DNA of 64,000 nt from Caulobacteraceae bacterium (GTDB lineage Bacteria; Pseudomonadota; Alphaproteobacteria; Caulobacterales; Caulobacteraceae): assembly GCA_947452365.1 (NCBI GenBank), contig CANGCO010000002.1:1-64000 (forward strand), in the 5' to 3' direction. Shown here one piece after another: positions 1 to 64,000 of the stretch (positions are counted from its first letter, which is position 1; every line of letters begins with the position of its first letter). The notes under the pieces are model-generated. The model did not search any database. It was not told the DNA's origin and worked only from the letters and a program-made list of their open reading frames with translations. The position numbers and the translations under genes were made by a program.

Positions 1-155
1 CCATCGACATCATGCCCGGTATGCTCATGATCAAGATGGGAACCTTGGACGACTTTTCCGGCATTGCGCCCGGCATTGAGGTCTATACGGACCACGCCGC
101 CAGTTGGATTTCGCCTATTGCCGGTGCCCGCCGCTTTGGTCAGGCAAGCAGCTAG
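1..155 (+). CDS. C-terminal end of a GFA-family protein (partial)
   Basis: Only the last 50 or so codons lie in the window, read in the frame that ends at the TAG at 153-155. The readable tail has the pattern KMGTLDDFSG followed by a stretch ending in a Trp (YTDHAASW). That matches the C-terminal end of the glutathione-dependent formaldehyde-activating (GFA) / CENP-V fold family, where a G-T-L-D-D turn precedes a strand ending in 'A..W'. The zinc-binding cysteines of this family would be upstream of the window and cannot be checked. The globin gene starts 9 nt downstream, so the two may be co-transcribed. The family call rests on the tail alone. Confidence 0.55.
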   Translation, partial: IDIMPGMLMIKMGTLDDFSGIAPGIEVYTDHAASWISPIAGARRFGQASS

Positions 156-164
156 GCGCCCGTC

Positions 165-605
165 ATGACCCTGTCCTTAATCGAGAACAGTCTGGAATTG
201 GCGGCTGAGCTTTGCCAAGATCTGACGCCGATCATCTATGATCGCTTGTTTAGCCAATATCCGGACATGAAGGCCCTTTTTTGGCGCGACACTAACCATT
301 CGGTAAAGGGGGAAATGCTGGCCAAGGTGTTTGAGGCCCTATTGGATTTTGCCGGAGAGCGCAAATACGCTGCCGCCATGATCCAATGCGAGGTCATTAC
401 CCATGAGGGCTATGATGTACCACCCGATGTGTTTCGGATCTTTTTTGCTGTCGTGGCCGACAGTATTTGTTCGGTTTTAGGCGAGGCCTGGACCCCGCCA
501 ATGGCGGAAGCCTGGCAAGACCTGCTTGGCCAACTGGATTATTATGTCACCCATCCAGACCAGTACGAAACCATCGCGGCGGCCAAGACCGCTGGTGCGG
601 CCTAA
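165..605 (+). CDS. Single-domain bacterial globin
   Basis: This 146-aa protein has the length and pattern of a free-standing haem globin related to the globin domain of flavohaemoglobins. Visible landmarks are the CD-corner Phe at about residue 39 (MKALFW), an E-helix stretch around residues 47-62 and the probable proximal haem His at residue 80 (ITHEGYDV). The final helix contains the usual aromatic-rich LDYYV segment. No reductase domain follows, so electrons would have to come from another protein. Globins of this class bind O2 or NO; NO or oxygen chemistry is inferred from the family only. It lies between a GFA-family gene end and an enoyl-CoA hydratase, and its start is 9 nt after the previous stop. 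Confidence 0.8.
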   Translation: MTLSLIENSLELAAELCQDLTPIIYDRLFSQYPDMKALFWRDTNHSVKGEMLAKVFEALLDFAGERKYAAAMIQCEVITHEGYDVPPDVFRIFFAVVADSICSVLGEAWTPPMAEAWQDLLGQLDYYVTHPDQYETIAAAKTAGAA

Positions 606-631
606 AGCTATTGACGGGGAGGGGGATAAAC

Positions 632-1435
632 ATGATTGCCGTTAGGGACCTAAACTGTCTGCTCTATGCTGTGGCCGATCACGTTGCGACCATTACCTTG
701 AACCGCCCAGAGCGGCGCAATGCCTTGAACCGGCGGGCTTATGACGAGATTGAGGCGGCCTTTACCCATGCCAGTCGTGATCCGGATGTGCGCTGTGTCC
801 TGATGACAGGCGCCGATCCAGCCTTTTGTGCGGGCGAGGATGTTAAGGAAATGATGACCGGGGAAGTCACGGCCGGTCCGCTGAAGCCTGTGAGCGTGCG
901 ATTTGCACCAACGCCTGCAGCCATGGCCGTGATTAATTGCGAAAAGCCGGTGATTGCAGCGATTAATGGCTCGGCCGTGGGCTGGGGGATGGAACTGGCC
1001 CTCTATGCCGATATACGCTTGGCGTCGGAGCGGGCTGTGTTTGCCGAACTGTTTATCAAGCGCGGCCTTGTCTGTGATGTTGGCGGGTTTTGGAAACTGC
1101 CGAGCCTTGTCGGTCAGGCCAAGGCGGCCGAGCTCTTGTTCACAGGCGAGCCGATTAACGCGGTCGAGGCCGCGCGCATTGGTCTGGTCAGTTATACTCT
1201 AGCCCATGAGGACCTGATGCCGCGTGCCCAGGCCATGGCCGCCAGCATAGCTGCCAATCCCCCTCTGGCGCTGCGCTATATGAAGGAGGGCCTGCGCCGC
1301 GCCATGCCGGGTGATCCCAATGAGATCGGCGCCTGGGCCATAGAGGTGATCCACAGATTGTTTGCCACCGAGGATCATCGTGAGGGCGTACAAAGCTTTT
1401 TGCAAAAACGGGCACCGGTGTTTAAGGGCGCTTGA
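632..1435 (+). CDS. Enoyl-CoA hydratase/isomerase family protein
   Basis: A 267-aa crotonase-fold protein. The N-terminus carries the family signature TLNRPERRNALN. The two oxyanion-hole segments are seen as FCAGEDV (about residue 68) and NGSAVGWGMELAL (about residue 118). The C-terminus ends with the typical F-x-x-KRAPVFKG tail. The ATG at 632 is preferred because a purine-rich stretch (gggagggggataaac) sits just upstream and because homology begins there. The open frame extends upstream to 467, but that part overlaps the globin and does not resemble protein. The substrate cannot be told from sequence. The stop overlaps the start of the next gene by one base, implying co-translation. It resembles the hydratase at 34370-35191 in overall organisation. 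Confidence 0.85.
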   Translation: MIAVRDLNCLLYAVADHVATITLNRPERRNALNRRAYDEIEAAFTHASRDPDVRCVLMTGADPAFCAGEDVKEMMTGEVTAGPLKPVSVRFAPTPAAMAVINCEKPVIAAINGSAVGWGMELALYADIRLASERAVFAELFIKRGLVCDVGGFWKLPSLVGQAKAAELLFTGEPINAVEAARIGLVSYTLAHEDLMPRAQAMAASIAANPPLALRYMKEGLRRAMPGDPNEIGAWAIEVIHRLFATEDHREGVQSFLQKRAPVFKGA

Positions 1436-1926
1436 TGATCCCAGTTTCTGACCCCGCCGCTTCCGGCCCCCGCCTGTTTGTTGATGCCGATGCCTGTCCG
1501 GTTAAGGACGAGGTCTATAAGGTCTCGCGGCGCTATGGACTGAAGGTCTATGTGGTGGCCAATAGTTTTCTGCTTGTGCCTAGGGAGGACCTCATTGAGC
1601 GGATCGTGGTCGATGCGGGCCCAGATGTTGCCGATGACTGGATTGTCGAGCAGTGCCAGCCCGGCGACATTATAATTACCGCCGATATTCCACTGGCAGG
1701 CCGATGTCTGGAAAAAGCCGCGTTTGTGATTGGCCCGGCCGGCAGGGCCTTTACCCCTGATACAATTGGCATGGCCTTAGCGCAAAGGGGCCTAGCTGAG
1801 CACTTGCGATCGACCGGCGAAATCACGCGTGGTCCGCCGCCTTTTCAGGCCACTGATCGATCCAGATTTTTATCAGCTCTGGATGAGGCCGTGCATAAGT
1901 CTAGGCGCAGTAAACCAATCAAGTAA
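1435..1926 (+). CDS. YaiI/YqxD (UPF0178, DUF188) family protein
   Basis: A 163-aa protein of the widely conserved DUF188 family, which has a PIN-like NYN fold and no settled function. The diagnostic segments are visible: the N-terminal DADACPVK motif (about residues 17-24) and the acidic DIIITADIPLA segment near residue 77. Both are thought to form a metal-binding nuclease-like centre. The ATG at 1435 overlaps the preceding stop by one base (TGATG). A TTG three bases upstream is possible. The coupling to an enoyl-CoA hydratase is probably positional only. After its stop the sequence becomes strongly AT-rich. Confidence 0.88.
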   Translation: MIPVSDPAASGPRLFVDADACPVKDEVYKVSRRYGLKVYVVANSFLLVPREDLIERIVVDAGPDVADDWIVEQCQPGDIIITADIPLAGRCLEKAAFVIGPAGRAFTPDTIGMALAQRGLAEHLRSTGEITRGPPPFQATDRSRFLSALDEAVHKSRRSKPIK

Positions 1927-2108
1927 ACTTTGTTTATAATAAAAATTTATGTGCTATAATGTAATTATATTTGGATACAATAATTCTTTAAAAAACCATC
2001 AATATGATGAAATATTCACGCCATATTTATTTCACAGAATCTCGCTAAGCCTCCTATCTCGCTTGCGGGCACCCATGGCCTGCGGGGTTGATGAGTTTTG
2101 GGGGTAAT
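1927..2108 (+). promoter_or_regulatory. AT-rich promoter region ahead of the TonB-dependent receptor
   Basis: This 180-base spacer is far richer in A and T than its surroundings. It contains an exact TATAAT at 1955-1960, with a weak TTGTTT about 19 bases upstream, and further AT tracts to about 2030. It probably holds the promoter and regulator sites for the receptor gene. No clear long inverted repeat or riboswitch-like fold was seen. The -35 match is poor, so the exact promoter position is uncertain. Confidence 0.35.
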
Positions 2109-4724
2109 ATGAGCTTGATGTATCGACGCGTCCTATGTCTGGGCGCCGTCTCCTTTGTTGCGCTCGCAACGGCAATGGAAACACAAGCCGCTGAGAGTGG
2201 CGCGGCACTGGTTGATGAAATCGTCGTGACGGCCTCGTATGCGAAAAGCCTAGAAGCGGCAGCAACGCTCAAGCGCGCCGCCAATTATGGCCTAGATGCA
2301 GTCAATGCTGAGGATATCGGCAAGTTCCCAACCCGTAACGCCGCCGATGCCCTGCAACTGGTCACTGGCGTCACCGTTGAAAAACAGCGCGGCGCGGGCC
2401 TTTATGTCAGTGTCCGCGGCCTAGGACCTCAGTTTCAAAATGTTCAGCTCAATGGCCGCTCGATCGCGGTCAATGACCTGATCGAGAACGGCGGCGCTCG
2501 GGGCCGGCAGTTTCGATTTGAGGTTTTGCCGTCCGAGTTGATTTCTCAGATCGAGGTGGTCAAGACCCCATCGGCCGAAATGGATGATGGCGCGCTTGGC
2601 GGCAACATCAATATCAAGACCTTTAAACCGCTGGAGCTTGGCACGCGCGCGGCCTTTTCCGTTCGTCAGACCTATAATGATGTCCGCAAAAAAACCGATC
2701 CGGCAGTATCTGGCCTCTATAGCTGGAAAAGCGCGGATGGCAGCTTGGGCCTGATGGCATCGGGCCTTTACGATGACAGCCATGGTCGCACCGATCGCCT
2801 CTATCAGGTCGGTTGGAACCTCGACAGGTTCAAAAACGTCCTTGGCACCGGCTTCTATACCCCGTCGCGGACCCGCCCGACGATCGAGACCGAGCACAGG
2901 ACGCTGAAGTCGGGCGCGTTCTCGGCCCAGTGGCAGCCCAATAGTGACTTCCAGACCGATTTTGATATTCTCACGACCCGGCTTGATGTGGCCTATGATG
3001 AATTTGGCCTCGACATCTATCCCGACGATACGACGTTTGCGACGCCTGTATTTGTCAGTGGCAGCCAAAAGATTGTTGGTAATACGGTTCAGGCCGGGAC
3101 GATTAATAATGTGCGCTGGATGGCCTCGCGCGAAACCAGCCTCAATCGTCATGACTTGACGGCGGGCGGGTTAAAGCAGACCTGGACCCCCGGTCTATGG
3201 ACCTTTACCGCCGAGTTCGCCATGTCGCGCGCGCGCAGCTATCACCCTGCAGGCCGAGCGACCACGCGCAACCGGATCGCCTTTTTCGCGCCTCTAAGCT
3301 ATGATTTTTCGCGCGGTTATCAGTCTATACCCCAACTCACCACAACGGTGGACTATACCAAACCCGCCAATTTTGTCGGCCAGGCGTTTGACTATACCTG
3401 GAAGGACAGCCGCGATAGCGATGACATGTTCCGCGTCGATGGAAGCCATGCTTTCGATGGCGTGCTGACCAAGGTCGCATTTGGCGCCGAATACCATCAC
3501 CGGAACCGCGACTATCGCCGCCGTGACTGGGTCTTGAACACCATATTAAACACGCCCCTAACCAGCCTCGGTTCAGACTTTTACGGCCCATTGCCTTATA
3601 GTGGCTTCTTATCTGACAAGAGCGGAAACACGCCAAGGAACTGGGTCAATCCTTCTTCAACGGCGTTTTACAAGCTGCTCTATACCGATGCTGTCGCGGC
3701 CCTTCCGCGATCGAACGCTGATTATCGCAACACATTTGAGGTCGATGAGAAAATCTCCGGCGCCTATTTGCGCGGCGATTTTGCACTGGACGTTCAGTCG
3801 GTCCCCATCACCGGAAACCTTGGCGTGCGTTATGCCAAGACCAAACAGGTCGCTAAGGGCACCTTGATCAATGGCTCCACCCCGGTGCCGGTCGCCTATC
3901 CCAAGACCTATGATAACTGGCTGCCCAGCTTGAACATCAAGGCCCAGCTCAATGATGACTTGATCATGCGCTTCGCGGCCTCGCGGGTGGTTAATCGTCC
4001 CAATGTGACCGATGTTGCCCCGCGGATCACGGTGTCGCGGGACTCTCCCACCGCATCGGGCGGTAACCCCGGGCTTGAGGCCTTCCTAGCAACCCAGCTT
4101 GATGCATCGATCGAATGGTATCCCAATGCGGGCACAGCTCTGACAGCGGCGGTGTTTTACAAAAAGCTGGACGACTATATCACCGCCACAAACACGACCA
4201 TTCAGGTTCCTAGCCGGGGCGATGTCTTGCTCTCGACCCAGGTCAATGGCGGTGAAGCCAAGGTCAAGGGCCTAGAAATTGCCTTTAATTAAGCCTTTAC
4301 CGGCCTGCCAGCACCCTTTGATGGATTGGGGGCCCAGGCCTCGTTCACTCTAGTGGACAGCCAGGCAAGCTATTTTGTCGGCAATCGCCAGATTAAGGAC
4401 GCCTTGGTTGGCCTGTCCAAATCGAGCTACAATATTGTCGGTTATTACGAAAAAGGCCCGATTGCGGCGCGGCTTGGCTATTTCTGGCGCGCCAAGTATC
4501 TGAACTCGATCGGCAGTACGACCACTGTACAAAACTATGTCGATGATTACGGCTCACTCGATGGGTCGGTATCCTATCAGATCACGCCGCAATATGCGGT
4601 ATCGATCGAAGGCTCGAACCTGTCCGACAGCTATCGCTATATTTATGGCGCGACCAAGGACCAGCCCGAAGAAATCTATCACTGGGGCAGGACTGTATCC
4701 CTAACCCTGCGCGGTAAGTTTTAA
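2109..4724 (+). pseudogene. TonB-dependent receptor interrupted by one in-frame stop
   Basis: The reading frame encodes a large outer-membrane TonB-dependent receptor of the Xanthomonas/Caulobacter type. It has a signal peptide (about residues 1-30, ending TQAAE), a TonB box (DEIVVTASY), a plug domain with RGLGPQFQNVQLNGR, and a long beta-barrel. At 4290-4292, codon 728 of 872, a TAA interrupts the barrel. The same frame then continues without any shift through typical C-terminal barrel strands to 4724, ending in the terminal aromatic-x-F pattern LTLRGKF. The family usually has Gln or Lys-like residues here, so a CAA to TAA change is the simplest explanation. The truncated product would lack the last strands. 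ATG 2109 is preferred because GGGGGT precedes it; ATG 2091 is also possible. A sequencing error cannot be excluded. Confidence 0.8.
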
Positions 4725-4740
4725 CGCGAGCAGAGAAGCT

Positions 4741-4779
4741 AGATCCCTGTTATGGCCTCAAATACCGTGACAGGGATCT
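4741..4779 (+). terminator. Inverted repeat between the receptor and phospholipase genes
   Basis: A perfect 10-bp inverted repeat (AGATCCCTGT at 4741-4750 and ACAGGGATCT at 4770-4779) encloses a 19-nt loop and is followed by a short T-rich run. It could be a weak intrinsic terminator or an mRNA-stabilising hairpin separating the receptor from the downstream phospholipase, or a regulator site. The U tract is poor. Confidence 0.4.
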
Positions 4780-4803
4780 TTATCTCGGGAAGATGGGAAC
4801 ACG

Positions 4804-5829
4804 ATGCGCTGGAACAGACTGCTACTGACCCTAAGCTTAATCTTTGCGAGCGTTTCATCTGCGCACGGCCAGAACCTGCAGCGGGTGAATGATCTCAAAT
4901 GGCTCGGATCGCACAATAGCTATCGCCCTGAGCTCGATGAGGCGTCCCTCGCCCAATTAAGGCAACTTGTTGGGGCCCGCGCTAAAGGTCTTGAATATGG
5001 TCACCCAGCCATTGCGGGCCAACTGGATCTTGGGGTTCGCCAGCTCGAATTTGACCCTTATGCCGACAGTCAAGGTGGCCGATTTCTAGATACCAATGAC
5101 CCGGACAAGACCAAACAAGCCCTTATGGCTAGGCCAGGGGCCAAGGTCTTACATATTCCAGTGGTCGATGCGCGCACCCATTGCCCAACCTTGCGCGACT
5201 GTTTCGGGCAGGTCGCAAAATGGTCGGATGCCCATCAAAATCACCAACTCCTAGTCATTTTTGTCAATACCAAGGACGACCAGCTCGGCGATCCGCGCTT
5301 GCCAAAAGTCGAACTATTCGATGATGCAAGCCTGACTGCGATTGACCAAGATGCACTCGCCGCTTTTGGGCGAGGCCGCATCCTGGCCCCGGACGATGTA
5401 CGCGGCCCGGCCGATAGTCTGGGCGCGGCGATCCAAACGAAGGGCTGGCCAAGCGCGAGCGCTAGCCTCGGGAAAATTCTTCTCGTCCTAGATTCTAATC
5501 CTCGTACCGCCGAGGTCTATCGCCAAGGCCATAAGGGCCTTAAGGGCCGGATGATGTTTGGCCTCTATGATGAGGCCAGCAGCGAGGCTGGGGTGTTTAA
5601 CATCCAAAACCCAAAAACCGACCTTGAGCGGATCAGGGCCTTGGTCGCGAAAGGTTTTCTGGTCCGAACCCGCAGTGATGCCGATACGGACGAGGCGCGG
5701 ACCCACGACTTGTCGCGCCTAGACGCCGCGATCAAGTCTGGCGCGCAAATCATCAGCACGGACTACTACCCAGGTGCCCCGGACCCTTTAGGCCTTAAAT
5801 TCGTCGTCCAATTGCCGGTGGCACCCTAG
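4804..5829 (+). CDS. Secreted Ca2+-dependent phosphoinositide phospholipase C-like protein
   Basis: A 341-aa protein with a clear signal peptide (about residues 1-22, cleaved near SSAHG). The mature part begins with LKWLGSHNSY, the first catalytic-His segment of phosphatidylinositol phospholipase C TIM barrels. It continues with LDLGVRQLEFDPY, the Glu/Asp metal-site strand, and VLHIPVVDARTHC, carrying a second His and paired cysteines. This arrangement fits the Ca2+-dependent phosphoinositide PLC family (PF16670 type). It is probably periplasmic or secreted and cleaves a phosphodiester in an inositol lipid or a related glycero-phosphodiester. Its position directly after a TonB-dependent receptor suggests that products are taken up through that receptor. 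The substrate is inferred. Confidence 0.75.
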   Translation: MRWNRLLLTLSLIFASVSSAHGQNLQRVNDLKWLGSHNSYRPELDEASLAQLRQLVGARAKGLEYGHPAIAGQLDLGVRQLEFDPYADSQGGRFLDTNDPDKTKQALMARPGAKVLHIPVVDARTHCPTLRDCFGQVAKWSDAHQNHQLLVIFVNTKDDQLGDPRLPKVELFDDASLTAIDQDALAAFGRGRILAPDDVRGPADSLGAAIQTKGWPSASASLGKILLVLDSNPRTAEVYRQGHKGLKGRMMFGLYDEASSEAGVFNIQNPKTDLERIRALVAKGFLVRTRSDADTDEARTHDLSRLDAAIKSGAQIISTDYYPGAPDPLGLKFVVQLPVAP

Positions 5830-5847
5830 CGGCCGTCCGTTCACGGA

Positions 5848-6729
5848 TCAGGCCAAACCGACGAGTGCCGCAAAAAACGCTTCAAGGGCTGCGTCCGGCT
5901 CGGCCTTGATTGGTGTGGCGACGCTGACCGAAAATTGAAACCTGGCCGGATAGGGACTGGTGGCGAGCCGCCCGCTTGCTAGCCAAGGCGCAACGGCAGA
6001 GCGTGGGGCTGCGGTTAAGATTGCGCTTTCAGCCGCCAGGTCCAGACAGGCTGACTGGCTCAATAGCCGGTACCGCGGAAAATCGGCGGCGGCCAATTGT
6101 AGGCGCAAGGGGCCTGGCAGATTAGCTTCATAAAGCGTGTCAAACCCAGCGACCGCCCAATCATAGGCCAGAAGATCATGCAGGTTTGTACAGCCCGTTG
6201 CGGGGTGCCCAGGCCGATGGGCGAGCAGATAGGGCTCGGAAAACACAGGCTTGATCTTCAGGTCCCGCGCTTGGGCTAGGGCACCGAGTGTATCGCTATG
6301 ATAGACCAGCGCCTGCACTCGCCTTTGGACCAAGTCGTCCATCGCTACTTCAGCGCGCATGGTTTCGACGCTAATCCGAATTTCTGGGTGGGTTTGGCGA
6401 AAGGCCAACAGGGCCGGAGTGATCAGGGTCTCTAGAACCGCCGGACCAGTAATGATCTTGAGCTGGCGCCCACCGCCCAGGGTCTGGGCCCGAACGCTTT
6501 GACCCAGCGCCAAGAGCTGAATGCTCAAGGGATAGAGCCGCCGCCCAGCCTCAGTTGGCGAAACCTGCCGTGTGGTGCGATGAAACAGGACCACGCCCCA
6601 CTGGGTTTCAAGCGCCTGAATACTCTTGGTCAGGGCCGACTGGGTCATGCCAAGGCTTTCGGCAGCCCGCGAAAACTGGCCGAGCCGATAGACGGCTTCA
6701 AAATTACGGATCAGACGCAGATCAATCAT
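5848..6729 (-). CDS. LysR-family transcriptional regulator
   Basis: A 293-aa LysR-type regulator. Residues 1-60 form the winged helix-turn-helix with the usual LRNFEAVYRLGQFSRAAESL and TQSALTKSIQALE pattern. The rest is the periplasmic-binding-protein-like effector domain. It is transcribed away from the sterol-desaturase-family gene at 6844. The 114-bp space between them holds inverted repeats of the kind bound by LysR proteins, so it probably controls both itself and that neighbour. The effector is unknown. It converges on the phospholipase gene with an 18-nt gap that shows no obvious terminator hairpin. Confidence 0.9.
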   Translation of the reverse strand: MIDLRLIRNFEAVYRLGQFSRAAESLGMTQSALTKSIQALETQWGVVLFHRTTRQVSPTEAGRRLYPLSIQLLALGQSVRAQTLGGGRQLKIITGPAVLETLITPALLAFRQTHPEIRISVETMRAEVAMDDLVQRRVQALVYHSDTLGALAQARDLKIKPVFSEPYLLAHRPGHPATGCTNLHDLLAYDWAVAGFDTLYEANLPGPLRLQLAAADFPRYRLLSQSACLDLAAESAILTAAPRSAVAPWLASGRLATSPYPARFQFSVSVATPIKAEPDAALEAFFAALVGLA

Positions 6730-6731
6730 TT

Positions 6732-6765
6732 ATTCCATATAGCGAATAATGGACGATAATTATTC
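6732..6765. promoter_or_regulatory. Probable LysR operator (overlapping inverted repeats)
   Basis: A perfect 7-bp inverted repeat, GAATAAT (6744-6750) and ATTATTC (6759-6765), is separated by 8 bases. A third half-site, ATTC at 6732-6735, lies the same 8-base distance on the other side, forming ATTC-N8-GAAT. Tandem half-sites immediately upstream of a divergently oriented lysR gene are the classic arrangement for an autoregulatory and activating LysR box. The site starts 3 bases in front of the lysR start codon. Confidence 0.5.
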
Positions 6766-6843
6766 TCTTTTGTGTAAATCCCGCTCTCGCTAGTCTAGAT
6801 CCAAATTAAGGTCGGGGCACACTGGCCTAAGGGGAGCTATTGC

Positions 6844-7764
6844 ATGACACTGGATCATCTGGTTGCGGCCAAGGTCACACTGATCTCGACGCCAATCTTT
6901 CTGCTCTGCATCCTGATCGAGACGTTGCTTGTGCGCTATTTCGGTGCCAAGGGCAGTTTGCACACCAAGGATGATGGGGTCAGTATCATACTGGGCGTCA
7001 CCAGTATTTTTGCCAATGGCGCGACGGCCTTTATCACGCTCGGGGCCCTGTTCTGGGTTCAGCAATACCAGCTGTTCCATATACCCCTAACGGCGTTCAG
7101 CCTGATGGCTTGTTTTGTGCTGGATGATTTGCGCTTCTATATCCATCACCGCATAGCCCATCGTTGCCGCTGGGTCTGGGCCATGCATATGGTTCACCAT
7201 TCTAGTCAGCGCTATTGCTTTGCCGTGGCCCTGCGCCAGGCCTGGACCAAGCATTTTACCGGCACCATGTTCTTGACCCTGCCACTGGTTCTGCTCGGAT
7301 TTAGCCCCGTCATAGTGCTGTTTTGCGGCGCGTTGAACGCAACCATCCAGTTCTTCTTGCACACCGAGTCCATCGGCAAGCTTCACCCCTGGATCGAGGC
7401 TGTGTTCAATACGCCCTCACATCACAGGGTCCATCACGGCTCAAATCCGGAAGATCTCGATGCCAATTATGCCGGGACCTTGATCATTTGGGACCGGATG
7501 TTTGGCACGTTTGTGGCCGAGGACGACGCCGTTCCAGTGCGGTTTGGTCTGGTCAAAAATCTAGACACGTTTAATCCAATGAAGATTGCCTTTATCGAAT
7601 ACTGGCAGGTGGCGCTCGACGTGTTCGGCAAGAACCGCAGCTTAAAGGATCGGTTGCTTTATCTGCTTGCCCCCCCGGGCTGGAGCCACGATGGCTCGCG
7701 GCTCAGCTCCGCCGATATCAAGCGCGTGCATCAACAATCCCTCAATCTTGCCCCCGGCGAATAA
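6844..7764 (+). CDS. Sterol desaturase / fatty acid hydroxylase family membrane protein
   Basis: A 306-aa integral membrane di-iron oxygenase of the fatty acid hydroxylase superfamily. The histidine clusters are in the expected order: HHRIAH at about residue 101, HMVHHSSQ at about 115-122 and HHRVHHG at about 193-199. Four or more hydrophobic segments surround them. Enzymes of this family hydroxylate or desaturate sterols, fatty acids or carotenoids, or open alkyl ether bonds; the substrate cannot be assigned here. ATG 6844 is preceded by AAGGGGAGC. It is divergent from a LysR regulator and followed 12 nt downstream by a membrane protein of unknown function, so the two are probably one transcript. 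Confidence 0.82.
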   Translation: MTLDHLVAAKVTLISTPIFLLCILIETLLVRYFGAKGSLHTKDDGVSIILGVTSIFANGATAFITLGALFWVQQYQLFHIPLTAFSLMACFVLDDLRFYIHHRIAHRCRWVWAMHMVHHSSQRYCFAVALRQAWTKHFTGTMFLTLPLVLLGFSPVIVLFCGALNATIQFFLHTESIGKLHPWIEAVFNTPSHHRVHHGSNPEDLDANYAGTLIIWDRMFGTFVAEDDAVPVRFGLVKNLDTFNPMKIAFIEYWQVALDVFGKNRSLKDRLLYLLAPPGWSHDGSRLSSADIKRVHQQSLNLAPGE

Positions 7765-7776
7765 GGACTAAGCCTT

Positions 7777-8376
7777 ATGGCCCCTCAACACTATGCTATC
7801 TCAGAAGCGGCGGTCCTGCTCAGCGCTCTGATTTGTCTGGTTGCGCTTCTTAGGGGCGACAAGCCGTTAGCGGCCGTGGCGGCGGGCCTGTTGGGTCTAG
7901 CCAGCGCGATTGGCGTCGTGCGGTTTGGCACCGGGCGAATCGAGCCACTTAAGGCAGTGCATCAGCTTGTATCGCAACTGGGCGGCTTGACGGCCATGGG
8001 CCTGATGGCCGCGCAATTTATAGTGGCCATGGCTCCCGAAGCCAGTCGGCGGCGGATAGAATGGGCCAGCCTTGGCCTTATAGCCTTAAGTGTGACTGTG
8101 GCGGGCCTAGCGCCCATCGCTGGACCGGCGATTGGGGCTTCATGGTTGATAACCCTAATGGTTGCGGTCTGGATCTTGGCCAAGGATCGTCCATTGCCCC
8201 AGGCCGCCGGTGCCGTGGCCGTGGCGGCGCTGATGCTGGTTAATGCACTATTAGTGAGAAAATCGGCCCATATGACGCCGGGGTTTTCCTGGCACCTTTA
8301 TCATGGCATCGTGAGTGTCTGGCTCTTGGGCGTGAGCGGGCTTTGCCTCAAGCTGAAAAAGCCGGGCCTTACCTAA
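7777..8376 (+). CDS. Polytopic membrane protein of unknown function
   Basis: A 199-aa, very hydrophobic protein with about six predicted membrane spans separated by short loops. The loops carry basic residues (GDKPL, EASRRR, KDRPLP). I recognise no catalytic motif. A conserved-looking HQLVSQLGG follows the second span and SWHLYHGIVS precedes the last one; their His residues could bind a cofactor, but this is speculation. It lies 12 nt after the sterol-desaturase-family gene in the same direction and may serve as a partner of that oxygenase. Its last four bases overlap the end of the small convergent gene on the other strand. Confidence 0.7.
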   Translation: MAPQHYAISEAAVLLSALICLVALLRGDKPLAAVAAGLLGLASAIGVVRFGTGRIEPLKAVHQLVSQLGGLTAMGLMAAQFIVAMAPEASRRRIEWASLGLIALSVTVAGLAPIAGPAIGASWLITLMVAVWILAKDRPLPQAAGAVAVAALMLVNALLVRKSAHMTPGFSWHLYHGIVSVWLLGVSGLCLKLKKPGLT

Positions 8377-8543
8377 CGTCCCATCCAGGGCTTGGACTTA
8401 GACGATGACTGGGCGGCCGCGGCCTGCTCGCGTTGAAACCGTCCGCCCCGCGGCGGCTTTGGCTTGGCTTCTAGCGCCTGATTCTTAAGGCGCAGGGCCC
8501 GCTGAATCGGGGTTTCGTTTGGCTGGACGGGATCTTCGGACAT
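8373..8543 (-). CDS. Small basic, low-complexity protein (56 aa)
   Basis: A short gene whose product starts MSEDPVQPN and ends SSSKSKPWMGR. It is rich in Lys, Arg, Gln and Ala, with no hydrophobic segment, and is probably largely disordered. The organisation IQRALRLKNQALEAKPKPP followed by a GG-rich basic turn and a final S-K-S-K-P-W-M motif resembles small conserved proteins found beside unrelated genes in alphaproteobacteria. I cannot give a function. The ATG at 8543 is chosen because homologous-looking sequence begins there. An upstream in-frame start at 8591 would add 16 unconvincing residues. It overlaps the convergent membrane-protein gene by 4 nt. Confidence 0.6.
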   Translation of the reverse strand: MSEDPVQPNETPIQRALRLKNQALEAKPKPPRGGRFQREQAAAAQSSSKSKPWMGR

Positions 8544-8616
8544 AAGGCGTGTTCCCGCAAAATAGCGTTGGTGCCCGACACTGGACACCAAGTTGAGCCT
8601 TATGCCCTAAATCGCT

Positions 8617-9651
8617 CTAGACTTCCAGACGATAGACCCTGCGGGCTGTGCCACTAAAAAGCGCCGTCTTTTCATCGGCGGAATATCCGGCGGCTAAACG
8701 CTTAAAGGCATTCCACAGCACGTCATAAGAACAGGTGCCCCGATCCACCGGAAAATTGCTTTCAAACATACAGCGATCTGGACCGAACGCTTCAATACCG
8801 CTCTCGATATAGGGCTTCCAGTCGGCGGCCAGGGTCGCCGATGAGGCCGGGGGATTAGCCATAAAACTATCAAATCCGGCAAACGGCATGGCTAGGCCAC
8901 CGAGCTTGACGGAAACATTGGCAAGGCTTGCCAATGTTAAGATCGACTGGTGCCAGGCCTCAAAACGCGGCTGTCTTTGGCCCTGATAGGCCCCAATGCC
9001 CAACGGGGTGCCGACATGGTCTAGGATAATGGCTGTATCTGGAAAGGCACGGGCCAGATCGATTAAATCATCCAGTTGCGGCTCTAACAGCCAGGCATCA
9101 AAGGACAGGCCCCGGGGCGCTAGGTGTTTAAACCCTTCACGAAAGGCCTCGGAGCGATAAAGCCCGCTAGGGGTGCGGGCGAGGGGGCCTAAAACGGCCG
9201 AATCTAAGTCATACGAGGCACTGTGGCGAATGCCGCGAAACCGGCCGCCACCTGCGGCGATATGCGCGTCAAGCACGGCGGCGCAGCCATCGCCTTGGGA
9301 CAGATCCACATGCCCAACAATGCCCGCACAGGCCCGAACCGGACCATAGAGCCCACTGGCGCACATGGCCGCAATCCCATTGACAAATTCGGTCTCCCCG
9401 ACGGGTTTAAAGGTCGCTGGGCCGCCCGACCGGTACATAGAGCCGCATTCCAAATAGACCGTGGCCAGGACATTATGGCCGATGCGCATATCGGCCAAAA
9501 GCTCGTCGAGCAAATAGCGCGGTGATAGCTGTAACATACGCTCAAAAGCATGGCTGGGCTCAGGGATCTGGGCCAAGACCGGCGTGCGATCCCACAAATG
9601 GTGATGCGGATCAATAATCGGCAATTGCGGCTCTAGGATTGGCTCTTGCAT
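8617..9651 (-). CDS. Amidohydrolase-2 family metal-dependent hydrolase/lactonase
   Basis: A 344-aa TIM-barrel amidohydrolase (PF04909 type). The N-terminal metal-ligand strand IDPHHHLWD (about residues 11-19) is typical, as are the later ILDHVG segment and the closing FESNFPVD, where the Asp is the usual catalytic acid. This pattern is shared with 2-pyrone-4,6-dicarboxylate lactonases and sugar lactonases such as L-fucono-lactonase, so a lactone or amide substrate is likely but not specified. ATG 9651 is chosen over an upstream in-frame start at 9696 because the domain begins about ten residues later. A 19-bp palindrome lies 41 bases upstream of the start. Confidence 0.8.
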   Translation of the reverse strand: MQEPILEPQLPIIDPHHHLWDRTPVLAQIPEPSHAFERMLQLSPRYLLDELLADMRIGHNVLATVYLECGSMYRSGGPATFKPVGETEFVNGIAAMCASGLYGPVRACAGIVGHVDLSQGDGCAAVLDAHIAAGGGRFRGIRHSASYDLDSAVLGPLARTPSGLYRSEAFREGFKHLAPRGLSFDAWLLEPQLDDLIDLARAFPDTAIILDHVGTPLGIGAYQGQRQPRFEAWHQSILTLASLANVSVKLGGLAMPFAGFDSFMANPPASSATLAADWKPYIESGIEAFGPDRCMFESNFPVDRGTCSYDVLWNAFKRLAAGYSADEKTALFSGTARRVYRLEV

Positions 9652-9692
9652 GGCAGCACCCTTGTTCGCTCGGACGACACCGCAGCCGGTGA

Positions 9693-9711
9693 TCACAAAT
9701 TAAGATTGTGA
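9693..9711. promoter_or_regulatory. Perfect inverted repeat in a divergent promoter region
   Basis: TCACAA (9693-9698) and TTGTGA (9706-9711) form a perfect 6-bp inverted repeat with a 7-base AT-rich centre. It lies between the divergent amidohydrolase (start 9651) and FkbM methyltransferase (start 9784). The shape and location suit an operator for a dimeric repressor or activator. No regulator gene is adjacent. Confidence 0.42.
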
Positions 9712-9783
9712 GGTTCGACATATTTACTGGGCGCGTCAAGAAATCTGGATCCAAATCAGCAAAAACAGTGCTAACCAAATGAG

Positions 9784-10620
9784 ATGAGCAGAACCGCAAC
9801 AACCGTCATCCTTGGCTTTATTGATCTGGTAAACGCGCTGCAACCAGCGCGCCAGAGGGGCAAGACCGTCGCCAATCTGATGCAGGCGCTGGAAGGTCGC
9901 GGCGCGCGCGTCGTTGAAACGGCGCGAGGGCCGCTCAGGTTTCTAACCTCTCGCGGTCGGCACGTGGCCGGAGCGACCGACACATTTTTTGCTAATGAGC
10001 CTGAGACCCTAGACTGGATTGATGCGATCAAACCCGGCGAGGTCCTGTGGGATATTGGCGCGGCCTTTGGTCAATTTGCCCTCTATGCCGGCAAGGGCGG
10101 GGTTCGCGTAATTGCATTTGAACCCAAGGCCACCAGCTATGGCCTATTGGTCGAGCATGTCGCCCTCAATGGCCTTGGCGACCAGATCACCCCAATCTGT
10201 CTTGCCCTGTCGGACAAGAACGGCATGACCGGCCTACACTTGTCGGGTCTGGCCGCCGGTGAGGCGCTCAACACCCTGGTTGGCTCGAAAAATCAGTTTG
10301 GTGCGGTGCCAGACGGTTTTATCCAGCCGGTCTATGCGGCAACCATGGATGACGCACCGATCCTATACGGCCTGCCTGCGCCCGACCATATCAAGCTGGA
10401 TGTCGACGGTATCGAAGACTGGATCTTGCGCGGCGGGCCCAAGACCCTCAAGGGCGTCAAGAGCCTGATCATCGAGATTGAGGGCGAAATGCTGGCCCAA
10501 GCGGCCCAGTCGATTGACCCCCTTCTGGCCCAAGCGGGCCTCGTCGAAGACACAGCCATTCGCCAGCAAGGTTCCAAGCGCAACCGGCTTTTTCGTCGCC
10601 AGGGTGAAACCCTCGCCTGA
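9784..10620 (+). CDS. FkbM-family SAM-dependent methyltransferase
   Basis: A 278-aa protein with the FkbM methyltransferase domain. The SAM-binding glycine loop is LWDIGAAFGQFALY (about residues 88-101), followed by an acidic strand end VIAFEPKATSY. The late segment HIKLDVDGIEDWILRGG is the diagnostic KxDVxGxE-like motif of the family, and LIIEIEGE closes the fold. FkbM enzymes methylate hydroxyls of sugars or polyketides and are frequent in surface-polysaccharide regions. Here the neighbours are a hydrolase and a sugar kinase, so the acceptor is unknown. It converges on the ROK kinase gene with only 4 nt between stops. Confidence 0.85.
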   Translation: MSRTATTVILGFIDLVNALQPARQRGKTVANLMQALEGRGARVVETARGPLRFLTSRGRHVAGATDTFFANEPETLDWIDAIKPGEVLWDIGAAFGQFALYAGKGGVRVIAFEPKATSYGLLVEHVALNGLGDQITPICLALSDKNGMTGLHLSGLAAGEALNTLVGSKNQFGAVPDGFIQPVYAATMDDAPILYGLPAPDHIKLDVDGIEDWILRGGPKTLKGVKSLIIEIEGEMLAQAAQSIDPLLAQAGLVEDTAIRQQGSKRNRLFRRQGETLA

Positions 10621-10624
10621 AAGG

Positions 10625-11527
10625 TCATGGGCGCATATCCTTTTGTGCCGCGGACGATTGGGCAAGTGCAATGGCACCCATGATCCCCGCCTTGGCACCA
10701 AGGCCTGGCGCAACAAGATAGGATTTAAGCCTATCGGCGCTGTCTAGATCGGTCAGATAACCGCCTAAACGAACCTGCAAATGTTTGCGGGCGGCATCCA
10801 GAACCGGACGGTTTGATCCCACACCGCCCCCAATAATGATGCGCTCGGGCGCTGTGGTCAGGCTAAGGCTCATGGCCAATTGGCCAACATAATCGCCGAC
10901 CAGGTCCCAGAGCGGATCCTTGGCGTCGAGTGCTTCGGCTGGATGTCCAAGCCTTGCCGCCAAGGCAGGCCCAGCCACCAAGCCTTCTAGGCAATCCCCA
11001 TGAAATTGGCAAACCCCAGCAAAGGGGTCTAGGGCTGGATCGCGCCGAACCAATACGTGTCCAGCTTCGGGATGTAATTGCCCATGCACAGGGCGGCCAT
11101 TCGCAACAATGCCAATGCCGACGCCCGTGCCAATGGTCACATAGACATAATCACTTAGGCCCATTGCCGCGCCCCACAAACCCTCTGCCACAGCAGCGCC
11201 ATTGACGTCTGTGTCTAGGGCAATGGGAAGATCGAATCCGTTACACAGGCTGGTGATCAGATCGGCTCCAGCCCAGCCGGGCTTGGGGGTTTTGAGAACA
11301 TGACCCCAATCGGCCGCGCCGCGATCGAGCCGCACGGGGCCAAAACTGGCCATGCCGATTGCTTCAAATTGGCCGCTATGGGCATCGAGCACCGAGCGGA
11401 CCGCGGCTAGGGTATCGGCAGCATTGGTGGTCTCGATCCGCACCGGCGCGCTTAAATCGTCAGGGCCCGAGCCAAACGCGATCACCACCTTGGTGCCGCC
11501 TAATTCTATGCCTGCTACGCGTTTCAT
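10625..11527 (-). CDS. ROK-family sugar kinase (fructokinase-like)
   Basis: A 300-aa ROK kinase. The phosphate-binding loop is at the N-terminus (GIELGGTK, residues 5-12). The catalytic Asp lies in [14 protein letters not shown], and the ROK zinc signature appears as [19 protein letters not shown]. That form, with one His and Cys-rich spacing, is typical of Mak/fructokinase-type members rather than NagC-like repressors, and there is no N-terminal DNA-binding domain. It probably phosphorylates fructose or another hexose with ATP in the cytoplasm. ATG 11527 is chosen because the conserved domain starts there; a longer frame to 11638 adds 37 residues without family character. Its 5' side faces the acid phosphatase gene. 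Confidence 0.85.
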
Positions 11528-11714
11528 GCCGCTTACAAGATCACGCCAAACAGCGACAAGGCAAGGGCTGGCCCGGCTAGCGCTTGTTCGCTCTAAAGAT
11601 CGGCTCAACCACCAAACCCTGTCAATGCGCGCGATCAAGCGCCTTTTATCCCGCCTCGGTCTTGCAATACTTGACCGCCTTCAGGCATGTATTTTGCAAA
11701 ATGGGGATTTCGCC

Positions 11715-12548
11715 TTGACCAGACCTGACCGTGCCAATCGACCCTTGCTGATCCTTGTTTTGGTTGCGACGAGTTGGCTGAATACGGGGTGTGCAACCGC
11801 ACAACAGGCGGTCAGCCTGGTTCCGTTTGTGCCCAAGCCCTATCTTGGCGAAAAGGCCTGGCCGGATGCCAGTCAGATCTTGCCAGAGCCGCCAGCCACA
11901 GAGTCCCAGCGTGAAGCCCAGGATCAGGCCTTATTCAAGGCTAGCCGCGCGCTTGAAGGCTCAGGGCGTTGGAAGCTGGCGCAAAATGATGTGCCGACGG
12001 CCCCTGCCGCCATGCTGGCCAATTTTCAATGTGCTGCAGGGCTTGAACTGACGCCGCAATCGGCGCCCAAACTCACGGCCATGCTCGGCCGGGTCGGCAT
12101 GGATTCGGCCTTTCAAGTGGCCGCAGTCAAGAATGTCTATAAGCGCAAACGGCCCTATCTAATCAATGATGGCCCGATCTGCGTGGCGCGTTCCGCGTCG
12201 CTCGATGCCAGTCCGGACTATCCTTCTGGCCATGCCACCTGGGGCTGGGCGATTGGGCTTGTACTGGCTGAGCTTATGCCCGACCGGGCAACCGCGATCT
12301 TGGCGCGTGCACGGGCCTATGGCGAAAGCCGAGCCGTGTGCGGTGTGCACTCTTCAAGTGCAGTAGAGGCCGGCCGCACCAATGGCGCGGCGCTGATTGC
12401 GGCCCTCCACGGCCACCAAGACTTCCGAACCGATATGGAACATGCCCGCGCCGAACTACAAGGTCTGCGCATGTCGCCCAAACCGCTCACCGCCGATTGC
12501 GCGGCAGAGAGCGCCCTAGTGTCGCAGCCCCTCTATCCGGGCTTTTGA
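11715..12548 (+). CDS. Class A-like acid phosphatase (PAP2 superfamily), lipoprotein signal
   Basis: A roughly 277-aa exported phosphatase. A hydrophobic signal ends in a lipobox-like LNTGC, so the protein is probably a lipoprotein. Phosphatase motifs are in order: KRKRPYL, PSGHATWGW and SRAVCGVHSSSAVEAGR. In the third motif the position normally held by Asp (S-R-x5-H-x3-D) is Ala. I believe some alphaproteobacterial relatives share this, so it does not by itself mean loss of activity. Start choice is uncertain: TTG 11715 has GGGGAT upstream and gives a compact signal peptide, while ATG 11625 is in frame but lacks a ribosome-binding site and adds 30 residues. It converges with the P450 gene. 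Confidence 0.78.
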   Translation: MTRPDRANRPLLILVLVATSWLNTGCATAQQAVSLVPFVPKPYLGEKAWPDASQILPEPPATESQREAQDQALFKASRALEGSGRWKLAQNDVPTAPAAMLANFQCAAGLELTPQSAPKLTAMLGRVGMDSAFQVAAVKNVYKRKRPYLINDGPICVARSASLDASPDYPSGHATWGWAIGLVLAELMPDRATAILARARAYGESRAVCGVHSSSAVEAGRTNGAALIAALHGHQDFRTDMEHARAELQGLRMSPKPLTADCAAESALVSQPLYPGF

Positions 12549-12555
12549 GCGATCC

Positions 12556-13812
12556 TCAAGCCTTGGCGGTCAAGCGCACGGGTAGGTCCGTATAGCCAAG
12601 CACGAAATTATTGGCCAAGCGCACCGGCTCACCGACCACTTCAATATGTTCAAAGCGAGCCATGATTTCCTCCCACAGTATGCGCAACTGCATCTCGGCG
12701 ACGCGATTGCCCATACAGCGATGGATACCAAAGCCAAACGACAAGTGTTGGCGGGCCCTTTCGCGGTCAATGATGAACTGGTCAGGCTGATCGATCACGG
12801 TCTCGTCACGATTGCCCGAGACATACCACATCACCACCCGGTCACCCTTGCGCATCTGTTTGCCCTGAAACTCGATGTCTTCGGTACAGGTGCGGCGCAT
12901 ATGGGCTAATGGCGTTTGCCAGCGGATGATTTCGGAAACCATATTGGGGATTAAGGACGGGTCCGCCTTGAGCTTTGCATATTGCTCAGGGAAATCATGC
13001 ATGGCCAGCACGCCGCCCGAGATCGAATTGCGCGTGGTGTCGTTGCCGCCAACAATCAGCAAGATCAGGTTACCCAAGAACTCCATCGGATCATTGACCA
13101 TGTCCTTGGTGTCGGGATTGTGGGCCAAGAGTGAGATGAAATCGAATTTTGGCGGCTCGGCGGCGCGCTGGTGCCAAAGATTGACAAAATAGGCTAGGCA
13201 CTCGTGCAGCACTTTTTCGCGGTGCGCCATATCAACCGCGACACCGACCGTTTCGGAGGTCGTAACCACATCGGACCAATAGGGCAAAAGACGCCGATCT
13301 TCCCAAGGGAAGTCAAACAAGGTGGCCAGCATCTGGGTCGTCAACTCGATCGAGACCCGGTCGACCCAGTTAAACGTCTCATTGAGGGGCAGGCTATCGA
13401 GTATGGCGCCGGCCCGCTCACGGATCAGGACTTCGAGGTCTTGCAGACGGCTAGGCGAGACAGCCGGCGTCGCGGCCTTGCGCTGCACATCATGCTTGGG
13501 CGGGTCCATGGCGATGAAGTTGGATGGGGAAAATCCGGGAGGATTATCTCCAATGACAATGTCACGATCAGACGAGAACACCTTGTGATTAGTGTCTACG
13601 GCCATAATGTCATGAAATTTGGTGATCGACCAATAGGGCCCAAACATGCTGTCGGGCGTGTAATGGACGGGAGATTCTTGGCGTAGGCGCCGGAAATATT
13701 CCAGATGCGCCCCGCTTTGGAACAACTCAGCCCGACTTGGGTCGAGGGTTTCGAGCGGCAGGGCCCAAGGATCATTCAGCCCGGCCTGCTTTAGCGGTGA
13801 ATTGCCGTCCAT
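12556..13812 (-). CDS. Cytochrome P450, CYP153-like alkane/fatty acid hydroxylase
   Basis: A 418-aa soluble bacterial P450. The haem loop is HLSFGFGIHRCMGNR, with the thiolate Cys at residue 366. The ExxR helix is visible as SEIIRWQTPL, and the oxygen-binding I helix reads LIVGGNDTTRNSISGG. The combination GGNDTTRNS plus PLAHMRRT is characteristic of the CYP153 family, which terminally hydroxylates medium-chain alkanes, cyclic alkanes and fatty acids using a ferredoxin and a ferredoxin reductase. Neither redox partner is encoded next to it. It lies 99 nt downstream of a fatty acid desaturase in the same direction, so a role in lipid or hydrocarbon modification is plausible. Substrate range is inferred from the family. 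Confidence 0.9.
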   Translation of the reverse strand: MDGNSPLKQAGLNDPWALPLETLDPSRAELFQSGAHLEYFRRLRQESPVHYTPDSMFGPYWSITKFHDIMAVDTNHKVFSSDRDIVIGDNPPGFSPSNFIAMDPPKHDVQRKAATPAVSPSRLQDLEVLIRERAGAILDSLPLNETFNWVDRVSIELTTQMLATLFDFPWEDRRLLPYWSDVVTTSETVGVAVDMAHREKVLHECLAYFVNLWHQRAAEPPKFDFISLLAHNPDTKDMVNDPMEFLGNLILLIVGGNDTTRNSISGGVLAMHDFPEQYAKLKADPSLIPNMVSEIIRWQTPLAHMRRTCTEDIEFQGKQMRKGDRVVMWYVSGNRDETVIDQPDQFIIDRERARQHLSFGFGIHRCMGNRVAEMQLRILWEEIMARFEHIEVVGEPVRLANNFVLGYTDLPVRLTAKA

Positions 13813-13911
13813 CTTGCACTCCCGTTCCTTGCCTTCTGTATTCGAGGCTTGGATGCAGTGCAGGACCGGAAGGCCAGATTGTCAACTGGTTTTGCGCAGT
13901 GACGCTTGCGT

Positions 13912-14805
13912 CTAGAGCCCTTCAATCGGACAATTACGGGCCTCGAGTACAGGCCGCAGCGCATAAAACGCCGCAGGCGTCTTCATCAGGGGTATGCGCG
14001 GGTGCAGATGGTGGATGACATGGAACTGCATACCCATTGAGCCAATATTGCCCACCAGACTGCGAAAGCCGCGTGTGTCACGATAGCGACCGGTTTCCAG
14101 TGCCGGATGATGCGGGGCCCAGCTGAGATAAAATCCGATATAGGTCGCGGCAATATGCCGGGGCAACCACCAGATCAGGGCCGCTTCCAGGGCGTGACCC
14201 GTGAGGGCGCAGGCAAACAATACCGCCAGATAGGTGAGTTGCAGGCCGAGGGCCTCAAGCATGGCAAGCCGAGCCTGGGGCGTGCCCAGCCTTTGCAAGG
14301 TTGTGGCATAGGATGTTTGGGCCTGACCGCCCGGTTGACGATTGCGAAGGCTGCCAACCAAAAAGGCCCAGGCCGACGCGGCGCGGGTATGAATATCGGG
14401 GTCAAGCTCGGAATGATTAGTATGCTTATGGTGTTCCAGATGGGTCAGCTTGAGCATACGATAGGGCAGGACCAGCGGCAGGGTCGAGACATGTCCAACC
14501 AGCTCATTTAGCCAACGCAGCGGCTCGCCGGGTCGGCCGATTATGTCGTGCTGTGCCTCGTGCGAGGGCAGATAGCTGAGCATGACGTTTAGGGTCGCAA
14601 TCGGAAACGCCGCCCATAGCGGCAGATGGCCAAACAAGACCAGCGGCCAAAGCGATAGCCAGACGACCAGATTACAAAGCCCCCAAGCGACGGAGCCCCA
14701 GGGCACCATACCGCTAAACTGGCGCGCAATCTCGCTCTCCAGCCGCATCAGGTCTTGGCTGGACAGTGTCTTTAGGGTCACCGGATCAAGGGCGGGCGCG
14801 GTCAT
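13912..14805 (-). CDS. Membrane fatty acid desaturase-family protein
   Basis: A 297-aa integral membrane di-iron desaturase or hydroxylase. The three histidine boxes are complete: HEAQHD, HLEHHKHTN and HVIHHLHP, with pairs of hydrophobic segments before and after the second box. Carotenoid ketolases and hydroxylases share this fold, so the exact substrate is open. ATG 14805 is chosen since it overlaps the stop of the small upstream membrane-protein gene by 4 nt (ATGA), implying translational coupling. The upstream in-frame extension lies inside that gene. The CYP153-like P450 follows 99 nt downstream on the same strand. Confidence 0.83.
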   Translation of the reverse strand: MTAPALDPVTLKTLSSQDLMRLESEIARQFSGMVPWGSVAWGLCNLVVWLSLWPLVLFGHLPLWAAFPIATLNVMLSYLPSHEAQHDIIGRPGEPLRWLNELVGHVSTLPLVLPYRMLKLTHLEHHKHTNHSELDPDIHTRAASAWAFLVGSLRNRQPGGQAQTSYATTLQRLGTPQARLAMLEALGLQLTYLAVLFACALTGHALEAALIWWLPRHIAATYIGFYLSWAPHHPALETGRYRDTRGFRSLVGNIGSMGMQFHVIHHLHPRIPLMKTPAAFYALRPVLEARNCPIEGL

Positions 14806-14993
14806 TGGGCGGGGGTCTTCCAAATCGCATAAACACCCCAAGAGCCGCCAATCAGAAGGCCGAGAATCAAAGACCAGGGCGAGCCCGCAGGATTGAGGCC
14901 AAAATGCTTGATCATTTGGTCAATCAAGGGCGCGATAAAGCCGATGCCAAACAAAAAAGGCATGTTGCGCATCAATGAGCCGATAAACTTCAT
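14802..14993 (-). CDS. Small membrane protein coupled to the desaturase (63 aa)
   Basis: A 63-residue protein with two hydrophobic segments (around FLFGIGFIAPLI and SLILGLLIGGSWGVYAIW) and a basic N-terminus (MKFIGSLMRN). Its stop overlaps the desaturase start by 4 nt, which strongly supports it as a real gene translated together with the enzyme. I do not recognise a family. A role as an accessory subunit or stabiliser of the membrane desaturase is a reasonable guess from position only. The Met at 14993 is preferred over 15029 because the first 12 residues of the longer form have no clear purpose. Confidence 0.65.
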   Translation of the reverse strand: MKFIGSLMRNMPFLFGIGFIAPLIDQMIKHFGLNPAGSPWSLILGLLIGGSWGVYAIWKTPAQ

Positions 14994-15183
14994 CCCCACA
15001 GCCCTCGACCCAGCCGATCTTGCGGCCAAAATCCAAAATTACCTGACGCGGGCGTCATTTTCAATGGGCAAGGACCGCCACGCATTTGCCAAGCTTGTAT
15101 TGAACTCGCGGTCGGGCTTGGTCATGGTGGCTCAAGGGCCTAATGCCCCGCCCCGGCTCACCTTCATCACAAGAGGCCCTATT

Positions 15184-16842
15184 GTGCGCAAAGCCCTGAT
15201 CGTTCTGGCCGCCTTGGCCAGCTGCCTTACCCCCGCTGTCGCGATATGCGCGCAACCGGCCGATACACTGATCTGGGGCGGGCCGGTTTATACGGCCGAG
15301 GATACGACTCCAAAGGTCGAGGCCGTCGCCGTCACCAATGGCAAGATCAGCTATGCCGGGACCAGGGCAGGGGCCGAGTCCCTGCGCGGGCCCAAGACCC
15401 AGATTATCGAACTTAAGGGCGCGGCCCTATTTCCCGGCTTTACCGACAGCCACGTGCACCTCAGCGGCATTGGCGAGCGTGAACTGACCTTGAATCTGGA
15501 GGGGTCGGGCTCAGCGGCAGAGGTTGTGGCCCGGCTCAAGGCCTGGATGGCGACCCTTGCCCCCGGCGAAATAGTGGTCGGGCGGGGCTGGATCGAGACC
15601 GGCTGGCCCGAAAAGCGGTTTTTGAGCGCGGCGGATCTTGATGCGGTCTCGCCGAATAATCCGGTCCTGATGGAACGCGCCGATGGCCATGCCATTGTCG
15701 CCAATAGCTTGGCCCTGAAACAGGCTGGGCTTGACGCCAATACTAAGGCCCCATTTGGCGGCGCGATCTTGAAAAATGATCAAGGCCAATTGACCGGCAT
15801 GCTGGTTGATAATGCCATGAGCCTGGCCACAAGCCTTATTCCGGCCAAGACCGAAGCCTTTCGCATTAAGGCGCTCAAGACCGGCATGGCCGTCGAGACC
15901 GCCTATGGCTGGACCGGCGTGCATTTTATGAGCGCGCCTTGGGCCGATGTCGAGGCGCTGGAAGCCCTGGCCAAGGCCGGTCAAGCGCCCTTGCGGGTCT
16001 ATGCGGCGGTGGATCGCGACGATGCCGATAGGTTGTTTGCCTCTGGCCCTCGCAGCGTCGCCGATGGCCGCGTCGTTACGCGTATGCTTAAACTTTATGC
16101 CGATGGCGCGCTCGGCTCGCGTGGGGCGGCCCTGTTTGCGCCCTATAGTGACAAGCCTGAAACCAGCGGCCTGATGCTGCTGACGCCTGAAGATACCCGG
16201 CCCATTCTTGCCCATGCGGTCAAGGCCGGTTTACAGGTCGGCACTCATGCGATTGGCGACCGGGGCAATGCCACTGTGCTGGACCTCTATGCCGAAGCCC
16301 TGCCCAAGACAGGCCCTAGCCTGCGCTGGCGGATCGAGCACGCCCAGCACATCCGCCCGATCGATATTCCGCGCCTTGCTAAGCTTGGGGTTATTGCCTC
16401 CATGCAGCCTAGCCACGCTATTGGCGATCTGCATTTTGCACCAGACCGCTTGGGCCTTGAGCGTTTGAAAGGGGCCTATGCCTGGAACAGCCTGACCCAG
16501 TCAGGCGCAATTGTTGCAGGCGGGTCTGATTCCCCTGTAGAGCGCGGCGCGCCCTTAATCGAGTTTTATGCCGCCGTCGCGCGCAAGGATCTTAAAGGCC
16601 TTTCTGGGCCAGGTTGGCACCCTGAAGAGGCGGTGTCGCGCCGCGATGCCTTGCGCCTATTTACGGTGAATGCCGCCTATGCACGGTTCGAGGAAAAGGC
16701 CTTGGGCACAATTTCGGTCGGTAAGCGTGCGGATTTGACGGCATTTAGTATCGATATCATGACCGTGCCCGAGGCTGAGATTCTCAAAGGCCATGCCGTC
16801 CTGACCATGGTCGATGGGCAGGTGGTGTATCAGGCGCCCTAG
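15184..16842 (+). CDS. Exported Amidohydrolase-3 family protein (YtcJ-like)
   Basis: A 552-aa metal-dependent amidohydrolase of the PF07969 type. The signal peptide (RKALIVLAALASCLTPAVA) is followed by DTLIWGGPVYT, where the small beta domain begins. The metal strand is FPGFTDSHVHLSG, and later metal-site segments are GTHAIGDRG, IEHAQH and GSDSPVE. Together they give the full set of His and Asp ligands. The GTG at 15184 is chosen because it starts the signal peptide and has AAGAGG about 8 nt upstream. Members of this family are often annotated as exoenzyme regulatory proteins or N-substituted formamide deformylases, but the natural substrate here is unknown. It converges with the DUF1993 gene, with a strong hairpin between. 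Confidence 0.82.
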   Translation: MRKALIVLAALASCLTPAVAICAQPADTLIWGGPVYTAEDTTPKVEAVAVTNGKISYAGTRAGAESLRGPKTQIIELKGAALFPGFTDSHVHLSGIGERELTLNLEGSGSAAEVVARLKAWMATLAPGEIVVGRGWIETGWPEKRFLSAADLDAVSPNNPVLMERADGHAIVANSLALKQAGLDANTKAPFGGAILKNDQGQLTGMLVDNAMSLATSLIPAKTEAFRIKALKTGMAVETAYGWTGVHFMSAPWADVEALEALAKAGQAPLRVYAAVDRDDADRLFASGPRSVADGRVVTRMLKLYADGALGSRGAALFAPYSDKPETSGLMLLTPEDTRPILAHAVKAGLQVGTHAIGDRGNATVLDLYAEALPKTGPSLRWRIEHAQHIRPIDIPRLAKLGVIASMQPSHAIGDLHFAPDRLGLERLKGAYAWNSLTQSGAIVAGGSDSPVERGAPLIEFYAAVARKDLKGLSGPGWHPEEAVSRRDALRLFTVNAAYARFEEKALGTISVGKRADLTAFSIDIMTVPEAEILKGHAVLTMVDGQVVYQAP

Positions 16843-16946
16843 GCCTCAGGCCTGTTGACCATTGAGCGCGCATGACAACGACGTGGCGCGGCCTTGATAG
16901 GCCGCCAAAGGACTTTATCCCCTAATAGGTATTATGGGCAAAGCGA

Positions 16947-16977
16947 CGCGGGGCAGGTCATGGATGTCGGCCCCGCG
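16947..16977. terminator. GC-rich hairpin between convergent genes
   Basis: A perfect 8-bp stem, CGCGGGGC (16947-16954) and GCCCCGCG (16970-16977), with a 15-nt loop, lies between the convergent amidohydrolase (ends 16842) and DUF1993 gene (ends 16994). It is symmetric and so could end transcription from both sides, but it lacks a clean T run. Confidence 0.45.
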
Positions 16978-16993
16978 CCAACCCTGAAGCGGC

Positions 16994-17500
16994 CTAAACG
17001 AGGCCCAAAAAGTCCTTCTTGCCGATCTCGACGCCATTGTGGCGCAGGATGTCAAAGGCTGTGGTCAGGTGAAAATAGAAGTTTGGCATGGCCTGTTCGA
17101 GCAAATAGGCGCGGCCCTTGACAATGCTGGTTTCGCCGCGGCGCACGAGGGTAATATCCTTGTCCTCCGAACCGTCGATCTGGGCCGCGCTAAAGCCCTC
17201 TGCAATGGCAAGGGTCTTTTCTACCCGGGCAATTAGTTCGGAAAAACTAGTCTCCGTATCCGCAAAAACGGTCAGGTCTACCCCCGCCAACCTTGCCGTA
17301 CAGCCCTTGGCAAAATCGGTGCACAGATGGATCTGACGATTAAATGGCAACATGTCCGGATAGAGACGTGCCTGAATAAGGGCGGATGGGTCAATATTGC
17401 GCGCCTCGCAATGGGCGTTCGCCTTTTTCAGGATCCCGACCAAGGCCCGCAGACCTTGCGCAAAAACCGGCGCGGACGCCTGATACATGGAAATTTGCAT
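16994..17500 (-). CDS. DUF1993 family protein
   Basis: A 168-aa protein matching the DUF1993 pattern, a DinB-like four-helix bundle. The first residues MQISMYQASAPVF, the mid segment LYPDMLPFNRQIH and the end FYFHLTTAFDILRHNGVEIGKKDFLG are all typical. Members may bind a metal through scattered His residues (FNRQIHLCTD and FYFHLTTA here), but no reaction is established. The ATG at 17500 starts the conserved region; the in-frame extension to 17611 is not convincing. It is divergent from the isovaleryl-CoA dehydrogenase gene, with about 180 bases in between. Confidence 0.8.
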   Translation of the reverse strand: MQISMYQASAPVFAQGLRALVGILKKANAHCEARNIDPSALIQARLYPDMLPFNRQIHLCTDFAKGCTARLAGVDLTVFADTETSFSELIARVEKTLAIAEGFSAAQIDGSEDKDITLVRRGETSIVKGRAYLLEQAMPNFYFHLTTAFDILRHNGVEIGKKDFLGLV

Positions 17501-17681
17501 ACGAAGTCCTCGCTCGGCTTTGATTAAGCTGGGCCAAACTCTAGTGGTCTGAACGCACCTTGTCGCCGAAAAGCTTGGGTCGCTGCCTTTGGGTTTCACC
17601 AAAAGCCTCAATTTATTCGTCCTTGCGCTCTCGCATTAGGGTATGAGATTCCAAAACCATGACCAGCGTGAGGAAAGCCAG

Positions 17682-18842
17682 ATGTTAGCCACAACCGGAC
17701 TGGACTTTGCCTTGGGCGAGACCGCTGATGCGATCCGCGAGACCACGGCGCGGTTTTGTGCCGACCAGATTGCACCTCGCGCCGCTGAGATTGATGCGAC
17801 CAACACGTTTCCGCGCGCGCTTTGGCCGCAAATGGGCGCGCTTGGCCTGCATGGCATTACGGTCGAGGAAGACTGGGGCGGACTTGGCCTTGGCTATCTC
17901 GAGCATGTGGTCGCGATGGAAGAAGTCAGCCGCGCCTCAGCCTCTGTCGGCTTGTCATACGGCGCCCATTCCAATCTCTGCATTAATCAGATCCGCCGCT
18001 GGGGCACGCCCGAGCAAAAGGCGCGCTATTTGCCAAATCTGATTTCAGGCGACCATGTCGGCTCTCTGGCCATGAGCGAGGCAGGCTCCGGGTCCGATGT
18101 CATGAGCATGCAATTGCGCGCCGACAAAAAGGGCGACCGCTATGTGCTCAATGGCACCAAGTACTGGATCACCAATGCCCCGCATGCCGATACCCTAGTT
18201 GTCTATGCCAAGACCGGCCCCGATGGCGGCGGCAAGAGCATTACGGCCTTTTTGATCGAGAAGGGCTTTAAGGGCTTTAGCGTCTCCAAAAAGCTCGACA
18301 AGATGGGGATGCGCGGCTCCGATACGGCCGAGCTAGTATTCGAAGACTGCGAAGTCCCGGCCGAAAACATTATGGGCCCGCTTGGCGGCGGCGCGGGCGT
18401 ACTTATGAGCGGGCTTGATTATGAGCGCGCCGTGCTGGCCGCTGGACCCATTGGCATTATGCAGGCGGCGCTCGATGTTGTTTTGCCCTATGTCCGCGAG
18501 CGCAAACAATTTGGCAAACCGATTGGCAGCTTTCAACTGATGCAGGGCAAGATTGCCGACATGTATGTCGCGCTCAATTCCACTCGTGCCTATGTCTATG
18601 CGGTGGCGCGGGCCTGTGACGCTGGCATGACCACACGATTTGATGCTGCGGGCGCAATTTTGATGGCCAGTGAAAACGCGGTCAAGGTTTCGCTCGAGGC
18701 GATTCAGGCGCTAGGCGGGGCCGGCTATACCCGCGAATGGCCGGTCGAGCGGCTGCTGCGCGATGCCAAGCTCTATGACATAGGCGCGGGCACCAATGAG
18801 ATCCGCCGGTTCTTGATTGGCCGTGAGCTCTTGGGCGCATGA
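17682..18842 (+). CDS. liuA: Isovaleryl-CoA dehydrogenase
   Basis: A 386-aa FAD acyl-CoA dehydrogenase. [15 protein letters not shown] and [11 protein letters not shown] form the flavin and substrate binding region. The catalytic Glu is residue 248 in [12 protein letters not shown]. That position, on helix G, is the hallmark of isovaleryl-CoA dehydrogenases; most other acyl-CoA dehydrogenases have it near the C-terminus. The C-terminal block [14 protein letters not shown] is also typical. It converts isovaleryl-CoA to 3-methylcrotonyl-CoA in leucine breakdown and passes electrons to ETF. ATG 17682 has GAGGAAAG upstream. The stop overlaps the next start (ATGA), so it is the first gene of a liu-type operon. 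Confidence 0.92.
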
Positions 18843-20461
18843 CCCTCCTTGCCTCGAACATCCAACCCAGCTCAGCGCTTTTTCAAGCCAATATGGCATT
18901 GAATCAAAAGCTAGCTGACCAGCTTCGCGCACGCACGGCCCTTGCCGCGCTGGGCGGACCCAAATCGGCGCGGGATCGGCATGAGGCGCGGGGCAAGCTT
19001 TTGCCCCGCCAAAGGGTTGAACGCCTGCTTGATCCGGGTGCGCCTTTTTTGGAACTGGGGGCCCTGGCCGCCTATGATCTTTATGAAGGCGAAGCGCCTG
19101 GCGCGGGCATTATCACTGGCATTGGCCGGGTCAGTGGGCGCGAAGTGATGATTGTGGCCAATGATGCCACGGTCAAGGGCGGCGCCTATTTCCCAATGAC
19201 CGTGAAAAAGCATCTAAGGGCGCAAGAGGTCGCGCTGCAAAACCGCCTGCCTTGCCTCTATCTGGTCGATTCCGGCGGGGCCAACCTGCCACATCAGGCC
19301 GAAGTGTTTCCAGACCGGGATCATTTTGGCCGCATCTTCTATAATCAGGCCCAGATGAGCGCCTTAGGCATTGCCCAGATCGCCTGTGTCATGGGCAGTT
19401 GCACGGCGGGCGGGGCCTATGTGCCTGCCATGTCGGACGAGACCATCATCATCCGAGGCTCAGGCGACGAAAGCCAAGGCACGATCTTTCTGGGCGGCCC
19501 GCCCCTGGTCAAGGCTGCGACCGGCGAAGTGATTAGCGCAACCGAGCTTGGCGGCGCTGATACCCATGGCCGCAAATCGGGGGTGGTTGATCATGTCGCT
19601 GAGAATGATGAGCACGCCATTGCGATTATCCGGTCGATCATTGCGCGGCTTGGCCCGGTCAGCAAGGCGTCCGTTGCCCTGATCGCGCCGCGCCCACCCA
19701 AGCTCGATCCGGCCCAGCTATACGGCATTATCCCCAGCGATGTGCGCGCGCTCTATGATGTGCGCGAAGTGATTGGCCGGCTGGTCGATGGCTCTGAGTT
19801 TGACGAGTTCAAGGCCCTTTATGGCACCACCCTGGTGACGGGCTTTGCCCATATCTGGGGCTGTCCAGTGGCAATCTTGGCCAATAATGGCGTGCTGTTT
19901 TCCGAAAGCGCCTTGAAGGCGGCCCATTTCATTGAACTGGCCTGCCAGCGCAAAATCCCACTGGTCTTTTTGCAAAACATTTCCGGCTTTATGGTCGGCG
20001 GGCGCTATGAGGCGGGCGGCATAGCCAAGGACGGGGCCAAGATGGTCAATGCTGTGGCCACCGCCAATGTACCCAAATTCACCGTCCTGATCGGCGGCTC
20101 GTTTGGCGCGGGCAATTATGGCATGTGCGGGCGCGCCTATTCACCGCGTCTCCTGCTGACCTGGCCCAATGCCCGGATCAGTGTCATGGGCGGCGAACAG
20201 GCCGCCAGCGTTCTGGCCACAGTCAAGCGCGACGGCATGGAGGGCCGGGGCGAGACCTGGACAAGCCAAGAGGAAGACGCGTTCAAGGCCCCGATCCGCG
20301 ATCGCTATGAGACCGAAGGCGATCCTTATTTCGCAACCTCCCGGCTTTGGGATGACGGCATTATTGACCCGCTCCAGACCCGTGACGTGCTGGGCCTAGC
20401 GCTCATGGCCTCGCTCAATGCCCCCATAGATGACGCCCGATTTGGCGTCTTTCGGATGTAG
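18839..20461 (+). CDS. liuB: Methylcrotonyl-CoA carboxylase, carboxyltransferase (beta) subunit
   Basis: A 540-aa carboxyltransferase of the crotonase fold. The N half contains [15 protein letters not shown] and the oxyanion-forming [16 protein letters not shown]. The C half contains [11 protein letters not shown] and [16 protein letters not shown], characteristic of acyl-CoA carboxylase beta subunits, and the full length matches methylcrotonyl- and geranyl-CoA carboxylases. With the biotin subunit directly downstream it adds CO2 to 3-methylcrotonyl-CoA, giving 3-methylglutaconyl-CoA. The start overlaps the liuA stop by 4 nt and the next gene starts 5 nt after its stop. A geranyl-CoA carboxylase role is less likely given the isovaleryl-CoA dehydrogenase next door. 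Confidence 0.92.
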
Positions 20462-20466
20462 CCGCC

Positions 20467-22335
20467 ATGTTTGGATCTGTGCTGATTGCCAATCGCGGCG
20501 AGATTGCCTGCCGCGTGATCAAGACCGCAAGGCGGATGGGACTGCGCACGATTGCCGTCTATTCCGACGCCGATGCCCAAAGCCCGCATGTGAAGCTGGC
20601 CGATACCGCCATAAGGATCGGTCCAGCCCCGGCGCTTGAGAGCTATCTGGTTGCCGAAAACATCCTAGATGCAGCTATGGCAACGGGTGCCGAGGCCATC
20701 CATCCTGGCTATGGTTTTCTGTCTGAAAATGCCAGCTTTGCCCAGGCCGTGATCGATAGCGGGCTGGTCTGGATCGGGCCAAAGCCCTTTGCCATTACCG
20801 CCATGGGCCTAAAGGACCAGGCCAAGGCGAGGATGGTCGCGGCGGGCGTAACGGTAACCCCCGGCTATATGGGCGATGATCAATGCGAGGCACGCCTGAA
20901 AGCCGAAGCCGACCAAATTGGCTATCCGGTCCTGATCAAGGCGGTTGCTGGCGGCGGCGGCAAGGGCATGCGCAAGGTCGCGCGCGCCGAGGATTTTCTA
21001 GCCGCCCTCACCTCCTGCCAACGCGAAGCCGCCGCCAGTTTTGGCGATGCTAGGGTCTTGCTCGAGGTCTATGTCAGCCGCCCGCGCCATATTGAGGTCC
21101 AGGTGTTTGGCGACAGCCATGGCAATATCGTCCACCTCTATGAGCGTGACTGCTCCCTACAACGCCGCCACCAAAAGGTCATTGAAGAGGCCCCGGCACC
21201 GGGCATAGACGCCAAAACCCGCGCAGCAATTTGCGACGCAGCCATCCGCGCTGCAAAAGCGGTCGCTTATGAGGGCGCTGGTACGGTCGAGTTTATTGCC
21301 GATGCTTCGCAGGGCCTTCGCGCCGACCGCATCTGGTTCATGGAAATGAATACCAGGCTTCAGGTCGAGCACCCGGTGACTGAGGCTGTGACCGGCCTTG
21401 ATCTGGTGGAATGGCAGTTGCGCGTCGCCGCCGGTGAGCCCCTGCCCCTGTCCCAAGACCAGATTAGCCTAAGCGGCCATGCCATCGAGGCCAGGCTCTA
21501 TGCCGAAAACCCCGCGACCGGCTTTTTACCGTCCATAGGCCCGCTCGAGCGGTTCAACCTCCCAACCCATTTGCGCATTGATAGCGGCGTAATCGAGGGC
21601 GGCGAGATCAGCCCCTTTTACGATCCCATGATCGCCAAGCTGATTGCCCATGCCCCAACCCGCAAGGCAGCAGCCCTTCGCTTGGCCGATGGCTGCGCTC
21701 AGATAGAGGTCTATCCGGTCGCGACCAATGCCGCCTTCTTGGCCCGCACCCTGGCCGACCCAGATTTCTTGGCGGGCGAGATCGATACCCGGTTTATCGA
21801 GGACCGGCTCGAAAGCCTGGCAGCAACGCAAACGCCCATTGATCAGGCCTGGAATGCCGCCGCCAAGGCCCTCGCCCGCCCCGCCGACCCCTCGCCCTGG
21901 CAAGCCCTGAAAGGCTTTCGCCTCAATGCCGCGCCGCACTATGCCGTCAAGCTTAGCTGCGGCACTGAAACCCGCCTAGTCGAGGTCGACCCTGCCCTGC
22001 CCTGCTCGGAAAAGGCCTGGCTTTTTGGCGATCAGTATGTCGTGTTTGAAGCGGGCCAAGCCTACGCCTTTGGTCCGCCAGACCCGCAATCCCTGTCGGG
22101 CGACGCCCAAGGCGACGGGATCCTACGCGCACCCATGCCCGGCAAGATTGTCGCCCGCCCGGTCAAGGCCGGCGATACCGTGCACAAGGGCGACCCCATT
22201 ATAACCCTTGAGGCCATGAAGATGGAGCACGTCCTCACCGCACCGTTCGATGGCTTGGTGGAAAGCCTAAGCGCAGGCCTCGGTGATCAGGTGGTTGAGG
22301 GGTTTGTACTGGCGCGCCTCACTGCGCACACTTGA
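20467..22335 (+). CDS. liuD: Methylcrotonyl-CoA carboxylase, biotin (alpha) subunit
   Basis: A 622-aa biotin carboxylase plus biotin carrier protein. The ATP-grasp biotin carboxylase (residues 1 to about 450) shows VLIANRGEIACRVIKTA at the start, the glycine-rich loop KAVAGGGGKGM and FMEMNTRLQVEHPVTE. The middle region about 450-550 is poorly conserved, and the C-terminal carrier domain holds the biotinylation motif EAMKMEH, with the modified Lys at residue 585. ATP and bicarbonate carboxylate biotin here; the partner encoded just upstream then transfers the carboxyl group. Organisation and length fit MccA/LiuD. A biotin ligase is not encoded in this window. Confidence 0.93.
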   Translation: MFGSVLIANRGEIACRVIKTARRMGLRTIAVYSDADAQSPHVKLADTAIRIGPAPALESYLVAENILDAAMATGAEAIHPGYGFLSENASFAQAVIDSGLVWIGPKPFAITAMGLKDQAKARMVAAGVTVTPGYMGDDQCEARLKAEADQIGYPVLIKAVAGGGGKGMRKVARAEDFLAALTSCQREAAASFGDARVLLEVYVSRPRHIEVQVFGDSHGNIVHLYERDCSLQRRHQKVIEEAPAPGIDAKTRAAICDAAIRAAKAVAYEGAGTVEFIADASQGLRADRIWFMEMNTRLQVEHPVTEAVTGLDLVEWQLRVAAGEPLPLSQDQISLSGHAIEARLYAENPATGFLPSIGPLERFNLPTHLRIDSGVIEGGEISPFYDPMIAKLIAHAPTRKAAALRLADGCAQIEVYPVATNAAFLARTLADPDFLAGEIDTRFIEDRLESLAATQTPIDQAWNAAAKALARPADPSPWQALKGFRLNAAPHYAVKLSCGTETRLVEVDPALPCSEKAWLFGDQYVVFEAGQAYAFGPPDPQSLSGDAQGDGILRAPMPGKIVARPVKAGDTVHKGDPIITLEAMKMEHVLTAPFDGLVESLSAGLGDQVVEGFVLARLTAHT

Positions 22336-22358
22336 TTGAACGATAAAAGGAGACGGTC

Positions 22359-23171
22359 TTGAGCGATGCTGTGTTTGATCGAGACTGGACCTTTCTAAAG
22401 GTCGCGCGTGATGGACCGATTGTGACGGTCACGCTCAATCGCCCCGAAGCGCGCAATGCGCTCAATACCGGCCTGATGCAGGAACTGACCGAAATCGCGC
22501 GATTAATGCGCCTGCGCCCAGACATCTTGGCTATTATACTGACCGGGGACACCAAAGGGTTCTCGGCCGGGGCCGATCTTGGCGGCGTCAAGGCGCGTGG
22601 CCAAGCACCAAATTTGTTGGAAATTCGCGAACAGATTGCGCTGGGACCAGACATGTGCCGGGCCTGGGAAGACATTGAGGCCATCACCATAGTGGCGATA
22701 GAGGGCTATTGTATTGGCGGCGGCTGCGCCCTCGCCGTGGCCTGTGATTTTCGCATCATGGGCGAAGCGGCCTATTTTCGTCTGCCCGAAGTGCCTTTAG
22801 GCATCAATATGAGCTGGCAGTCCGTGCCGCGCCTTGCCAGCCTAGCGGGGCCCGCACGCGCTAAGCGCTTCATCATATTTGGTGAAGCCGCTAATGCCGC
22901 GACCTGCCTGGACTGGGGCATGGCCGATGAGGTCACGGCCAAGGGCCAGGCCCTTGAAGGCGCTCTCACATGGGCGCGAAAGGTTGTGGCCCTGCCGCCC
23001 CTGCCCGTGCGCATGACCAAGGAGGCGGTCAATGCCTCGGTCAATGCCAATCATCGTGCCACCAGCATTATGGATCGCGACCAATACCTCTTGACCGTCC
23101 GTTCCGAAGATTTTCTAGAAGGCGTCGCCGCATTTTTTGAAAAACGCAGCGGCGTGTTCAAGGGCAGATAG
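22359..23171 (+). CDS. Enoyl-CoA hydratase family protein at the end of the liu operon
   Basis: A 270-aa crotonase-fold protein with the segments TLNRPEARNALN, FSAGADL and EGYCIGGGCALAVACDF, which form the oxyanion hole. The TTG at 22359 is the likely start because AAAGGAGA precedes it at good distance and no ATG fits the conserved N-terminus. It follows liuD by 23 nt in the same direction, so it may hydrate 3-methylglutaconyl-CoA (the LiuC step), but the sequence alone does not settle this. In the usual glutamate positions it reads LPEVPLGINMSWQSV. The HMG-CoA lyase normally completing the pathway is not in the window. Confidence 0.82.
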   Translation: MSDAVFDRDWTFLKVARDGPIVTVTLNRPEARNALNTGLMQELTEIARLMRLRPDILAIILTGDTKGFSAGADLGGVKARGQAPNLLEIREQIALGPDMCRAWEDIEAITIVAIEGYCIGGGCALAVACDFRIMGEAAYFRLPEVPLGINMSWQSVPRLASLAGPARAKRFIIFGEAANAATCLDWGMADEVTAKGQALEGALTWARKVVALPPLPVRMTKEAVNASVNANHRATSIMDRDQYLLTVRSEDFLEGVAAFFEKRSGVFKGR

Positions 23172-23282
23172 GAATATGCCGGCTTGAGGCCAAATCGGGT
23201 CGCGCTTTGCATTGCCACGGGCATGCGGGCCGTCTAGCCTAACCAAAAGCTCTGGTACAAGACCAGCGTATTGGGAGGGATA

Positions 23283-24395
23283 ATGAGCGGAGTTTCCAGC
23301 GACGAGCTGATGGCTTTTGTCGAATCCTTGCACCGACTGCTCAAGGATCACAGCAGCGAGGTCGAGGTCCGGCGCCTATCACAAACACCAGAAGGCTTTG
23401 ACCCCAAGACCTGGCAGGCCTTGAGCGCTCTGGGCGTGACCGGCCTGATCATTGACCAGGACCATGGCGGGCTGGGGGCTGGCCCGGTGGAATTGGAGCG
23501 GGTTATGGAGGCGGTGGGCGCAAGCCTTTTATGCGCTCCGCTGCTGTCTTCGGCCGTGCTGGCACCGGCCTTGTTGCAAGCCCTCGGCAACCCCGAGGCC
23601 AAGGCGCGGCTCTTGCCAGGCCTTGCCGATGGCTCGCGCATAGCCACAGTGGCCGTAACCGGACCCCTGGGCGGCTGGGTTGCCGAACATGTGGCGGTAG
23701 AGGCCAAGCACTCGGATAACACCTGGCACCTGAACGGCCAAGCCAGCTTTGTCACCCATGCCCAAGTCGCCGATACGGTTTTAGTCGTGGCAAAAACATC
23801 AGCCGGTCTGGCCGTTTTTGAGATCGAGGCCAAGGCAAAAGGGGTCAATATTTGCGCCCTGCCCACCTTTGACCACACCCTGCGCATGGCCGAGATGGAA
23901 TTTGCAAACGCCCCTGCCCGGCGTATTGAAAGCCAAAGACCGGTTTGGGATGCCGTCCAAGAAGCGCTAAATCTTGCGCTGATCGCCCTAGCCGGAGAAC
24001 AGGCCGGCGGCGCACGCCATGTGCTGGATATGACGGTCGACTATGTCAAGAACCGCTACCAATTTGGCCGCGCGATTGGCAGCTTCCAAGCGGTCAAACA
24101 CATGGCGACAGACCTTTTGATGGAGAGCGAGTCCTGCACCTCGGCTGCGCGCTATGCCGCCGAAGCGCTCGCCGCCAATCAGGCCGATGCCCCCCAATCC
24201 ATCAGCCTGGCCGCCTTTGCCTGCGCCGATGCCTTTTGTCAGATCACGGCCACCAGCATCCAGATGCATGGCGGCATTGCCTTTACCTGGGCCCATCCAG
24301 CCCACCTTTATTTGCGCCGCGCGCGTGCGGACGCACAATTATTTGGCCCGCCGGATTATCACCGCGAACGCTATGTCCAGCAGCTTGGAGGCTAG
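23283..24395 (+). CDS. Acyl-CoA dehydrogenase family protein (first of a pair)
   Basis: A 370-aa acyl-CoA dehydrogenase-like protein. The N-terminal helical part, a middle beta domain that looks shortened, and a C-terminal helical domain (YQFGRAIGSFQAVKHMATDLLM, then MHGGIAFTWAHPAHLYLRRA) are present. The last block is usual for the family, with Trp-Ala-His in place of the common catalytic Glu region, so I cannot point to an obvious catalytic base. ATG 23283 has GGGAGGG just upstream. It is followed 4 nt later by a second acyl-CoA dehydrogenase. Adjacent pairs like this often form a heterotetramer, with only one subunit keeping the base, as in FadE28-FadE29 of steroid degradation. Confidence 0.8.
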   Translation: MSGVSSDELMAFVESLHRLLKDHSSEVEVRRLSQTPEGFDPKTWQALSALGVTGLIIDQDHGGLGAGPVELERVMEAVGASLLCAPLLSSAVLAPALLQALGNPEAKARLLPGLADGSRIATVAVTGPLGGWVAEHVAVEAKHSDNTWHLNGQASFVTHAQVADTVLVVAKTSAGLAVFEIEAKAKGVNICALPTFDHTLRMAEMEFANAPARRIESQRPVWDAVQEALNLALIALAGEQAGGARHVLDMTVDYVKNRYQFGRAIGSFQAVKHMATDLLMESESCTSAARYAAEALAANQADAPQSISLAAFACADAFCQITATSIQMHGGIAFTWAHPAHLYLRRARADAQLFGPPDYHRERYVQQLGG

Positions 24396-24399
24396 GCCC

Positions 24400-25605
24400 A
24401 TGTCCACAGATCTTGTGAATGACCAGGCCCTTGAGGCCGAGGTCAAGGCCTGGTTGGCCGAACACTGGAAGCCGGAGGCACTGGTTACCGGAGAGGGGTT
24501 TGGCCGTCATCCACAGCAGGCTTTTATGACCAAGGTGGTCGAGGCGCGCTGGGCTGTGCCAACCTGGCCAAAAGCCTGGTGGGGCCGCGACCTGGCCCCC
24601 GCACAGGCCAAAATCATTGAGCGGGCCTTTGCCGCGGTCGGTGCACCAGGCGCCGGACAGGACAAGTCCAATCTTTGGGCCAATACGGCCATGGCCCATG
24701 CGACGCCGGCCTTTAAGGAGACCATCGTCCCGGCCCTGCTCAGCGGCGCGGTCGGCATGTGCCTTCTCTATAGCGAGCCGGGCGCAGGCTCTGACCTTGC
24801 TGCAGTCCGCACACGCGCCGATCGTCGGGGCGACAACTATATTATCAATGGTCAAAAGGTCTGGACCTCGGGCGCAGCCGTTGCCGATTATGGTATGTTG
24901 ATCGCCCGTACCGACTGGGATGTACCAAAGCACAAGGGCATCAGCTTTTTCTTCTTGCCGATGAAACAGACCGGGATAGAGGTTCGCCCTCTTCGCCAGG
25001 TCACGAATGAAGCCCAATTCAATGAGGTCTTCATCACAGATGCGATTGTATCTGCCGAAAACCTCTTGGGGCCCTTAAACGGCGGTTGGGGCGTTTTGCA
25101 AACCGCCCTTGCCTATGAGCGTTCTGTCATGGGTGACGCGGCCCGCGGCCCGCGCAGCGGCAAAGACAACCCTAAGGGCGACGGCGCCCTGATTGAACTG
25201 GCCCGCGAAGCTGGGCGTCTAAATGATCCGGTTATTCGTCAGGAACTGGCCCAGGTCACAGCCTATAAGGTGCTCAATCGCCTAAATAATGCCCGGGCCA
25301 AGGCCGATATGGCTCAAGGGACGTCTTCGGCCATCATGTCCCTGGGCAAGCTGGCCATGTCGCGCATCCTACACGAAGAGGCGCGTCTGCGGACCAAGCT
25401 TTTGGGCGCGGCCAGCCTTTTGGAGGGGCCAGACCATCCGCGCGCGGAGGACGCCAATTTTCTAAGTCTCAATGCCTATTTCACCTCGATTGGCGGCGGC
25501 ACTGACCAGATCCAGCGCAACATCATCGGCGAGCGCGTGCTTGGCCTGCCAAAAGAGCCAGAAATCGATCGCGAAATGCCTTTCCGAGACGTCCGAAGCG
25601 GTTAA
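24400..25605 (+). CDS. Acyl-CoA dehydrogenase family protein (second of a pair)
   Basis: A 401-aa acyl-CoA dehydrogenase. The middle flavin-contacting part LLYSEPGAGSDLAAVRT and the strand KVWTSGAAVADYGMLIART are well conserved. The C-terminus has YFTSIGGGTDQIQRNIIGERVLGLP, the typical terminal block holding the adenine-binding Thr-Asp-Gln-Ile-Gln. ATG 24400 follows the previous stop by 4 nt and has GGAGG upstream. As partner of the gene before it, it probably forms a two-subunit dehydrogenase acting on a bulky or branched acyl-CoA. The substrate is inferred from the neighbouring CoA ligase, short-chain dehydrogenase and hotdog genes. Confidence 0.85.
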   Translation: MSTDLVNDQALEAEVKAWLAEHWKPEALVTGEGFGRHPQQAFMTKVVEARWAVPTWPKAWWGRDLAPAQAKIIERAFAAVGAPGAGQDKSNLWANTAMAHATPAFKETIVPALLSGAVGMCLLYSEPGAGSDLAAVRTRADRRGDNYIINGQKVWTSGAAVADYGMLIARTDWDVPKHKGISFFFLPMKQTGIEVRPLRQVTNEAQFNEVFITDAIVSAENLLGPLNGGWGVLQTALAYERSVMGDAARGPRSGKDNPKGDGALIELAREAGRLNDPVIRQELAQVTAYKVLNRLNNARAKADMAQGTSSAIMSLGKLAMSRILHEEARLRTKLLGAASLLEGPDHPRAEDANFLSLNAYFTSIGGGTDQIQRNIIGERVLGLPKEPEIDREMPFRDVRSG

Positions 25606-25619
25606 GGTTCAAATGGTCA

Positions 25620-25660
25620 GGGCGCAGCATAAGCGCCCGGCCACCCGGCCCAAAAGCCGG
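25620..25660 (+). repeat. Two consecutive hairpins between dehydrogenase and CoA-ligase genes
   Basis: GGGCGC (25620-25625) and GCGCCC (25633-25638) enclose a 7-nt loop. Immediately after comes CCGGC (25645-25649) with GCCGG (25656-25660) around a 6-nt loop. They lie in the 83-base gap before the acyl-CoA synthetase and could separate or tune expression of the two halves of the cluster. No T run follows, so they are not convincing terminators. Confidence 0.35.
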
Positions 25661-25688
25661 ATGAGGGAAACACTTAAGGAAACAAACA

Positions 25689-27293
25689 ATGGGCTGGAAT
25701 TTTGGCGATATTCTTGAGGCGATCGAACCGGTTTTAAGGCCTGATAGCCTAGCCTTTATCCATGGCGATCGACGCATTACCTGGGCACAGGCCACATTCC
25801 AGTCCAATAACCTTGCCCGTGCCCTGATCAAACGCGGCGCGGAATCTGGTGATAAGATCGCGTTTTATATGCGCAATCGTCCTGAATACATCCTCACCCT
25901 GTCCGCCGCCTTCAAGGCGCGCATGACGCATGTGAATATCAATTACCGATATACGGCCCAAGAGGTCTGGTACATTTTCGACAATTCCGATGCGCAAACC
26001 GTTGTCTATGCGTCCGAGTTTCGCGACATCATTGCCGAGATCAGGCCGCGCCTACCCAAGGTCAAGACCTGGGTCGAGGTCAGCACAGACGGCGAAATCG
26101 CACCCTTTGCCGAAGCCTTCGACGCTTTGTCCAGCGAAGGCGACGGCACGGCCTTGGGCATTCAGCGCTCGGGCGAAGATCAGATGTTCATTTATACAGG
26201 TGGAACCACAGGGATGCCCAAGGGGGTGATGTGGACCCATCACGCCATGCGCGAAATCACCCTTCAGGCCGAGCGTAAACTTGGGCCCGTGCCCGAGACC
26301 CTCGAGGCCTTAAGCGCCCATATTGCGGCCAACCCGCCGGTTGCACGTAATCTTCCAGCCCCGCCCCTGATGCACGGGACCGGTCTTTTGACGGCGATGG
26401 GTACGCATCTGAATGGTGGCTGCGTCATCACCTTGACCCGCGAAAGTTTTGACGCAGAAGAGATGCTTGGTGCCATTCATGAGCACAAGCCGACCAGTCT
26501 TGTGATTGTCGGTGACAGTTTTGGTCGGCCCCTGCTGAATGCGCTAAACACCCATGCTGGCAAATTTGATCTGGCGAGCGTGTTAGTGATGGTCTCTTCG
26601 GGGGTCATGTGGAGCCAGGAAGTCAAGCATGGCCTGCTAGAACACATGCCGGCCGCCATGCTCAATGACGCGTTTTCATCCTCTGAAGCTCTGGGCATGG
26701 GCAGCTCGATCATGACCAAGGATGGCGAGGTGCAAACCGCCAAATTCATGCTCGGCGATCGCTGCCGGGTGTTTGATGAGGATGACCAGCCCGTTGCGCC
26801 CGGATCTGGCCGCCGCGGCCTTGTTGCCTTGGGCGAGCCCCTACCCTTGGGATATTATAAAGACTCGGAAAAGACCGCCCGCACCTTCCGCCTCATTGAC
26901 GGCCATCGCTATTCTATCCCCGGCGATTGGTGCGAGGTTGAGGCCGATGGCAGCTTGACCCTGTTGGGCCGCGGCAGCGCCTGTATCAATACGGCGGGCG
27001 AAAAAGTGTTTCCTGAAGAGGTTGAAGAAGTGCTCAAGCGCCATCACGCCATTGATGATGCCTTGGTGATTGGCCTGCCGGACGAGAAATGGGGCCAATC
27101 GGTTACGGCGGTTGTGCAATTGACCACGGGCCATAGGCTGGACCCGGATGATGTCCGCGCCTTTGTCCGCAAGGCCCTAGCCGGCTACAAGACGCCAAAG
27201 CTGATTGTTGTCGCTGACTGCTCTTTGCGCGCCAGCAATGGCAAGGCTGATTATCCCGCCGCCAAGGCCTGCGCCGAAAAGGCCATTGCCTGA
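25689..27293 (+). CDS. AMP-forming acyl-CoA synthetase (FadD19-like)
   Basis: A 534-aa adenylate-forming enzyme. The P-loop-like motif is YTGGTTGMPKGVMW (about residues 174-187). Later segments include NDAFSSSEALGMGS, the adenine-binding region, and the hinge motif GDWCEVEADGSLTLLGRGSACINTAGEKVFPEEVE. The C-terminal catalytic Lys is present in RASNGKADYPAAK. The overall pattern is close to steroid- and long-chain acyl-CoA ligases of the FadD17/19 kind. It activates a carboxylic acid to the CoA thioester using ATP. It lies between a pair of acyl-CoA dehydrogenases and an SDR, so it probably starts this catabolic route. Substrate unknown. Confidence 0.88.
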   Translation: MGWNFGDILEAIEPVLRPDSLAFIHGDRRITWAQATFQSNNLARALIKRGAESGDKIAFYMRNRPEYILTLSAAFKARMTHVNINYRYTAQEVWYIFDNSDAQTVVYASEFRDIIAEIRPRLPKVKTWVEVSTDGEIAPFAEAFDALSSEGDGTALGIQRSGEDQMFIYTGGTTGMPKGVMWTHHAMREITLQAERKLGPVPETLEALSAHIAANPPVARNLPAPPLMHGTGLLTAMGTHLNGGCVITLTRESFDAEEMLGAIHEHKPTSLVIVGDSFGRPLLNALNTHAGKFDLASVLVMVSSGVMWSQEVKHGLLEHMPAAMLNDAFSSSEALGMGSSIMTKDGEVQTAKFMLGDRCRVFDEDDQPVAPGSGRRGLVALGEPLPLGYYKDSEKTARTFRLIDGHRYSIPGDWCEVEADGSLTLLGRGSACINTAGEKVFPEEVEEVLKRHHAIDDALVIGLPDEKWGQSVTAVVQLTTGHRLDPDDVRAFVRKALAGYKTPKLIVVADCSLRASNGKADYPAAKACAEKAIA

Positions 27294-27342
27294 TTTCTAA
27301 CGCCACCGCATTCATCATCAAAACCTATTAGAGGCACTCATC

Positions 27343-28125
27343 ATGGACCTTAGTCAGGCTTCCGTAATCGTAACCGGCGGCGCAGGCGGCTTTGGTAGTG
27401 CCACGGTGCGCCGCTTGGCCAAGCAAGGGGCCAAGCTGGTGATTGCCGATGTCGCCGATGAACGCGGCGAGGCCTTGGCCAAGGCGCTCGGCAATGGCTG
27501 CGTCTATGTTCATACCGACATTATGGACGAGGCCTCGATCGAAAAGGCGGTTCAGACGGCCGCTGATCTGGCACCACTACGCGCGGCCGTGATTGTTCAC
27601 GGCGGCCCAAGGGCGCCTGGCTCGACCGGCCCCGCGCGCACGGTCAATCGCGAAGGCAAGCGTCTGCCCCTAGCCCAATTTGCCCATACAGTGAATGTCT
27701 ATCTCAACAGCGCCTTTGCCGTGACCAGCATAGCCGCCGAAGCCATGGCCAAGAATATGCCGCTGGCCTCTAATCAGCGCGGGGTCATTATCAATACAGC
27801 CTCGATTGCCGGTTATGAGGGTCAGGCCGGACAGGCCGCCTATTCGGCGGCCAAGGGCGGCATTATTGGCATGACCTTGACCATAGCCCGCGATCTAGCC
27901 CCGATTGGCATTCGCGCCATGGCCATAGCACCCGGCACATTCTTGACCCTAGCCTATGCCGCCAGCATGACCGACGAGCAGGCCCAGGCCAAATGGGGAC
28001 CCATGGTCCCCAACCCACACCGCATGGGCGATCCCGACGAATACGCAGTCCTGGCTGCCCACATCGTCGAGAATGACTTTCTCAATGGCACGACCATCCG
28101 CCTCGATGGTGCCCAGAGGTTCTAG
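27343..28125 (+). CDS. Short-chain dehydrogenase, 3-hydroxyacyl-CoA dehydrogenase type
   Basis: A 260-aa SDR. Residues 8-21 form the nucleotide-binding motif VIVTGGAGGFGSAT, the strand end VIADVADE suits NAD, and the catalytic Ser-Tyr-Lys set is at NTASIAGYEGQ and AAYSAAKGG. Length and pattern are those of type 10 17-beta-hydroxysteroid dehydrogenase / 2-methyl-3-hydroxybutyryl-CoA dehydrogenase (HSD17B10-like), which oxidise 3-hydroxyacyl-CoA. This fits the beta-oxidation genes around it. It is 49 nt downstream of the CoA ligase and in the same direction, so they are probably co-transcribed. Confidence 0.88.
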   Translation: MDLSQASVIVTGGAGGFGSATVRRLAKQGAKLVIADVADERGEALAKALGNGCVYVHTDIMDEASIEKAVQTAADLAPLRAAVIVHGGPRAPGSTGPARTVNREGKRLPLAQFAHTVNVYLNSAFAVTSIAAEAMAKNMPLASNQRGVIINTASIAGYEGQAGQAAYSAAKGGIIGMTLTIARDLAPIGIRAMAIAPGTFLTLAYAASMTDEQAQAKWGPMVPNPHRMGDPDEYAVLAAHIVENDFLNGTTIRLDGAQRF

Positions 28126-28143
28126 AGCCCTATCAAGGACAAG

Positions 28144-29067
28144 TTATCCAATCGCCTCGGCATAGCCGGCATAGGAATGCTTCAAGGTGGCATGGTTTAA
28201 CAGCATTTCTGCCACCTGACGGGTGCCGTCGGCGGTATAGATACGGCTACGCACCCAATAGGACTCGGTTCGGCGGCTTTCCGACAAGGCGGCGATTTCG
28301 CGGCGGATCAGATAGTCTTGCCCGACAAACAAGGGCCCATCGATCAGGCGAATTTCCTGGTCGGCAAACAGGCCCACGGCCGGACCCTTGACCGGAAAGC
28401 CGGCCTGATGACTGGAATATTCCGCCAGAACACTGATCATTTCCAAGGGAATAATCGCCCGGCCCCAAGGCGAGCGGTGTGCGTCGCTATACCAGTCGCT
28501 GGGCTCCGTAATCACCGCCAACTTGTCGTTCAGGCTGAAAGGATAAAGCGCGCCCATATGCTGGTCTGGATCCATCCGGACCCGCTCATCAGCCTTGCCG
28601 GTCATGCCGACATGGAGATCTGCCAAGATCAGCAATTTTTCTGGCCGGCGCAGGGCGGCCATGCGCTGCTCAAGCAGGCTGGGTCCGGCATCCGGGCCGA
28701 TACTGGCGCTGGCTTCCAATACTTGTGTGCCGTCGGCCTTTTCCGCCCAGACCCGGGTCGAGCGGGCGCCAGGGGCCGGTATTTCGGCAAAGGCACGGAC
28801 CATTTCACCCTCGACCACCATATTCAGATAGTGCGCCGACAGACAGCCGTGCTCAAACCATTCCTGACCCCAGAGGTTTTCGAGCAAGGGCGCAAACAGG
28901 CTAAAATGGGTCGGCCCCTCAATCGGCCCGGCCCGAAAGCCGAGCTTCTCGGCCATGGCATCATCATGGATCGAGCTATGCCCGCCATATTCCTGATCGG
29001 CCAACATTTGGCGCGGCTGGCGCAGCGGCCCAGATAGGCTGAGCGGGGTCTGGGAACTGGCGGTCAT
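28144..29067 (-). CDS. Hotdog-fold (MaoC-like) protein, probable acyl-CoA dehydratase or thioesterase
   Basis: A 307-aa protein that looks like a double hotdog. One half around residues 40-135 has GFRAGPIEGPTHFSLFAPLL, reminiscent of the MaoC dehydratase pattern in which a Gly-Pro-x-His segment follows the active-site loop. The second half begins after about residue 190, with PWGRAIIPLEMISVLAEY and GPAVGLFADQEIRL. ATG 29067 is chosen as the start of conserved sequence; 29109 is the upstream alternative. It converges with the SDR, is followed by a TetR-like gene on the same strand and probably belongs to the same acyl-CoA route, hydrating or dehydrating an enoyl-CoA. The assignment is moderate. 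Confidence 0.6.
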   Translation of the reverse strand: MTASSQTPLSLSGPLRQPRQMLADQEYGGHSSIHDDAMAEKLGFRAGPIEGPTHFSLFAPLLENLWGQEWFEHGCLSAHYLNMVVEGEMVRAFAEIPAPGARSTRVWAEKADGTQVLEASASIGPDAGPSLLEQRMAALRRPEKLLILADLHVGMTGKADERVRMDPDQHMGALYPFSLNDKLAVITEPSDWYSDAHRSPWGRAIIPLEMISVLAEYSSHQAGFPVKGPAVGLFADQEIRLIDGPLFVGQDYLIRREIAALSESRRTESYWVRSRIYTADGTRQVAEMLLNHATLKHSYAGYAEAIG

Positions 29068-29139
29068 GGCGTTTCCTATTGAGTATTCGCCTTGGCGGCG
29101 ATTTTTCACCGAAAAAGCTTAAGGCGCTATCGGGCCTGG

Positions 29140-30441
29140 TCAAGCGAGATCCGTAGGGTTAGTGGCTAGGCCCAAGCCCAAAAAGGCAGTGATTTCATCG
29201 GCCAGTTGTCGTGGCGTGCGCGGATCATTCAGGCGCAGCCACTTGCGCAAACGGCCAAATGCGCCCGCGCTAACCTGTGCCACCATCAAGGTGTCGCAAG
29301 CCCGGCACGAACCATCGGCTATGCCGTCTTGAATAAAACCGCTGGCTTGGCGACTAAGCGCGCGGGCGCGGTCTGACAAGGCCCCGCGATACGCGTCGGC
29401 CAAGGCCTCAAGACCGGGCTGAGGCATGAGGGGTGTCAAGGCCCCAGCCTGGCCCTGGCTATTTAGGTGAGACACAAACAGCACCCGCTCCAACCCCGAT
29501 CGGCCCCCCGCTTGCGCCGCACCGGCAATCTGTTCAAACAGGTCAAAACCCCGCCCGTAACACCGCGTTACCAGGTCCGATTTGTCTCGCAGATAATGAT
29601 AGACAACGGCCTTGGATGCCCCAAGCTCGGCAACAATCTGATCCAAAGATGTGGCCTCAATACCTTGGCGATTGAACAGGTTCGATGCTGTGCGCAGCAA
29701 TTGCTCAATCTTCAAGGCAGGCGTGGCACAGCGGTTAAAGGCACTCACGGGGCCCGGCAAAAAACAGTCTGCGTCAAGCGAGCAGACAAACGGCTGGCGT
29801 TCGATCGCGATACCGCGATCAAGGATCGCCAAGGCGGCACTCATCAAGCGTTTGCGATATTTTTGGCTATGGTCACCGCTAACCCATTGCGGCGTCATCT
29901 GCGCCCAGGCCAGTATGCCGAACAGGCACTGGGCCACCACCTCGCTGTCACAAGGCCGAACACTGCCATCAGCCATGCCCGCCTTCAGAAAAGCGACCAA
30001 TACCGCCGTATTGCGCTCAATAGCCCGGATTATAATCTCAGCTTGAGACGCATCAAGCACGCCCAAATCATTCAAGACCGCCGTTTGAGGCCGCTCGGGC
30101 GCTAAGGCTAGACGGATAAAATCATAAACCCGCTGAAACCCGGACCCGGCTTGACTGGCCGTGGCCAGATCATTTGCGGTGCGCTCGCAAGCGCGCTGAT
30201 AGCACTGAAACACCAGATCTGCTCGGTCATTGACATAGTAATAAACCGAAGCCCGCGCCAAGCCCAACCGCTCGGCAATATCGGATAGGGATGTTCCAGC
30301 AATGCCGCGCGCATTGAACAGGGCGGTTGCACCATCCAGCAAGGCCTCGCGCTTGAGTTTACGCTGCGAAGGCCGACCACGCGCCTTGATCGGCGCGGCA
30401 GGCCTGTTGTCATAAGCAAGGAGGTCAGAGGGAATGAGCAC
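29140..30441 (-). CDS. Tandem TetR-TetR regulator (two HTH domains in one protein)
   Basis: A 433-aa protein in which two complete TetR-type domains follow each other. The first HTH is near residues 28-78 (ALFNARGIAGTSLSDIAERL, then ASVYYYVNDRADLV). A second, with the same order of features, starts near residue 245 (NLFNRQGIEATSLDQIVAEL, then AVVYHYLRDKSDLVTRC). Each is followed by its own helical ligand domain, with the two joined by a linker at about residues 215-245. A normal TetR protein is about 200 aa and dimerises; this one could act as a built-in dimer. It starts with GTG. It lies between the hotdog gene and a divergent TonB-dependent receptor, and probably regulates this catabolic cluster. 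Confidence 0.85.
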   Translation of the reverse strand: MLIPSDLLAYDNRPAAPIKARGRPSQRKLKREALLDGATALFNARGIAGTSLSDIAERLGLARASVYYYVNDRADLVFQCYQRACERTANDLATASQAGSGFQRVYDFIRLALAPERPQTAVLNDLGVLDASQAEIIIRAIERNTAVLVAFLKAGMADGSVRPCDSEVVAQCLFGILAWAQMTPQWVSGDHSQKYRKRLMSAALAILDRGIAIERQPFVCSLDADCFLPGPVSAFNRCATPALKIEQLLRTASNLFNRQGIEATSLDQIVAELGASKAVVYHYLRDKSDLVTRCYGRGFDLFEQIAGAAQAGGRSGLERVLFVSHLNSQGQAGALTPLMPQPGLEALADAYRGALSDRARALSRQASGFIQDGIADGSCRACDTLMVAQVSAGAFGRLRKWLRLNDPRTPRQLADEITAFLGLGLATNPTDLA

Positions 30442-30503
30442 AGACTAACGACTTTCAATTCTTAAGCGCAGTTTGACGCCGTCATAATTTAGTGTCGAAT
30501 AAC

Positions 30504-30552
30504 TTGACAGCCCGATTTCAACATGGCGATCTAACAACATTCTACGGTGTTG
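30504..30552 (+). promoter_or_regulatory. Possible promoter and operator upstream of the TonB-dependent receptor
   Basis: TTGACA (30504-30509) is a perfect -35 hexamer with a weak -10 candidate 17-18 bases on. Just after it is a short inverted repeat, CAACA (30535-30539) and TGTTG (30548-30552), with an 8-base spacer. The site lies between the divergent tandem TetR gene and the receptor, so it could be where that regulator binds. The -10 match and the repeat are both short. Confidence 0.3.
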
Positions 30553-30661
30553 AAGAATTGTAAGTCCAGCGACCTCGATAGCCAGGACCCAAAAATCGAA
30601 CCCGGAACGATACAAGATCGCGGCCAACAGCGGTTTCAAAAACCTCAGGGGAGAAACAAAC

Positions 30662-33031
30662 ATGTTGAATACAACTGTAACCCAAACCCGCGGACCAGGC
30701 AGGATTGGGCTGCGCAGGGCCATTTTGGCCAGTGTCTCAGTCCTTACCCTTATGACCGGTGCAGCTCAGGCCCAGCCCGTCGCGACCAGCCCAGAGGGCG
30801 GCGTGCCTGAAATCATTGTAACGGCGCAAAAGCGCGAAGAAAACGTCAATGCCGTACCTATGTCGATCACGGCCGCGACCGGTGAGCAGTTGAGGCGCGC
30901 GGGTGTCGCCGAGGTCCGTGACCTGGTCAAGATTGCACCGGGCTTTAGTTTTGCCGATTCCTATGTCGGCTCACCCATCTATACCCTACGCGGCATTGGC
31001 TTTAGCGATATCAGCCTGGGTGGGCGTTCGACCGTCAGCCTCTATGCCGATCAGGCACCGATCCCTTTTGCGATTGAAAGCCGAGGAGTCAATCTCGACC
31101 TTGAGCGGGTCGAAATCCTAAAAGGTCCTCAAGGCACGCTTTTTGGTCAAAATGCGACCGGCGGCGCGATCAATTTCATTGCGGCCAAACCGACAAAGAG
31201 CTTTGCAGCGGGACTAGACGCCAGCTATGGCACGTTTAATGCCTCTGACATCAGCGGCTTTGTCAGTGGGCCCCTGTCGGATACTGTTGGCGCGCGGCTT
31301 GCGGTCCAGAGCATCAAGTCTGATCCTTGGCAGAGGAGCTATACGACCGGCGCCAAAAATGGCGCAGATGAGGTTCAAAATGGCCGCTTAACCCTGGCGT
31401 GGGACCCGACTTCTCGGGTCAAGGTACAACTCAATATCAATGGTTCGGTCGACATGTCCGATGTGCAGGCCGGGCAATTGATCGCGATCACGCCATCTGT
31501 ACCGGCCGCGGCCCCCTTTATCCCGGGCCTACTGACCTATCCCTTGTCGCCAGCCAATGCCCGGGCAGCCGATTTTAATCCCGGCGACAATTACGGCAAG
31601 AATAACCGCTTCCTCCAGGCCACAGCCAAGATTGATTATACCGTATCCGACCACCTGACCCTCACCGCCTTGACCTCGGTCAGCCATTTCAAACAAGATC
31701 AGTTGCAGGACATTGACGGCACGAGCCTGTCCAACCTGAACCGCCATACGCGGGGCAAGATTAAGTCCTTTTCGCAAGAATTTCGAATGGCTGGGGATCT
31801 GAGCGCCAAGACCCATTACACTGTGGGCGTCAGCTATGCCGATGATGATGTGCGTGAAAAAAGTCAGAATATTCTGGCGCAAAGCAGCCAGTCGCTCTTG
31901 TTCACGGCGTTTGGCCTGCCCCTTTTTACCGGTTTTGCCGATACCAATAATCAAAAGTCACAAACCACGGCCCTATTTGCCGGCGCCGATTATGCCATTA
32001 GCGACACGGTCAAACTTTATGGTGGCGCGCGCTATACGCGCTCTAACAACAAGTTCAGCGGTTGTACCGCCGATCCGGGTGACGGGAGTTCGGCGGCGAT
32101 TTTTAATCCCTTCTGGAACTCGGTTCGGCTGGGCCTATCGCTGCCATTTAATACCCCGATCGCAAATGGCGGCTGCGTTACGGCGAGCGCGGCCTTTGCC
32201 CCTGGATTGGTGGTCGATAGCCTGAACGAGACCAATGTGTCTTGGCGGATAGGCGGCGAGTGGAAACCACGTGAGCGCACCTTGGTTTATGCCAATATCA
32301 GCAAGGGCTATAAGGCTGGCGGCTTCCCGTCGCTCGGCGCGACAGCGGCCAGTCAGTACCTACCGGCGACGCAAGAATCGGTCATTGCCTATGAAACCGG
32401 CTTCAAGACAACGACCGCCGACCGCAAAATCCATCTCGATGGTGCCGTCTTCTATTATGACTATCAGGACAAACAGATCCTGGGCCGGGTGCTAGATCCC
32501 CTGTTTGGCCCCCTGCTGCAGATGATTAATGTACCCAAGTCCAAGGTCACCGGCGCAGAGCTTCAGCTAAGCTGGTTCCCAATCACGGGCCTGACCCTGA
32601 CCGCCGGTGGCGCCTATGTGGACTCCAAAGTCTTGAACGGCTTTATTAATTACAATCCCGATGGCGTCCTGACCAATCTCGGCGGAGAGGCCTTCCCCAA
32701 TACGCCCAAATGGCAAATTGTTTCGGACGCAAATTACAGCTGGCCGATTAATGACCAATTCAAGGCGTTTGTCGGTGGCGGCGCGACCTATCAAGATAAG
32801 ACCAATAGCCAGTTGGGTGAATTGCCGACCCTCAATGTCAAGGCCTATACCTTGATCGATCTAAGGGCCGGGATTGAAAGCCAAGACGGGGTCTGGCGGC
32901 TGTCGGCCTGGGGCCGCAATGTCGGTGATGCCTATTACTGGACTGCAGCCAACCGTAATCTGGATACGACCGTGCGGTTTACGGGGCGACCAGCCACTTA
33001 TGGCGCATCCTTAAGCTACCGGTTCCACTAG
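30662..33031 (+). CDS. TonB-dependent outer-membrane receptor
   Basis: A 789-aa receptor. A signal peptide (about residues 1-38, ending AAQAQ) is followed by the TonB box EIIVTAQKREEN, with the Lys-Arg-x-x-Asn pattern usual in sphingomonad receptors. The plug domain then has TLRGIGFSD and LERVEILKGPQGTLFGQNATGGAINF, and the long beta barrel ends in SLSYRFH, with a terminal aromatic. It is intact, unlike the receptor at 2.1 kb. The ligand is unknown. The position next to acyl-CoA catabolism genes and a divergent TetR regulator suggests uptake of a hydrophobic organic acid, steroid or terpenoid rather than iron, although siderophores cannot be excluded. Confidence 0.9.
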   Translation: MLNTTVTQTRGPGRIGLRRAILASVSVLTLMTGAAQAQPVATSPEGGVPEIIVTAQKREENVNAVPMSITAATGEQLRRAGVAEVRDLVKIAPGFSFADSYVGSPIYTLRGIGFSDISLGGRSTVSLYADQAPIPFAIESRGVNLDLERVEILKGPQGTLFGQNATGGAINFIAAKPTKSFAAGLDASYGTFNASDISGFVSGPLSDTVGARLAVQSIKSDPWQRSYTTGAKNGADEVQNGRLTLAWDPTSRVKVQLNINGSVDMSDVQAGQLIAITPSVPAAAPFIPGLLTYPLSPANARAADFNPGDNYGKNNRFLQATAKIDYTVSDHLTLTALTSVSHFKQDQLQDIDGTSLSNLNRHTRGKIKSFSQEFRMAGDLSAKTHYTVGVSYADDDVREKSQNILAQSSQSLLFTAFGLPLFTGFADTNNQKSQTTALFAGADYAISDTVKLYGGARYTRSNNKFSGCTADPGDGSSAAIFNPFWNSVRLGLSLPFNTPIANGGCVTASAAFAPGLVVDSLNETNVSWRIGGEWKPRERTLVYANISKGYKAGGFPSLGATAASQYLPATQESVIAYETGFKTTTADRKIHLDGAVFYYDYQDKQILGRVLDPLFGPLLQMINVPKSKVTGAELQLSWFPITGLTLTAGGAYVDSKVLNGFINYNPDGVLTNLGGEAFPNTPKWQIVSDANYSWPINDQFKAFVGGGATYQDKTNSQLGELPTLNVKAYTLIDLRAGIESQDGVWRLSAWGRNVGDAYYWTAANRNLDTTVRFTGRPATYGASLSYRFH

Positions 33032-33220
33032 ACTTGAACGGCCTGGGGCGGCCAAGCGCTGCTCCAGGTCACCCTTCATGCACTTTGGACATTATCACGT
33101 TAAATTGGACCTCATCCACATGGTTTTGGCCATAGCAGCTGGGGCCGCTGGTTTGGTTGCGCAGGTACCGCCGCCAGGATTTATGTTGGCTATGTTGTGA
33201 ACGGCGCGGCCTGACCGGCC
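33032..33220. other. Intergenic spacer with one tiny hydrophobic open frame
   Basis: This 189-base spacer separates the receptor (+) from the HPP gene (-), which converge. It contains an open frame from ATG 33078 to TGA 33200 that could encode a 40-residue hydrophobic peptide, but it has only a weak ribosome-binding site and I recognise no family. GC-rich inverted GGCC/CGGCC segments near 33205-33220 might help transcription end. Otherwise I see nothing definite. Confidence 0.25.
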
Positions 33221-33925
33221 CTATTTGTGATTCTTTGCCCGCAGGCCTAGGTCCTGAAACAAGCCCTCTAGATCAGCGCGGCTGATATCCAGGGTCTCGC
33301 CATAGGCGCTTAGGGCCGCATCCAGGTCCTCATGGCTCAGGACCAAGACGGGCTTGGTAGGTTGAGGGTGCGCCCGGTGCGGATAAGATCGGCCGGTCAC
33401 ATTGTTGTACACAAGGGCCGCCGCCGTTAGGACCAAGCTGTTGAGCAAGACGGGCACGAGCACAAAGCCATAGCCGATCGCCACAATCTTGGGCCCGCCC
33501 AAGACCGCGATCATGGCAATAGCCCCGCTGGGCGGATGCAGGCAACGCAAGGCCGACATGGCCAGCATGGCTACCATTACCGCAACTGCCGCTGCGACCA
33601 AGGGCGGGTGCAGCCACTGCGCCGCCGTAACCCCGACCAGGGCCGCGACCAGATGGCCACCGACCACGGACCAGGGCTGGGCCAAGGGACTGGCGGGCAC
33701 AGCAAACATTAATATGGCCGAGGCCCCCATGGGGGCGATCAATAGCGGCGCGGTCAAGGCATTGTCGGTCCAAGGGCTGCAAAACACACCCGTCAGAGCA
33801 AGCCCAATGCCTATGCCAAGCCCTGCACGCAAGCGCTCACCATGGCCCATAGCCATAGGCTCTGGCACAAACCGCTTCAGCCATGTGATCCCGGCGTCAC
33901 CCGCCATGCGAAATAGCCTTGCCAT
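33221..33925 (-). CDS. HPP-family integral membrane protein
   Basis: A 234-aa protein with the features of HPP-family membrane proteins: four or five hydrophobic segments in residues 25-165 and the motifs LLIAPMGASAILMFAVP, AQPWSVVGGHLVAALVG and CLHPPSGAIA, which contain the name-giving His-Pro-Pro. The C-terminal tail, about 60 residues after GRSYPHR, is hydrophilic. Proteins of this family have been linked to nitrite transport in chloroplasts and cyanobacteria, but the bacterial role is not settled. Starts at 33925 or 33907 (MAGDAG) are both possible; the first overlaps the upstream ArsC-like gene by 29 nt, the second by 11 nt. The overlap suggests one transcript. Confidence 0.83.
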   Translation of the reverse strand: MARLFRMAGDAGITWLKRFVPEPMAMGHGERLRAGLGIGIGLALTGVFCSPWTDNALTAPLLIAPMGASAILMFAVPASPLAQPWSVVGGHLVAALVGVTAAQWLHPPLVAAAVAVMVAMLAMSALRCLHPPSGAIAMIAVLGGPKIVAIGYGFVLVPVLLNSLVLTAAALVYNNVTGRSYPHRAHPQPTKPVLVLSHEDLDAALSAYGETLDISRADLEGLFQDLGLRAKNHK

Positions 33926-34253
33926 AAAGATCAGGCTTAAACCCCACTAGCCGCTGTATGCCCAGATCCAAAACCGGCCGCTTGATCATGGAGGGCTGGG
34001 CCAGCATCAGGTCTATCGCCCGCGCTGCGTCTAGAGCCTGCCGGTCGAGTTCGGGCAGATTACGAAAGGTGGTTCCAGCCCGGTTGAGCACCACCTCCCA
34101 GCCCAGTTCATCCACCCAGGCCTGAAGGCGGGCCCGGTCGATTCCGACCGCCTTATAGTCGTGAAACTGATAGGCAACGCCATGCTGGTCCAACCAGTCT
34201 CTAGCCTTCTTCATCGTGTCGCAGGCCTTGATACCGTACAGGGTTGGAGTCAT
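33897..34253 (-). CDS. ArsC/Spx-like (YffB) thioredoxin-fold protein
   Basis: A 118-aa small protein of the arsenate reductase-like family. The motif GIKACDTMKKARDWL puts a single Cys at about residue 11, as in YffB and Spx relatives, and not a CxxC thioredoxin pair. The later FRNLPELDRQAL and PSMIKRPVLDLG match the family's conserved Arg-Pro turn. YffB-like members are thought to be glutathione-dependent thiol reductases, and arsenate is not necessarily their substrate. It is followed by the HPP gene with overlapping ends. No ars regulator or efflux gene is nearby. Confidence 0.83.
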   Translation of the reverse strand: MTPTLYGIKACDTMKKARDWLDQHGVAYQFHDYKAVGIDRARLQAWVDELGWEVVLNRAGTTFRNLPELDRQALDAARAIDLMLAQPSMIKRPVLDLGIQRLVGFKPDLYGKAISHGG

Positions 34254-34369
34254 AGCGCTTTCGCCTCTTCTTCAGAACCTTTTGCCCATCACGCGCAATT
34301 TTGGGTGAAATGGCAACCATCTCGTCCCATAGTATGAAAAATGTCGTAAAATACTGGACAGGAAACCCC

Positions 34370-35191
34370 ATGAGCCATCCAAGTCCCGCTAATGATCTCA
34401 GCCCAGAAGTGCTGTATGAGGTCAGTGACCATATCGCCACCCTGACCCTAAATCGGCCAGAGCGGATGAATACGATCAGCCGCGCCATGCTCAATCAATT
34501 GACCGAGCAGCTCTTGGTCGCCGATCGTCACCCCGATGTGCGGGTGGTCATCCTGACCGGCAAGGGACGCGCCTTTTGCGCCGGTCTTGACCTGACCGAG
34601 GTCACCAGCCCCGGCGAAGGCGGGATTTCCAATGGCACCACCCAATCGACCAATCTGGATCTCAAATCCACCCCGCCAACCGTCATGTTCAATATGGAAA
34701 AGCCGACCATCTGCGCCCTAAATGGCTCTGCGGCGGGCTATGGTCTGGATACGGCCCTGGGCTGCGATATCCGCATCATGGCCAAGAACGCCAAGCTAGC
34801 GGCGGCCTTTACCAAGCGCGGCATTGTGCCGGAATCTGGCGGCACCTGGTTTTTGCCGCGCCTGATCGGTTGGTCCAAGGCGGCCGAGCTGATCTTTACC
34901 GGCCGCACGCTTTTGGCCGACGAAGCCCTGGCCATGGGGCTGGTTAGCCAGGTGGTCGAGGATGATCAGGTCCAGACCCTGGCCCGCGCGCTTGCCACCG
35001 AGATTGCCGCCAATGCGCCCCTGGCGGTGCAGGCCTCGAAGCGCATGATGCGGATGGGTCTGTCCGAGACCTTTAACGACCATGTCCATCATGTGTTTTT
35101 ACAATTATTGCCCCTGCTCAAGACCCATGACGCGAGGGAAGGCATGCTGGCCTTTATGGAAAAACGCGCGGCAATTTTTGAGGGACGCTAG
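34370..35191 (+). CDS. Enoyl-CoA hydratase family protein
   Basis: A 273-aa crotonase-fold enzyme with TLNRPERMNTIS near the N-terminus, FCAGLDLTEV and NGSAAGYGLDTALGCDIRI for the two oxyanion-hole parts, and KRGIVPESGGTWFLPRLIG in the substrate region. The tail EKRAAIFEGR is typical. ATG 34370 is preceded by AGGAAACC. The upstream in-frame region overlaps a promoter-like zone and is unlikely to be coding. It stands alone: its left neighbour is divergent, and a strong inverted repeat separates it from the glpD operon on its right. The reaction, whether hydratase or isomerase, cannot be decided from sequence. Confidence 0.83.
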   Translation: MSHPSPANDLSPEVLYEVSDHIATLTLNRPERMNTISRAMLNQLTEQLLVADRHPDVRVVILTGKGRAFCAGLDLTEVTSPGEGGISNGTTQSTNLDLKSTPPTVMFNMEKPTICALNGSAAGYGLDTALGCDIRIMAKNAKLAAAFTKRGIVPESGGTWFLPRLIGWSKAAELIFTGRTLLADEALAMGLVSQVVEDDQVQTLARALATEIAANAPLAVQASKRMMRMGLSETFNDHVHHVFLQLLPLLKTHDAREGMLAFMEKRAAIFEGR

Positions 35192-35254
35192 GCCAGAGCC
35201 TCCAATACATCGCGCGGGCCGTTTTTTACATTGACCCGTCATGCCGAAAAAGCC

Positions 35255-35294
35255 GATCAGGAACCTTGCGACAGGTTTTCAAGGTCTCCTGATC
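35255..35294 (+). promoter_or_regulatory. Long inverted repeat/hairpin in front of the glpD operon
   Basis: GATCAGGA-ACCTTG (35255-35268) pairs with CAAGGT-C-TCCTGATC (35280-35294). That gives a 14-bp stem with one bulged base around an 11-nt loop, ending 22 bases before the glpD start codon and followed by TTTA. It may be the operator of a glycerol regulator, a structured leader controlling translation, or a terminator of the upstream hydratase gene. Nothing in the sequence separates these readings. Confidence 0.5.
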
Positions 35295-35316
35295 TTTACA
35301 CGAATAGGCGCTAATC

Positions 35317-36921
35317 ATGGCCACACACGCCCTGGATTTTAGAAACCGTCAGGGCCTACTTGATCGGCTGGATGGAAGCCATTTTGATCTGGTAATTATT
35401 GGCGGCGGCGTGACCGGCGCGGGTATTGCCCGCGACGGGGCCATGCGCGGCCTTAGCGTCGCCTTGGTCGAGGCGCGAGACTTTGCGGCCGGGGCCAGCA
35501 GCCGTTCGTCAAAAATGATCCATGGCGGCCTGCGCTATATGGCCCAAGGCGATCTAAAACTGGTGCAAGAAGCCGCCTCAGAGCGCAAGGCCGTCGAACA
35601 GATCGCCCCGCACCTGACCCGCCTCATGCCGTTTGTCATTCCCGCCAAGAATGCCGCCGCGATTGCCAAGTTGCGCACCGGGCTTTGGGCGTTTGAAAAA
35701 CTGGGCGGGGTTGCCAAGGATCGGCGTCATACGCTGTGGTCGCGGGCCGATCTGGAAACCTTTGAGCCCTCAATCAATGCTGACGATCTGGCAGGGGCAA
35801 TTGTTTATCCTGAATACCTAACCGACGATGCCAAACTCACCCTAGCCAATCTGCGCAGCGCAGCCGACCTCGGCGCGGCTGTGGCCAGCTATACGCCGGT
35901 TGAAGAGATCCTGCTGGAGAATGGACGCGCTACGGGTGTGGTGATCGGCGACGCCCTGACCGGCCAGAAAGGTCGGGCGCGGCTCTATGGCAAGGTGATT
36001 ATTAATGCCGCAGGCCCCTGGGTCGATAGCCTCAGGCGGCTAGAAACCGGATCGGCGACGACCAAGCTGACCTTGACCAAGGGCGTACATCTGGTGGTGC
36101 CCAAGGCGCGCCTGCCTTTGGAGCGGACCGTGATCATGACCGCATCTGATCGGCGCAGCGTGTTTGCCGTGCCCAAGGGCGATATGACCTATCTGGGCAC
36201 GACCGACACATTCTATCCAGATAGCGACTATTGGCCTCGCATTGATGCGGCCGATGCCAATTATTTGCTGGCCGCGGCTGCCCAGCGGTTTTCGACCGAG
36301 CCCCTAACCTTTTCCGATATTGTCTCGGCCTGGTCGGGTCTGAGGCCGCTGGTTGCCGAAGAGGGCAAGTCTGCCTCGGACATATCGCGCAAGGACGAAA
36401 TCTGGACCGGGCCGGGCGGGATCTTGTCCATCGCAGGCGGCAAGCTGACGGCCTACCGCATGATGGCCGAGCGCGTGGTCGATATGGCCGAGCAGGCGCT
36501 GGGGCGAAAGCCCCAAGCCTCGCATACTGCCACCACCCCCCTGCCCGGCGGCGAGGTCGATGTCGCAAGCCTCACGGCCGAACTGACTCGCCAGCTTAAT
36601 AGCCCCACGGCGACCGAGCGCCTGGTCGGCCTCTATGGTGCAGAAGCCGCGGGTGTTGTTGGCGGCCCAGCCATTGAAGCGCGCCATGCCGTCTTGTTTG
36701 AAGGCGCCCTAACCTTGGAAGACTATTGGGTTCGGCGCAGTGCGCGCGCCTGGTTTGACGATGATGGTGGCCTTGATGCCCTACCAGCCGCCGCAGAATC
36801 GATGGCCGAGCTCTTGGCCTGGACGCCGGATCAACGCGATCAACAAATCGCCCAATGCCGCCAGCTTCAGGCGCAAAACCTTTCCTTTCTTAGCCCTTCG
36901 ACGACAGAGATGCCCGCATGA
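35317..36921 (+). CDS. glpD: FAD-dependent glycerol-3-phosphate dehydrogenase
   Basis: A 534-aa membrane-associated flavoenzyme. The FAD-binding beta-alpha-beta motif is DLVIIGGGVTGAGIARDGA (about residues 24-42). The second conserved region, SSRSSKMIHGGLRYM, is the family hallmark, and SIAGGKLTAYRMMAE holds the C-terminal FAD and phosphate loop. It oxidises glycerol 3-phosphate to dihydroxyacetone phosphate and passes electrons to quinone. It starts an operon: its stop overlaps the start of the next flavoenzyme gene by 4 nt, and glycerol kinase follows. A long hairpin just upstream could control it. No glycerol facilitator (glpF) is present in the window. Confidence 0.93.
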   Translation: MATHALDFRNRQGLLDRLDGSHFDLVIIGGGVTGAGIARDGAMRGLSVALVEARDFAAGASSRSSKMIHGGLRYMAQGDLKLVQEAASERKAVEQIAPHLTRLMPFVIPAKNAAAIAKLRTGLWAFEKLGGVAKDRRHTLWSRADLETFEPSINADDLAGAIVYPEYLTDDAKLTLANLRSAADLGAAVASYTPVEEILLENGRATGVVIGDALTGQKGRARLYGKVIINAAGPWVDSLRRLETGSATTKLTLTKGVHLVVPKARLPLERTVIMTASDRRSVFAVPKGDMTYLGTTDTFYPDSDYWPRIDAADANYLLAAAAQRFSTEPLTFSDIVSAWSGLRPLVAEEGKSASDISRKDEIWTGPGGILSIAGGKLTAYRMMAERVVDMAEQALGRKPQASHTATTPLPGGEVDVASLTAELTRQLNSPTATERLVGLYGAEAAGVVGGPAIEARHAVLFEGALTLEDYWVRRSARAWFDDDGGLDALPAAAESMAELLAWTPDQRDQQIAQCRQLQAQNLSFLSPSTTEMPA

Positions 36922-38315
36922 CCGACGCTGCCATTAGCCAATTGCTCGCTGCCCTTGGGCCAGACAAGGTCGGGCTGGACGAGACCAGCCGTAGCGCCCG
37001 TCGTCATGACTATTGGATAGTCAGCCACTTGCGCGACCATCAAGAGCGCGCAGCCCCCCTGCCCGCCTGCGTCGTGCGCCCGGCCAATGTCGCCGATGTT
37101 CAGACCGTGGTGCGGATTGCCAGTGCGACCAAAACGCCCCTGATCCCATTTGGTCTGGGCAGCGGTGTGGTTGGCGGGGTCATTACTTCGCCAGACTGCA
37201 TCTTGCTGGATATGGGGGCCATGACCGGCACCCGGTTTATTGATCCCGACAATCTTTTGGCCAGTTTTGAGGCGGGCAAGAACGGGCTTGAGGCCGAACA
37301 GGACCTGGCCAAACTTGGCCTCACGGCCGGGCACTGGCCACAATCCATAGCCGTGTCGACCGTCGGCGGCTGGGTCGCGACCCGCGCGTCTGGCCAGTTT
37401 TCCACCGCCTATGGCAATATGGAAGATATTGTCTATGCGATTGAGGCGGTCTTGCCCGATGGCAGTCTGGTCACCCTTGGCAAGGGGCCGCGTGCCTCGG
37501 CAGGGCCAGACCTTCGCCACCTGATGCTGGGGTCTGAAGGGACCTTGGGCGTGATCACCAGCGTGACCTTGTCCTTGCGCCGCGCCGCAGAAAAGCGCGC
37601 CGTGTCTGCCTTTGCCGCCACCGACATGCGCTCAGGCTTTACCTATCAACGCGAACTGGTCCAGCGCGGCTGGCGCCCGCCGGTCATGCGCCAGTATGAC
37701 GAGCGCGAGACGGGACGCTTAAGCGAAGCGGCCAAGGACTGCACCCTAATCATGGTGCACGAAGGCCCGGCCGAATTGGTCGATGTCGAAAAGGCCGCAG
37801 CCGCGCGTCTCGCTGCTGAGCATGGCCTAACCCCCCTGCCCGATTCCATTGTCGAGCACTGGCTGGACCATCGCAATCATGTGCTTGGCTGGGACCAGAT
37901 CCTTGGCCGCCAAATGGTCGCCGATACGGTCGAGATTTCCGCTCCTTGGGACAAGATTGCTGGGATTTATGACAAGGCGGTTGAGGGCTTAAAAACCATT
38001 CCCGGATGCCTGGCGGGATCAGCGCACAGCTCGCATGTCTATCGCAGCGGTCTGAACCTCTATTTCACCTTTGCGATCAAGCCCGAAGATCCCGCCAATA
38101 TGGAGGCCGCCTATTTCGAGGCCTGGCGTCACGTGATGCAGGCCACGGCAAATGGCGGCGGCAGCCTAGCCCACCATCACGGTATTGGCCGGGTGCGGCG
38201 CGGCGATATGGTGGCGGAACTGGGTGAAACTGGCGTGGCCCTTCTGCGCAAGGTCAAGACCGCGCTTGATCCAGTCGGCATTATGAATCCTGGGGTCCTG
38301 ATCCCGGATGCCTGA
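36918..38315 (+). CDS. FAD-linked oxidase resembling alkyl-DHAP synthase
   Basis: A 465-aa flavoprotein of the vanillyl-alcohol oxidase superfamily. The FAD-binding PCMH part is seen as IPFGLGSGVVGGV (residues 75-87). Typical of alkyl-dihydroxyacetonephosphate synthase-like members are GHWPQSIAVSTVGGWVATRA, with GSEGTLGVITSVTLSL later, and the C-terminal HHHGIGRVRR. Alkyl-DHAP synthase makes the ether bond of ether lipids, but bacterial relatives may instead oxidise a glycerol-type substrate. The gene overlaps glpD by 4 nt and glpK by 8 nt, so it is tightly tied to glycerol metabolism. The ether-lipid role is an inference. Confidence 0.82.
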   Translation: MTDAAISQLLAALGPDKVGLDETSRSARRHDYWIVSHLRDHQERAAPLPACVVRPANVADVQTVVRIASATKTPLIPFGLGSGVVGGVITSPDCILLDMGAMTGTRFIDPDNLLASFEAGKNGLEAEQDLAKLGLTAGHWPQSIAVSTVGGWVATRASGQFSTAYGNMEDIVYAIEAVLPDGSLVTLGKGPRASAGPDLRHLMLGSEGTLGVITSVTLSLRRAAEKRAVSAFAATDMRSGFTYQRELVQRGWRPPVMRQYDERETGRLSEAAKDCTLIMVHEGPAELVDVEKAAAARLAAEHGLTPLPDSIVEHWLDHRNHVLGWDQILGRQMVADTVEISAPWDKIAGIYDKAVEGLKTIPGCLAGSAHSSHVYRSGLNLYFTFAIKPEDPANMEAAYFEAWRHVMQATANGGGSLAHHHGIGRVRRGDMVAELGETGVALLRKVKTALDPVGIMNPGVLIPDA

Positions 38316-39747
38316 GCTGATTCTAGCCCTTGATGTTGGCACGACCAATCTCACGGCCTGCATATTCACGCCCGCAGGCCAAAGGCTTGGTCAGGCCAGC
38401 GCAGGTTTGCGCACCCGCTCTGTCCTACCGGGTCAGGTCGAACAAGACCCCGCCTTGATCTGGCAAACAGCGCGCAAGGTCATGGCCAAGGCGCTCGGGG
38501 CCTGTGGCCGTAGCCTCGCCGATATGGCCGCGATTGGCGTGACCTCTCAGCGCACCAGTGTGGTGTTTTGGGATCGAAAGACCGGCGCGGCCTTGACCCC
38601 GCTTGTGGTCTGGAGTGATTTGAGGGGGGCGGACCGCGCCAAGGCCCTTCAGGCCGCCGGTATTGGCATTGTTGCCCAGCAGGCCGCTGCCAAGCTGGAA
38701 CTGATGCTCGCTGGTATCGAGACCAGAGCTGCCCTCTTAGCTTCTAATCGGCTGGCCTGGGGCAATATCGATTCTTATCTAATTTACAAGCTGACCGGCG
38801 GCGCGGCCCATGTCACGGACCGCAGTCAGGCCTGGCCGACGGGCTATCTAGGCCTCGCCACCGGCGCCTGGAACCCGGATCTGATCGGTTTTCAGGGTCT
38901 GGATGAGGCCATGTTTCCCACCCTTGTCGATAGCTGGGGCGAGATGGGCCAGACCGATCTTAGGACCCTTGGCGCATCGGTGCCGATCACAGCCGTGATT
39001 GCCGATCAACAGGCAGCCCTGATCGGCCAAGGCTGCGAAGCCGAGGGCGCGGGCAAGATCACCTATGGCACCTCGGCGACGGTCAATGTCAGTACCGGTA
39101 AAAAGTTTGCCTATATCGGCCCGAACCTGCCGCCCTTTTTCGTTAGTGCAGCCGCTGGCCAGGTCACCTATTGCATCGAGGGCATGGTGTTTTCTGCCGG
39201 CAATGCTCTGGACTGGGTTCGGCGCAATTTCGCCCTAGGCGGGCACGCCGCCTTTGCCAAGCTTACTGACATGACGAAAGACAGTGGCGGCACCTTTTTA
39301 TTACCGGCCTTTCAGGGACTGGGTGCACCGCATGGCGACCCCACCAAAACCGGCCTGATTGGCGGTCTGACCTTGAGCACAGGCCCTGGCCAGATTGCGC
39401 GTGCCGCAATCGAGGGCATTGCCTATCGGGTGCGTGAAGTGGTCGATGGCATTTACGATGGCTCAGGTCTTGCCCGGCCCGAGGTTTTGCGTGTCGATGG
39501 CGGCCTGACCGATAATGACGCCCTGATGCAGCTTCAGGCCAATGTGCTCGGCATGCCCCTAGCCCGGCACAGCCTGCGCGAGGCCACAGCCTGCGGGGCA
39601 GCCATTTGTGCGGCCAGAGGCGTGGGCCTATTGGGGCCCGAGGAAACATCGGGCTTTTCCAGTTATGACCAGATTTTTGCACCCGATCAAGACAAGGCCA
39701 AGATCGACCACGGATTTGAGACCTGGAAGACCCAGGTCTATGGCTAG
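38308..39747 (+). CDS. glpK: Glycerol kinase (FGGY family)
   Basis: A 479-aa FGGY kinase. It starts with LALDVGTTNLTACIF, the phosphate-1 motif. Further signatures are GVTSQRTSVVFWDRKTG near residue 80, IADQQAALIGQGC, GTSATVNVSTG for the second phosphate motif, and RVDGGLTDNDALMQLQA with the adenosine motif. It is closest to glycerol kinases, and the operon with glpD supports glycerol as the substrate. Length is slightly under the usual 500 residues. Its start lies within the last 8 nt of the preceding flavoenzyme gene. Its last bases overlap the small membrane protein gene on the other strand. Confidence 0.87.
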   Translation: MPELILALDVGTTNLTACIFTPAGQRLGQASAGLRTRSVLPGQVEQDPALIWQTARKVMAKALGACGRSLADMAAIGVTSQRTSVVFWDRKTGAALTPLVVWSDLRGADRAKALQAAGIGIVAQQAAAKLELMLAGIETRAALLASNRLAWGNIDSYLIYKLTGGAAHVTDRSQAWPTGYLGLATGAWNPDLIGFQGLDEAMFPTLVDSWGEMGQTDLRTLGASVPITAVIADQQAALIGQGCEAEGAGKITYGTSATVNVSTGKKFAYIGPNLPPFFVSAAAGQVTYCIEGMVFSAGNALDWVRRNFALGGHAAFAKLTDMTKDSGGTFLLPAFQGLGAPHGDPTKTGLIGGLTLSTGPGQIARAAIEGIAYRVREVVDGIYDGSGLARPEVLRVDGGLTDNDALMQLQANVLGMPLARHSLREATACGAAICAARGVGLLGPEETSGFSSYDQIFAPDQDKAKIDHGFETWKTQVYG

Positions 39748-39965
39748 ATTTGGCGGGCACGGCCAATGGGCGAATCCATCCGCCTATAGCGAAAACTTTC
39801 TAGGGCAAGCCTCGGCCGCACCATAAAGAGGCCAAGCCAGACCAGCCAGACAAGGCCATAATGCAAGGTGCTTATGGCTAGGGTCAGGCATCGGCGCATC
39901 AGGCTAAGGGGCGAAACGCCTTCATTCATCGGGCGGACTGCATAAGAAAAATCGGTCATGGTCAT
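39744..39965 (-). CDS. Small single-span membrane protein (73 aa)
   Basis: A 73-residue protein with one hydrophobic stretch (TLHYGLVWLVWLGLFMV) flanked by positively charged residues. Two possible starts, ATG 39965 and ATG 39959, both follow a strong Shine-Dalgarno sequence, GAGAGGAGATC, which argues that the gene is real. I do not recognise the family. It overlaps the end of glpK by 4 nt on the opposite strand. A WYL-type regulator gene lies upstream on the same strand, 58 bases away. Function cannot be assigned. Confidence 0.6.
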   Translation of the reverse strand: MTMTDFSYAVRPMNEGVSPLSLMRRCLTLAISTLHYGLVWLVWLGLFMVRPRLALESFRYRRMDSPIGRARQI

Positions 39966-40023
39966 GATCTCCTCTCGGTGACCCCGTCCTTATGACCAGC
40001 CCCTACGTCAAAATCGGACGTGG

Positions 40024-41016
40024 TTAAATCGCAAGGGCCTTGCTGGCTTGCGCGATCTGTTCGGCTAGGACTTGGCGCAATCGCGCGGGTTCCAAGATCA
40101 CGATCTTGTCGCCCCAGCTAAACAGGTGCCAGGCCAGTTCGGTCATACCGCTGGCCCGGAACCGGATGATCAGGCTGCCATCCGTATGGGGCGCGACGGT
40201 CTGGTGGACATGAAATCGCCAACGCCGACCATCCTCTGCGCCATGGGGCAACACCTTCAAGACCACATCCTCAATATCGTCTTGATAGATGCCAAAACTC
40301 TGATCGGCATAGTCTTGCAATGAAAACCCGGGTGGCGGCGCGGTAGGTGTGCTCAAGACCCTAATGTCCGCCATACGGTCTAGGCGCCAATTGCGCGCCT
40401 CAAGGGGCCTATCCTCAGCGTCCAACTCAGCGGCGACCAGATAATTGCTGCGGCCAAACAAGAGGCCATAAGGGGCCACCTGACGCAGGCGTCCCGGCAT
40501 GCTGCCGCCATCATAGCGAAATTGCAGGCCGCAAAGCGCCATAATCGCCTGACGCACCTTGTCCAGGACCTGATCATCCTCAAACGGGCGCGGGCCGGCT
40601 TGCACGGCAATGGTTTCGGCTTGCAATAGGGCCTCAACATCGGGAGCGAGGCGTCTGCGGGCACCGGAGCGCATGGCCGACATGATCTTGGCCTCAAGGC
40701 TATACAGGGCCGCGGCCCGATTACTGGCCCCAGAGCTTTGCAAGGCTTCTGCTGCGGTGCGCAGGGCGACCAACTCATCGGCCTTAGGGGCCTGAAACAG
40801 GCCGTCTAGGCCAGACCCTATGCGAAACCTTCGGGTCGGCGGGTCTTCAATCTCTTCGAGTTGCGGAAACACTTCACGCACCGCATCGCGCATGCGTTCA
40901 ACCGTTCTTCGGCCGACACCGAGGCCCGCCGCCATTTCGTCGAGCGTCAAGCCTTCAGCGGAGCCCGCCAACATTCGTGCCAGAACCAGCAGGTTTTGCG
41001 CCTTTTCATGCCGCAT
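40024..41016 (-). CDS. HTH/WYL-domain transcriptional regulator
   Basis: A 330-aa regulator. Residues 1-65 form a winged helix-turn-helix (NLLVLARMLAGS, then GLGVGRRTVERMRDAVREVFP). A WYL-type ligand domain from about residue 130 contains VAPYGLLFGRSNYLVAAELD, the strand-loop-strand with Gly-Arg-Ser that stands for the Trp-Tyr-Leu core, and NWRLDRMADIRVL. The C-terminal WCX-like part ends in HLFSWGDKIVILEPARLRQ. Proteins of this family often control stress or DNA-repair genes and may sense nucleic acid or nucleotide ligands. ATG 41016 begins the HTH. The neighbour gene at 41105 is divergent, a natural candidate target. Confidence 0.87.
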   Translation of the reverse strand: MRHEKAQNLLVLARMLAGSAEGLTLDEMAAGLGVGRRTVERMRDAVREVFPQLEEIEDPPTRRFRIGSGLDGLFQAPKADELVALRTAAEALQSSGASNRAAALYSLEAKIMSAMRSGARRRLAPDVEALLQAETIAVQAGPRPFEDDQVLDKVRQAIMALCGLQFRYDGGSMPGRLRQVAPYGLLFGRSNYLVAAELDAEDRPLEARNWRLDRMADIRVLSTPTAPPPGFSLQDYADQSFGIYQDDIEDVVLKVLPHGAEDGRRWRFHVHQTVAPHTDGSLIIRFRASGMTELAWHLFSWGDKIVILEPARLRQVLAEQIAQASKALAI

Positions 41017-41104
41017 TGTGCGCCCCACGCCATACGTCCGATTTTGTCGTATCCGGCCAATACACCATGGGTCAGAGCATTTGTACAGCCAAAGGACACC
41101 GGCC

Positions 41105-41389
41105 ATGGCCCCCTATAAGCGCCAGACATCACCGCGCAGACCGCCCGCCGCCAAGGCGCCCTTGACTGGCGCGATTATCGACGCGGTCCTGCATTATGCG
41201 GATCTGCAGGAAGACCAAGGCTGCGGCCGCACGCTCTTGCGCCTTAGCCCCCGCAGACTTGCCGAGGCTGGGGTGAAGGCTAGGTTAGGTGCCAATCTCG
41301 ACCGAGCCCGAGGGGTGAGTATTCTATGGAACGACCGCGAGGGCGAGATTGTGCGCATTTTTGACCGGCCCTCGCGTCTGATGGCCTAG
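41105..41389 (+). CDS. Hypothetical 94-aa basic protein divergent from the WYL regulator
   Basis: A 94-residue protein starting MAPYKRQTSPRRPP. It is basic at the N-terminus, with no membrane span. A helical middle part (GAIIDAVLHYADLQED) is followed by RRLAEAGVKARLGANLDRARG and a C-terminal beta-like stretch (VSILWNDREGEIVRIFDRP). I recognise no family. It lies 88 bases from the divergent WYL regulator, and both could share regulatory DNA. Its last 4 bases overlap the end of pncC on the other strand. The open frame extends upstream into the regulator, but ATG 41105 is the only sensible start. Confidence 0.5.
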   Translation: MAPYKRQTSPRRPPAAKAPLTGAIIDAVLHYADLQEDQGCGRTLLRLSPRRLAEAGVKARLGANLDRARGVSILWNDREGEIVRIFDRPSRLMA

Positions 41390-41886
41390 GCTTGAGGGTG
41401 GTCCTGCGCCTTCAAGGTCTCGATCAAGAGCTCAAGCGCCCGTACCGCAAAGGCCTGCATATTGGCAAATCGGTCGCCACTGGCGGTCTCCAAGGTAATG
41501 GCCTTTTCAACCAGACCAGCCAAACCAATACAGGTATGGCCTGCCGCATCGCCATAAGGGTTACCGGTTGGACCAGCCGCCCCGGTTTCTGACAGGGCCC
41601 AGGTCGCGCGAAACCGGCTCTGGGCCGTGCGGGCCAATAAGAGCGCATAGGGCTCGCTTGCCGAGCGCATGCCCTCAACCGCCTCCGCCTCGATCGCCAT
41701 CAGTTTTCGCCGCGCCCGGCCTGTATAGACAACCGCGCCACCGAGAAAATAGGTCGAGGCCCCCGGAACTGCCAAAAGCGCTGCCGATAACAAACCGCCC
41801 GAGGAGGACTCGGCAATGGCGATTGTCTCGCCCCTGGCCTTCAAAATCAGACCGGCCGTCTGCCCACGCGCCCAAAGATCTTGCAT
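41386..41886 (-). CDS. pncC: Nicotinamide-nucleotide amidase (CinA C-terminal family)
   Basis: A 166-aa protein equal to the C-terminal CinA domain. It has the segments AIAESSSGGLLSAALLAVPGASTYFLGG (residues 22-49), with the nucleophilic Ser region, and LSETGAAGPTGNPYG with the GAAGP loop. Length fits single-domain PncC. It deamidates nicotinamide mononucleotide to nicotinate mononucleotide in NAD recycling. There is no N-terminal MoaB-like domain. It is divergent from PEP carboxylase, with 83 bases between them, and ends at the stop of the 94-aa protein from the other strand. Confidence 0.88.
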   Translation of the reverse strand: MQDLWARGQTAGLILKARGETIAIAESSSGGLLSAALLAVPGASTYFLGGAVVYTGRARRKLMAIEAEAVEGMRSASEPYALLLARTAQSRFRATWALSETGAAGPTGNPYGDAAGHTCIGLAGLVEKAITLETASGDRFANMQAFAVRALELLIETLKAQDHPQA

Positions 41887-41969
41887 TGTCTCTTGTCTCC
41901 TTGACCTGAAACACGATTTTTACATGTTTTTTGCTATGGTGCGCGGATCAATCAGGAAAGATTTGTCCC

Positions 41970-44651
41970 ATGAGCCTTGATGAGTCGACCACGCGGCGGG
42001 TGTCGCAAAACGTCAGACTGCTAGAGCGGCTATTTCATGAGGCTGTATCTTATCTCGACGGTGAAGCGAAACTCGCCCAGGTGCGCCATGCGCGGGCCGA
42101 TGACGGTGACTTATCGGCGCTGAATGCCGAGGATGCGGTTTATCTGGTACGGGCCTTGGCGTGCCTATCGACCCTGACCAATATCTCCGAAGATGTGGCC
42201 GGGCGGCGGCGGCTGGACGACGCCCTTGTCGACGGGCGGCCTGCCACCTTGACCGGTGCGATTGCGCTTAAACGTGGCGAAGGGCTGGATGATGATCAGA
42301 TCCATGCCGTATTGGCGAATATGCGCCTGACCCCGGTCTTGACCGCCCACCCGACCGAAATGCGCCGCGCCTCGGTTGTTGATCGCGAATTTGAGGTATC
42401 GCGTATACTGGGCCTTCGCCGCCATGCCCTACCTCGGACCTTGGATATCTGGACCCAGGACGAACTATTTCGCGCCGTTGCCCTCCTATGGAAGACCCGG
42501 TTGCACCGGCCCGATCGCATCACGGTCAGCGACGAGATCGACAATACTTTGGGCTTCGTCAAGCGGGCCATATTGCCAGCCTTGGTGCGCCTATATGAAG
42601 ATTGGGACCGGGACCTGCCCGAACAATCTCCCTTCCCGCTTGTGCTAGGGCTCGGCTCATGGATTGGCGGCGACCGAGACGGTCACCCACATGTCGATCA
42701 GGTGACGCTAAAACTGGCGCTCGCCCAGCAGGGCCAAGTGATTTTCGCGTATTATCTGGACGAGCTCGACCGCCTGGAAGGTGAGCTAACCCTGTCCTTG
42801 ACCCTAGCGCCCGTATCCGACGAGGTTATGGAACTGGCCAGACGCTCGGCGCAACATTCGGTGCACCGGGCCGATGAGCCCTATCGCCGGGCCCTGACCT
42901 ATATTCGTGACCGGGTATTGGCCACGGCACAGAGCCTCAGCGCCTTGCCGGCCGGCACGACACCCGTCCAAAGCGACGTGTCGGCGTCTGGCTATGGCGC
43001 GCCCTCAGACCTCATCCAAGACTTGTCAAATGTGCGCGATAGTTTGATTGCCCATGGTGGTGAGCGATTGGTTGGCTCCGGCCTTAAGACCCTATTGCAG
43101 ATGGTGCGCTGCTGCGGGTTTCACCTTTTGTCGCTGGACCTTCGTCAAAATGCCGATGTCCATGAACGTGTTATCGCCGAACTGTTCGCCCAATCCCCTG
43201 CCCCGATCGATTATTTGGGCCTGGACGAAGATCAAAGAATTGAGGTCCTGATCGCACAGCTCAGCGATGAGCGGGTCTTGCGCTGGCCATTTGCCTCCTA
43301 TTCAGACCTGACCAAGCGCGAACTGAAAATCCTTGATGCCGCGGCCGAAACCGTCAAGGCTTATGGCCCAGAAGCGATCGGGGCCTATGTGGTATCCAAG
43401 GCGGCCTCGGTCTCTGATATATTGGAGCCCTTGGTCCTGCTCAAACAGGCCGGACTTGTTTTTGGCGGCGCAGCCCCCCGGTCCATGCTGCGCGTTGCGC
43501 CCCTGTTTGAAACCATTGCCGACCTTGAAGCCGCGCCCGCCATTATTGACCGATGGCTAAAGCTGCCCGCAGCCCGCGCCTTACTTGGGCCCGGCGCAGT
43601 GCAAGAAGTCATGCTAGGCTATTCCGACAGCAATAAGGATGGCGGCTATACCGCCTCGCGCTGGTCCCTGCACCGGGCCTCAAGCGAGATCCTAAAAACC
43701 TGCCAGGCCCACGAGGTCGGCTTGCAGTTGTTTCATGGTCGCGGCGGGTCGGTTGGACGCGGCGGCGGTTCCAGCTTTGCGGCGATCTTGGCGCAGCCTA
43801 GCGGCACGGTTCAGGGGCGTATGCGTCTAACCGAGCAAGGCGAAATGATTGCGCGAAGATTTGGCGATGAGGTGGCGGCGCGCAAGAGCCTAGACAGCCT
43901 AACGGCAGCCGTTTTCCTGGCGACCACCCATAAGGACACAACCAAGCGCCCCAGTAGCTCGCTTGATGCCCAATTTGGGCCAGTCATGGATCAGATTACA
44001 GCCGGGTCGTGCGAAGCCTATCAAGATCTCGTTTATCGCGACCAGGCCTTTGCGCCATTTTTCCGCACCGCAACCCCCATTTCCGAAATCATTGATTTAA
44101 AGATTGGCAGTCGCCCGGCCTCACGGACAGCCTCAGGTCGAATTGAAGATCTGCGCGCAATTCCTTGGGTGTTTAGCTGGTCTCAGTCGCGCTTCATGTT
44201 GCCGGGCTGGTACGGGTTTGCCTCTGGCGTTAAGCAGGCCGGCACCTCGGTAAACCAGTTGCAAGACATGGCTGGATCATGGGGTTTTATGGACACCTTT
44301 TTGGCCAATATGGCGGTCGCCTTAGCCCAGAGCGACATGGCCATTGCCAAGGCCTATGCGGGCCTCGCCCCAGACAAGGCCGCATCCGAACGCATTTTCG
44401 CAAAGATTGCCAAGGAATGGGAAGAGGCAAACACGCTGATCCTAGCGGTTCGTGGCATGAGCGGCCTGCTCGATGATCAGGCCGAACTGGCCGCCTCGAT
44501 TGCCCTGTCTCGGCCGTGTCTTAATCCCTTAAATAGGCTACAGATTGAACTCTTATCGAGGCGGCGGCGCGGCGAGACGGGCGACTCCATCCAGCTCGGC
44601 ATTCAGCTGACCTTGAACGGAATAGCGGCAGCCCTGCGCAATACCGGCTAA
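41970..44651 (+). CDS. ppc: Phosphoenolpyruvate carboxylase
   Basis: An 893-aa PEP carboxylase, the usual full length. The catalytic His is residue 127 in LTAHPTEMRR, the second signature is VMLGYSDSNKDGGY (about residues 546-559), and the third, FHGRGGSVGRGGG, supplies the catalytic Arg and Gly loop. The PEP-binding LGSWIGGDRDGHPHV is also present, as is the C-terminal tail NGIAAALRNTG. It carboxylates PEP with bicarbonate to give oxaloacetate, refilling the TCA cycle. ATG 41970 follows AGGAAAG; a longer frame begins at 41931. The beta-carbonic anhydrase at 49308 could supply bicarbonate. It is an unusual gene to find on a replicon with a plasmid-type origin. Confidence 0.95.
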   Translation: MSLDESTTRRVSQNVRLLERLFHEAVSYLDGEAKLAQVRHARADDGDLSALNAEDAVYLVRALACLSTLTNISEDVAGRRRLDDALVDGRPATLTGAIALKRGEGLDDDQIHAVLANMRLTPVLTAHPTEMRRASVVDREFEVSRILGLRRHALPRTLDIWTQDELFRAVALLWKTRLHRPDRITVSDEIDNTLGFVKRAILPALVRLYEDWDRDLPEQSPFPLVLGLGSWIGGDRDGHPHVDQVTLKLALAQQGQVIFAYYLDELDRLEGELTLSLTLAPVSDEVMELARRSAQHSVHRADEPYRRALTYIRDRVLATAQSLSALPAGTTPVQSDVSASGYGAPSDLIQDLSNVRDSLIAHGGERLVGSGLKTLLQMVRCCGFHLLSLDLRQNADVHERVIAELFAQSPAPIDYLGLDEDQRIEVLIAQLSDERVLRWPFASYSDLTKRELKILDAAAETVKAYGPEAIGAYVVSKAASVSDILEPLVLLKQAGLVFGGAAPRSMLRVAPLFETIADLEAAPAIIDRWLKLPAARALLGPGAVQEVMLGYSDSNKDGGYTASRWSLHRASSEILKTCQAHEVGLQLFHGRGGSVGRGGGSSFAAILAQPSGTVQGRMRLTEQGEMIARRFGDEVAARKSLDSLTAAVFLATTHKDTTKRPSSSLDAQFGPVMDQITAGSCEAYQDLVYRDQAFAPFFRTATPISEIIDLKIGSRPASRTASGRIEDLRAIPWVFSWSQSRFMLPGWYGFASGVKQAGTSVNQLQDMAGSWGFMDTFLANMAVALAQSDMAIAKAYAGLAPDKAASERIFAKIAKEWEEANTLILAVRGMSGLLDDQAELAASIALSRPCLNPLNRLQIELLSRRRRGETGDSIQLGIQLTLNGIAAALRNTG

Positions 44652-44669
44652 GGGCACACACCAATGTGC

Positions 44670-44689
44670 AAACTGTGATCACAATTTGC
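44670..44689 (+). promoter_or_regulatory. 20-bp palindrome ahead of the polyamine-synthetase gene
   Basis: CAAACTGTGATCACAATTTG has a perfect 10-bp core palindrome (TGTGATCACA, 44674-44683) and matching CAAA/TTTG ends, with only one mismatched pair. It lies 50 bases before the glutamine synthetase-like gene and after ppc. It looks like the operator of a dimeric repressor. Part of it could also terminate the ppc transcript, since GCACA-N6-TGTGC lies just upstream. Confidence 0.5.
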
Positions 44690-44739
44690 CATTTCTTATA
44701 CCTTGGGTTAGGCTAGCTTAATCAGGATGGAAATCTGCC

Positions 44740-46143
44740 ATGAAGCCCAAGTCCAAAAATCGCAAATCCGCCGTCGCGGCCAAACGCGGGGTCGCCACGA
44801 TCGAGGAGGCGGCCCAGTGGTTTGCCAAGCAAAACATCGAAGAGATTGAGTGCTTCGTGCCCGATCTGGCCGGGGTCGCCCGCGGCAAGATCATGCCGGT
44901 ACGTAAATTCTTAAAGGCAGGCAATATGAACCTGCCCCTATCGGTATTTTACCAAACCATTACCGGCGATTTTCCTGACCTTGAAGGCCTGATCGATACG
45001 GTCCAATCCGACACAGATATTGTGCTCGTGCCCGATTTTGCCACCCTAGCCAGCGTGCCCTGGGCCCAGGACCCGACCGGTCAGGTAATCCATGATGCCT
45101 ATCACCCGGATGGCCGGCCGGTCGAGGAAAGCCCGCGCCAGGTCTTGCGCCGGGTTCTGTCCCTCTATCACGCCAAGGGCTGGGACCCTGTGGTGGCGCC
45201 TGAGCTTGAGTTCTATCTGGTCGAAAAAAATGTCGATCCGGACTATCCGCTCAAACCGCCGATTGGCCGGTCGGGCCGACCTGAAACCGGGCGGCAGGGC
45301 TATTCGATCTCAGCAGTCAATGAATTCGATGCCCTGTTTGAGGATATGTACGAATATTCAGAGCACCAGGGTCTGGAGATTGATACCCTGATCCATGAAA
45401 GCGGCGTCGCCCAGATGGAGATCAATCTGCGCCACGGCAATGCGCTGGAACTGGCCGACCAGGTCTTCATGTTCAAGCGCACGATCCGCGAAGCGGCGAT
45501 GGAGCATGAAATCTATGCGACCTTTATGGCCAAACCCATGGCGGCGGAGCCGGGCTCGGCCATGCATATCCATCAATCGATCGTCGATCTAGAGGGCCGG
45601 CACAATCTGTTTTCCGATAGTGAAACTGGCGGACCAACCGAGCTATTTTACAGCTTCATTGCTGGCCAGCAGCGTTATATGCCGGCCATTATGGGCATAT
45701 TGGCCCCCTATGTGAATTCTTATCGCCGCATCAGCAAGGAATCAGGGGCGCCGGTCAATACGCAGTGGGGTTATGATAATCGCACAGCCGGGATCCGGGT
45801 ACCGCCATCGGATGCCGCCAATCGGCGCGTGGAAAACCGGGTGCCGTCCTCGGATGCCAACCCCTATCTGGCCATAGCGGCCGTCTTGGCCACTGGCTAT
45901 CTGGGCATGGTTGAGGGGCTCAAACCCACGGCCCCGGTCGATACAGACGCCAATCTGCGTGGGGTCGAATTACCGCGCAGCCTAATTGAGTCCGTAACCC
46001 ATCTTCAGGCCTGCGCGCCCTTGGCCGATATACTTGGTGCCAGTTTTATCAGTGCCTATTCGCGGGTTAAGATGGCGGAGTATGAGGCCTTTATGCGCAC
46101 GATCAGCCCGTGGGAGCGCGAATTCTTGCTGCTGAATGTTTAA
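44740..46143 (+). CDS. puuA: Glutamine synthetase family protein, gamma-glutamylputrescine synthetase-like
   Basis: A 467-aa glutamine synthetase fold of class III / PuuA type. It contains VVAPELEFYLVEKN (metal-binding Glu region), GSAMHIHQSIVD (the conserved His loop), a WGYDNRTAGIRVP segment with the ATP and glutamate loop, and RVENRVPSSDANPYLAIAAVL at the end. Lysine-rich residues 1-17 precede the domain. The next gene is the FAD oxidase that normally follows it in the Puu route, so it probably ligates glutamate to putrescine or another amine. The aldehyde dehydrogenase and hydrolase of that pathway are not in the window. A true glutamine synthetase role is unlikely. Confidence 0.83.
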   Translation: MKPKSKNRKSAVAAKRGVATIEEAAQWFAKQNIEEIECFVPDLAGVARGKIMPVRKFLKAGNMNLPLSVFYQTITGDFPDLEGLIDTVQSDTDIVLVPDFATLASVPWAQDPTGQVIHDAYHPDGRPVEESPRQVLRRVLSLYHAKGWDPVVAPELEFYLVEKNVDPDYPLKPPIGRSGRPETGRQGYSISAVNEFDALFEDMYEYSEHQGLEIDTLIHESGVAQMEINLRHGNALELADQVFMFKRTIREAAMEHEIYATFMAKPMAAEPGSAMHIHQSIVDLEGRHNLFSDSETGGPTELFYSFIAGQQRYMPAIMGILAPYVNSYRRISKESGAPVNTQWGYDNRTAGIRVPPSDAANRRVENRVPSSDANPYLAIAAVLATGYLGMVEGLKPTAPVDTDANLRGVELPRSLIESVTHLQACAPLADILGASFISAYSRVKMAEYEAFMRTISPWEREFLLLNV

Positions 46144-46145
46144 CC

Positions 46146-47435
46146 ATGAGCTTTCGAAATAAGGGTCTGCCTTCCGGCTCCTGGTATACGGAGACGGCCA
46201 ACCCCTCGCCTGTCCTTCCCGCGCTTCAAGGCGCACAAAGGGCGCAGGTCTGTGTCATCGGTGCAGGCTATACCGGCCTTGGCGCAGCGCTTGAACTGAC
46301 CAGCAAAGGCGTTTCTGTGATCGTGCTAGAGGCCGCCACGGTGGGGTCTGGCGCATCGGGCCGCAATGGCGGCCAGGTGCATCCCGGCCAAAGACGCGAC
46401 CAGGCCTGGATCGAGCAGGTCCTTGGGCAAGAAGACGCTAAGGGCTTGTGGCAAATGGCCCAAGATGCGCGCGCAAGCCTAGCGGACCTGATTACACGCC
46501 ATGGCATTGACTGCGATTTTAAGCCCGGACTCATCCATGCGCGGCATCGGCCTGGCGGCAAGGCGGCCGATCTGCGCGACATCGAGCATATGGCCAAGGC
46601 CTATGGTTATGACCAGATCAGCATGATTGAACGGGACCAACTGGCCGAAGACCTTGGCACGGATGTCTATTATGGCGGCACCTGCGATCACCGCGGCGGC
46701 CACCTGCACCCGCTCAATCTTGCCCTTGGCATGGGACGTGCCGCGCGCGCGGCTGGGGCTGAGATTTTTGAACATAGCCGAGCCTTAGGCTGGACCAAGA
46801 CCGCGCAGGGCATGCGGGTCAAGACGGCGCTAGGCGAGGTGATTTGCGACCGGCTGATCCTAACCGGTGACGGCTATATTGATGGTCTGTCGTCCACAAT
46901 CGATGCCCAGGTCATGCCCATCAATAATTTTGTGCTCGCCACCGCACCCTTGGGTGAATTGGCCGATCAGATTATTCGCAGCGATAGGGCCGTGGCTGAC
47001 AGCCGGTTTGTGGTCAATTATTTCCGCAAATCGCCCGATGGACGATTATTGTTCGGCGGCGGCGAAAATTATAGCCCTTGGCATCCGGCAAACCTGATGA
47101 CGTTTGTGCGTCGCCATATGCTGAAAATCTATCCCAAACTTAGGCATCAACCCATTACCCATGCCTGGGGCGGCGCTTTAGGGATTACCATGACCCGGGT
47201 TCCATTTGTTCGGCAAATCACCCCCGGTGTGGTTGCCGCCGCGGGTTATAGCGGCCAAGGGGTCATGCTGGCCCCGTATTTTGGCAAGATCTTGGCCCAG
47301 GCCTGCTTGGGCGAGATGTCAGGCCTTAACCTCTTATCGCGCCTGCCGACCCCGCCCTTTCCGGGGGGTAGGCTCCTGCGCTGGCCAGCTCTGGTCGCGG
47401 GCTTGAGCTGGTATGCCCTGCGCGATCGGCTCTAA
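46146..47435 (+). CDS. puuB: FAD-dependent gamma-glutamylputrescine oxidase-like protein
   Basis: A 429-aa DAO-type flavin oxidase. The FAD-binding motif is AQVCVIGAGYTGLGAALEL (about residues 29-48). SGRNGGQVHPGQRRD follows and is a hallmark of PuuB-like oxidases. The C-terminal flavin loop is GVVAAAGYSGQGVMLAPYFG. It starts 2 nt after the glutamine synthetase-like gene, so they are one operon. Expected reaction: oxidative deamination of gamma-glutamylated putrescine to the aldehyde with hydrogen peroxide. The last four bases overlap the small gene on the other strand. Confidence 0.82.
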   Translation: MSFRNKGLPSGSWYTETANPSPVLPALQGAQRAQVCVIGAGYTGLGAALELTSKGVSVIVLEAATVGSGASGRNGGQVHPGQRRDQAWIEQVLGQEDAKGLWQMAQDARASLADLITRHGIDCDFKPGLIHARHRPGGKAADLRDIEHMAKAYGYDQISMIERDQLAEDLGTDVYYGGTCDHRGGHLHPLNLALGMGRAARAAGAEIFEHSRALGWTKTAQGMRVKTALGEVICDRLILTGDGYIDGLSSTIDAQVMPINNFVLATAPLGELADQIIRSDRAVADSRFVVNYFRKSPDGRLLFGGGENYSPWHPANLMTFVRRHMLKIYPKLRHQPITHAWGGALGITMTRVPFVRQITPGVVAAAGYSGQGVMLAPYFGKILAQACLGEMSGLNLLSRLPTPPFPGGRLLRWPALVAGLSWYALRDRL

Positions 47436-47821
47436 TCGGTCTTGGGCGGCGGCGGTGCGGCAGTAAAGGTACGGATCAAGGTGGCGAGCAATTCTGGATT
47501 TCTCGAAAGGATTAAGCCAACCAGTGTCGCGACAGCCGTGCTCACCAAGGGCTTGGCCCGGACAAGATCGAGCAGGACGTCGATTAAGGGCGACGCTTCA
47601 GGAACCCTTTGCCGGGGCTCAGGCCGTTTGACCGCGACGAGGGCCGCTAAAATAGCCAGAATCGCAAAGGCGGCCGAAACCAAGGCCGCGCTGCCCGCCT
47701 CGCCCATCATGGGCAATAATAGGGCATGAACCGAAAACGCCAAGGCGATCACCGATACGCTAACGGCAGAGACAATAACCGCCCCCGCCGCCAGAGCCTT
47801 AAGAATCTTGGCTGTGATCAC
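47432..47821 (-). CDS. Small membrane protein of unknown function (129 aa)
   Basis: A 129-aa protein with three hydrophobic segments: two in the N-terminal half (AGAVIVSAVSVSVIALAFSV and AALVSAAFAILAILAALVAV) and one near residue 95 (VSTAVATLVGLILS). A proline-rich tail (AAPPPPKTD) ends it. It is similar in organisation to holin-like and YqjE-type envelope proteins, but I cannot assign it. Its start overlaps the stop of the upstream gene by 4 nt, coupling the two. Both probably belong to one cell-envelope stress-type operon read leftward. Confidence 0.6.
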   Translation of the reverse strand: MITAKILKALAAGAVIVSAVSVSVIALAFSVHALLLPMMGEAGSAALVSAAFAILAILAALVAVKRPEPRQRVPEASPLIDVLLDLVRAKPLVSTAVATLVGLILSRNPELLATLIRTFTAAPPPPKTD

Positions 47822-48135
47822 CGTTTGCGCCCAGAACTTAATAGCAGGCCCAACAGGACACCGGCCCCGATAGCGGTGGCCATGGCCGTAACCGGCTTGG
47901 CGCGGACTTGCTCGGCGACATAGTGCTCGGCCGTCTCAATCCGTGATTCGGCCTCATTCATAAAGGTCTTGGATTGGGTCTGGACCGACGTCAGGGCGCG
48001 CTTAACGGCCAGTTCAAGTCTATGGCCAAGATCCGTCATTAGGGATTCAACATCAATCGCGTGAAGCGACGAATTAATGTCCCTTGCCGCCGCCTTAATA
48101 GCCGTCTCGGCCGACGCGTCTTCTTGCGTTCCCAT
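47818..48135 (-). CDS. DUF883/ElaB-like membrane-anchored protein
   Basis: A 105-aa protein with a charged helical N-terminal two thirds (DVESLMTDLGHRLELAVKRA, then SKTFMNEAESRIETAEHYVA) and one C-terminal membrane anchor (VTAMATAIGAGVLLGLLLS) followed by GRKR. That layout, with AEQVRAKPVTAMA before the anchor, is typical of the DUF883 family (YqjD/ElaB), which attach to the inner membrane and may bind ribosomes under stress in enterobacteria. Function here is inferred by similarity of layout. It is coupled to the next gene by a 4-nt overlap. Confidence 0.72.
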   Translation of the reverse strand: MGTQEDASAETAIKAAARDINSSLHAIDVESLMTDLGHRLELAVKRALTSVQTQSKTFMNEAESRIETAEHYVAEQVRAKPVTAMATAIGAGVLLGLLLSSGRKR

Positions 48136-48449
48136 AATCTTCTCCCAATTTTTTGGAGCCTAGGTTGATCCTAGACCGTCGTGCCCGATAGGTACAGGGC
48201 CTGAAATTATGCGCCGTGACATATGCCAGAAGGCCTCGATTTTCGGTCCGCTCTAACACTTGGCCATTGTCATCTGTTTTTGGGCAACCCGCTTGGCATA
48301 AGGAACTATATCCATAATCCTTGGTTCGCAGGAATAATTGGTTAGGGTCTGCCGATCGGGCTCTATGACCCGGCGCCCTCGGCGGCAACCAGGTCCATGA
48401 GTGTTGGATTTAGGTTTCGCTTTAATACCTCTAACCCTATCCTACGGCC
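48136..48449. other. 314-base spacer without a convincing gene
   Basis: Between the DUF883-like gene (-) and the FAH gene (+) the two ends diverge, so promoters for both must lie here. An antisense frame of 97 codons runs through it, but its composition is unlike protein and I leave it out. A short inverted repeat, CTAGG-N5-CCTAG, lies close to the DUF883-like start at about 48161-48175. No RNA gene was recognised. Confidence 0.45.
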
Positions 48450-49154
48450 ATGACCCAATTTGCTTTTACGCCCCCTCCCCCGCCTGCAATTGCCATTGAC
48501 GGAACAGAAGCCGTGTTTCCGGTTCGGCGGATCTATTGTGTCGGACGTAATTATGCGGCCCATGCACGGGAAATGGGCGGCGATGACCGCGATCCGCCGT
48601 TCTTTTTCTCCAAACCCGCAGATGCCGTCGTCAATTGCCCACCGGGCCAGACAGTCGCCATTGCCTATCCGGGTGCCACCAGTGACCTTCATTATGAGGT
48701 CGAATTGGTGGCGGCCTTAGCGAGTGGCGGGCGGGACCTTACGCCTGAACAAGGCCTGGCCGCGGTTTTTGGCTATGCGGTCGGCATCGACCTTACGCGG
48801 CGCGATCTACAAAACGGTTTCAAGGCCAAGGGCCAGCCCTGGGATGCGGCCAAGGGCTTTGACTTTTCGGCGCCAATAAGCCCGCTGGTTGCCCGGACCC
48901 AGTCCGGCCCTTCAGGGCTTGGCGCCAGGATTTGGCTAAAATGCGACGGCGCGATCCGCCAAGACAGCCGGCTAGATTCTATGATCTGGTCGGTTGGCGA
49001 AACCATAGCCCAATGTTCGCGGCTTTGGACCCTAGCCACCGGGGACTTGATCTTTACCGGTACACCCGAAGGCGTTGGCCCGGTTTTGCGCAGCCAGACC
49101 CTAGAGGCCGGTATTGACGGGATTGGTACGCTAGCGCTGCGTATTGAAGGATAG
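48450..49154 (+). CDS. Fumarylacetoacetate hydrolase family protein
   Basis: A 234-aa FAH-fold protein. It has the conserved IYCVGRNYAAHAREMG start (about residues 29-44) and FFFSKPADAV. The metal-binding strand is DLHYEVELVAAL, with acid residues at about 80-84, followed by YAVGIDLTRRDLQ. The end LATGDLIFTGTPEGVGPV is diagnostic. Members hydrolyse C-C bonds of acylpyruvates; fumarylpyruvate hydrolases are the nearest in length. Its substrate is not certain, since no aromatic-ring pathway genes are nearby. A hairpin follows the stop within 5 bases. Confidence 0.87.
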   Translation: MTQFAFTPPPPPAIAIDGTEAVFPVRRIYCVGRNYAAHAREMGGDDRDPPFFFSKPADAVVNCPPGQTVAIAYPGATSDLHYEVELVAALASGGRDLTPEQGLAAVFGYAVGIDLTRRDLQNGFKAKGQPWDAAKGFDFSAPISPLVARTQSGPSGLGARIWLKCDGAIRQDSRLDSMIWSVGETIAQCSRLWTLATGDLIFTGTPEGVGPVLRSQTLEAGIDGIGTLALRIEG

Positions 49155-49158
49155 GATC

Positions 49159-49177
49159 AGCCAATAGCAAGTTGGCT
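49159..49177 (+). terminator. Short hairpin after the FAH gene
   Basis: AGCCAA (49159-49164) and TTGGCT (49172-49177) form a perfect 6-bp stem with a 7-nt loop, 4 bases after the FAH stop codon. The position suits a transcription terminator, although a T run is missing. The carbonic anhydrase gene starts 130 bases further on. Confidence 0.35.
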
Positions 49178-49307
49178 AATGGGCGGCCCCTGTCGGTGAC
49201 ACCGCCTCACTGCCCTGCTCCACGCCGCTACATTGGAATGGACGGATGCACTTGCAACTGGGCCCTAACCCGGTTTAAGGCCATGCTCGACTTGGATCGG
49301 AGAGGGT

Positions 49308-49937
49308 ATGATAAAGGACTTAATTCGCAAGAACCGCGCCTGGTCTGCCGCCAAGACCGAGATCGATCCGCAGTTTTTCAAACGCCTCGCCTCGCAGCAA
49401 TCGCCGGAATACCTATGGATCGGGTGTTCGGATAGTCGCGTTCCTGCCAATGAGATTGTTGGGCTTGATCCTGGTGAATTGTTCGTCCATCGCAATGTCG
49501 CCAATCTCGCCCCGCCCCAAGACGCCAATTATCTATCTGTGCTGCAATATGCCGTGGAGGTATTAAAGGTGCGCCACATTATGGTGGTTGGCCATTATGG
49601 CTGCGGCGGCATTTCAGCGGCAGTCGATGGCCAGAGACATGGACTAATTGATCACTGGCTACATCCCATCCGTGAAACCTATGACGAGAACCGTACGGAC
49701 CTAGACGCGTTGGCTGAGGGCACCGAACGCCTCAATAGGCTATGCGAACTCAACGTCATTCGGCAGGTCCGCAATGTCGCTTCTGATGTGTTTGTTCAGG
49801 ACGCCTGGAACCGTGATCAGGTGCTGTCGGTTCATGGCTGGGTCTATTCACTCAATAATGGCCTAGTCACTGATCTGGGCGTTAGTGTCTCCAATCTGGT
49901 CGATTATCAGGCACTCGTGGGCCGTAACCACCCCTGA
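49308..49937 (+). CDS. can: Beta-class carbonic anhydrase
   Basis: A 209-aa beta-carbonic anhydrase. The zinc ligands are visible at Cys40 and Asp42/Arg44 in IGCSDSRVPANE, and at His96 and Cys99 in VVGHYGCGG. The C-terminal LSVHGWVYSLNNGLVTDLGVS is also conserved. It interconverts CO2 and bicarbonate and could feed PEP carboxylase and biotin carboxylases, both of which need bicarbonate and are encoded in this window. ATG 49308 is preceded by GGAGAGGG. After its stop the sequence becomes AT-rich and leads to the partition genes. Confidence 0.92.
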   Translation: MIKDLIRKNRAWSAAKTEIDPQFFKRLASQQSPEYLWIGCSDSRVPANEIVGLDPGELFVHRNVANLAPPQDANYLSVLQYAVEVLKVRHIMVVGHYGCGGISAAVDGQRHGLIDHWLHPIRETYDENRTDLDALAEGTERLNRLCELNVIRQVRNVASDVFVQDAWNRDQVLSVHGWVYSLNNGLVTDLGVSVSNLVDYQALVGRNHP

Positions 49938-50119
49938 TATGGTAGACGATTAGGCTGATATCGAGCCAAATCAGTAAAACTGCGGCCCTGCCCGATCCTT
50001 CGCCCGGTGAGGGGCCGTTAACGGGCCCAGTTTCGCCGTGGGCGGCCTCGATTGCACCGAGGCTCGAACTGCGAGGCAAGATGATAAATTGCGCCCAGAG
50101 ATCACTCTGGAGCGCGATT

Positions 50120-50300
50120 CGCCATAATGGATATCTTTTTATTATCTATAGCTACTAATATGATATTGATTATCCATCCCTTAGTAGCGGTGATATATTA
50201 ATCAGATATTTTTGGTATCTAATTGACGGCAATAGATAGACAATGGGTTGGTAATAGCTATAGGCTGACTATCGCAAGATATTTGACGATAGGTTTGGAT
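50120..50300. other. AT-rich inverted-repeat region, candidate partition (centromere) site
   Basis: This stretch between carbonic anhydrase and parA is markedly AT-rich. It contains at least three perfect inverted repeats: CTATAGCTA (50146-50154) with TAGCTATAG (50255-50263), GCTACTA (50151-50157) with TAGTAGC (50182-50188), and CTATCG (50269-50274) with CGATAG (50287-50292). GATAT and TTGACG also recur. Such repeats directly upstream of a parA gene usually form the centromere and promoter bound by the small partition protein. A weak DnaA-box-like TTATCCATC lies at 50170-50178. It is unusual next to the GC-rich genes around it. Confidence 0.5.
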
Positions 50301-50392
50301 AGCCGCGCCTAGCTAGGGCTAGTCCGAGGCAATCCCCAATCTAGACCCTTGTGCCGCGATCATTTTTCAGGAGGGGCCCCGGCCCAGATGAA

Positions 50393-51073
50393 ATGCCAGT
50401 AATCTCATTCGTTAGCCCCAAGGGCGGCGTCGGCAAGACCACCTCGGCTGTACTGCTCGGCGGCCTATTGGCGGATAAGGGTGCGCCCGTCTCCATGATT
50501 GACGCCGACCCTAACCAACCGGTCTCATCTTGGGCGCAGCTTCCGGGGCGACCTGAAAATCTGCGGGTCATTCGTGACGTGACCCAGGACACAGTGATGG
50601 ATGTAATCGAGGAGGAGGCCCGGCGCTCGACCTTTGTCATATGTGACCTAGAAGGTACCGCCTCCTTGACCGTGTCCTATGCCGTGTCGCGCTCCGATCT
50701 TGTCCTGATCCCGCTTCAAGGCTCCCATCTAGACGCGGCCCAGGCAGCAAGAGCGGTGAAGTTGGTGAAATCGACCGAAAAAGCCATCGGCCGGCCGGTT
50801 CCATTTGCCCTGTTCTTTAATCGCGTCAGTGCGGTGATTCAGCCGAGAACCTTTCGCCATATTCGCGCAGAGTTCGAGACCGCCGGACTGCCCGTCCTTA
50901 ACTGCCTGTTGCAGGAACGCGAAGCCTACCGCGCCATATTCTCGTTTGGTGGTACGGTCGGAGGGCTAACCACAGCCCAAGCGTCAAACTTGGGTGCCGC
51001 CAAGGACAATATAGCCGATTTCGCAAAGGCTGTAATGGCGCGTCTGCGCCAGACCGCCGTAGCTGCGCAGTAG
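50393..51073 (+). CDS. parA: ParA-type partition ATPase
   Basis: A 226-aa MinD/ParA ATPase, short type without a DNA-binding N-terminal domain. The deviant Walker A is KGGVGKTT (residues 10-17), with the signature Lys10 and Lys15. Switch-like segments follow: DADPNQPVSSWAQLPG (about residues 39-54) and FVICDLEGTASLTVSYAVSRSD with the Walker B acid. It moves replicon copies to daughter cells with the small partner encoded 11 bases downstream. ATG 50393 begins the conserved sequence; a GTG at 50351 would add 14 residues. Upstream is the AT-rich repeat region. It lies convergent to repA, with iterons between, so it belongs to a replicon maintenance module. Confidence 0.88.
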   Translation: MPVISFVSPKGGVGKTTSAVLLGGLLADKGAPVSMIDADPNQPVSSWAQLPGRPENLRVIRDVTQDTVMDVIEEEARRSTFVICDLEGTASLTVSYAVSRSDLVLIPLQGSHLDAAQAARAVKLVKSTEKAIGRPVPFALFFNRVSAVIQPRTFRHIRAEFETAGLPVLNCLLQEREAYRAIFSFGGTVGGLTTAQASNLGAAKDNIADFAKAVMARLRQTAVAAQ

Positions 51074-51084
51074 GGAGGAGTGAC

Positions 51085-51528
51085 ATGATTGATCAACCCA
51101 TAAAAACCCGTGTTGCGCTCGATCTCGGCGACGATGATGATGATCTGGGCCTGGATCTTAGCGCCTTTAAGCCACGCTCAGCGCCGCTTGGCTCAGGTGG
51201 AGCGGCCACGGCTCAGCAGGCCTTGCGGACGGCATCCGAAAAACAAGGTTTTCACGCAAGACCCGAAACGCCGGTCGCACCCCTGCCCCGGGTCAAGGTG
51301 GTTAAGGCTAAGCCAGCCATCGTTGAACCTATTGTTCGTCGCCGCGCTCGACGCAAGACAGGGCGAGTGCATCAACTCAATGTCAAACTCACTCGCGAAA
51401 CCATTGAGTATGTTTATGACCTTGCCGATACCCGAGGCTGGATTGTCGCAGAAGTGATCGAACATGCGCTTGATGTTTTGAAAGCAACGCCTGAGGGAAA
51501 AGCCAAGCGTTTGCGTGAGCGCCCTTGA
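51085..51528 (+). CDS. Small partition protein, probable ribbon-helix-helix (ParG-like)
   Basis: A 147-aa protein encoded 11 nt after parA in the same operon. The N-terminal 60 residues are acidic and low-complexity (DLGDDDDDLGLDLS). A basic stretch (PIVRRRARRKTGRVHQ) is followed by QLNVKLTRETIEYVYDLADT and then WIVAEVIEHALDVL, a strand-helix-helix pattern like the ribbon-helix-helix DNA-binding fold. Short ParA proteins generally work with small RHH centromere-binding proteins, so this is probably the ParB/ParG counterpart. The call rests on position and fold pattern rather than on a recognised family. Confidence 0.68.
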   Translation: MIDQPIKTRVALDLGDDDDDLGLDLSAFKPRSAPLGSGGAATAQQALRTASEKQGFHARPETPVAPLPRVKVVKAKPAIVEPIVRRRARRKTGRVHQLNVKLTRETIEYVYDLADTRGWIVAEVIEHALDVLKATPEGKAKRLRERP

Positions 51529-51548
51529 TCCTTGCCCACCAAGGCCAA

Positions 51549-51571
51549 GGCGCGCCCTTGTTTGGCGCGCC
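51549..51571 (+). terminator. Hairpin of two GGCGCGCC copies after the partition operon
   Basis: GGCGCGCC occurs at 51549-51556 and again at 51564-51571. It is self-complementary, so the two copies can pair as a stem around a 7-nt loop. It lies 20 bases after the partition gene stop and could end that transcript before it enters the iteron region. A second GC-rich partial hairpin follows. No T tract. Confidence 0.4.
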
Positions 51572-51670
51572 GCCGGGCCTTAAGGGCGGCGTTAATAAGG
51601 TTATTAAAGTCTGTTAGAAAGTTAAGCCTTGGGATTTCCGTTTGAAATCAATGCCCTAAGCCTGGTTTGC

Positions 51671-51753
51671 GTCGGCGATACCCCTAGATTTCGTCGGTGA
51701 TACCCCGGCCAATATGTCGGCGATACCCCGCATTGGCGTCGGCGTTACCCCGA
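51671..51753 (+). repeat. Iteron cluster A (4 direct repeats)
   Basis: Four 16-bp direct repeats related to GTCGGCGATACCCCTA start at 51671, 51693, 51716 and 51738, about 22-23 bases apart (two helical turns). The third and fourth end in CCCCGC/CCCCGA rather than CCCCTA, so this cluster is a slightly divergent version. They are the likely binding sites of the RepA protein encoded nearby. Confidence 0.85.
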
Positions 51754-51906
51754 CTTAGGGTGAGGTGAGCCTGAAGGTTTGGCACGTGGGGGGCGCTTAT
51801 CCCCCATGAAAGTGCGGTCCCATTACAAGCGTATTGACCGCGATTTTGGCTCTAGGGCGATAAGATGTCATCAGCGGCCTGAAAAAATCGAATCAGGACC
51901 AGAGGC

Positions 51907-52038
51907 GTCGGCGATACCCCTAAGATTTCGTCCTCGAAACCCCTAAGTTAGCGTCGCCAATACCCCTAAACGACCGTCTCCAATACCCCTAAGTGCGCGT
52001 CGTCGATCCCCCTAATTCTGGTGTCCGCGATACCCCTA
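51907..52038 (+). repeat. Iteron cluster B (6 direct repeats)
   Basis: Six repeats of the same family start at 51907, 51930, 51953, 51976, 51999 and 52023, again 23-24 bases apart. The right half, ACCCCTAA, is nearly constant, and the left half, GTCGGCGAT, drifts (GTCCTCGAA, GTCGCCAAT, GTCTCCAAT). The last copy ends in the complement of the repA stop codon, so origin and gene overlap. The constant 23-base step means RepA copies would bind on one face of the DNA. Confidence 0.87.
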
Positions 52039-53007
52039 ACGCTCGGGCGCAACGCCCATCATGTCATTATCGTCATCAAACAGGGCAAAAGAGAAGGATC
52101 CCTCAGGTTCATGCGCTGCGCCCCCAGCCTTGACCCTGAATTTCGGTGTAACGACCGCCAGCACCCGGTCATTGCGCAGACCCTTAAGCACATAGCCTTC
52201 CGCCCTCATGCCCTTCTCCATTTCGCCCGATGGATCGCGCGCCAGGCCATAGCGATAGTCGGGCAGGGGGTCACGTGCGATAATGTCCTTCAGCTCTGCT
52301 TTAAACTTACGAAGCTCGCCTGACACCCCAACCTTTTCGGCAAGTCGCGGCAGGCTGATCGACCAGCTGGCCTGATCGCCGCAATGTTTTCGTGCGAGCT
52401 CATAGAGCCTGCGCTCAATGCCGCCGGTGAGTTGGAAATAGTCGCGATTGACAGTCAGAACCCGCCTTTCCTTGGTGATGGCGCGAAAGGTCCAGTCATT
52501 GAGTGTGACTTCAACCGCCTTCATTCGCCGCCGTCCGCCCGGGCGCTCGATCTCAACCACCCGAAAATTGTCGATCCAGCCAAAGCCGCGCCGCTCACGT
52601 ACTTCTGCTGCTGAAATCGAGGTCTTGACCGTGGTCCCGCGTAGTCGTTCAAGCGCATCCAAAAAGGCGTCATAGGCCTTGGCACCGACCTGCCCAGGCT
52701 TTGCCCTCTGGGTCACGATCAAAAAATCATGGGCGGGGAAACGCACGGTCCGGCTTACGGGCTCGCCGCGCTCCATACGCTCATTGATCAAGGAGGTCAG
52801 ATAGATCAGGACGTCACGGTCCCAGACGGTTGCCACGCCCTTATGACTGGGGGCAACCTCGATCGTGACCCGATCATCACTATAGACAATCGGCTCCATC
52901 CTCGGCCGTTTGGCCAGAGAGAAGAAGGGAAATTCCAAGAGGGCGCGATCTTCTTTGATCGGCGCATCCACCAAGGCATCCAAAAAGAAATCTACCTGCC
53001 CCTTCAC
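52036..53007 (-). CDS. repA: Plasmid-type replication initiator RepA
   Basis: A 323-aa replication initiator of the RPA/RepA family (PF10134 type) common on alphaproteobacterial plasmids. Conserved segments are LLEFPFFSLAKRPRMEPIVY near the N-terminus, VWDRDVLIYLTSLI, then FRAITKERRVLTVNRDYFQLTGGIERRLYELARKHCG, and SISLPRLAEKVG, a winged-helix-type region. It should bind the iterons in front of its 3' end and open the origin. GTG 53007 is preferred since AAGG precedes it. The frame runs on to GTG 53061, but those codons coincide with a palindrome and look non-coding. The neighbours parA, iterons and xdhC mark it as part of a replicon module. Confidence 0.9.
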   Translation of the reverse strand: MKGQVDFFLDALVDAPIKEDRALLEFPFFSLAKRPRMEPIVYSDDRVTIEVAPSHKGVATVWDRDVLIYLTSLINERMERGEPVSRTVRFPAHDFLIVTQRAKPGQVGAKAYDAFLDALERLRGTTVKTSISAAEVRERRGFGWIDNFRVVEIERPGGRRRMKAVEVTLNDWTFRAITKERRVLTVNRDYFQLTGGIERRLYELARKHCGDQASWSISLPRLAEKVGVSGELRKFKAELKDIIARDPLPDYRYGLARDPSGEMEKGMRAEGYVLKGLRNDRVLAVVTPKFRVKAGGAAHEPEGSFSFALFDDDNDMMGVAPER

Positions 53008-53040
53008 AGGCTCCCTTTCGCGAATCGCTGTGCAACCGTC

Positions 53041-53058
53041 TGCAATACCCCTATTGCA
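53041..53058 (-). promoter_or_regulatory. Inverted iteron-like palindrome upstream of repA, possible autoregulatory operator
   Basis: TGCAATACCCCTATTGCA is a 7-bp perfect inverted repeat around CCCC. It contains the iteron core AATACCCCTA seen in cluster B. It lies 34 bases upstream of the preferred repA start. Iteron plasmids commonly place two opposed half-iterons in the rep promoter so that RepA dimers shut off their own gene. That is the likely role here, but it depends on the start site. Confidence 0.62.
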
Positions 53059-53182
53059 CACGGATTCTTGGTCAGAGTCTCGCCCTGAATTATTCTGCCA
53101 CCGAGCCCTTGAAAAACCGGCCCTATAAAGGTCATGTCTTAAAAACTAAACCGTCGTAAACCGATTCCGCCTCTAAGGCCCA

Positions 53183-54175
53183 ATGACCGAAATAATTGCC
53201 GGCCCAGCCACAGAGATCGTTTTGCCGGACTGGCCGGAATTTGGCCTGATTAATGATGTGCGCCCGCCGTTGTTTGCTGCAATTGGTCGCGGCGAGCCTG
53301 TGGCCCTAGCCACCCTGTTTCGCCTTAAGGGCGGCGGCCCACGGCCGGTTGGCACCCAGATGGCTTTTACCGCCAAGGCGGCACATGGTTTTTTGTCGGG
53401 TGGCTGTATTGAGGCCGATGTAACCTTGCATGCGGCGCAGGTCTTGGCAAACGGCGCACCCCAGAGGCTTGTCTATGGCCCATCAGGACCCTGGCCCGAT
53501 ATCCGCCTATTATGCGGGGCTGAGATTGAGATCTTGGTCGAGCAGATCTTGCCAGGTGATCTTGCGGTCAGGCAACTCATGGCGTTTAGCCTAGCCCGCA
53601 CACCCGCACATTGGGTCAGCAATGGTACGGCCCGCCATTGTCTTCCGGTCCAACATATTGAGCAGACCTTATGGCAAGAGGCGCCATTTGAGATCAGCCG
53701 CGCCTATTTGCCCGAGCCCCGCCTTATCATTGTCGGCTCTGATCCGGCGGCCCTGGCCATGGCTAGGCTTGGTGTGCAAAGTGGGTTTCAGACCTGGCTA
53801 AACCGGCCCAAAGGCCCCCAAGCCCCGCCGGCCATTGAGGGCTTGCATTATATCCGCTCCGATCCGCAAGCGGCGCTTGATGAGATTGGTCTGGACGCAT
53901 GGACCTCGGTGGCAGTCGCCAGCCACGATATGGAAATCGATCACGCCGCGCTTGTGACGGCGCTTGGCTCGAATGTCGGCTATGTTGGCCTATTGGGGGC
54001 CAGGCGGCGGCTGGCCGAGCGGATAGAGGCGCTCAAGGCCGCTGGCCTTGCGCCAGAACGCATTGCGCGCCTGCATGCGCCGATTGGTTTGGACCTTGGC
54101 GGCAAGGCGCCTTGGGAGGTCGCAATCAGCGTGCTTGGCCAGATTGTGCAAATCCGCCAGCAGGGTAATTTTTAG
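53183..54175 (+). CDS. xdhC: XdhC-family molybdenum cofactor chaperone
   Basis: A 330-aa XdhC/CoxI-family protein. The N-terminal part has RGEPVALATLFRLKGGGPRPVGTQMAF and GFLSGGCIEADV (about residues 74-85), containing the conserved Cys. The C-terminal Rossmann-like domain starts PRLIIVGSDPAALAMARLG and ends LHAPIGLDLGGKAPWEVAISVL, the family hallmark. XdhC binds and sulfurates molybdenum cofactor and delivers it to hydroxylases of the xanthine dehydrogenase type. It borders the moa/moe genes and the IorAB-like enzyme, so that enzyme is its likely client. Its last 4 bases overlap the end of moeA. It is divergent from repA across 175 bases. Confidence 0.85.
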   Translation: MTEIIAGPATEIVLPDWPEFGLINDVRPPLFAAIGRGEPVALATLFRLKGGGPRPVGTQMAFTAKAAHGFLSGGCIEADVTLHAAQVLANGAPQRLVYGPSGPWPDIRLLCGAEIEILVEQILPGDLAVRQLMAFSLARTPAHWVSNGTARHCLPVQHIEQTLWQEAPFEISRAYLPEPRLIIVGSDPAALAMARLGVQSGFQTWLNRPKGPQAPPAIEGLHYIRSDPQAALDEIGLDAWTSVAVASHDMEIDHAALVTALGSNVGYVGLLGARRRLAERIEALKAAGLAPERIARLHAPIGLDLGGKAPWEVAISVLGQIVQIRQQGNF

Positions 54176-55386
54176 AGCCGGTCTAGGCGCACAATCTCGA
54201 CGATTGCGCCTTGTTCAAGACCCTGGCCATTGGCTTCTTGCCGTATTAGGGCCCTTGCCTTGGCAAACACAGTGACCAGCGACGAGTCCTGATCGCCAAA
54301 TGGTCGGACCCAGACCTGACCTTGGCGGACCTCCAAATCCGCTCGGCTCCAGTGCTCGCGGGGGCCGCCCGATGTGCCCAGCGCGGGCAGGGGAGTGGCT
54401 AAAAAGGCGGTCTCAAGCTCTGGCCCCGGCTTCTGGCCCAGCATCGTCCGGATCAAGGGCTGCAAGAAGAGTTGTGCGCATACCAAGGCTGATGCGGGAT
54501 TGCCCGGAAGGCCCAGTACGCGTCGACCATCTTGCAGTGTGCCAAACCAGGTCGGCTTGCCCGGCCGGATGGCAATGCTCTGAACCCTCAATTCTAGGCC
54601 AAGTGTGGCCATGGCAGGCTTGACCAGATCATGATCCCCAACCGAGGCCCCGCCAAGTGTCAAGATCAGGTCCACATCCAGATCGCGTACGGCGCTCGCG
54701 ATGTCTTCAATTCTGTCTGCAGCGCAGTGAAGCCGCAGAGCCTTTGCGCCCCAGGTCTCAATAAGCGCGCAAATCGCTGTACTGCCCGAATTATAGATTT
54801 GGTTTGGCCCTGGCGCCTGACCGGGCTCAACCAATTCATCACCGGTCGACAAGACCGCCACCCTTGGCCGCTGGATCACATCAAGGACGGCGGCGCCTGC
54901 GCTGGCGGCCAAGGACAGCCGCCAAGCATCGAGCCGCTCGCCTGGCTCCAGCAAGACTGTGCCCTGCAGAAAATCGCCCCCTTGCGGGCGAATGTGACTA
55001 GAGCTTCCTGTATCGGCGCTGATAAAGGCAAACCTGCCTTCGCGGCGCACATGTTCCTGCACCACAACCCGGTCGCAGTCCTTGGGCAGGGGCGCGCCGG
55101 TAAAGATGCGTACGCATTGCCCCGTCGCCACCGGCCCCTCAAATCCGCCGCCGGCGGCGCTTTCACCAATAACTAAAAGTCCTGACGAGCTTTGAACGAG
55201 GTCGCTGCGCCGGACCGCATAGCCATCCATGGCCGAGGCAAAAAACGGCGGCTGATCGCGCTTTGCAATCACGCTCTCGGCTAGGACCCGGCCATGCGCG
55301 GCGGCTAGGTCTACGGTTTCGGGCCTAAGCTTGATGGCTGCTTCAAGGATCAGGCGGCGCGCCTCATGGACAGCAAGGTTCTTCAT
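54172..55386 (-). CDS. moeA: Molybdopterin molybdenumtransferase MoeA
   Basis: A 404-aa MoeA. Domain order is visible: the N-terminal [21 protein letters not shown], then [12 protein letters not shown] (residues 47-58), the GEPH-like domain with [27 protein letters not shown], and [19 protein letters not shown]. It inserts molybdate into adenylated molybdopterin to complete the cofactor. Its start overlaps the moaC stop by 4 nt and its end overlaps the end of convergent xdhC. It is the last of the six genes moaA-D-E-B-C-moeA read leftward. Confidence 0.92.
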
Positions 55387-55889
55387 TGATCCTGGCCGCT
55401 GCGGGGACGCTGAAAATCACCAGATGCCCCACCGGTCTTGCTGACCAGGCATATGCCCTCAATTGTCATGGTCTTATCGGCGGCTTTTAGCATGTCATAG
55501 AGGGTCAGGCAGGCAATGCTGACGGCGGTCAAGGCCTCCATCTCAACGCCTGTTGGCCCCGTGGTGCGCACCTTGGCCGTGACTTTTAGGCCAATGCCCA
55601 CAGCTTCAGTGACCTCAACACCGACCTTGGACAAGGCCAAAGGATGGCAAAGCGGGATCAGGTCCGAGGTCTTTTTTGCCCCCATGACCCCGGCAAGCTC
55701 GGCAACGGCCATGACCTCGCCCTTACGGCCCGCACCGGTTAGGGCCAGAACCAGGGTCGCCGGTGCCATTCGGATCAGGCCCTCGGCCGCGGCCTCGCGG
55801 GCGGTGTCTGGCTTGTGCGAGACATCCACCATGCGGGCGCGGCCCGTGGCATCTATATGGCTAAGGCTAGGCGTGTCTTTGGCCGTCAT
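55383..55889 (-). CDS. moaC: Cyclic pyranopterin monophosphate synthase MoaC
   Basis: A 168-aa MoaC of usual length. It begins [18 protein letters not shown] (typical), carries [18 protein letters not shown] with the catalytic His region and [21 protein letters not shown], and ends near the family's usual GGKSG-like turn ([10 protein letters not shown]). With MoaA it converts GTP to cyclic pyranopterin monophosphate, the first step of molybdenum cofactor synthesis. It lies 3 nt downstream of the MoaB gene on the same strand and is coupled to moeA. Confidence 0.93.
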
Positions 55890-55892
55890 GAC

Positions 55893-56447
55893 TTAGACCT
55901 CGTTCAGGCGCGGCATGAGCTCGACCAGATTGCAAGGCTTGTGACGGCTATTGAGCTGGGCACTGATCACCTTGTCCCAGCCGTCCTTGACGGCGCCATT
56001 CGAGCCCGGCAGGCAAAACACAAACACCCCGCCTATAATCCCGGCCAAGGCCCGGCTTTGCAGCGTCGATAAGCCCACCGTCTGGGTGCTGACCATGTGA
56101 AACACGACCGAAAACCCTTCAATGCGCTTGTCAAAAAGCGGCTCAACCGCTTCAGGTGTCACATCGCGGCCGGTCAGGCCTGTGCCGCCTGTGGTAATAA
56201 TGGCGTCGATCTGACCCGAACCCACCCAGGCGAGGACCTGAGCGCGAATGGCAGTGCGATCATCACGAACCATGGCGCGGCCCGCTAGCACGTGCCCGGC
56301 CTCGCTAACCCGGCTAGCCAAGAGATCGCCTGAGGTATCGCTTTCCTCATCACGGGTATCGGATACGGTCAAGACTGCGACCCGCACCGCGATATGCGGC
56401 AAGGTCTCGTCAATACGGCCGCCAAAGCCGGGGGGCAGGGTGCTCAT
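55893..56447 (-). CDS. moaB: Molybdopterin-adenylating protein of MoaB/Mog family
   Basis: A 184-aa MoaB/MogA-type protein. The pattern VLTVSDTRDEESDTSGDLLA (about residues 24-43) is the start of the MoCF fold, and IITTGGTGLTGRDVTPEAVEPLFD is the diagnostic glycine loop plus substrate-binding segment. FCLPGSNGAVKDGWDKVIS follows. MoaB-like proteins adenylate molybdopterin, serving where a MogA is lacking, as would be the case here. It lies 10 nt after moaE in the same transcript. Distinction from MogA is uncertain, but length and the GTG loop favour the MoaB type. Confidence 0.88.
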   Translation of the reverse strand: MSTLPPGFGGRIDETLPHIAVRVAVLTVSDTRDEESDTSGDLLASRVSEAGHVLAGRAMVRDDRTAIRAQVLAWVGSGQIDAIITTGGTGLTGRDVTPEAVEPLFDKRIEGFSVVFHMVSTQTVGLSTLQSRALAGIIGGVFVFCLPGSNGAVKDGWDKVISAQLNSRHKPCNLVELMPRLNEV

Positions 56448-56457
56448 TTTTAGATCC

Positions 56458-56922
56458 TTATTTGTTCGCGCCGCCTGGGCTGACCTTCCAGCGGTCCAGA
56501 TCTTGATAGTCTATGCTGCGTGGCTCGATCCAGTGTGTACCGCCAGGGCCATGTTGCTTTTTCCAAAACGGGGCCTGGCTTTTCAGGTGATCCATTAGGA
56601 AGTCGGCACCCTCAAACGCCTGACGCCGATGCCGGGCTGCGCAGGCAACAAAGACGATGGCTTGGCTGGGCGCAATCAAGCCGGTCCGGTGTACAATGAG
56701 TGCATCTAGCAAAGAAAAGCGCTGCCCTGCGGTTAAGACCAGTTCCTCGATCCAGATTTCTGTAAAACCAGGATAGGCTTCAAGCTCTAGGCCCGTGACC
56801 TGGCCATCTTCGTGGCGGGCGAGCCCTGTAAAACTAACCACCCCCCCAATATCGGTCCGGCCCAGGCAAAACTGGTTTAGCAGGGCGCCGATATCGAGGT
56901 CTTCGGTTTGGAGCCTAATCAT
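56458..56922 (-). CDS. moaE: Molybdopterin synthase catalytic subunit MoaE
   Basis: A 154-aa MoaE. Conserved parts are DIGGVVSFTGLARHEDG (about residues 25-41), ALIVHRTGLIAPSQAIVFVACAARHRRQAFEG with the conserved His-Arg pair, and PFWKKQHGPGGTHWIEP, which carries the catalytic Lys-Lys. It works with MoaD, encoded just upstream and overlapping by 4 nt, to put the dithiolene sulfurs on precursor Z. Confidence 0.92.
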   Translation of the reverse strand: MIRLQTEDLDIGALLNQFCLGRTDIGGVVSFTGLARHEDGQVTGLELEAYPGFTEIWIEELVLTAGQRFSLLDALIVHRTGLIAPSQAIVFVACAARHRRQAFEGADFLMDHLKSQAPFWKKQHGPGGTHWIEPRSIDYQDLDRWKVSPGGANK

Positions 56923-57152
56923 CCGCCGCTCATGGGGGGTAAAAACGCCACTTCGGACCGCGGGCCAAGTAAGGCATGGCCGCGCACAATCGCCTTATCG
57001 ACCGCGACCTGAACACCGGGCCCGTTGACAGCCAGAGCAAGCTCAGGATCCAGTTGCGCCATCAAGCTGGCCAAATCCGCGACCCCGTCAAAATCGCGCT
57101 CGCGCCATCCGGCAAGATCACGCAGGGGCCCAAACAGCAAGACCTTGGCCAT
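56919..57152 (-). CDS. moaD: Molybdopterin synthase sulfur-carrier subunit MoaD
   Basis: A 77-aa ubiquitin-like protein starting MAKVLLFGPLRDLAG and ending EVAFLPPMSGG. The C-terminal Gly-Gly is the thiocarboxylate-bearing tail needed for sulfur transfer, and FLPPMSGG is the family signature. ATG 57152 is used because it begins the fold; an upstream frame start at 57224 overlaps moaA and adds a meaningless tail. It lies 4 nt downstream of moaA and overlaps moaE by 4 nt. A MoeB-type activating enzyme is not seen nearby and must be encoded elsewhere. Confidence 0.92.
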   Translation of the reverse strand: MAKVLLFGPLRDLAGWRERDFDGVADLASLMAQLDPELALAVNGPGVQVAVDKAIVRGHALLGPRSEVAFLPPMSGG

Positions 57153-57156
57153 GATA

Positions 57157-58197
57157 CTAGCCCCCCGTCCGTGACATGTGCCGCTGTAAGGTTGGTGCCA
57201 AGCCCTCACGAATCTGAAAATCATGGCGCTTGGGCTTTAACCCAATCGCGCCCTGAATTGCTGAGTCAAGCCCGTCGACCCCTAATGGCCCGCGCAAGAC
57301 GGCGCGCAAATCGGTCTCGTCCTCATGCCCAAGACAGGTATGCAAGGTGCCCGTACAGGTCAGGCGCACGCGATTGCAGGCCTCGCAAAATGTATGCGAC
57401 ATGGGTGTAATTAGGCCGAGTCGGCCGCCGGTTTCCGCGACCCGCACATAACGCGCAGGCCCCCCGGTCTGAAGCGGGATATCGCTTAAGGTCCAGAATG
57501 AGGCCAAATGGTCGCGCACTGTCGCCAGCGATAAAAACTGTGTCGTGCGGTCTTGGCCAGTATCACCAAGCGGCATGGTCTCGATTAAGGTCAGGTCAAA
57601 CCCACGCCCATGTGCCCAGCCAATGAGGTCTGGGATTTCGTCCTGATTGGTGCCAAGCAAGGCAACCGTATTGATCTTGATCGCTAGGCCGGCGGCTTGA
57701 GCGGCATCGAGCCCCTTAAGCACCTGGCCTATCTGGCCGCCGCGGGTCAGGCTGGAAAATAGGTCGGGTTTGAGCGTATCGAGCGAGACATTAATCCGCT
57801 TGATGCCAAACTTGGCAAGGTCTTCAGCATAGGTGGCCAATTGGGTGCCATTGGTGGTCAAGGTCAGCTCATCCAGGCCCCCGCTGGCAAGATGGCGCGA
57901 TAGGTTCTCGATCAGGCCCATAATGCCTTTGCGAACCAAGGGCTCACCGCCGGTTAAGCGGATTTTGCGCACGCCCATGGCGATAAACTTGCTGGTCATG
58001 ATATCGAGTTCTTCTAAGCTCAAGACCTCAGCCTTGGGCAGGAAGACCATATGCTCGGCCATGCAATAGACACACCTTAAATCACAACGGTCCGTCACCG
58101 AGACCCGCAAATAGCGCACTGCGCGGCCAAACCCGTCGATCAGATCGGGACGGGATTGATTGGCGGTGGCATAGGCAGCGGAGTCAAACGGAGGCAT
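57157..58197 (-). CDS. moaA: GTP 3',8-cyclase MoaA
   Basis: A 346-aa radical SAM enzyme. Cys38, Cys42 and Cys45 form the CDLRCVYC motif for the first [4Fe-4S] cluster. The C-terminal cysteines ([18 protein letters not shown]) bind the second cluster and [19 protein letters not shown] follows the expected radical SAM glycine-rich strand, and the protein ends in Gly-Gly, as MoaA should. It makes the first pterin intermediate from GTP. It is the first gene of the leftward moa operon and stands 29 nt away from the divergent cytidylyltransferase gene, so promoters must lie partly inside the coding regions. Confidence 0.95.
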
Positions 58198-58226
58198 GAT
58201 GGGTCCGGCTAAAGGAGCGTTTAGAC

Positions 58227-58808
58227 ATGACGACAGACCCCATATGGAGCGCCATCATCTTGGCAGCGGGTCAGTGTAGCCGTTTTGGCGGCGGCAAGCT
58301 ACGGGCGGTTTACAAGGAAAAACCTGTTCTGGACTGGGTTTTGGGCGCGGCCTTGGCCTGCCCGGTTGCCGAGATCGTGGTGGTGTGCGGGGGCGATCCA
58401 GTGATTGCCAACACTCTGCCTATCGATGGTCGGATCAAGGGCGTCTGGGCCAAGGATCATGCCCTCGGCATGGGGGCATCTTTAAGCGAGGGGCTGGGCG
58501 CCCTAGATCCAAAAAGTCGGGGCGCCTTGGTGTTTTTGGGCGACATGCCGCGCGTGCCAGCACATCTGGTCAGGGATCTGATTGCTGCGATAGGGCAGGG
58601 GGCCTTGGCCGCGGCCCCAGAATTCGCCGGTCGTCGGGGCCATCCGGTACTGATTTCATCTGCGCTATTTGACCAGATCGACGCGCTTAGGGGCGATCAA
58701 GGAGCCGGCCAGATCCTAGACCAACTCGGCGAAAAGCTTGTCCTGATCAAGGCCCCGGACGATGGATGCCTGTTCGACATCGATCGGCCGGGGGATCTGA
58801 TGGCCTAG
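58227..58808 (+). CDS. mocA: Molybdenum cofactor cytidylyltransferase (MocA-like)
   Basis: A 193-aa nucleotidyltransferase. The substrate loop is [17 protein letters not shown] (about residues 11-27), and [10 protein letters not shown] follows near residue 108, with FDIDRPGDL at the end. This layout fits MocA/MobA-like transferases, with the Gly-Gly-Gly-Lys loop and Asp-Met-Pro typical of MocA, which adds CMP to make the MCD cofactor used by xanthine-oxidase-family enzymes. The adjacent IorAB genes need exactly that form. A MobA role (GMP transfer) is less likely. An AAAGGAG site stands before the ATG, and the last four bases overlap the end of the iorB gene. Confidence 0.83.
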
Positions 58809-60970
58809 GCCTTTACGAAAGGCAGGCTTGTTGTCGGTTTGCCGGTTAAGGCCAACAGGGCATTGGCAACCGCGGGCGCGATCGGTGGCGTGCCGGGCTC
58901 GCCTATGCCGCTGGGATTGGCGCCCGATGGCACAATATAGGTCTCAACGGTCGGGGCTTCATTTTGGCGCAGCACCCGATAGGTGTCAAAATTGTGCTGC
59001 TGGACCAAACCGTCCTTCAGGGTGATTTCGCCAAACAGGGCCGCTGATAGGCCATAGGTCACCGCACCCTCCATCTGGGCCGCGATCTGGTCGGGGGCAA
59101 TGGCGATGCCGCAGTCGACGGCGCAGACCACCCGGCCAACCCTTGGCACGCCATCGATTATGGAGACTTCGGCCACTTGAGCAACCACACTACCAAAGCT
59201 TTCATGGACCGCGATCCCGCGCGCTGTTCCGGCAGGCAGGGGCTTGCCCCAACCCGCCTTTTGCGTGGCCAGATCCATAACCGCCAAATGGCGCTTGGCA
59301 TCAGCCTTGGTATAGAGGGCGCGGCGATAGTCTACCGGATCCTTGCCCGCCTTAGCGGCCAATTGGTCGATCGTGTGTTCCATCACTAGGGCCGTATGCG
59401 TGCCGCCCACCGAGCGCCACCAAAGCACGGACACTGGCGACTCGGCCAAGATTACCTGGCCATCGACCACGGATGCGGCCTTCAGATAGGGTGAGCCGAG
59501 AACCCCTTCAACTGCGGCGGCCTCAAACTTGCCCTGGGGCATGGGACTGCCCTTCATGATGGATTGGGTGACCACAGTATGGCGCCAAGCTGCCGGATAG
59601 CCGTCGACCCCAACCTTGATCGCCAAATTATGGTGCACCATGGGCCGATAATGGCCACCCAGCATGTCATCTTCACGCGTCCAGACCAGCTTGACTGGGG
59701 TAAACCCGCCGATCTTTTTGGCAATCCGTGCGCATTCAACCACATAATCCCCATCGACGGTCGCTCGGCGGCCAAACGAGCCGCCCGTGGTCAGGGTCTC
59801 AATCTCGATGGCACCGGGCAGGACGCCAATGGCCTTGGCGACATTGACCTGATCCATGGTCGGGCCTTGACAGCCATAGGTCAGCTTGACCTTTTGACCA
59901 TCGACCTGAGCCACGCAGTTCATCGGCTCCATGGATGCATGCGCCAAATAGGGGAAGTCGAATGTGGCTGTGTGCAGCGGCCCGCCAAAAGCCGTGGTTG
60001 CATCGCCCCGGGCCTCAAAGGGCGTGCCGTCGCTGCGGGCTGAGGCAATCTTGGCATAGGATTGCGCAATTTCGGGGGTGCTACGCTTTTCAGCCTTGGA
60101 CTCGTCCCAGGTCACTTTTAGGGCATCTCGGCCCTGTTTGGCAGCCCAGGTATTTTCGGCAACGACCGCAACACCGGTGGCAATCTTGAAGATCTTGACC
60201 ACACCCTTGACCTTTTTGGCCTCGGTATCGTCATAACTTGCCACCTTGGCGCCGAAGCGCGGCGCATGGGCGACCATGGCGGTCAGCATGCCGGGCATAT
60301 GAATGTCTTGGGTATAGATGGCCGTTCCCGTGCTCTTGGCCAGACTGTCCTTGCGGCGGACTTTTTGCGTGCCGATCAGGGTAAAGGTCTTGGGATCCTT
60401 AAGTGTCGGCGCTGTTGGCGGCGCGACCTTGGCGGCGTCCTTGAGCAAATCCGCAAAGCTGGCGCTCTTGCCCGAAGCATGGCTAACCACACTGTCCTTG
60501 ACCGTGATTTCGGCGGCTGGAACGCGCCATTTGGAGCTTGCGGCCTGAACAAACATGGCCCGCGCGCTGGCACCCGCTTGGCGCAACTGCATCCAGCTAT
60601 TGGCAATGGCGGTTGAGCCGCCCGTGCCTTGCGCGCCAAACAACAGGTTTTGATAGACCTTGGTATTGGCGGGCGATTGCTCGACCAGAACCCTTGACCA
60701 GTCTGCATCCAGTTCTTCGGCAACAATGGCGGCAAGGCCGGCATGTGTGCCCTGGCCAAATTCAATATGCTTGGAAATTACGGTCACGGCGCCATCAGCG
60801 CCGATCTTGATAAAGGGACCAAAGGCCCCAAAATCGATCTTTTTTGCCCCCAGGTTCAGGATATCTGTGGGTGAGCAACCGACCAAGAGCGCGCCGCCGA
60901 CAAGGCTCGCGCCCACGACCAGATCGCGGCGGGTGGTCCCATTTTGGGAAAGGGTCACAGGCTTGTTCAT
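58805..60970 (-). CDS. iorB: Isoquinoline 1-oxidoreductase-like large (molybdenum) subunit
   Basis: A 721-aa molybdenum hydroxylase large subunit. It starts with a twin-arginine signal ([20 protein letters not shown]), with Arg-Arg followed by a hydrophobic region, so the enzyme is probably exported to the periplasm. Cofactor-contacting segments include [41 protein letters not shown] and [20 protein letters not shown]. The end [18 protein letters not shown] carries the Glu acting as general base in the family. The [2Fe-2S] partner follows upstream, with a 14-nt gap. Substrates of this class are N-heterocycles or aldehydes; the exact one is unknown. Confidence 0.88.
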
Positions 60971-60984
60971 GATCTTGGCCTCGC

Positions 60985-61440
60985 TCAGGCAGACTTGGAC
61001 GCAGCAGCGTCCTTGATGGCGGCGCGAATGCGTTGATAGGCGCCGCAGCGGCAGATATTGCCGCTCATGGCCGCGTTAATATCAGCGTCTGTGGGATGGG
61101 GTTTTTCCGCGAGCAGGGCGGCGGCGGCCATGATCTGGCCCGACTGGCAATAGCCACATTGCGGCACATCATGCTTGACCCAAGCCGCTTGCAGTGGATG
61201 GTCACCATTAAGGCCTTCGATCGTGGTGATCTTGACCCCGGCCAAGGCCTCGATTGGGGTCGAGCAAGACCGGATCGGCTGGCCATCGGCATGAACGGTA
61301 CAGGCCCCGCATTGGGCAATACCGCAGCCAAACTTGGAGCCGGTCATTTTAAGTTCGTCACGCAGCACCCACAAAAGCGGTGTGTCTGGCGCGGCCTCAA
61401 CCTGAAGCGTCTTGCCGTTTACCTCGAGCGCGATGGACAT
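60985..61440 (-). CDS. iorA: Isoquinoline 1-oxidoreductase-like [2Fe-2S] subunit
   Basis: A 151-aa iron-sulfur subunit with two cluster domains. The first [2Fe-2S] motif is [21 protein letters not shown], starting at about residue 39. The second, alpha-helical domain has [10 protein letters not shown] and CRCGAYQRI. The order and spacing are those of the IorA/CoxS-type small subunits. It transfers electrons from the molybdenum subunit encoded just downstream. It starts at 61440, upstream of the large subunit in the leftward operon, and is divergent from the precorrin-2 dehydrogenase-like gene, with an 8-bp inverted repeat in between. Confidence 0.9.
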
Positions 61441-61498
61441 CGGCCTTGGCCTCCCTGTTGTGCTATCAAAATTGCAATGGACGCATTAAACCCATTAT

Positions 61499-61551
61499 GG
61501 ATGTGATCTTAACGTTGCTCAGGTCAAGTCGCGATGGATAATTTCACATCC
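61499..61551. promoter_or_regulatory. Widely spaced inverted repeat between divergent operons
   Basis: GGATGTGA (61499-61506) and TCACATCC (61544-61551) are perfect inverted copies with 37 bases between. They lie between iorA (start 61440) and the precorrin-2 dehydrogenase-like gene. Two half-sites several helical turns apart could be a looping operator or two separate regulator sites. Confidence 0.3.
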
Positions 61552-61585
61552 TAGTGAAGATTTTTTGACGGTCAGGACCAACCCC

Positions 61586-62467
61586 ATGGATGCCTTCCCG
61601 GCGTTTTTTCCCCTCGAGGGGAATGTCATTGTGATCGCCGGTATCGGAGAGGGGAGCGAGGCTAAGGCCAGGTTGTTTGAGGGCTCGCCCGTCATCCTGC
61701 GCCGCCTGAGCGGGGATCTTGCCTTTGATGACGCCGGCTATCAGGGCGCTTCGCTCGCCTTTATCGCCCATTCCGACGAGGCATTCTGCGTTGCCGCCGC
61801 CGCCGCCGCTCGCAAGGCGGGGGTGCCGGTAAATGTGGTTGATCGCCCGCAAATGTGTGATTTCACAACGCCCGCCCTGATTGATCGCGGACAGGTTGTG
61901 GCCGCGATTGGCACAGGCGGCTCTGCACCCTTGCTAGCCAGCCTGCTGCGCGCGGATATCGAGGCGCGTATCCCGGTTGGTATTGGCCAGATTGCTGGGC
62001 TGTTAAAAGACATGCAAAGCGAGATCCGCTCAGCTCTTCCAGATCTGGTCCGGCGGCGCGCCTTTATGCGACTAGCGGTTGGCGGTCCGGCAGCGCAGGC
62101 CGCCATGGATGGCGATCTAGACGCCGCGCGCCAGCATTTGCGCGGCTTGTTGGAACGCGGACTTGCCCTCGCGGGCCGGGCGTATGCGCTTAATGGCCAA
62201 GGCCCAGCGGACCTAATGAGCCTGAAGGCCGCGCGAAGGCTGTCGGAGGCGGATATTCTTGTGCTCGGAGAACAGGCCAATCCCCAGATCGCCGTTTTGG
62301 CCCGGCGTGATGCTGAGCGTTTGAACGCGGCCAGTACGGATGGTCAGGCCTTGGCGGCCCTGTTGGCCGAGGGCCTCTGCCTCGTCTTGATTGCCGCGCC
62401 AGATCTAGCCAAGGCCTTGACAGACCTTGGCCATGATATTGAGCCCTTGCCGGTGGCGAGCGCCTAG
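61586..62467 (+). CDS. Precorrin-2 dehydrogenase-like (siroheme synthase N-terminal) protein
   Basis: A 293-aa protein. Residues 5-200 match the NAD-dependent dehydrogenase/ferrochelatase half of siroheme synthase: AFFPLEGNVIVIAGIGEGSEAKA, then NVVDRPQMCDFTTPALIDRGQVVAAIGTGGSAPLLASLLR. After residue 200 a short stretch ALNGQGPADLMSLKAARRLSEADILV resembles the first strand and helix of the uroporphyrin-III methyltransferase domain, but the rest of that domain (about 180 residues) is missing. So it is CysG-like with only the beginning of the methyltransferase part. It would oxidise precorrin-2 to sirohydrochlorin. ATG 61586 is favoured; a TTG lies upstream at 61565. Confidence 0.75.
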   Translation: MDAFPAFFPLEGNVIVIAGIGEGSEAKARLFEGSPVILRRLSGDLAFDDAGYQGASLAFIAHSDEAFCVAAAAAARKAGVPVNVVDRPQMCDFTTPALIDRGQVVAAIGTGGSAPLLASLLRADIEARIPVGIGQIAGLLKDMQSEIRSALPDLVRRRAFMRLAVGGPAAQAAMDGDLDAARQHLRGLLERGLALAGRAYALNGQGPADLMSLKAARRLSEADILVLGEQANPQIAVLARRDAERLNAASTDGQALAALLAEGLCLVLIAAPDLAKALTDLGHDIEPLPVASA

Positions 62468-64000
62468 ATATCTAGGCTACGGCCGCGGGTTTCTGGCAGG
62501 AAGACAAGGGTGCCAACCACGCTAATGGCGGTAAAAATCACCGGATACCAAAGCCCAGAGTAAATATTGCCGGTCGAGGCGACAATGGCAAAGGCGGTAA
62601 AGGGTAAGAAGCCGCCGATCCATCCGGTGCCAATATGATAAGGCAGGGACAGGGCCGTATAGCGGATGCGAGTAGGGAAAAGTTCGACCAGGCATGAGGC
62701 GATCGGACCAAACAGGGCTGTGGCGGCAATCACAAACACCAATAAGATCGAAAATACGCCCCAGATATTGACCTTGGCTGGATCGGCCTTGGCTGGATAG
62801 CCCGCGGCCTGAAGCGCGGCCTTTAGCCGGGTTTCGACATCGGCCTTAACTGTTTTAAGGGCCGCCTTTTCCAGGCCCGCACCGTCCGCCGAGGCTACGG
62901 ATACATCGCCAATCTTGACATAGGCCGGGGTGCCTGCCGGTGCTTTTTGCGTGTCATAGGAAACACCGGCATTGGCAAGCGTGTTTTTGGCAATATCGCA
63001 GGCGGTGGAAAACACGGCCTTGCCGACCGGGTCAAATTGCAAAGAACAGGTCGCAGGATCAGCAATCACCACAATCGGGGTCTGGCTGGTGGCCCGGGCT
63101 AGGTCAGGATTGGCGGTCTGCATCAAAAGGTGAAAGCCTGGGAAAAAGCCAACCAGGGCCAGCACCATGCCGGTCAACATGACGGGCTTGCGGCCGATCT
63201 TGTCCGACAGCCAGCCAAACAATATATAGAGCGGAGCGCTGGCAACCGTGGCGCCGATCATTAGGAGGTTAACCGTCGCCGGTTCGACCTTGAGGAATTT
63301 TTCCAAGAATATCTGGGTATAGAAAAAGGCCGTATACCAGACCGCGCCCTGGGCGCTCATAACGGCAAACAAGGCAATCAGGACCAGTTTCAGGTTCGGC
63401 CATCGGCCAAAGGCTTCGGTATAGGGGGCCTTGGAGTGGCTGCCCTCCTCATGCATTTTTTGAAAGGTCGGGCTCTCCGATAGCTTGAGCCGCATCCAGA
63501 TCGAAATGCCAACTAAAACTGCCGATACCATAAACGGTATGCGCCAGCCCCAGGCCGTAAAGGCCGCTTCGCCAAGGATGGTGCGGGTAATCAATATAAC
63601 CCCAAGCGCGCCAAACAGACCAAATGCGGCCGAGGCTTGGATCCAGCCGGTCATACGGCCGCGCGCGCCCGCCGGGGCGTGCTCGGCCACATAGATGGCT
63701 GCGCCGCCATATTCACCGCCCAAGGCAAAGCCCTGAATACAGCGGGCTAGGATCAGCAAGATGGGGGCAATAATGCCGGCTTGAGCATAGGTGGGCAGAA
63801 AACCAACCGCAAAGGTCGCACCGCCCATCAAGACGATGGTAAACAAAAAAGCGCCCTTACGCCCCGACCGGTCGCCAATCCGGCCAAACACCAGGGCGCC
63901 CAATGGCCGTACCGCAAACCCTGCACCAAAAATACCGAGCGCAAAAATGAAGGCAACCGTGTCACTTACGCCAGCAAAAAACGTCTTGGACAAGACCTGG
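62464..64000 (-). CDS. MFS transporter of the metabolite:H+ symporter type (partial)
   Basis: The gene enters from the right edge, so its N-terminus (first span) is missing. The remaining 510 residues show MHS-family signatures: RPLGALVFGRIGDRSGRKGA (loop 2-3), ILARCIQGFALGGEYGGAAIYVAEHAP, and LSDKIGRKPVMLTG in the second half. It has an unusual insert of about 100 hydrophilic residues between two hydrophobic segments, starting ANPDLARATSQTP and ending at KVNIWG, probably periplasmic. Transporters of this family carry organic acids such as citrate, ketoglutarate or shikimate with protons. Substrate unknown. The end overlaps the preceding gene's end by 4 nt on opposite strands. Confidence 0.85.
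   Translation of the reverse strand, partial: QVLSKTFFAGVSDTVAFIFALGIFGAGFAVRPLGALVFGRIGDRSGRKGAFLFTIVLMGGATFAVGFLPTYAQAGIIAPILLILARCIQGFALGGEYGGAAIYVAEHAPAGARGRMTGWIQASAAFGLFGALGVILITRTILGEAAFTAWGWRIPFMVSAVLVGISIWMRLKLSESPTFQKMHEEGSHSKAPYTEAFGRWPNLKLVLIALFAVMSAQGAVWYTAFFYTQIFLEKFLKVEPATVNLLMIGATVASAPLYILFGWLSDKIGRKPVMLTGMVLALVGFFPGFHLLMQTANPDLARATSQTPIVVIADPATCSLQFDPVGKAVFSTACDIAKNTLANAGVSYDTQKAPAGTPAYVKIGDVSVASADGAGLEKAALKTVKADVETRLKAALQAAGYPAKADPAKVNIWGVFSILLVFVIAATALFGPIASCLVELFPTRIRYTALSLPYHIGTGWIGGFLPFTAFAIVASTGNIYSGLWYPVIFTAISVVGTLVFLPETRGRSLDI

Follow-up and report, generated by a model that had tools for sequence, protein, structure and literature searches.

A plasmid-type replication and partition module that probably drives a small chromid in the Caulobacteraceae

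The window, by which we mean the whole stretch of 64,000 nucleotides analysed, is the first part of contig C2 of a Caulobacteraceae genome (G000, 2.59 Mb in 133 contigs), and it carries a plasmid-type replication and partition module among metabolic genes. This locus raises the question whether the module replicates a DNA molecule of its own or lies in the main chromosome, and the initial annotation had left the choice between a chromid, a large megaplasmid and an integrated plasmid. The chromid was favoured here by the skew flip at repA, contig ends closing to a circle, chromosome-like composition, single-copy core genes and vertical co-inheritance, and also by the location of an ordinary dnaA/parB/hemE origin on other contigs; a replicon of about 109 kb is small for the megaplasmid option. 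We conclude that the module very probably drives a circular chromid of this size, vertically inherited, with an iteron/RPA origin.

From left to right, positions 50120-53061 contain a GATA/TATC array, parA (+), a gene of 147 codons for a small protein (+), a hairpin, two blocks of iterons and repA (-), with one more iteron, in a palindrome, upstream of repA. The element order given by the initial annotation was recovered for parA, the small protein, the iterons and the convergent repA, but its "AT-rich inverted repeats" are better described as the GATA/TATC array. The features of the module and its neighbours are the following.

41931..44651, + strand: ppc, PEP carboxylase (PF00311, 3.7e-243; single strong match in the G000 genome)
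49308..49937, + strand: carbonic anhydrase (PF00484), left neighbour of the module
50120..50345, no strand: putative centromere-like GATA/TATC (GATANC) array upstream of parA
50393..51073, + strand: ParA partition ATPase, 226 aa (NF041546 ParA_partition, 2.8e-33, below the curated cut-off; Pfam VirC1, 1e-15, and CbiA)
51085..51528, + strand: small ParB-like protein, 147 aa, in which a ribbon-helix-helix-like stretch at the C-terminus is conserved
51532..51590, + strand: strong hairpin, rich in GC, that follows the parA and small-protein genes (MFE -38.2 kcal/mol, z -2.3)
51670..51751, + strand: iteron block 1, four copies of CGTCGGCGATACCCC at 22-23 bp pitch
51752..51905, no strand: inter-block spacer, holding one GANTC (CcrM-type) site here
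51906..52036, + strand: iteron block 2, six copies at 23-24 bp pitch, the last one reaching the stop codon of repA
52036..53007, - strand: RepA, RPA-type replication initiator, 323 aa from GTG 53007 (Pfam PF10134 RPA, 8.5e-75)
53037..53057, no strand: eleventh iteron, part of the palindrome GCAATACCCCTATTGC that lies just upstream of repA
53183..58808, no strand: block of xdhC-like, moeA, moaC, moaB, moaE, moaD, moaA and mobA-like genes, right neighbour of the module (all names but xdhC are presumed, from sequence recognition)

RepA, the sole RPA gene in the G000 genome, matched the RPA domain with 251.7 bits (cut-off 27) over profile positions 1-227 of 228, which corresponds to a full-length match. 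Its start is most likely GTG 53007 on the minus strand and not the listed GTG 53061, since an AAGGGAG ribosome site is present, the starts of the sister proteins coincide, and position 53061 would place the conserved operator inside the gene. The iteron core motif was matched 14 times in the window versus 2.9 ± 1.7 in shuffled sequences (largest value 9, none reaching 14), and 11 of the 14 matches are the 11 iterons. Their layout of four copies, a 169-bp start-to-start step, six copies and one copy is identical in the four species compared, with a diverged spacer sequence and, in some species, an extra substitution in single iteron copies. The palindrome core at 53037 is also identical in four species, and the palindrome is likely the RepA operator for autorepression. 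Judging from family and layout, RepA would bind the iterons between repA and parA and open the origin, and it would limit its own synthesis by binding the iteron-bearing palindrome at its own promoter.

On the partition side, the GATA/TATC words are often GATANC and often 10-11 bp apart, about one helical turn. The array contains 13 of them versus 6 expected (4 of 1000 shuffles), and 16-18 were counted in three sister species (0 of 1000 shuffles), where the position of the array is kept and the sequence around it has diverged; the array is likely the binding site of the small partition protein. ParA, for which the start is most likely ATG 50393 and not 50351, shows 56% identity at best to a plasmid ParA and 87-89% in sister species. 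The small protein resembles plasmid "stability/partitioning determinant" proteins, which in some records adjoin the ParA match, and its C-terminal half is almost invariant among the sisters. Its AlphaFold model, with a mean pLDDT of 55 too weak to use, places two helices near the C-terminus as a ribbon-helix-helix fold would have. The small protein would coat the GATA array, and ParA with ATP would pull sister copies apart, as suggested by family and layout. The GGCGCGC hairpin at 51532..51590, present in the sisters too, is likely a terminator or insulator ahead of the origin.

We then considered whether replication starts at this site. Because gene orientation dominates the raw GC skew of the window and makes it uninformative, G/C skew was calculated at four-fold sites with the strand effect (D) separated from codon bias. 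On C2, D was -0.065 ± 0.017 left of repA and +0.039 ± 0.015 right of it, a step reached by 0 of 1000 permutations, which treat genes as independent, with the best breakpoint at 50-55 kb. The same sign change, individually weaker, was seen in the sisters G002, G006 and G005 (49, 50 and 146 of 1000 permutations, respectively). Among the other G000 contigs tested (C1, C3, C4, C5, C6 and C9), a comparable flip was found only on C4, where the largest positive step, at 67 kb, adjoins two canonical parS sites, hemE, RP001, trmE, gidA and parB, that is the usual Caulobacter origin, with gene names that we take from sequence recognition; C1 showed a smaller step (0.054) with unchanged sign. The Caulobacter Cori markers (hemE-RP001, parS, parB, gidA) thus sit on C4 and not on C2, and dnaA-dnaN-recF-gyrB are on C9, in agreement with the earlier remark that dnaA and gidA lie outside the window.

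The ends of C2 were examined for their continuation. Contigs that adjoin each other in these assemblies share exactly 149 bp, which is the k of the assembler, as checked on contigs C23 and C4 of G005, which are neighbours by synteny. The last 149 bp of C2 are the first 149 bp of C45, and the gene cut at this junction is unbroken in G005:C23 and G002:C186. At the second junction, the last 3.7 kb of C45 align with C2 1-3716 in the same orientation at 85% identity overall, and the last 128 bp are identical to C2 3589-3716, a dovetail in which haplotypes seem to mix. The first 100 bp of C2 are the same as the end of a contig of G004, another genome of the family. C45 is probably own-species sequence, since its divergence from G004 resembles that of C2 (long matches of 80-91% for C45 and 87-88% for C2); in C2 1-3716 the contig probably follows a G004-like haplotype, with C45 giving the true sequence. 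Joining C2 3717-94016 and C45 150-19131 gives a circle of 109,282 bp, built from short-read metagenome contig ends, which is 4.2% of the assembly and small for a chromid. No match of the C2 and C45 ends to other G000 contigs was found, and from the contig ends we infer a physical separation from the dnaA chromosome. On this circle the best skew origin lies at 50-52 kb and the iterons at 48.1 kb, 2-4 kb apart (0 of 2000 permutations). The two-armed skew supports bidirectional replication, which would end at a terminus opposite the origin on the circle; chromids may replicate unidirectionally or bidirectionally (PMC7858055). The E. coli-like and C. crescentus (PMC2731167) dif patterns gave no usable matches, including in the other family members searched. 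In G005, contigs C4-C74-C52 form a chain on one side, and on the other side a weaker 129-bp overlap leads to C39, with purE/purK/glnB-type genes. Closure of a G005 circle through a TonB gene shared with G006:C86 was tried and rejected, as no overlap was found.

The conservation of the module was analysed in the genus, a freshwater one in which it is orthologous and syntenic in at least four species; the named sister contigs are from Caulobacteraceae MAGs. Orthologous repA is present in five of the seven genus members, the other two genomes being 63% and 83% complete, and no closed genome was found within the genus. In three separate metagenome assemblies, those of G002, G005 and G006, the module is flanked by the same genes as here. 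This conserved synteny, together with the iteron layout and the RepA identity, excludes that unrelated contigs were joined at 50-53 kb, an artefact considered by the initial annotation, and speaks for an origin that works. Between about 40 and 90 kb, C2 shows broad synteny with the contigs of these three genomes, and in the G004 contig the flank beside repA (xdhC, moa) is retained up to 68.7 kb; accessory content is partly variable between species. RepA is 93-94% identical in the sisters and, in the comparison of C2 with G005, ranks first of 48 orthologues (93.7%), versus 81.5% for DnaA. Orthologues shared with G005 have a median identity of 76.4% on the replicon and 76.1% on chromosomal contigs. 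GC content and codon use, named earlier as a means of comparison with the chromosome, match those of the other contigs: GC is 58.52% versus 58.53% for 496 kb of other contigs, the codon distance of 0.057 falls in their spread of 0.055-0.124, and the dinucleotide delta* of 10.3 falls in that of 5.6-29.1.

The families recognised on the replicon are ppc (PF00311), chpT (PF10090), a response regulator, cheR, ald, a CinA-type protein and a Moco-dependent oxidoreductase; further cargo comprises moa/moe/mob genes, polyamine-type genes, a liu/MCC-type cluster and TonB receptors, the groups that lack a family match being presumably what sequence recognition names them. The only strong matches to chpT, ppc, moaA and ald in G000 are on C2. 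The most telling passenger is chpT, which lies on C2 outside the window and was missed by the initial annotation. ChpT is essential in C. crescentus (PMC3433190); here it is only 65% identical between species of the genus, and its function is assumed. A 90% identical match to C. crescentus CtrA places ctrA on C26. As the only copies of chpT, the Moco genes and ppc are on the replicon, its loss would be costly or lethal, so that it would be kept; it diverges to the same extent as the chromosome. Core functions, as first proposed for anaplerosis and Moco synthesis, would depend on the RepA replicon.

Relatives without RepA, including the single-contig genome G016, also have replicon genes such as chpT, moaA, xdhC and ald, and moe genes and ppc likewise occur in RepA-less relatives. 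G010 is without RepA, and its DnaA is the closest one outside the genus. There, chpT-moa-xdhC are together on C10, some 15 kb away from genes located on the dnaA contig in G000, the xdhC-moa block is largely colinear, and carbonic anhydrase is on the dnaA contig (C3). These placements suggest that the replicon captured origin-proximal chromosomal DNA. We advance only tentatively the wider proposal that a very small RPA/iteron chromid, formed from such DNA in the genus ancestor, holds the only chpT, that the CckA-ChpT-CtrA relay depends on it, and that its origin may be wired to the cell cycle through the GANTC sites of the spacer.

The passengers that are chromosomal in relatives, and the vicinity in G010 of xdhC-moa-chpT to genes of the G000 dnaA contig, would also fit a plasmid integrated in the main chromosome with its RepA origin still active, giving one chromosome with two origins. 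RPA genes are indeed found in chromosome-sized contigs of the family members G024 (5.55 Mb) and G015 (2.76 Mb, also with dnaA), and C39 ties purEK-type genes to the G005 replicon by 129 bp. However, C45 joins both ends of C2 in the order and orientation of a circle and no C2 or C45 end was found to match another G000 contig, which makes integration unlikely. If integrated, the plasmid could be a fossil with inactive rep/par genes; nothing beyond the possibility of integration speaks for it, and such a fossil is hardly credible, as the 11 iterons keep a fixed spacing, RepA is 94% identical, the operator palindrome is conserved and the skew flips here.

An ordinary dispensable plasmid with acquired chromosomal genes would account for the size of 109 kb, the plasmid-type rep/par and the accessory content that varies between species. 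We consider it quite improbable given the repA orthologue in five of seven genus members, the syntenic core, a RepA that is the slowest-evolving protein of the contig, the lack of a second strong copy of chpT, ppc, moaA and ald elsewhere, and a composition and divergence equal to those of the chromosome; no relaxase was recognised by eye. The preferred reading, a chromid, follows the three usual criteria for this class, namely plasmid-type rep/par, chromosome-like composition and core genes (PMC12456017, PMC6090056). The replicon shares these with the chromids of Vibrio cholerae (Chr2), Paracoccus aminophilus and Dinoroseobacter shibae, the last including a small one of 72 kb (PMC4373377), and differs from them by its RPA-family initiator, its Caulobacteraceae host and a single-copy chpT in the cargo. 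The replicon kind is thus already known, and this one is unusual in size, initiator and cargo; our limited literature search found no paper about this genus or about a chpT-bearing chromid.

Among plasmids, the RPA type of Magnetospirillum XM-1, Roseomonas mucosa, Kozakia and Komagataeibacter has the closest RepA proteins (54-59% identity), and other alphaproteobacterial plasmids likewise pair ParA with a small "stability/partitioning determinant". All plasmid RepA and ParA proteins stay below 60% identity, and unlike those plasmids the replicon carries core genes and is inherited vertically. Essential genes are thought to avoid small plasmid-type replicons. Here, molybdenum cofactor synthesis, an anaplerotic enzyme and a hub of the Caulobacter cell-cycle relay would be placed on a conserved replicon of about 109 kb, in the very order that provides the best-understood case of once-per-cycle replication. 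The replicon is a compact natural example of genome division, which can be compared with sister genera that lack RepA. It poses the testable question of how an iteron origin stays coordinated with DnaA/CtrA control in Caulobacterales.

Long-term carriage of indispensable functions by a small plasmid-type replicon is also known from Aureimonas and Persicobacteraceae, whose sole rRNA operon is on plasmids, with stable upkeep tied to Rep_3-family initiators and rrn operons (PMC10645730); unlike these, the present replicon has an RPA initiator, and its cargo is chpT, cofactor genes and, in sisters, a tRNA. The sole copy of tRNA-Thr(UGU) found in G005 and in G002 is on the replicon. In G006 the sole copy found is on C71, which overlaps C87, itself overlapping the replicon contig C1, and in G000 this tRNA is on C26 and C92.

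The repA replicon, the proposed small chromid, bears the sole tRNA-Thr(UGU) copy found in the genomes of two sister species, G005 and G002, at the following positions of L026 and L034:

L026:11757-11832 (G005:C4:51757), tRNA-Thr(UGU) of G005, on the repA replicon
L034:4091-4166 (G002:C1:64091), tRNA-Thr(UGU) of G002, on the repA replicon

For the sister species G006, this tRNA gene was located on contig C71, tied to the repA replicon via a contig overlap, and in the source genome G000 it was found on contigs C26 and C92.

The 62-129 kb part of G005:C4 (L027-L030) was an accessory region that encoded a transposase, TonB receptors and an amidase, together with a phn cluster for C-P lyase. Outside this contig, phnJ was seen only in the genome G003, and the replicon therefore both acquires and drops cargo. 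Contig C39 of G005 (L112-L113), carrying purE/purK, thiolase and glnB-type genes, one tRNA-Ser and transposases, shares a 129-bp overlap with the replicon contig C23; either chromosomal genes were acquired by the G005 replicon or the overlap is misleading.

The first 3716 positions of the window resemble a G004-like haplotype, G004 being another sister species, and appear to join the G000 sequence within a TonB receptor gene; their own-species counterpart is probably L099 (G000:C45) 15428-19131. The spacer between the iteron blocks (window:51752-51905) contains one GANTC (CcrM-type) site, and up to four were present within or close to that of G006, a possible link to the cell cycle.

RPA-type repA genes were also present in two chromosome-sized Caulobacteraceae contigs, G024:C1 (L006, 5.55 Mb) and the dnaA-bearing G015:C9 (L007, 2.76 Mb), where they are perhaps integrated elements. 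The 3.5-kb contig G001:C435 (L011) encodes an RPA-type RepA distinct from that of the repA replicon, perhaps from a second, unrelated plasmid within the genus.
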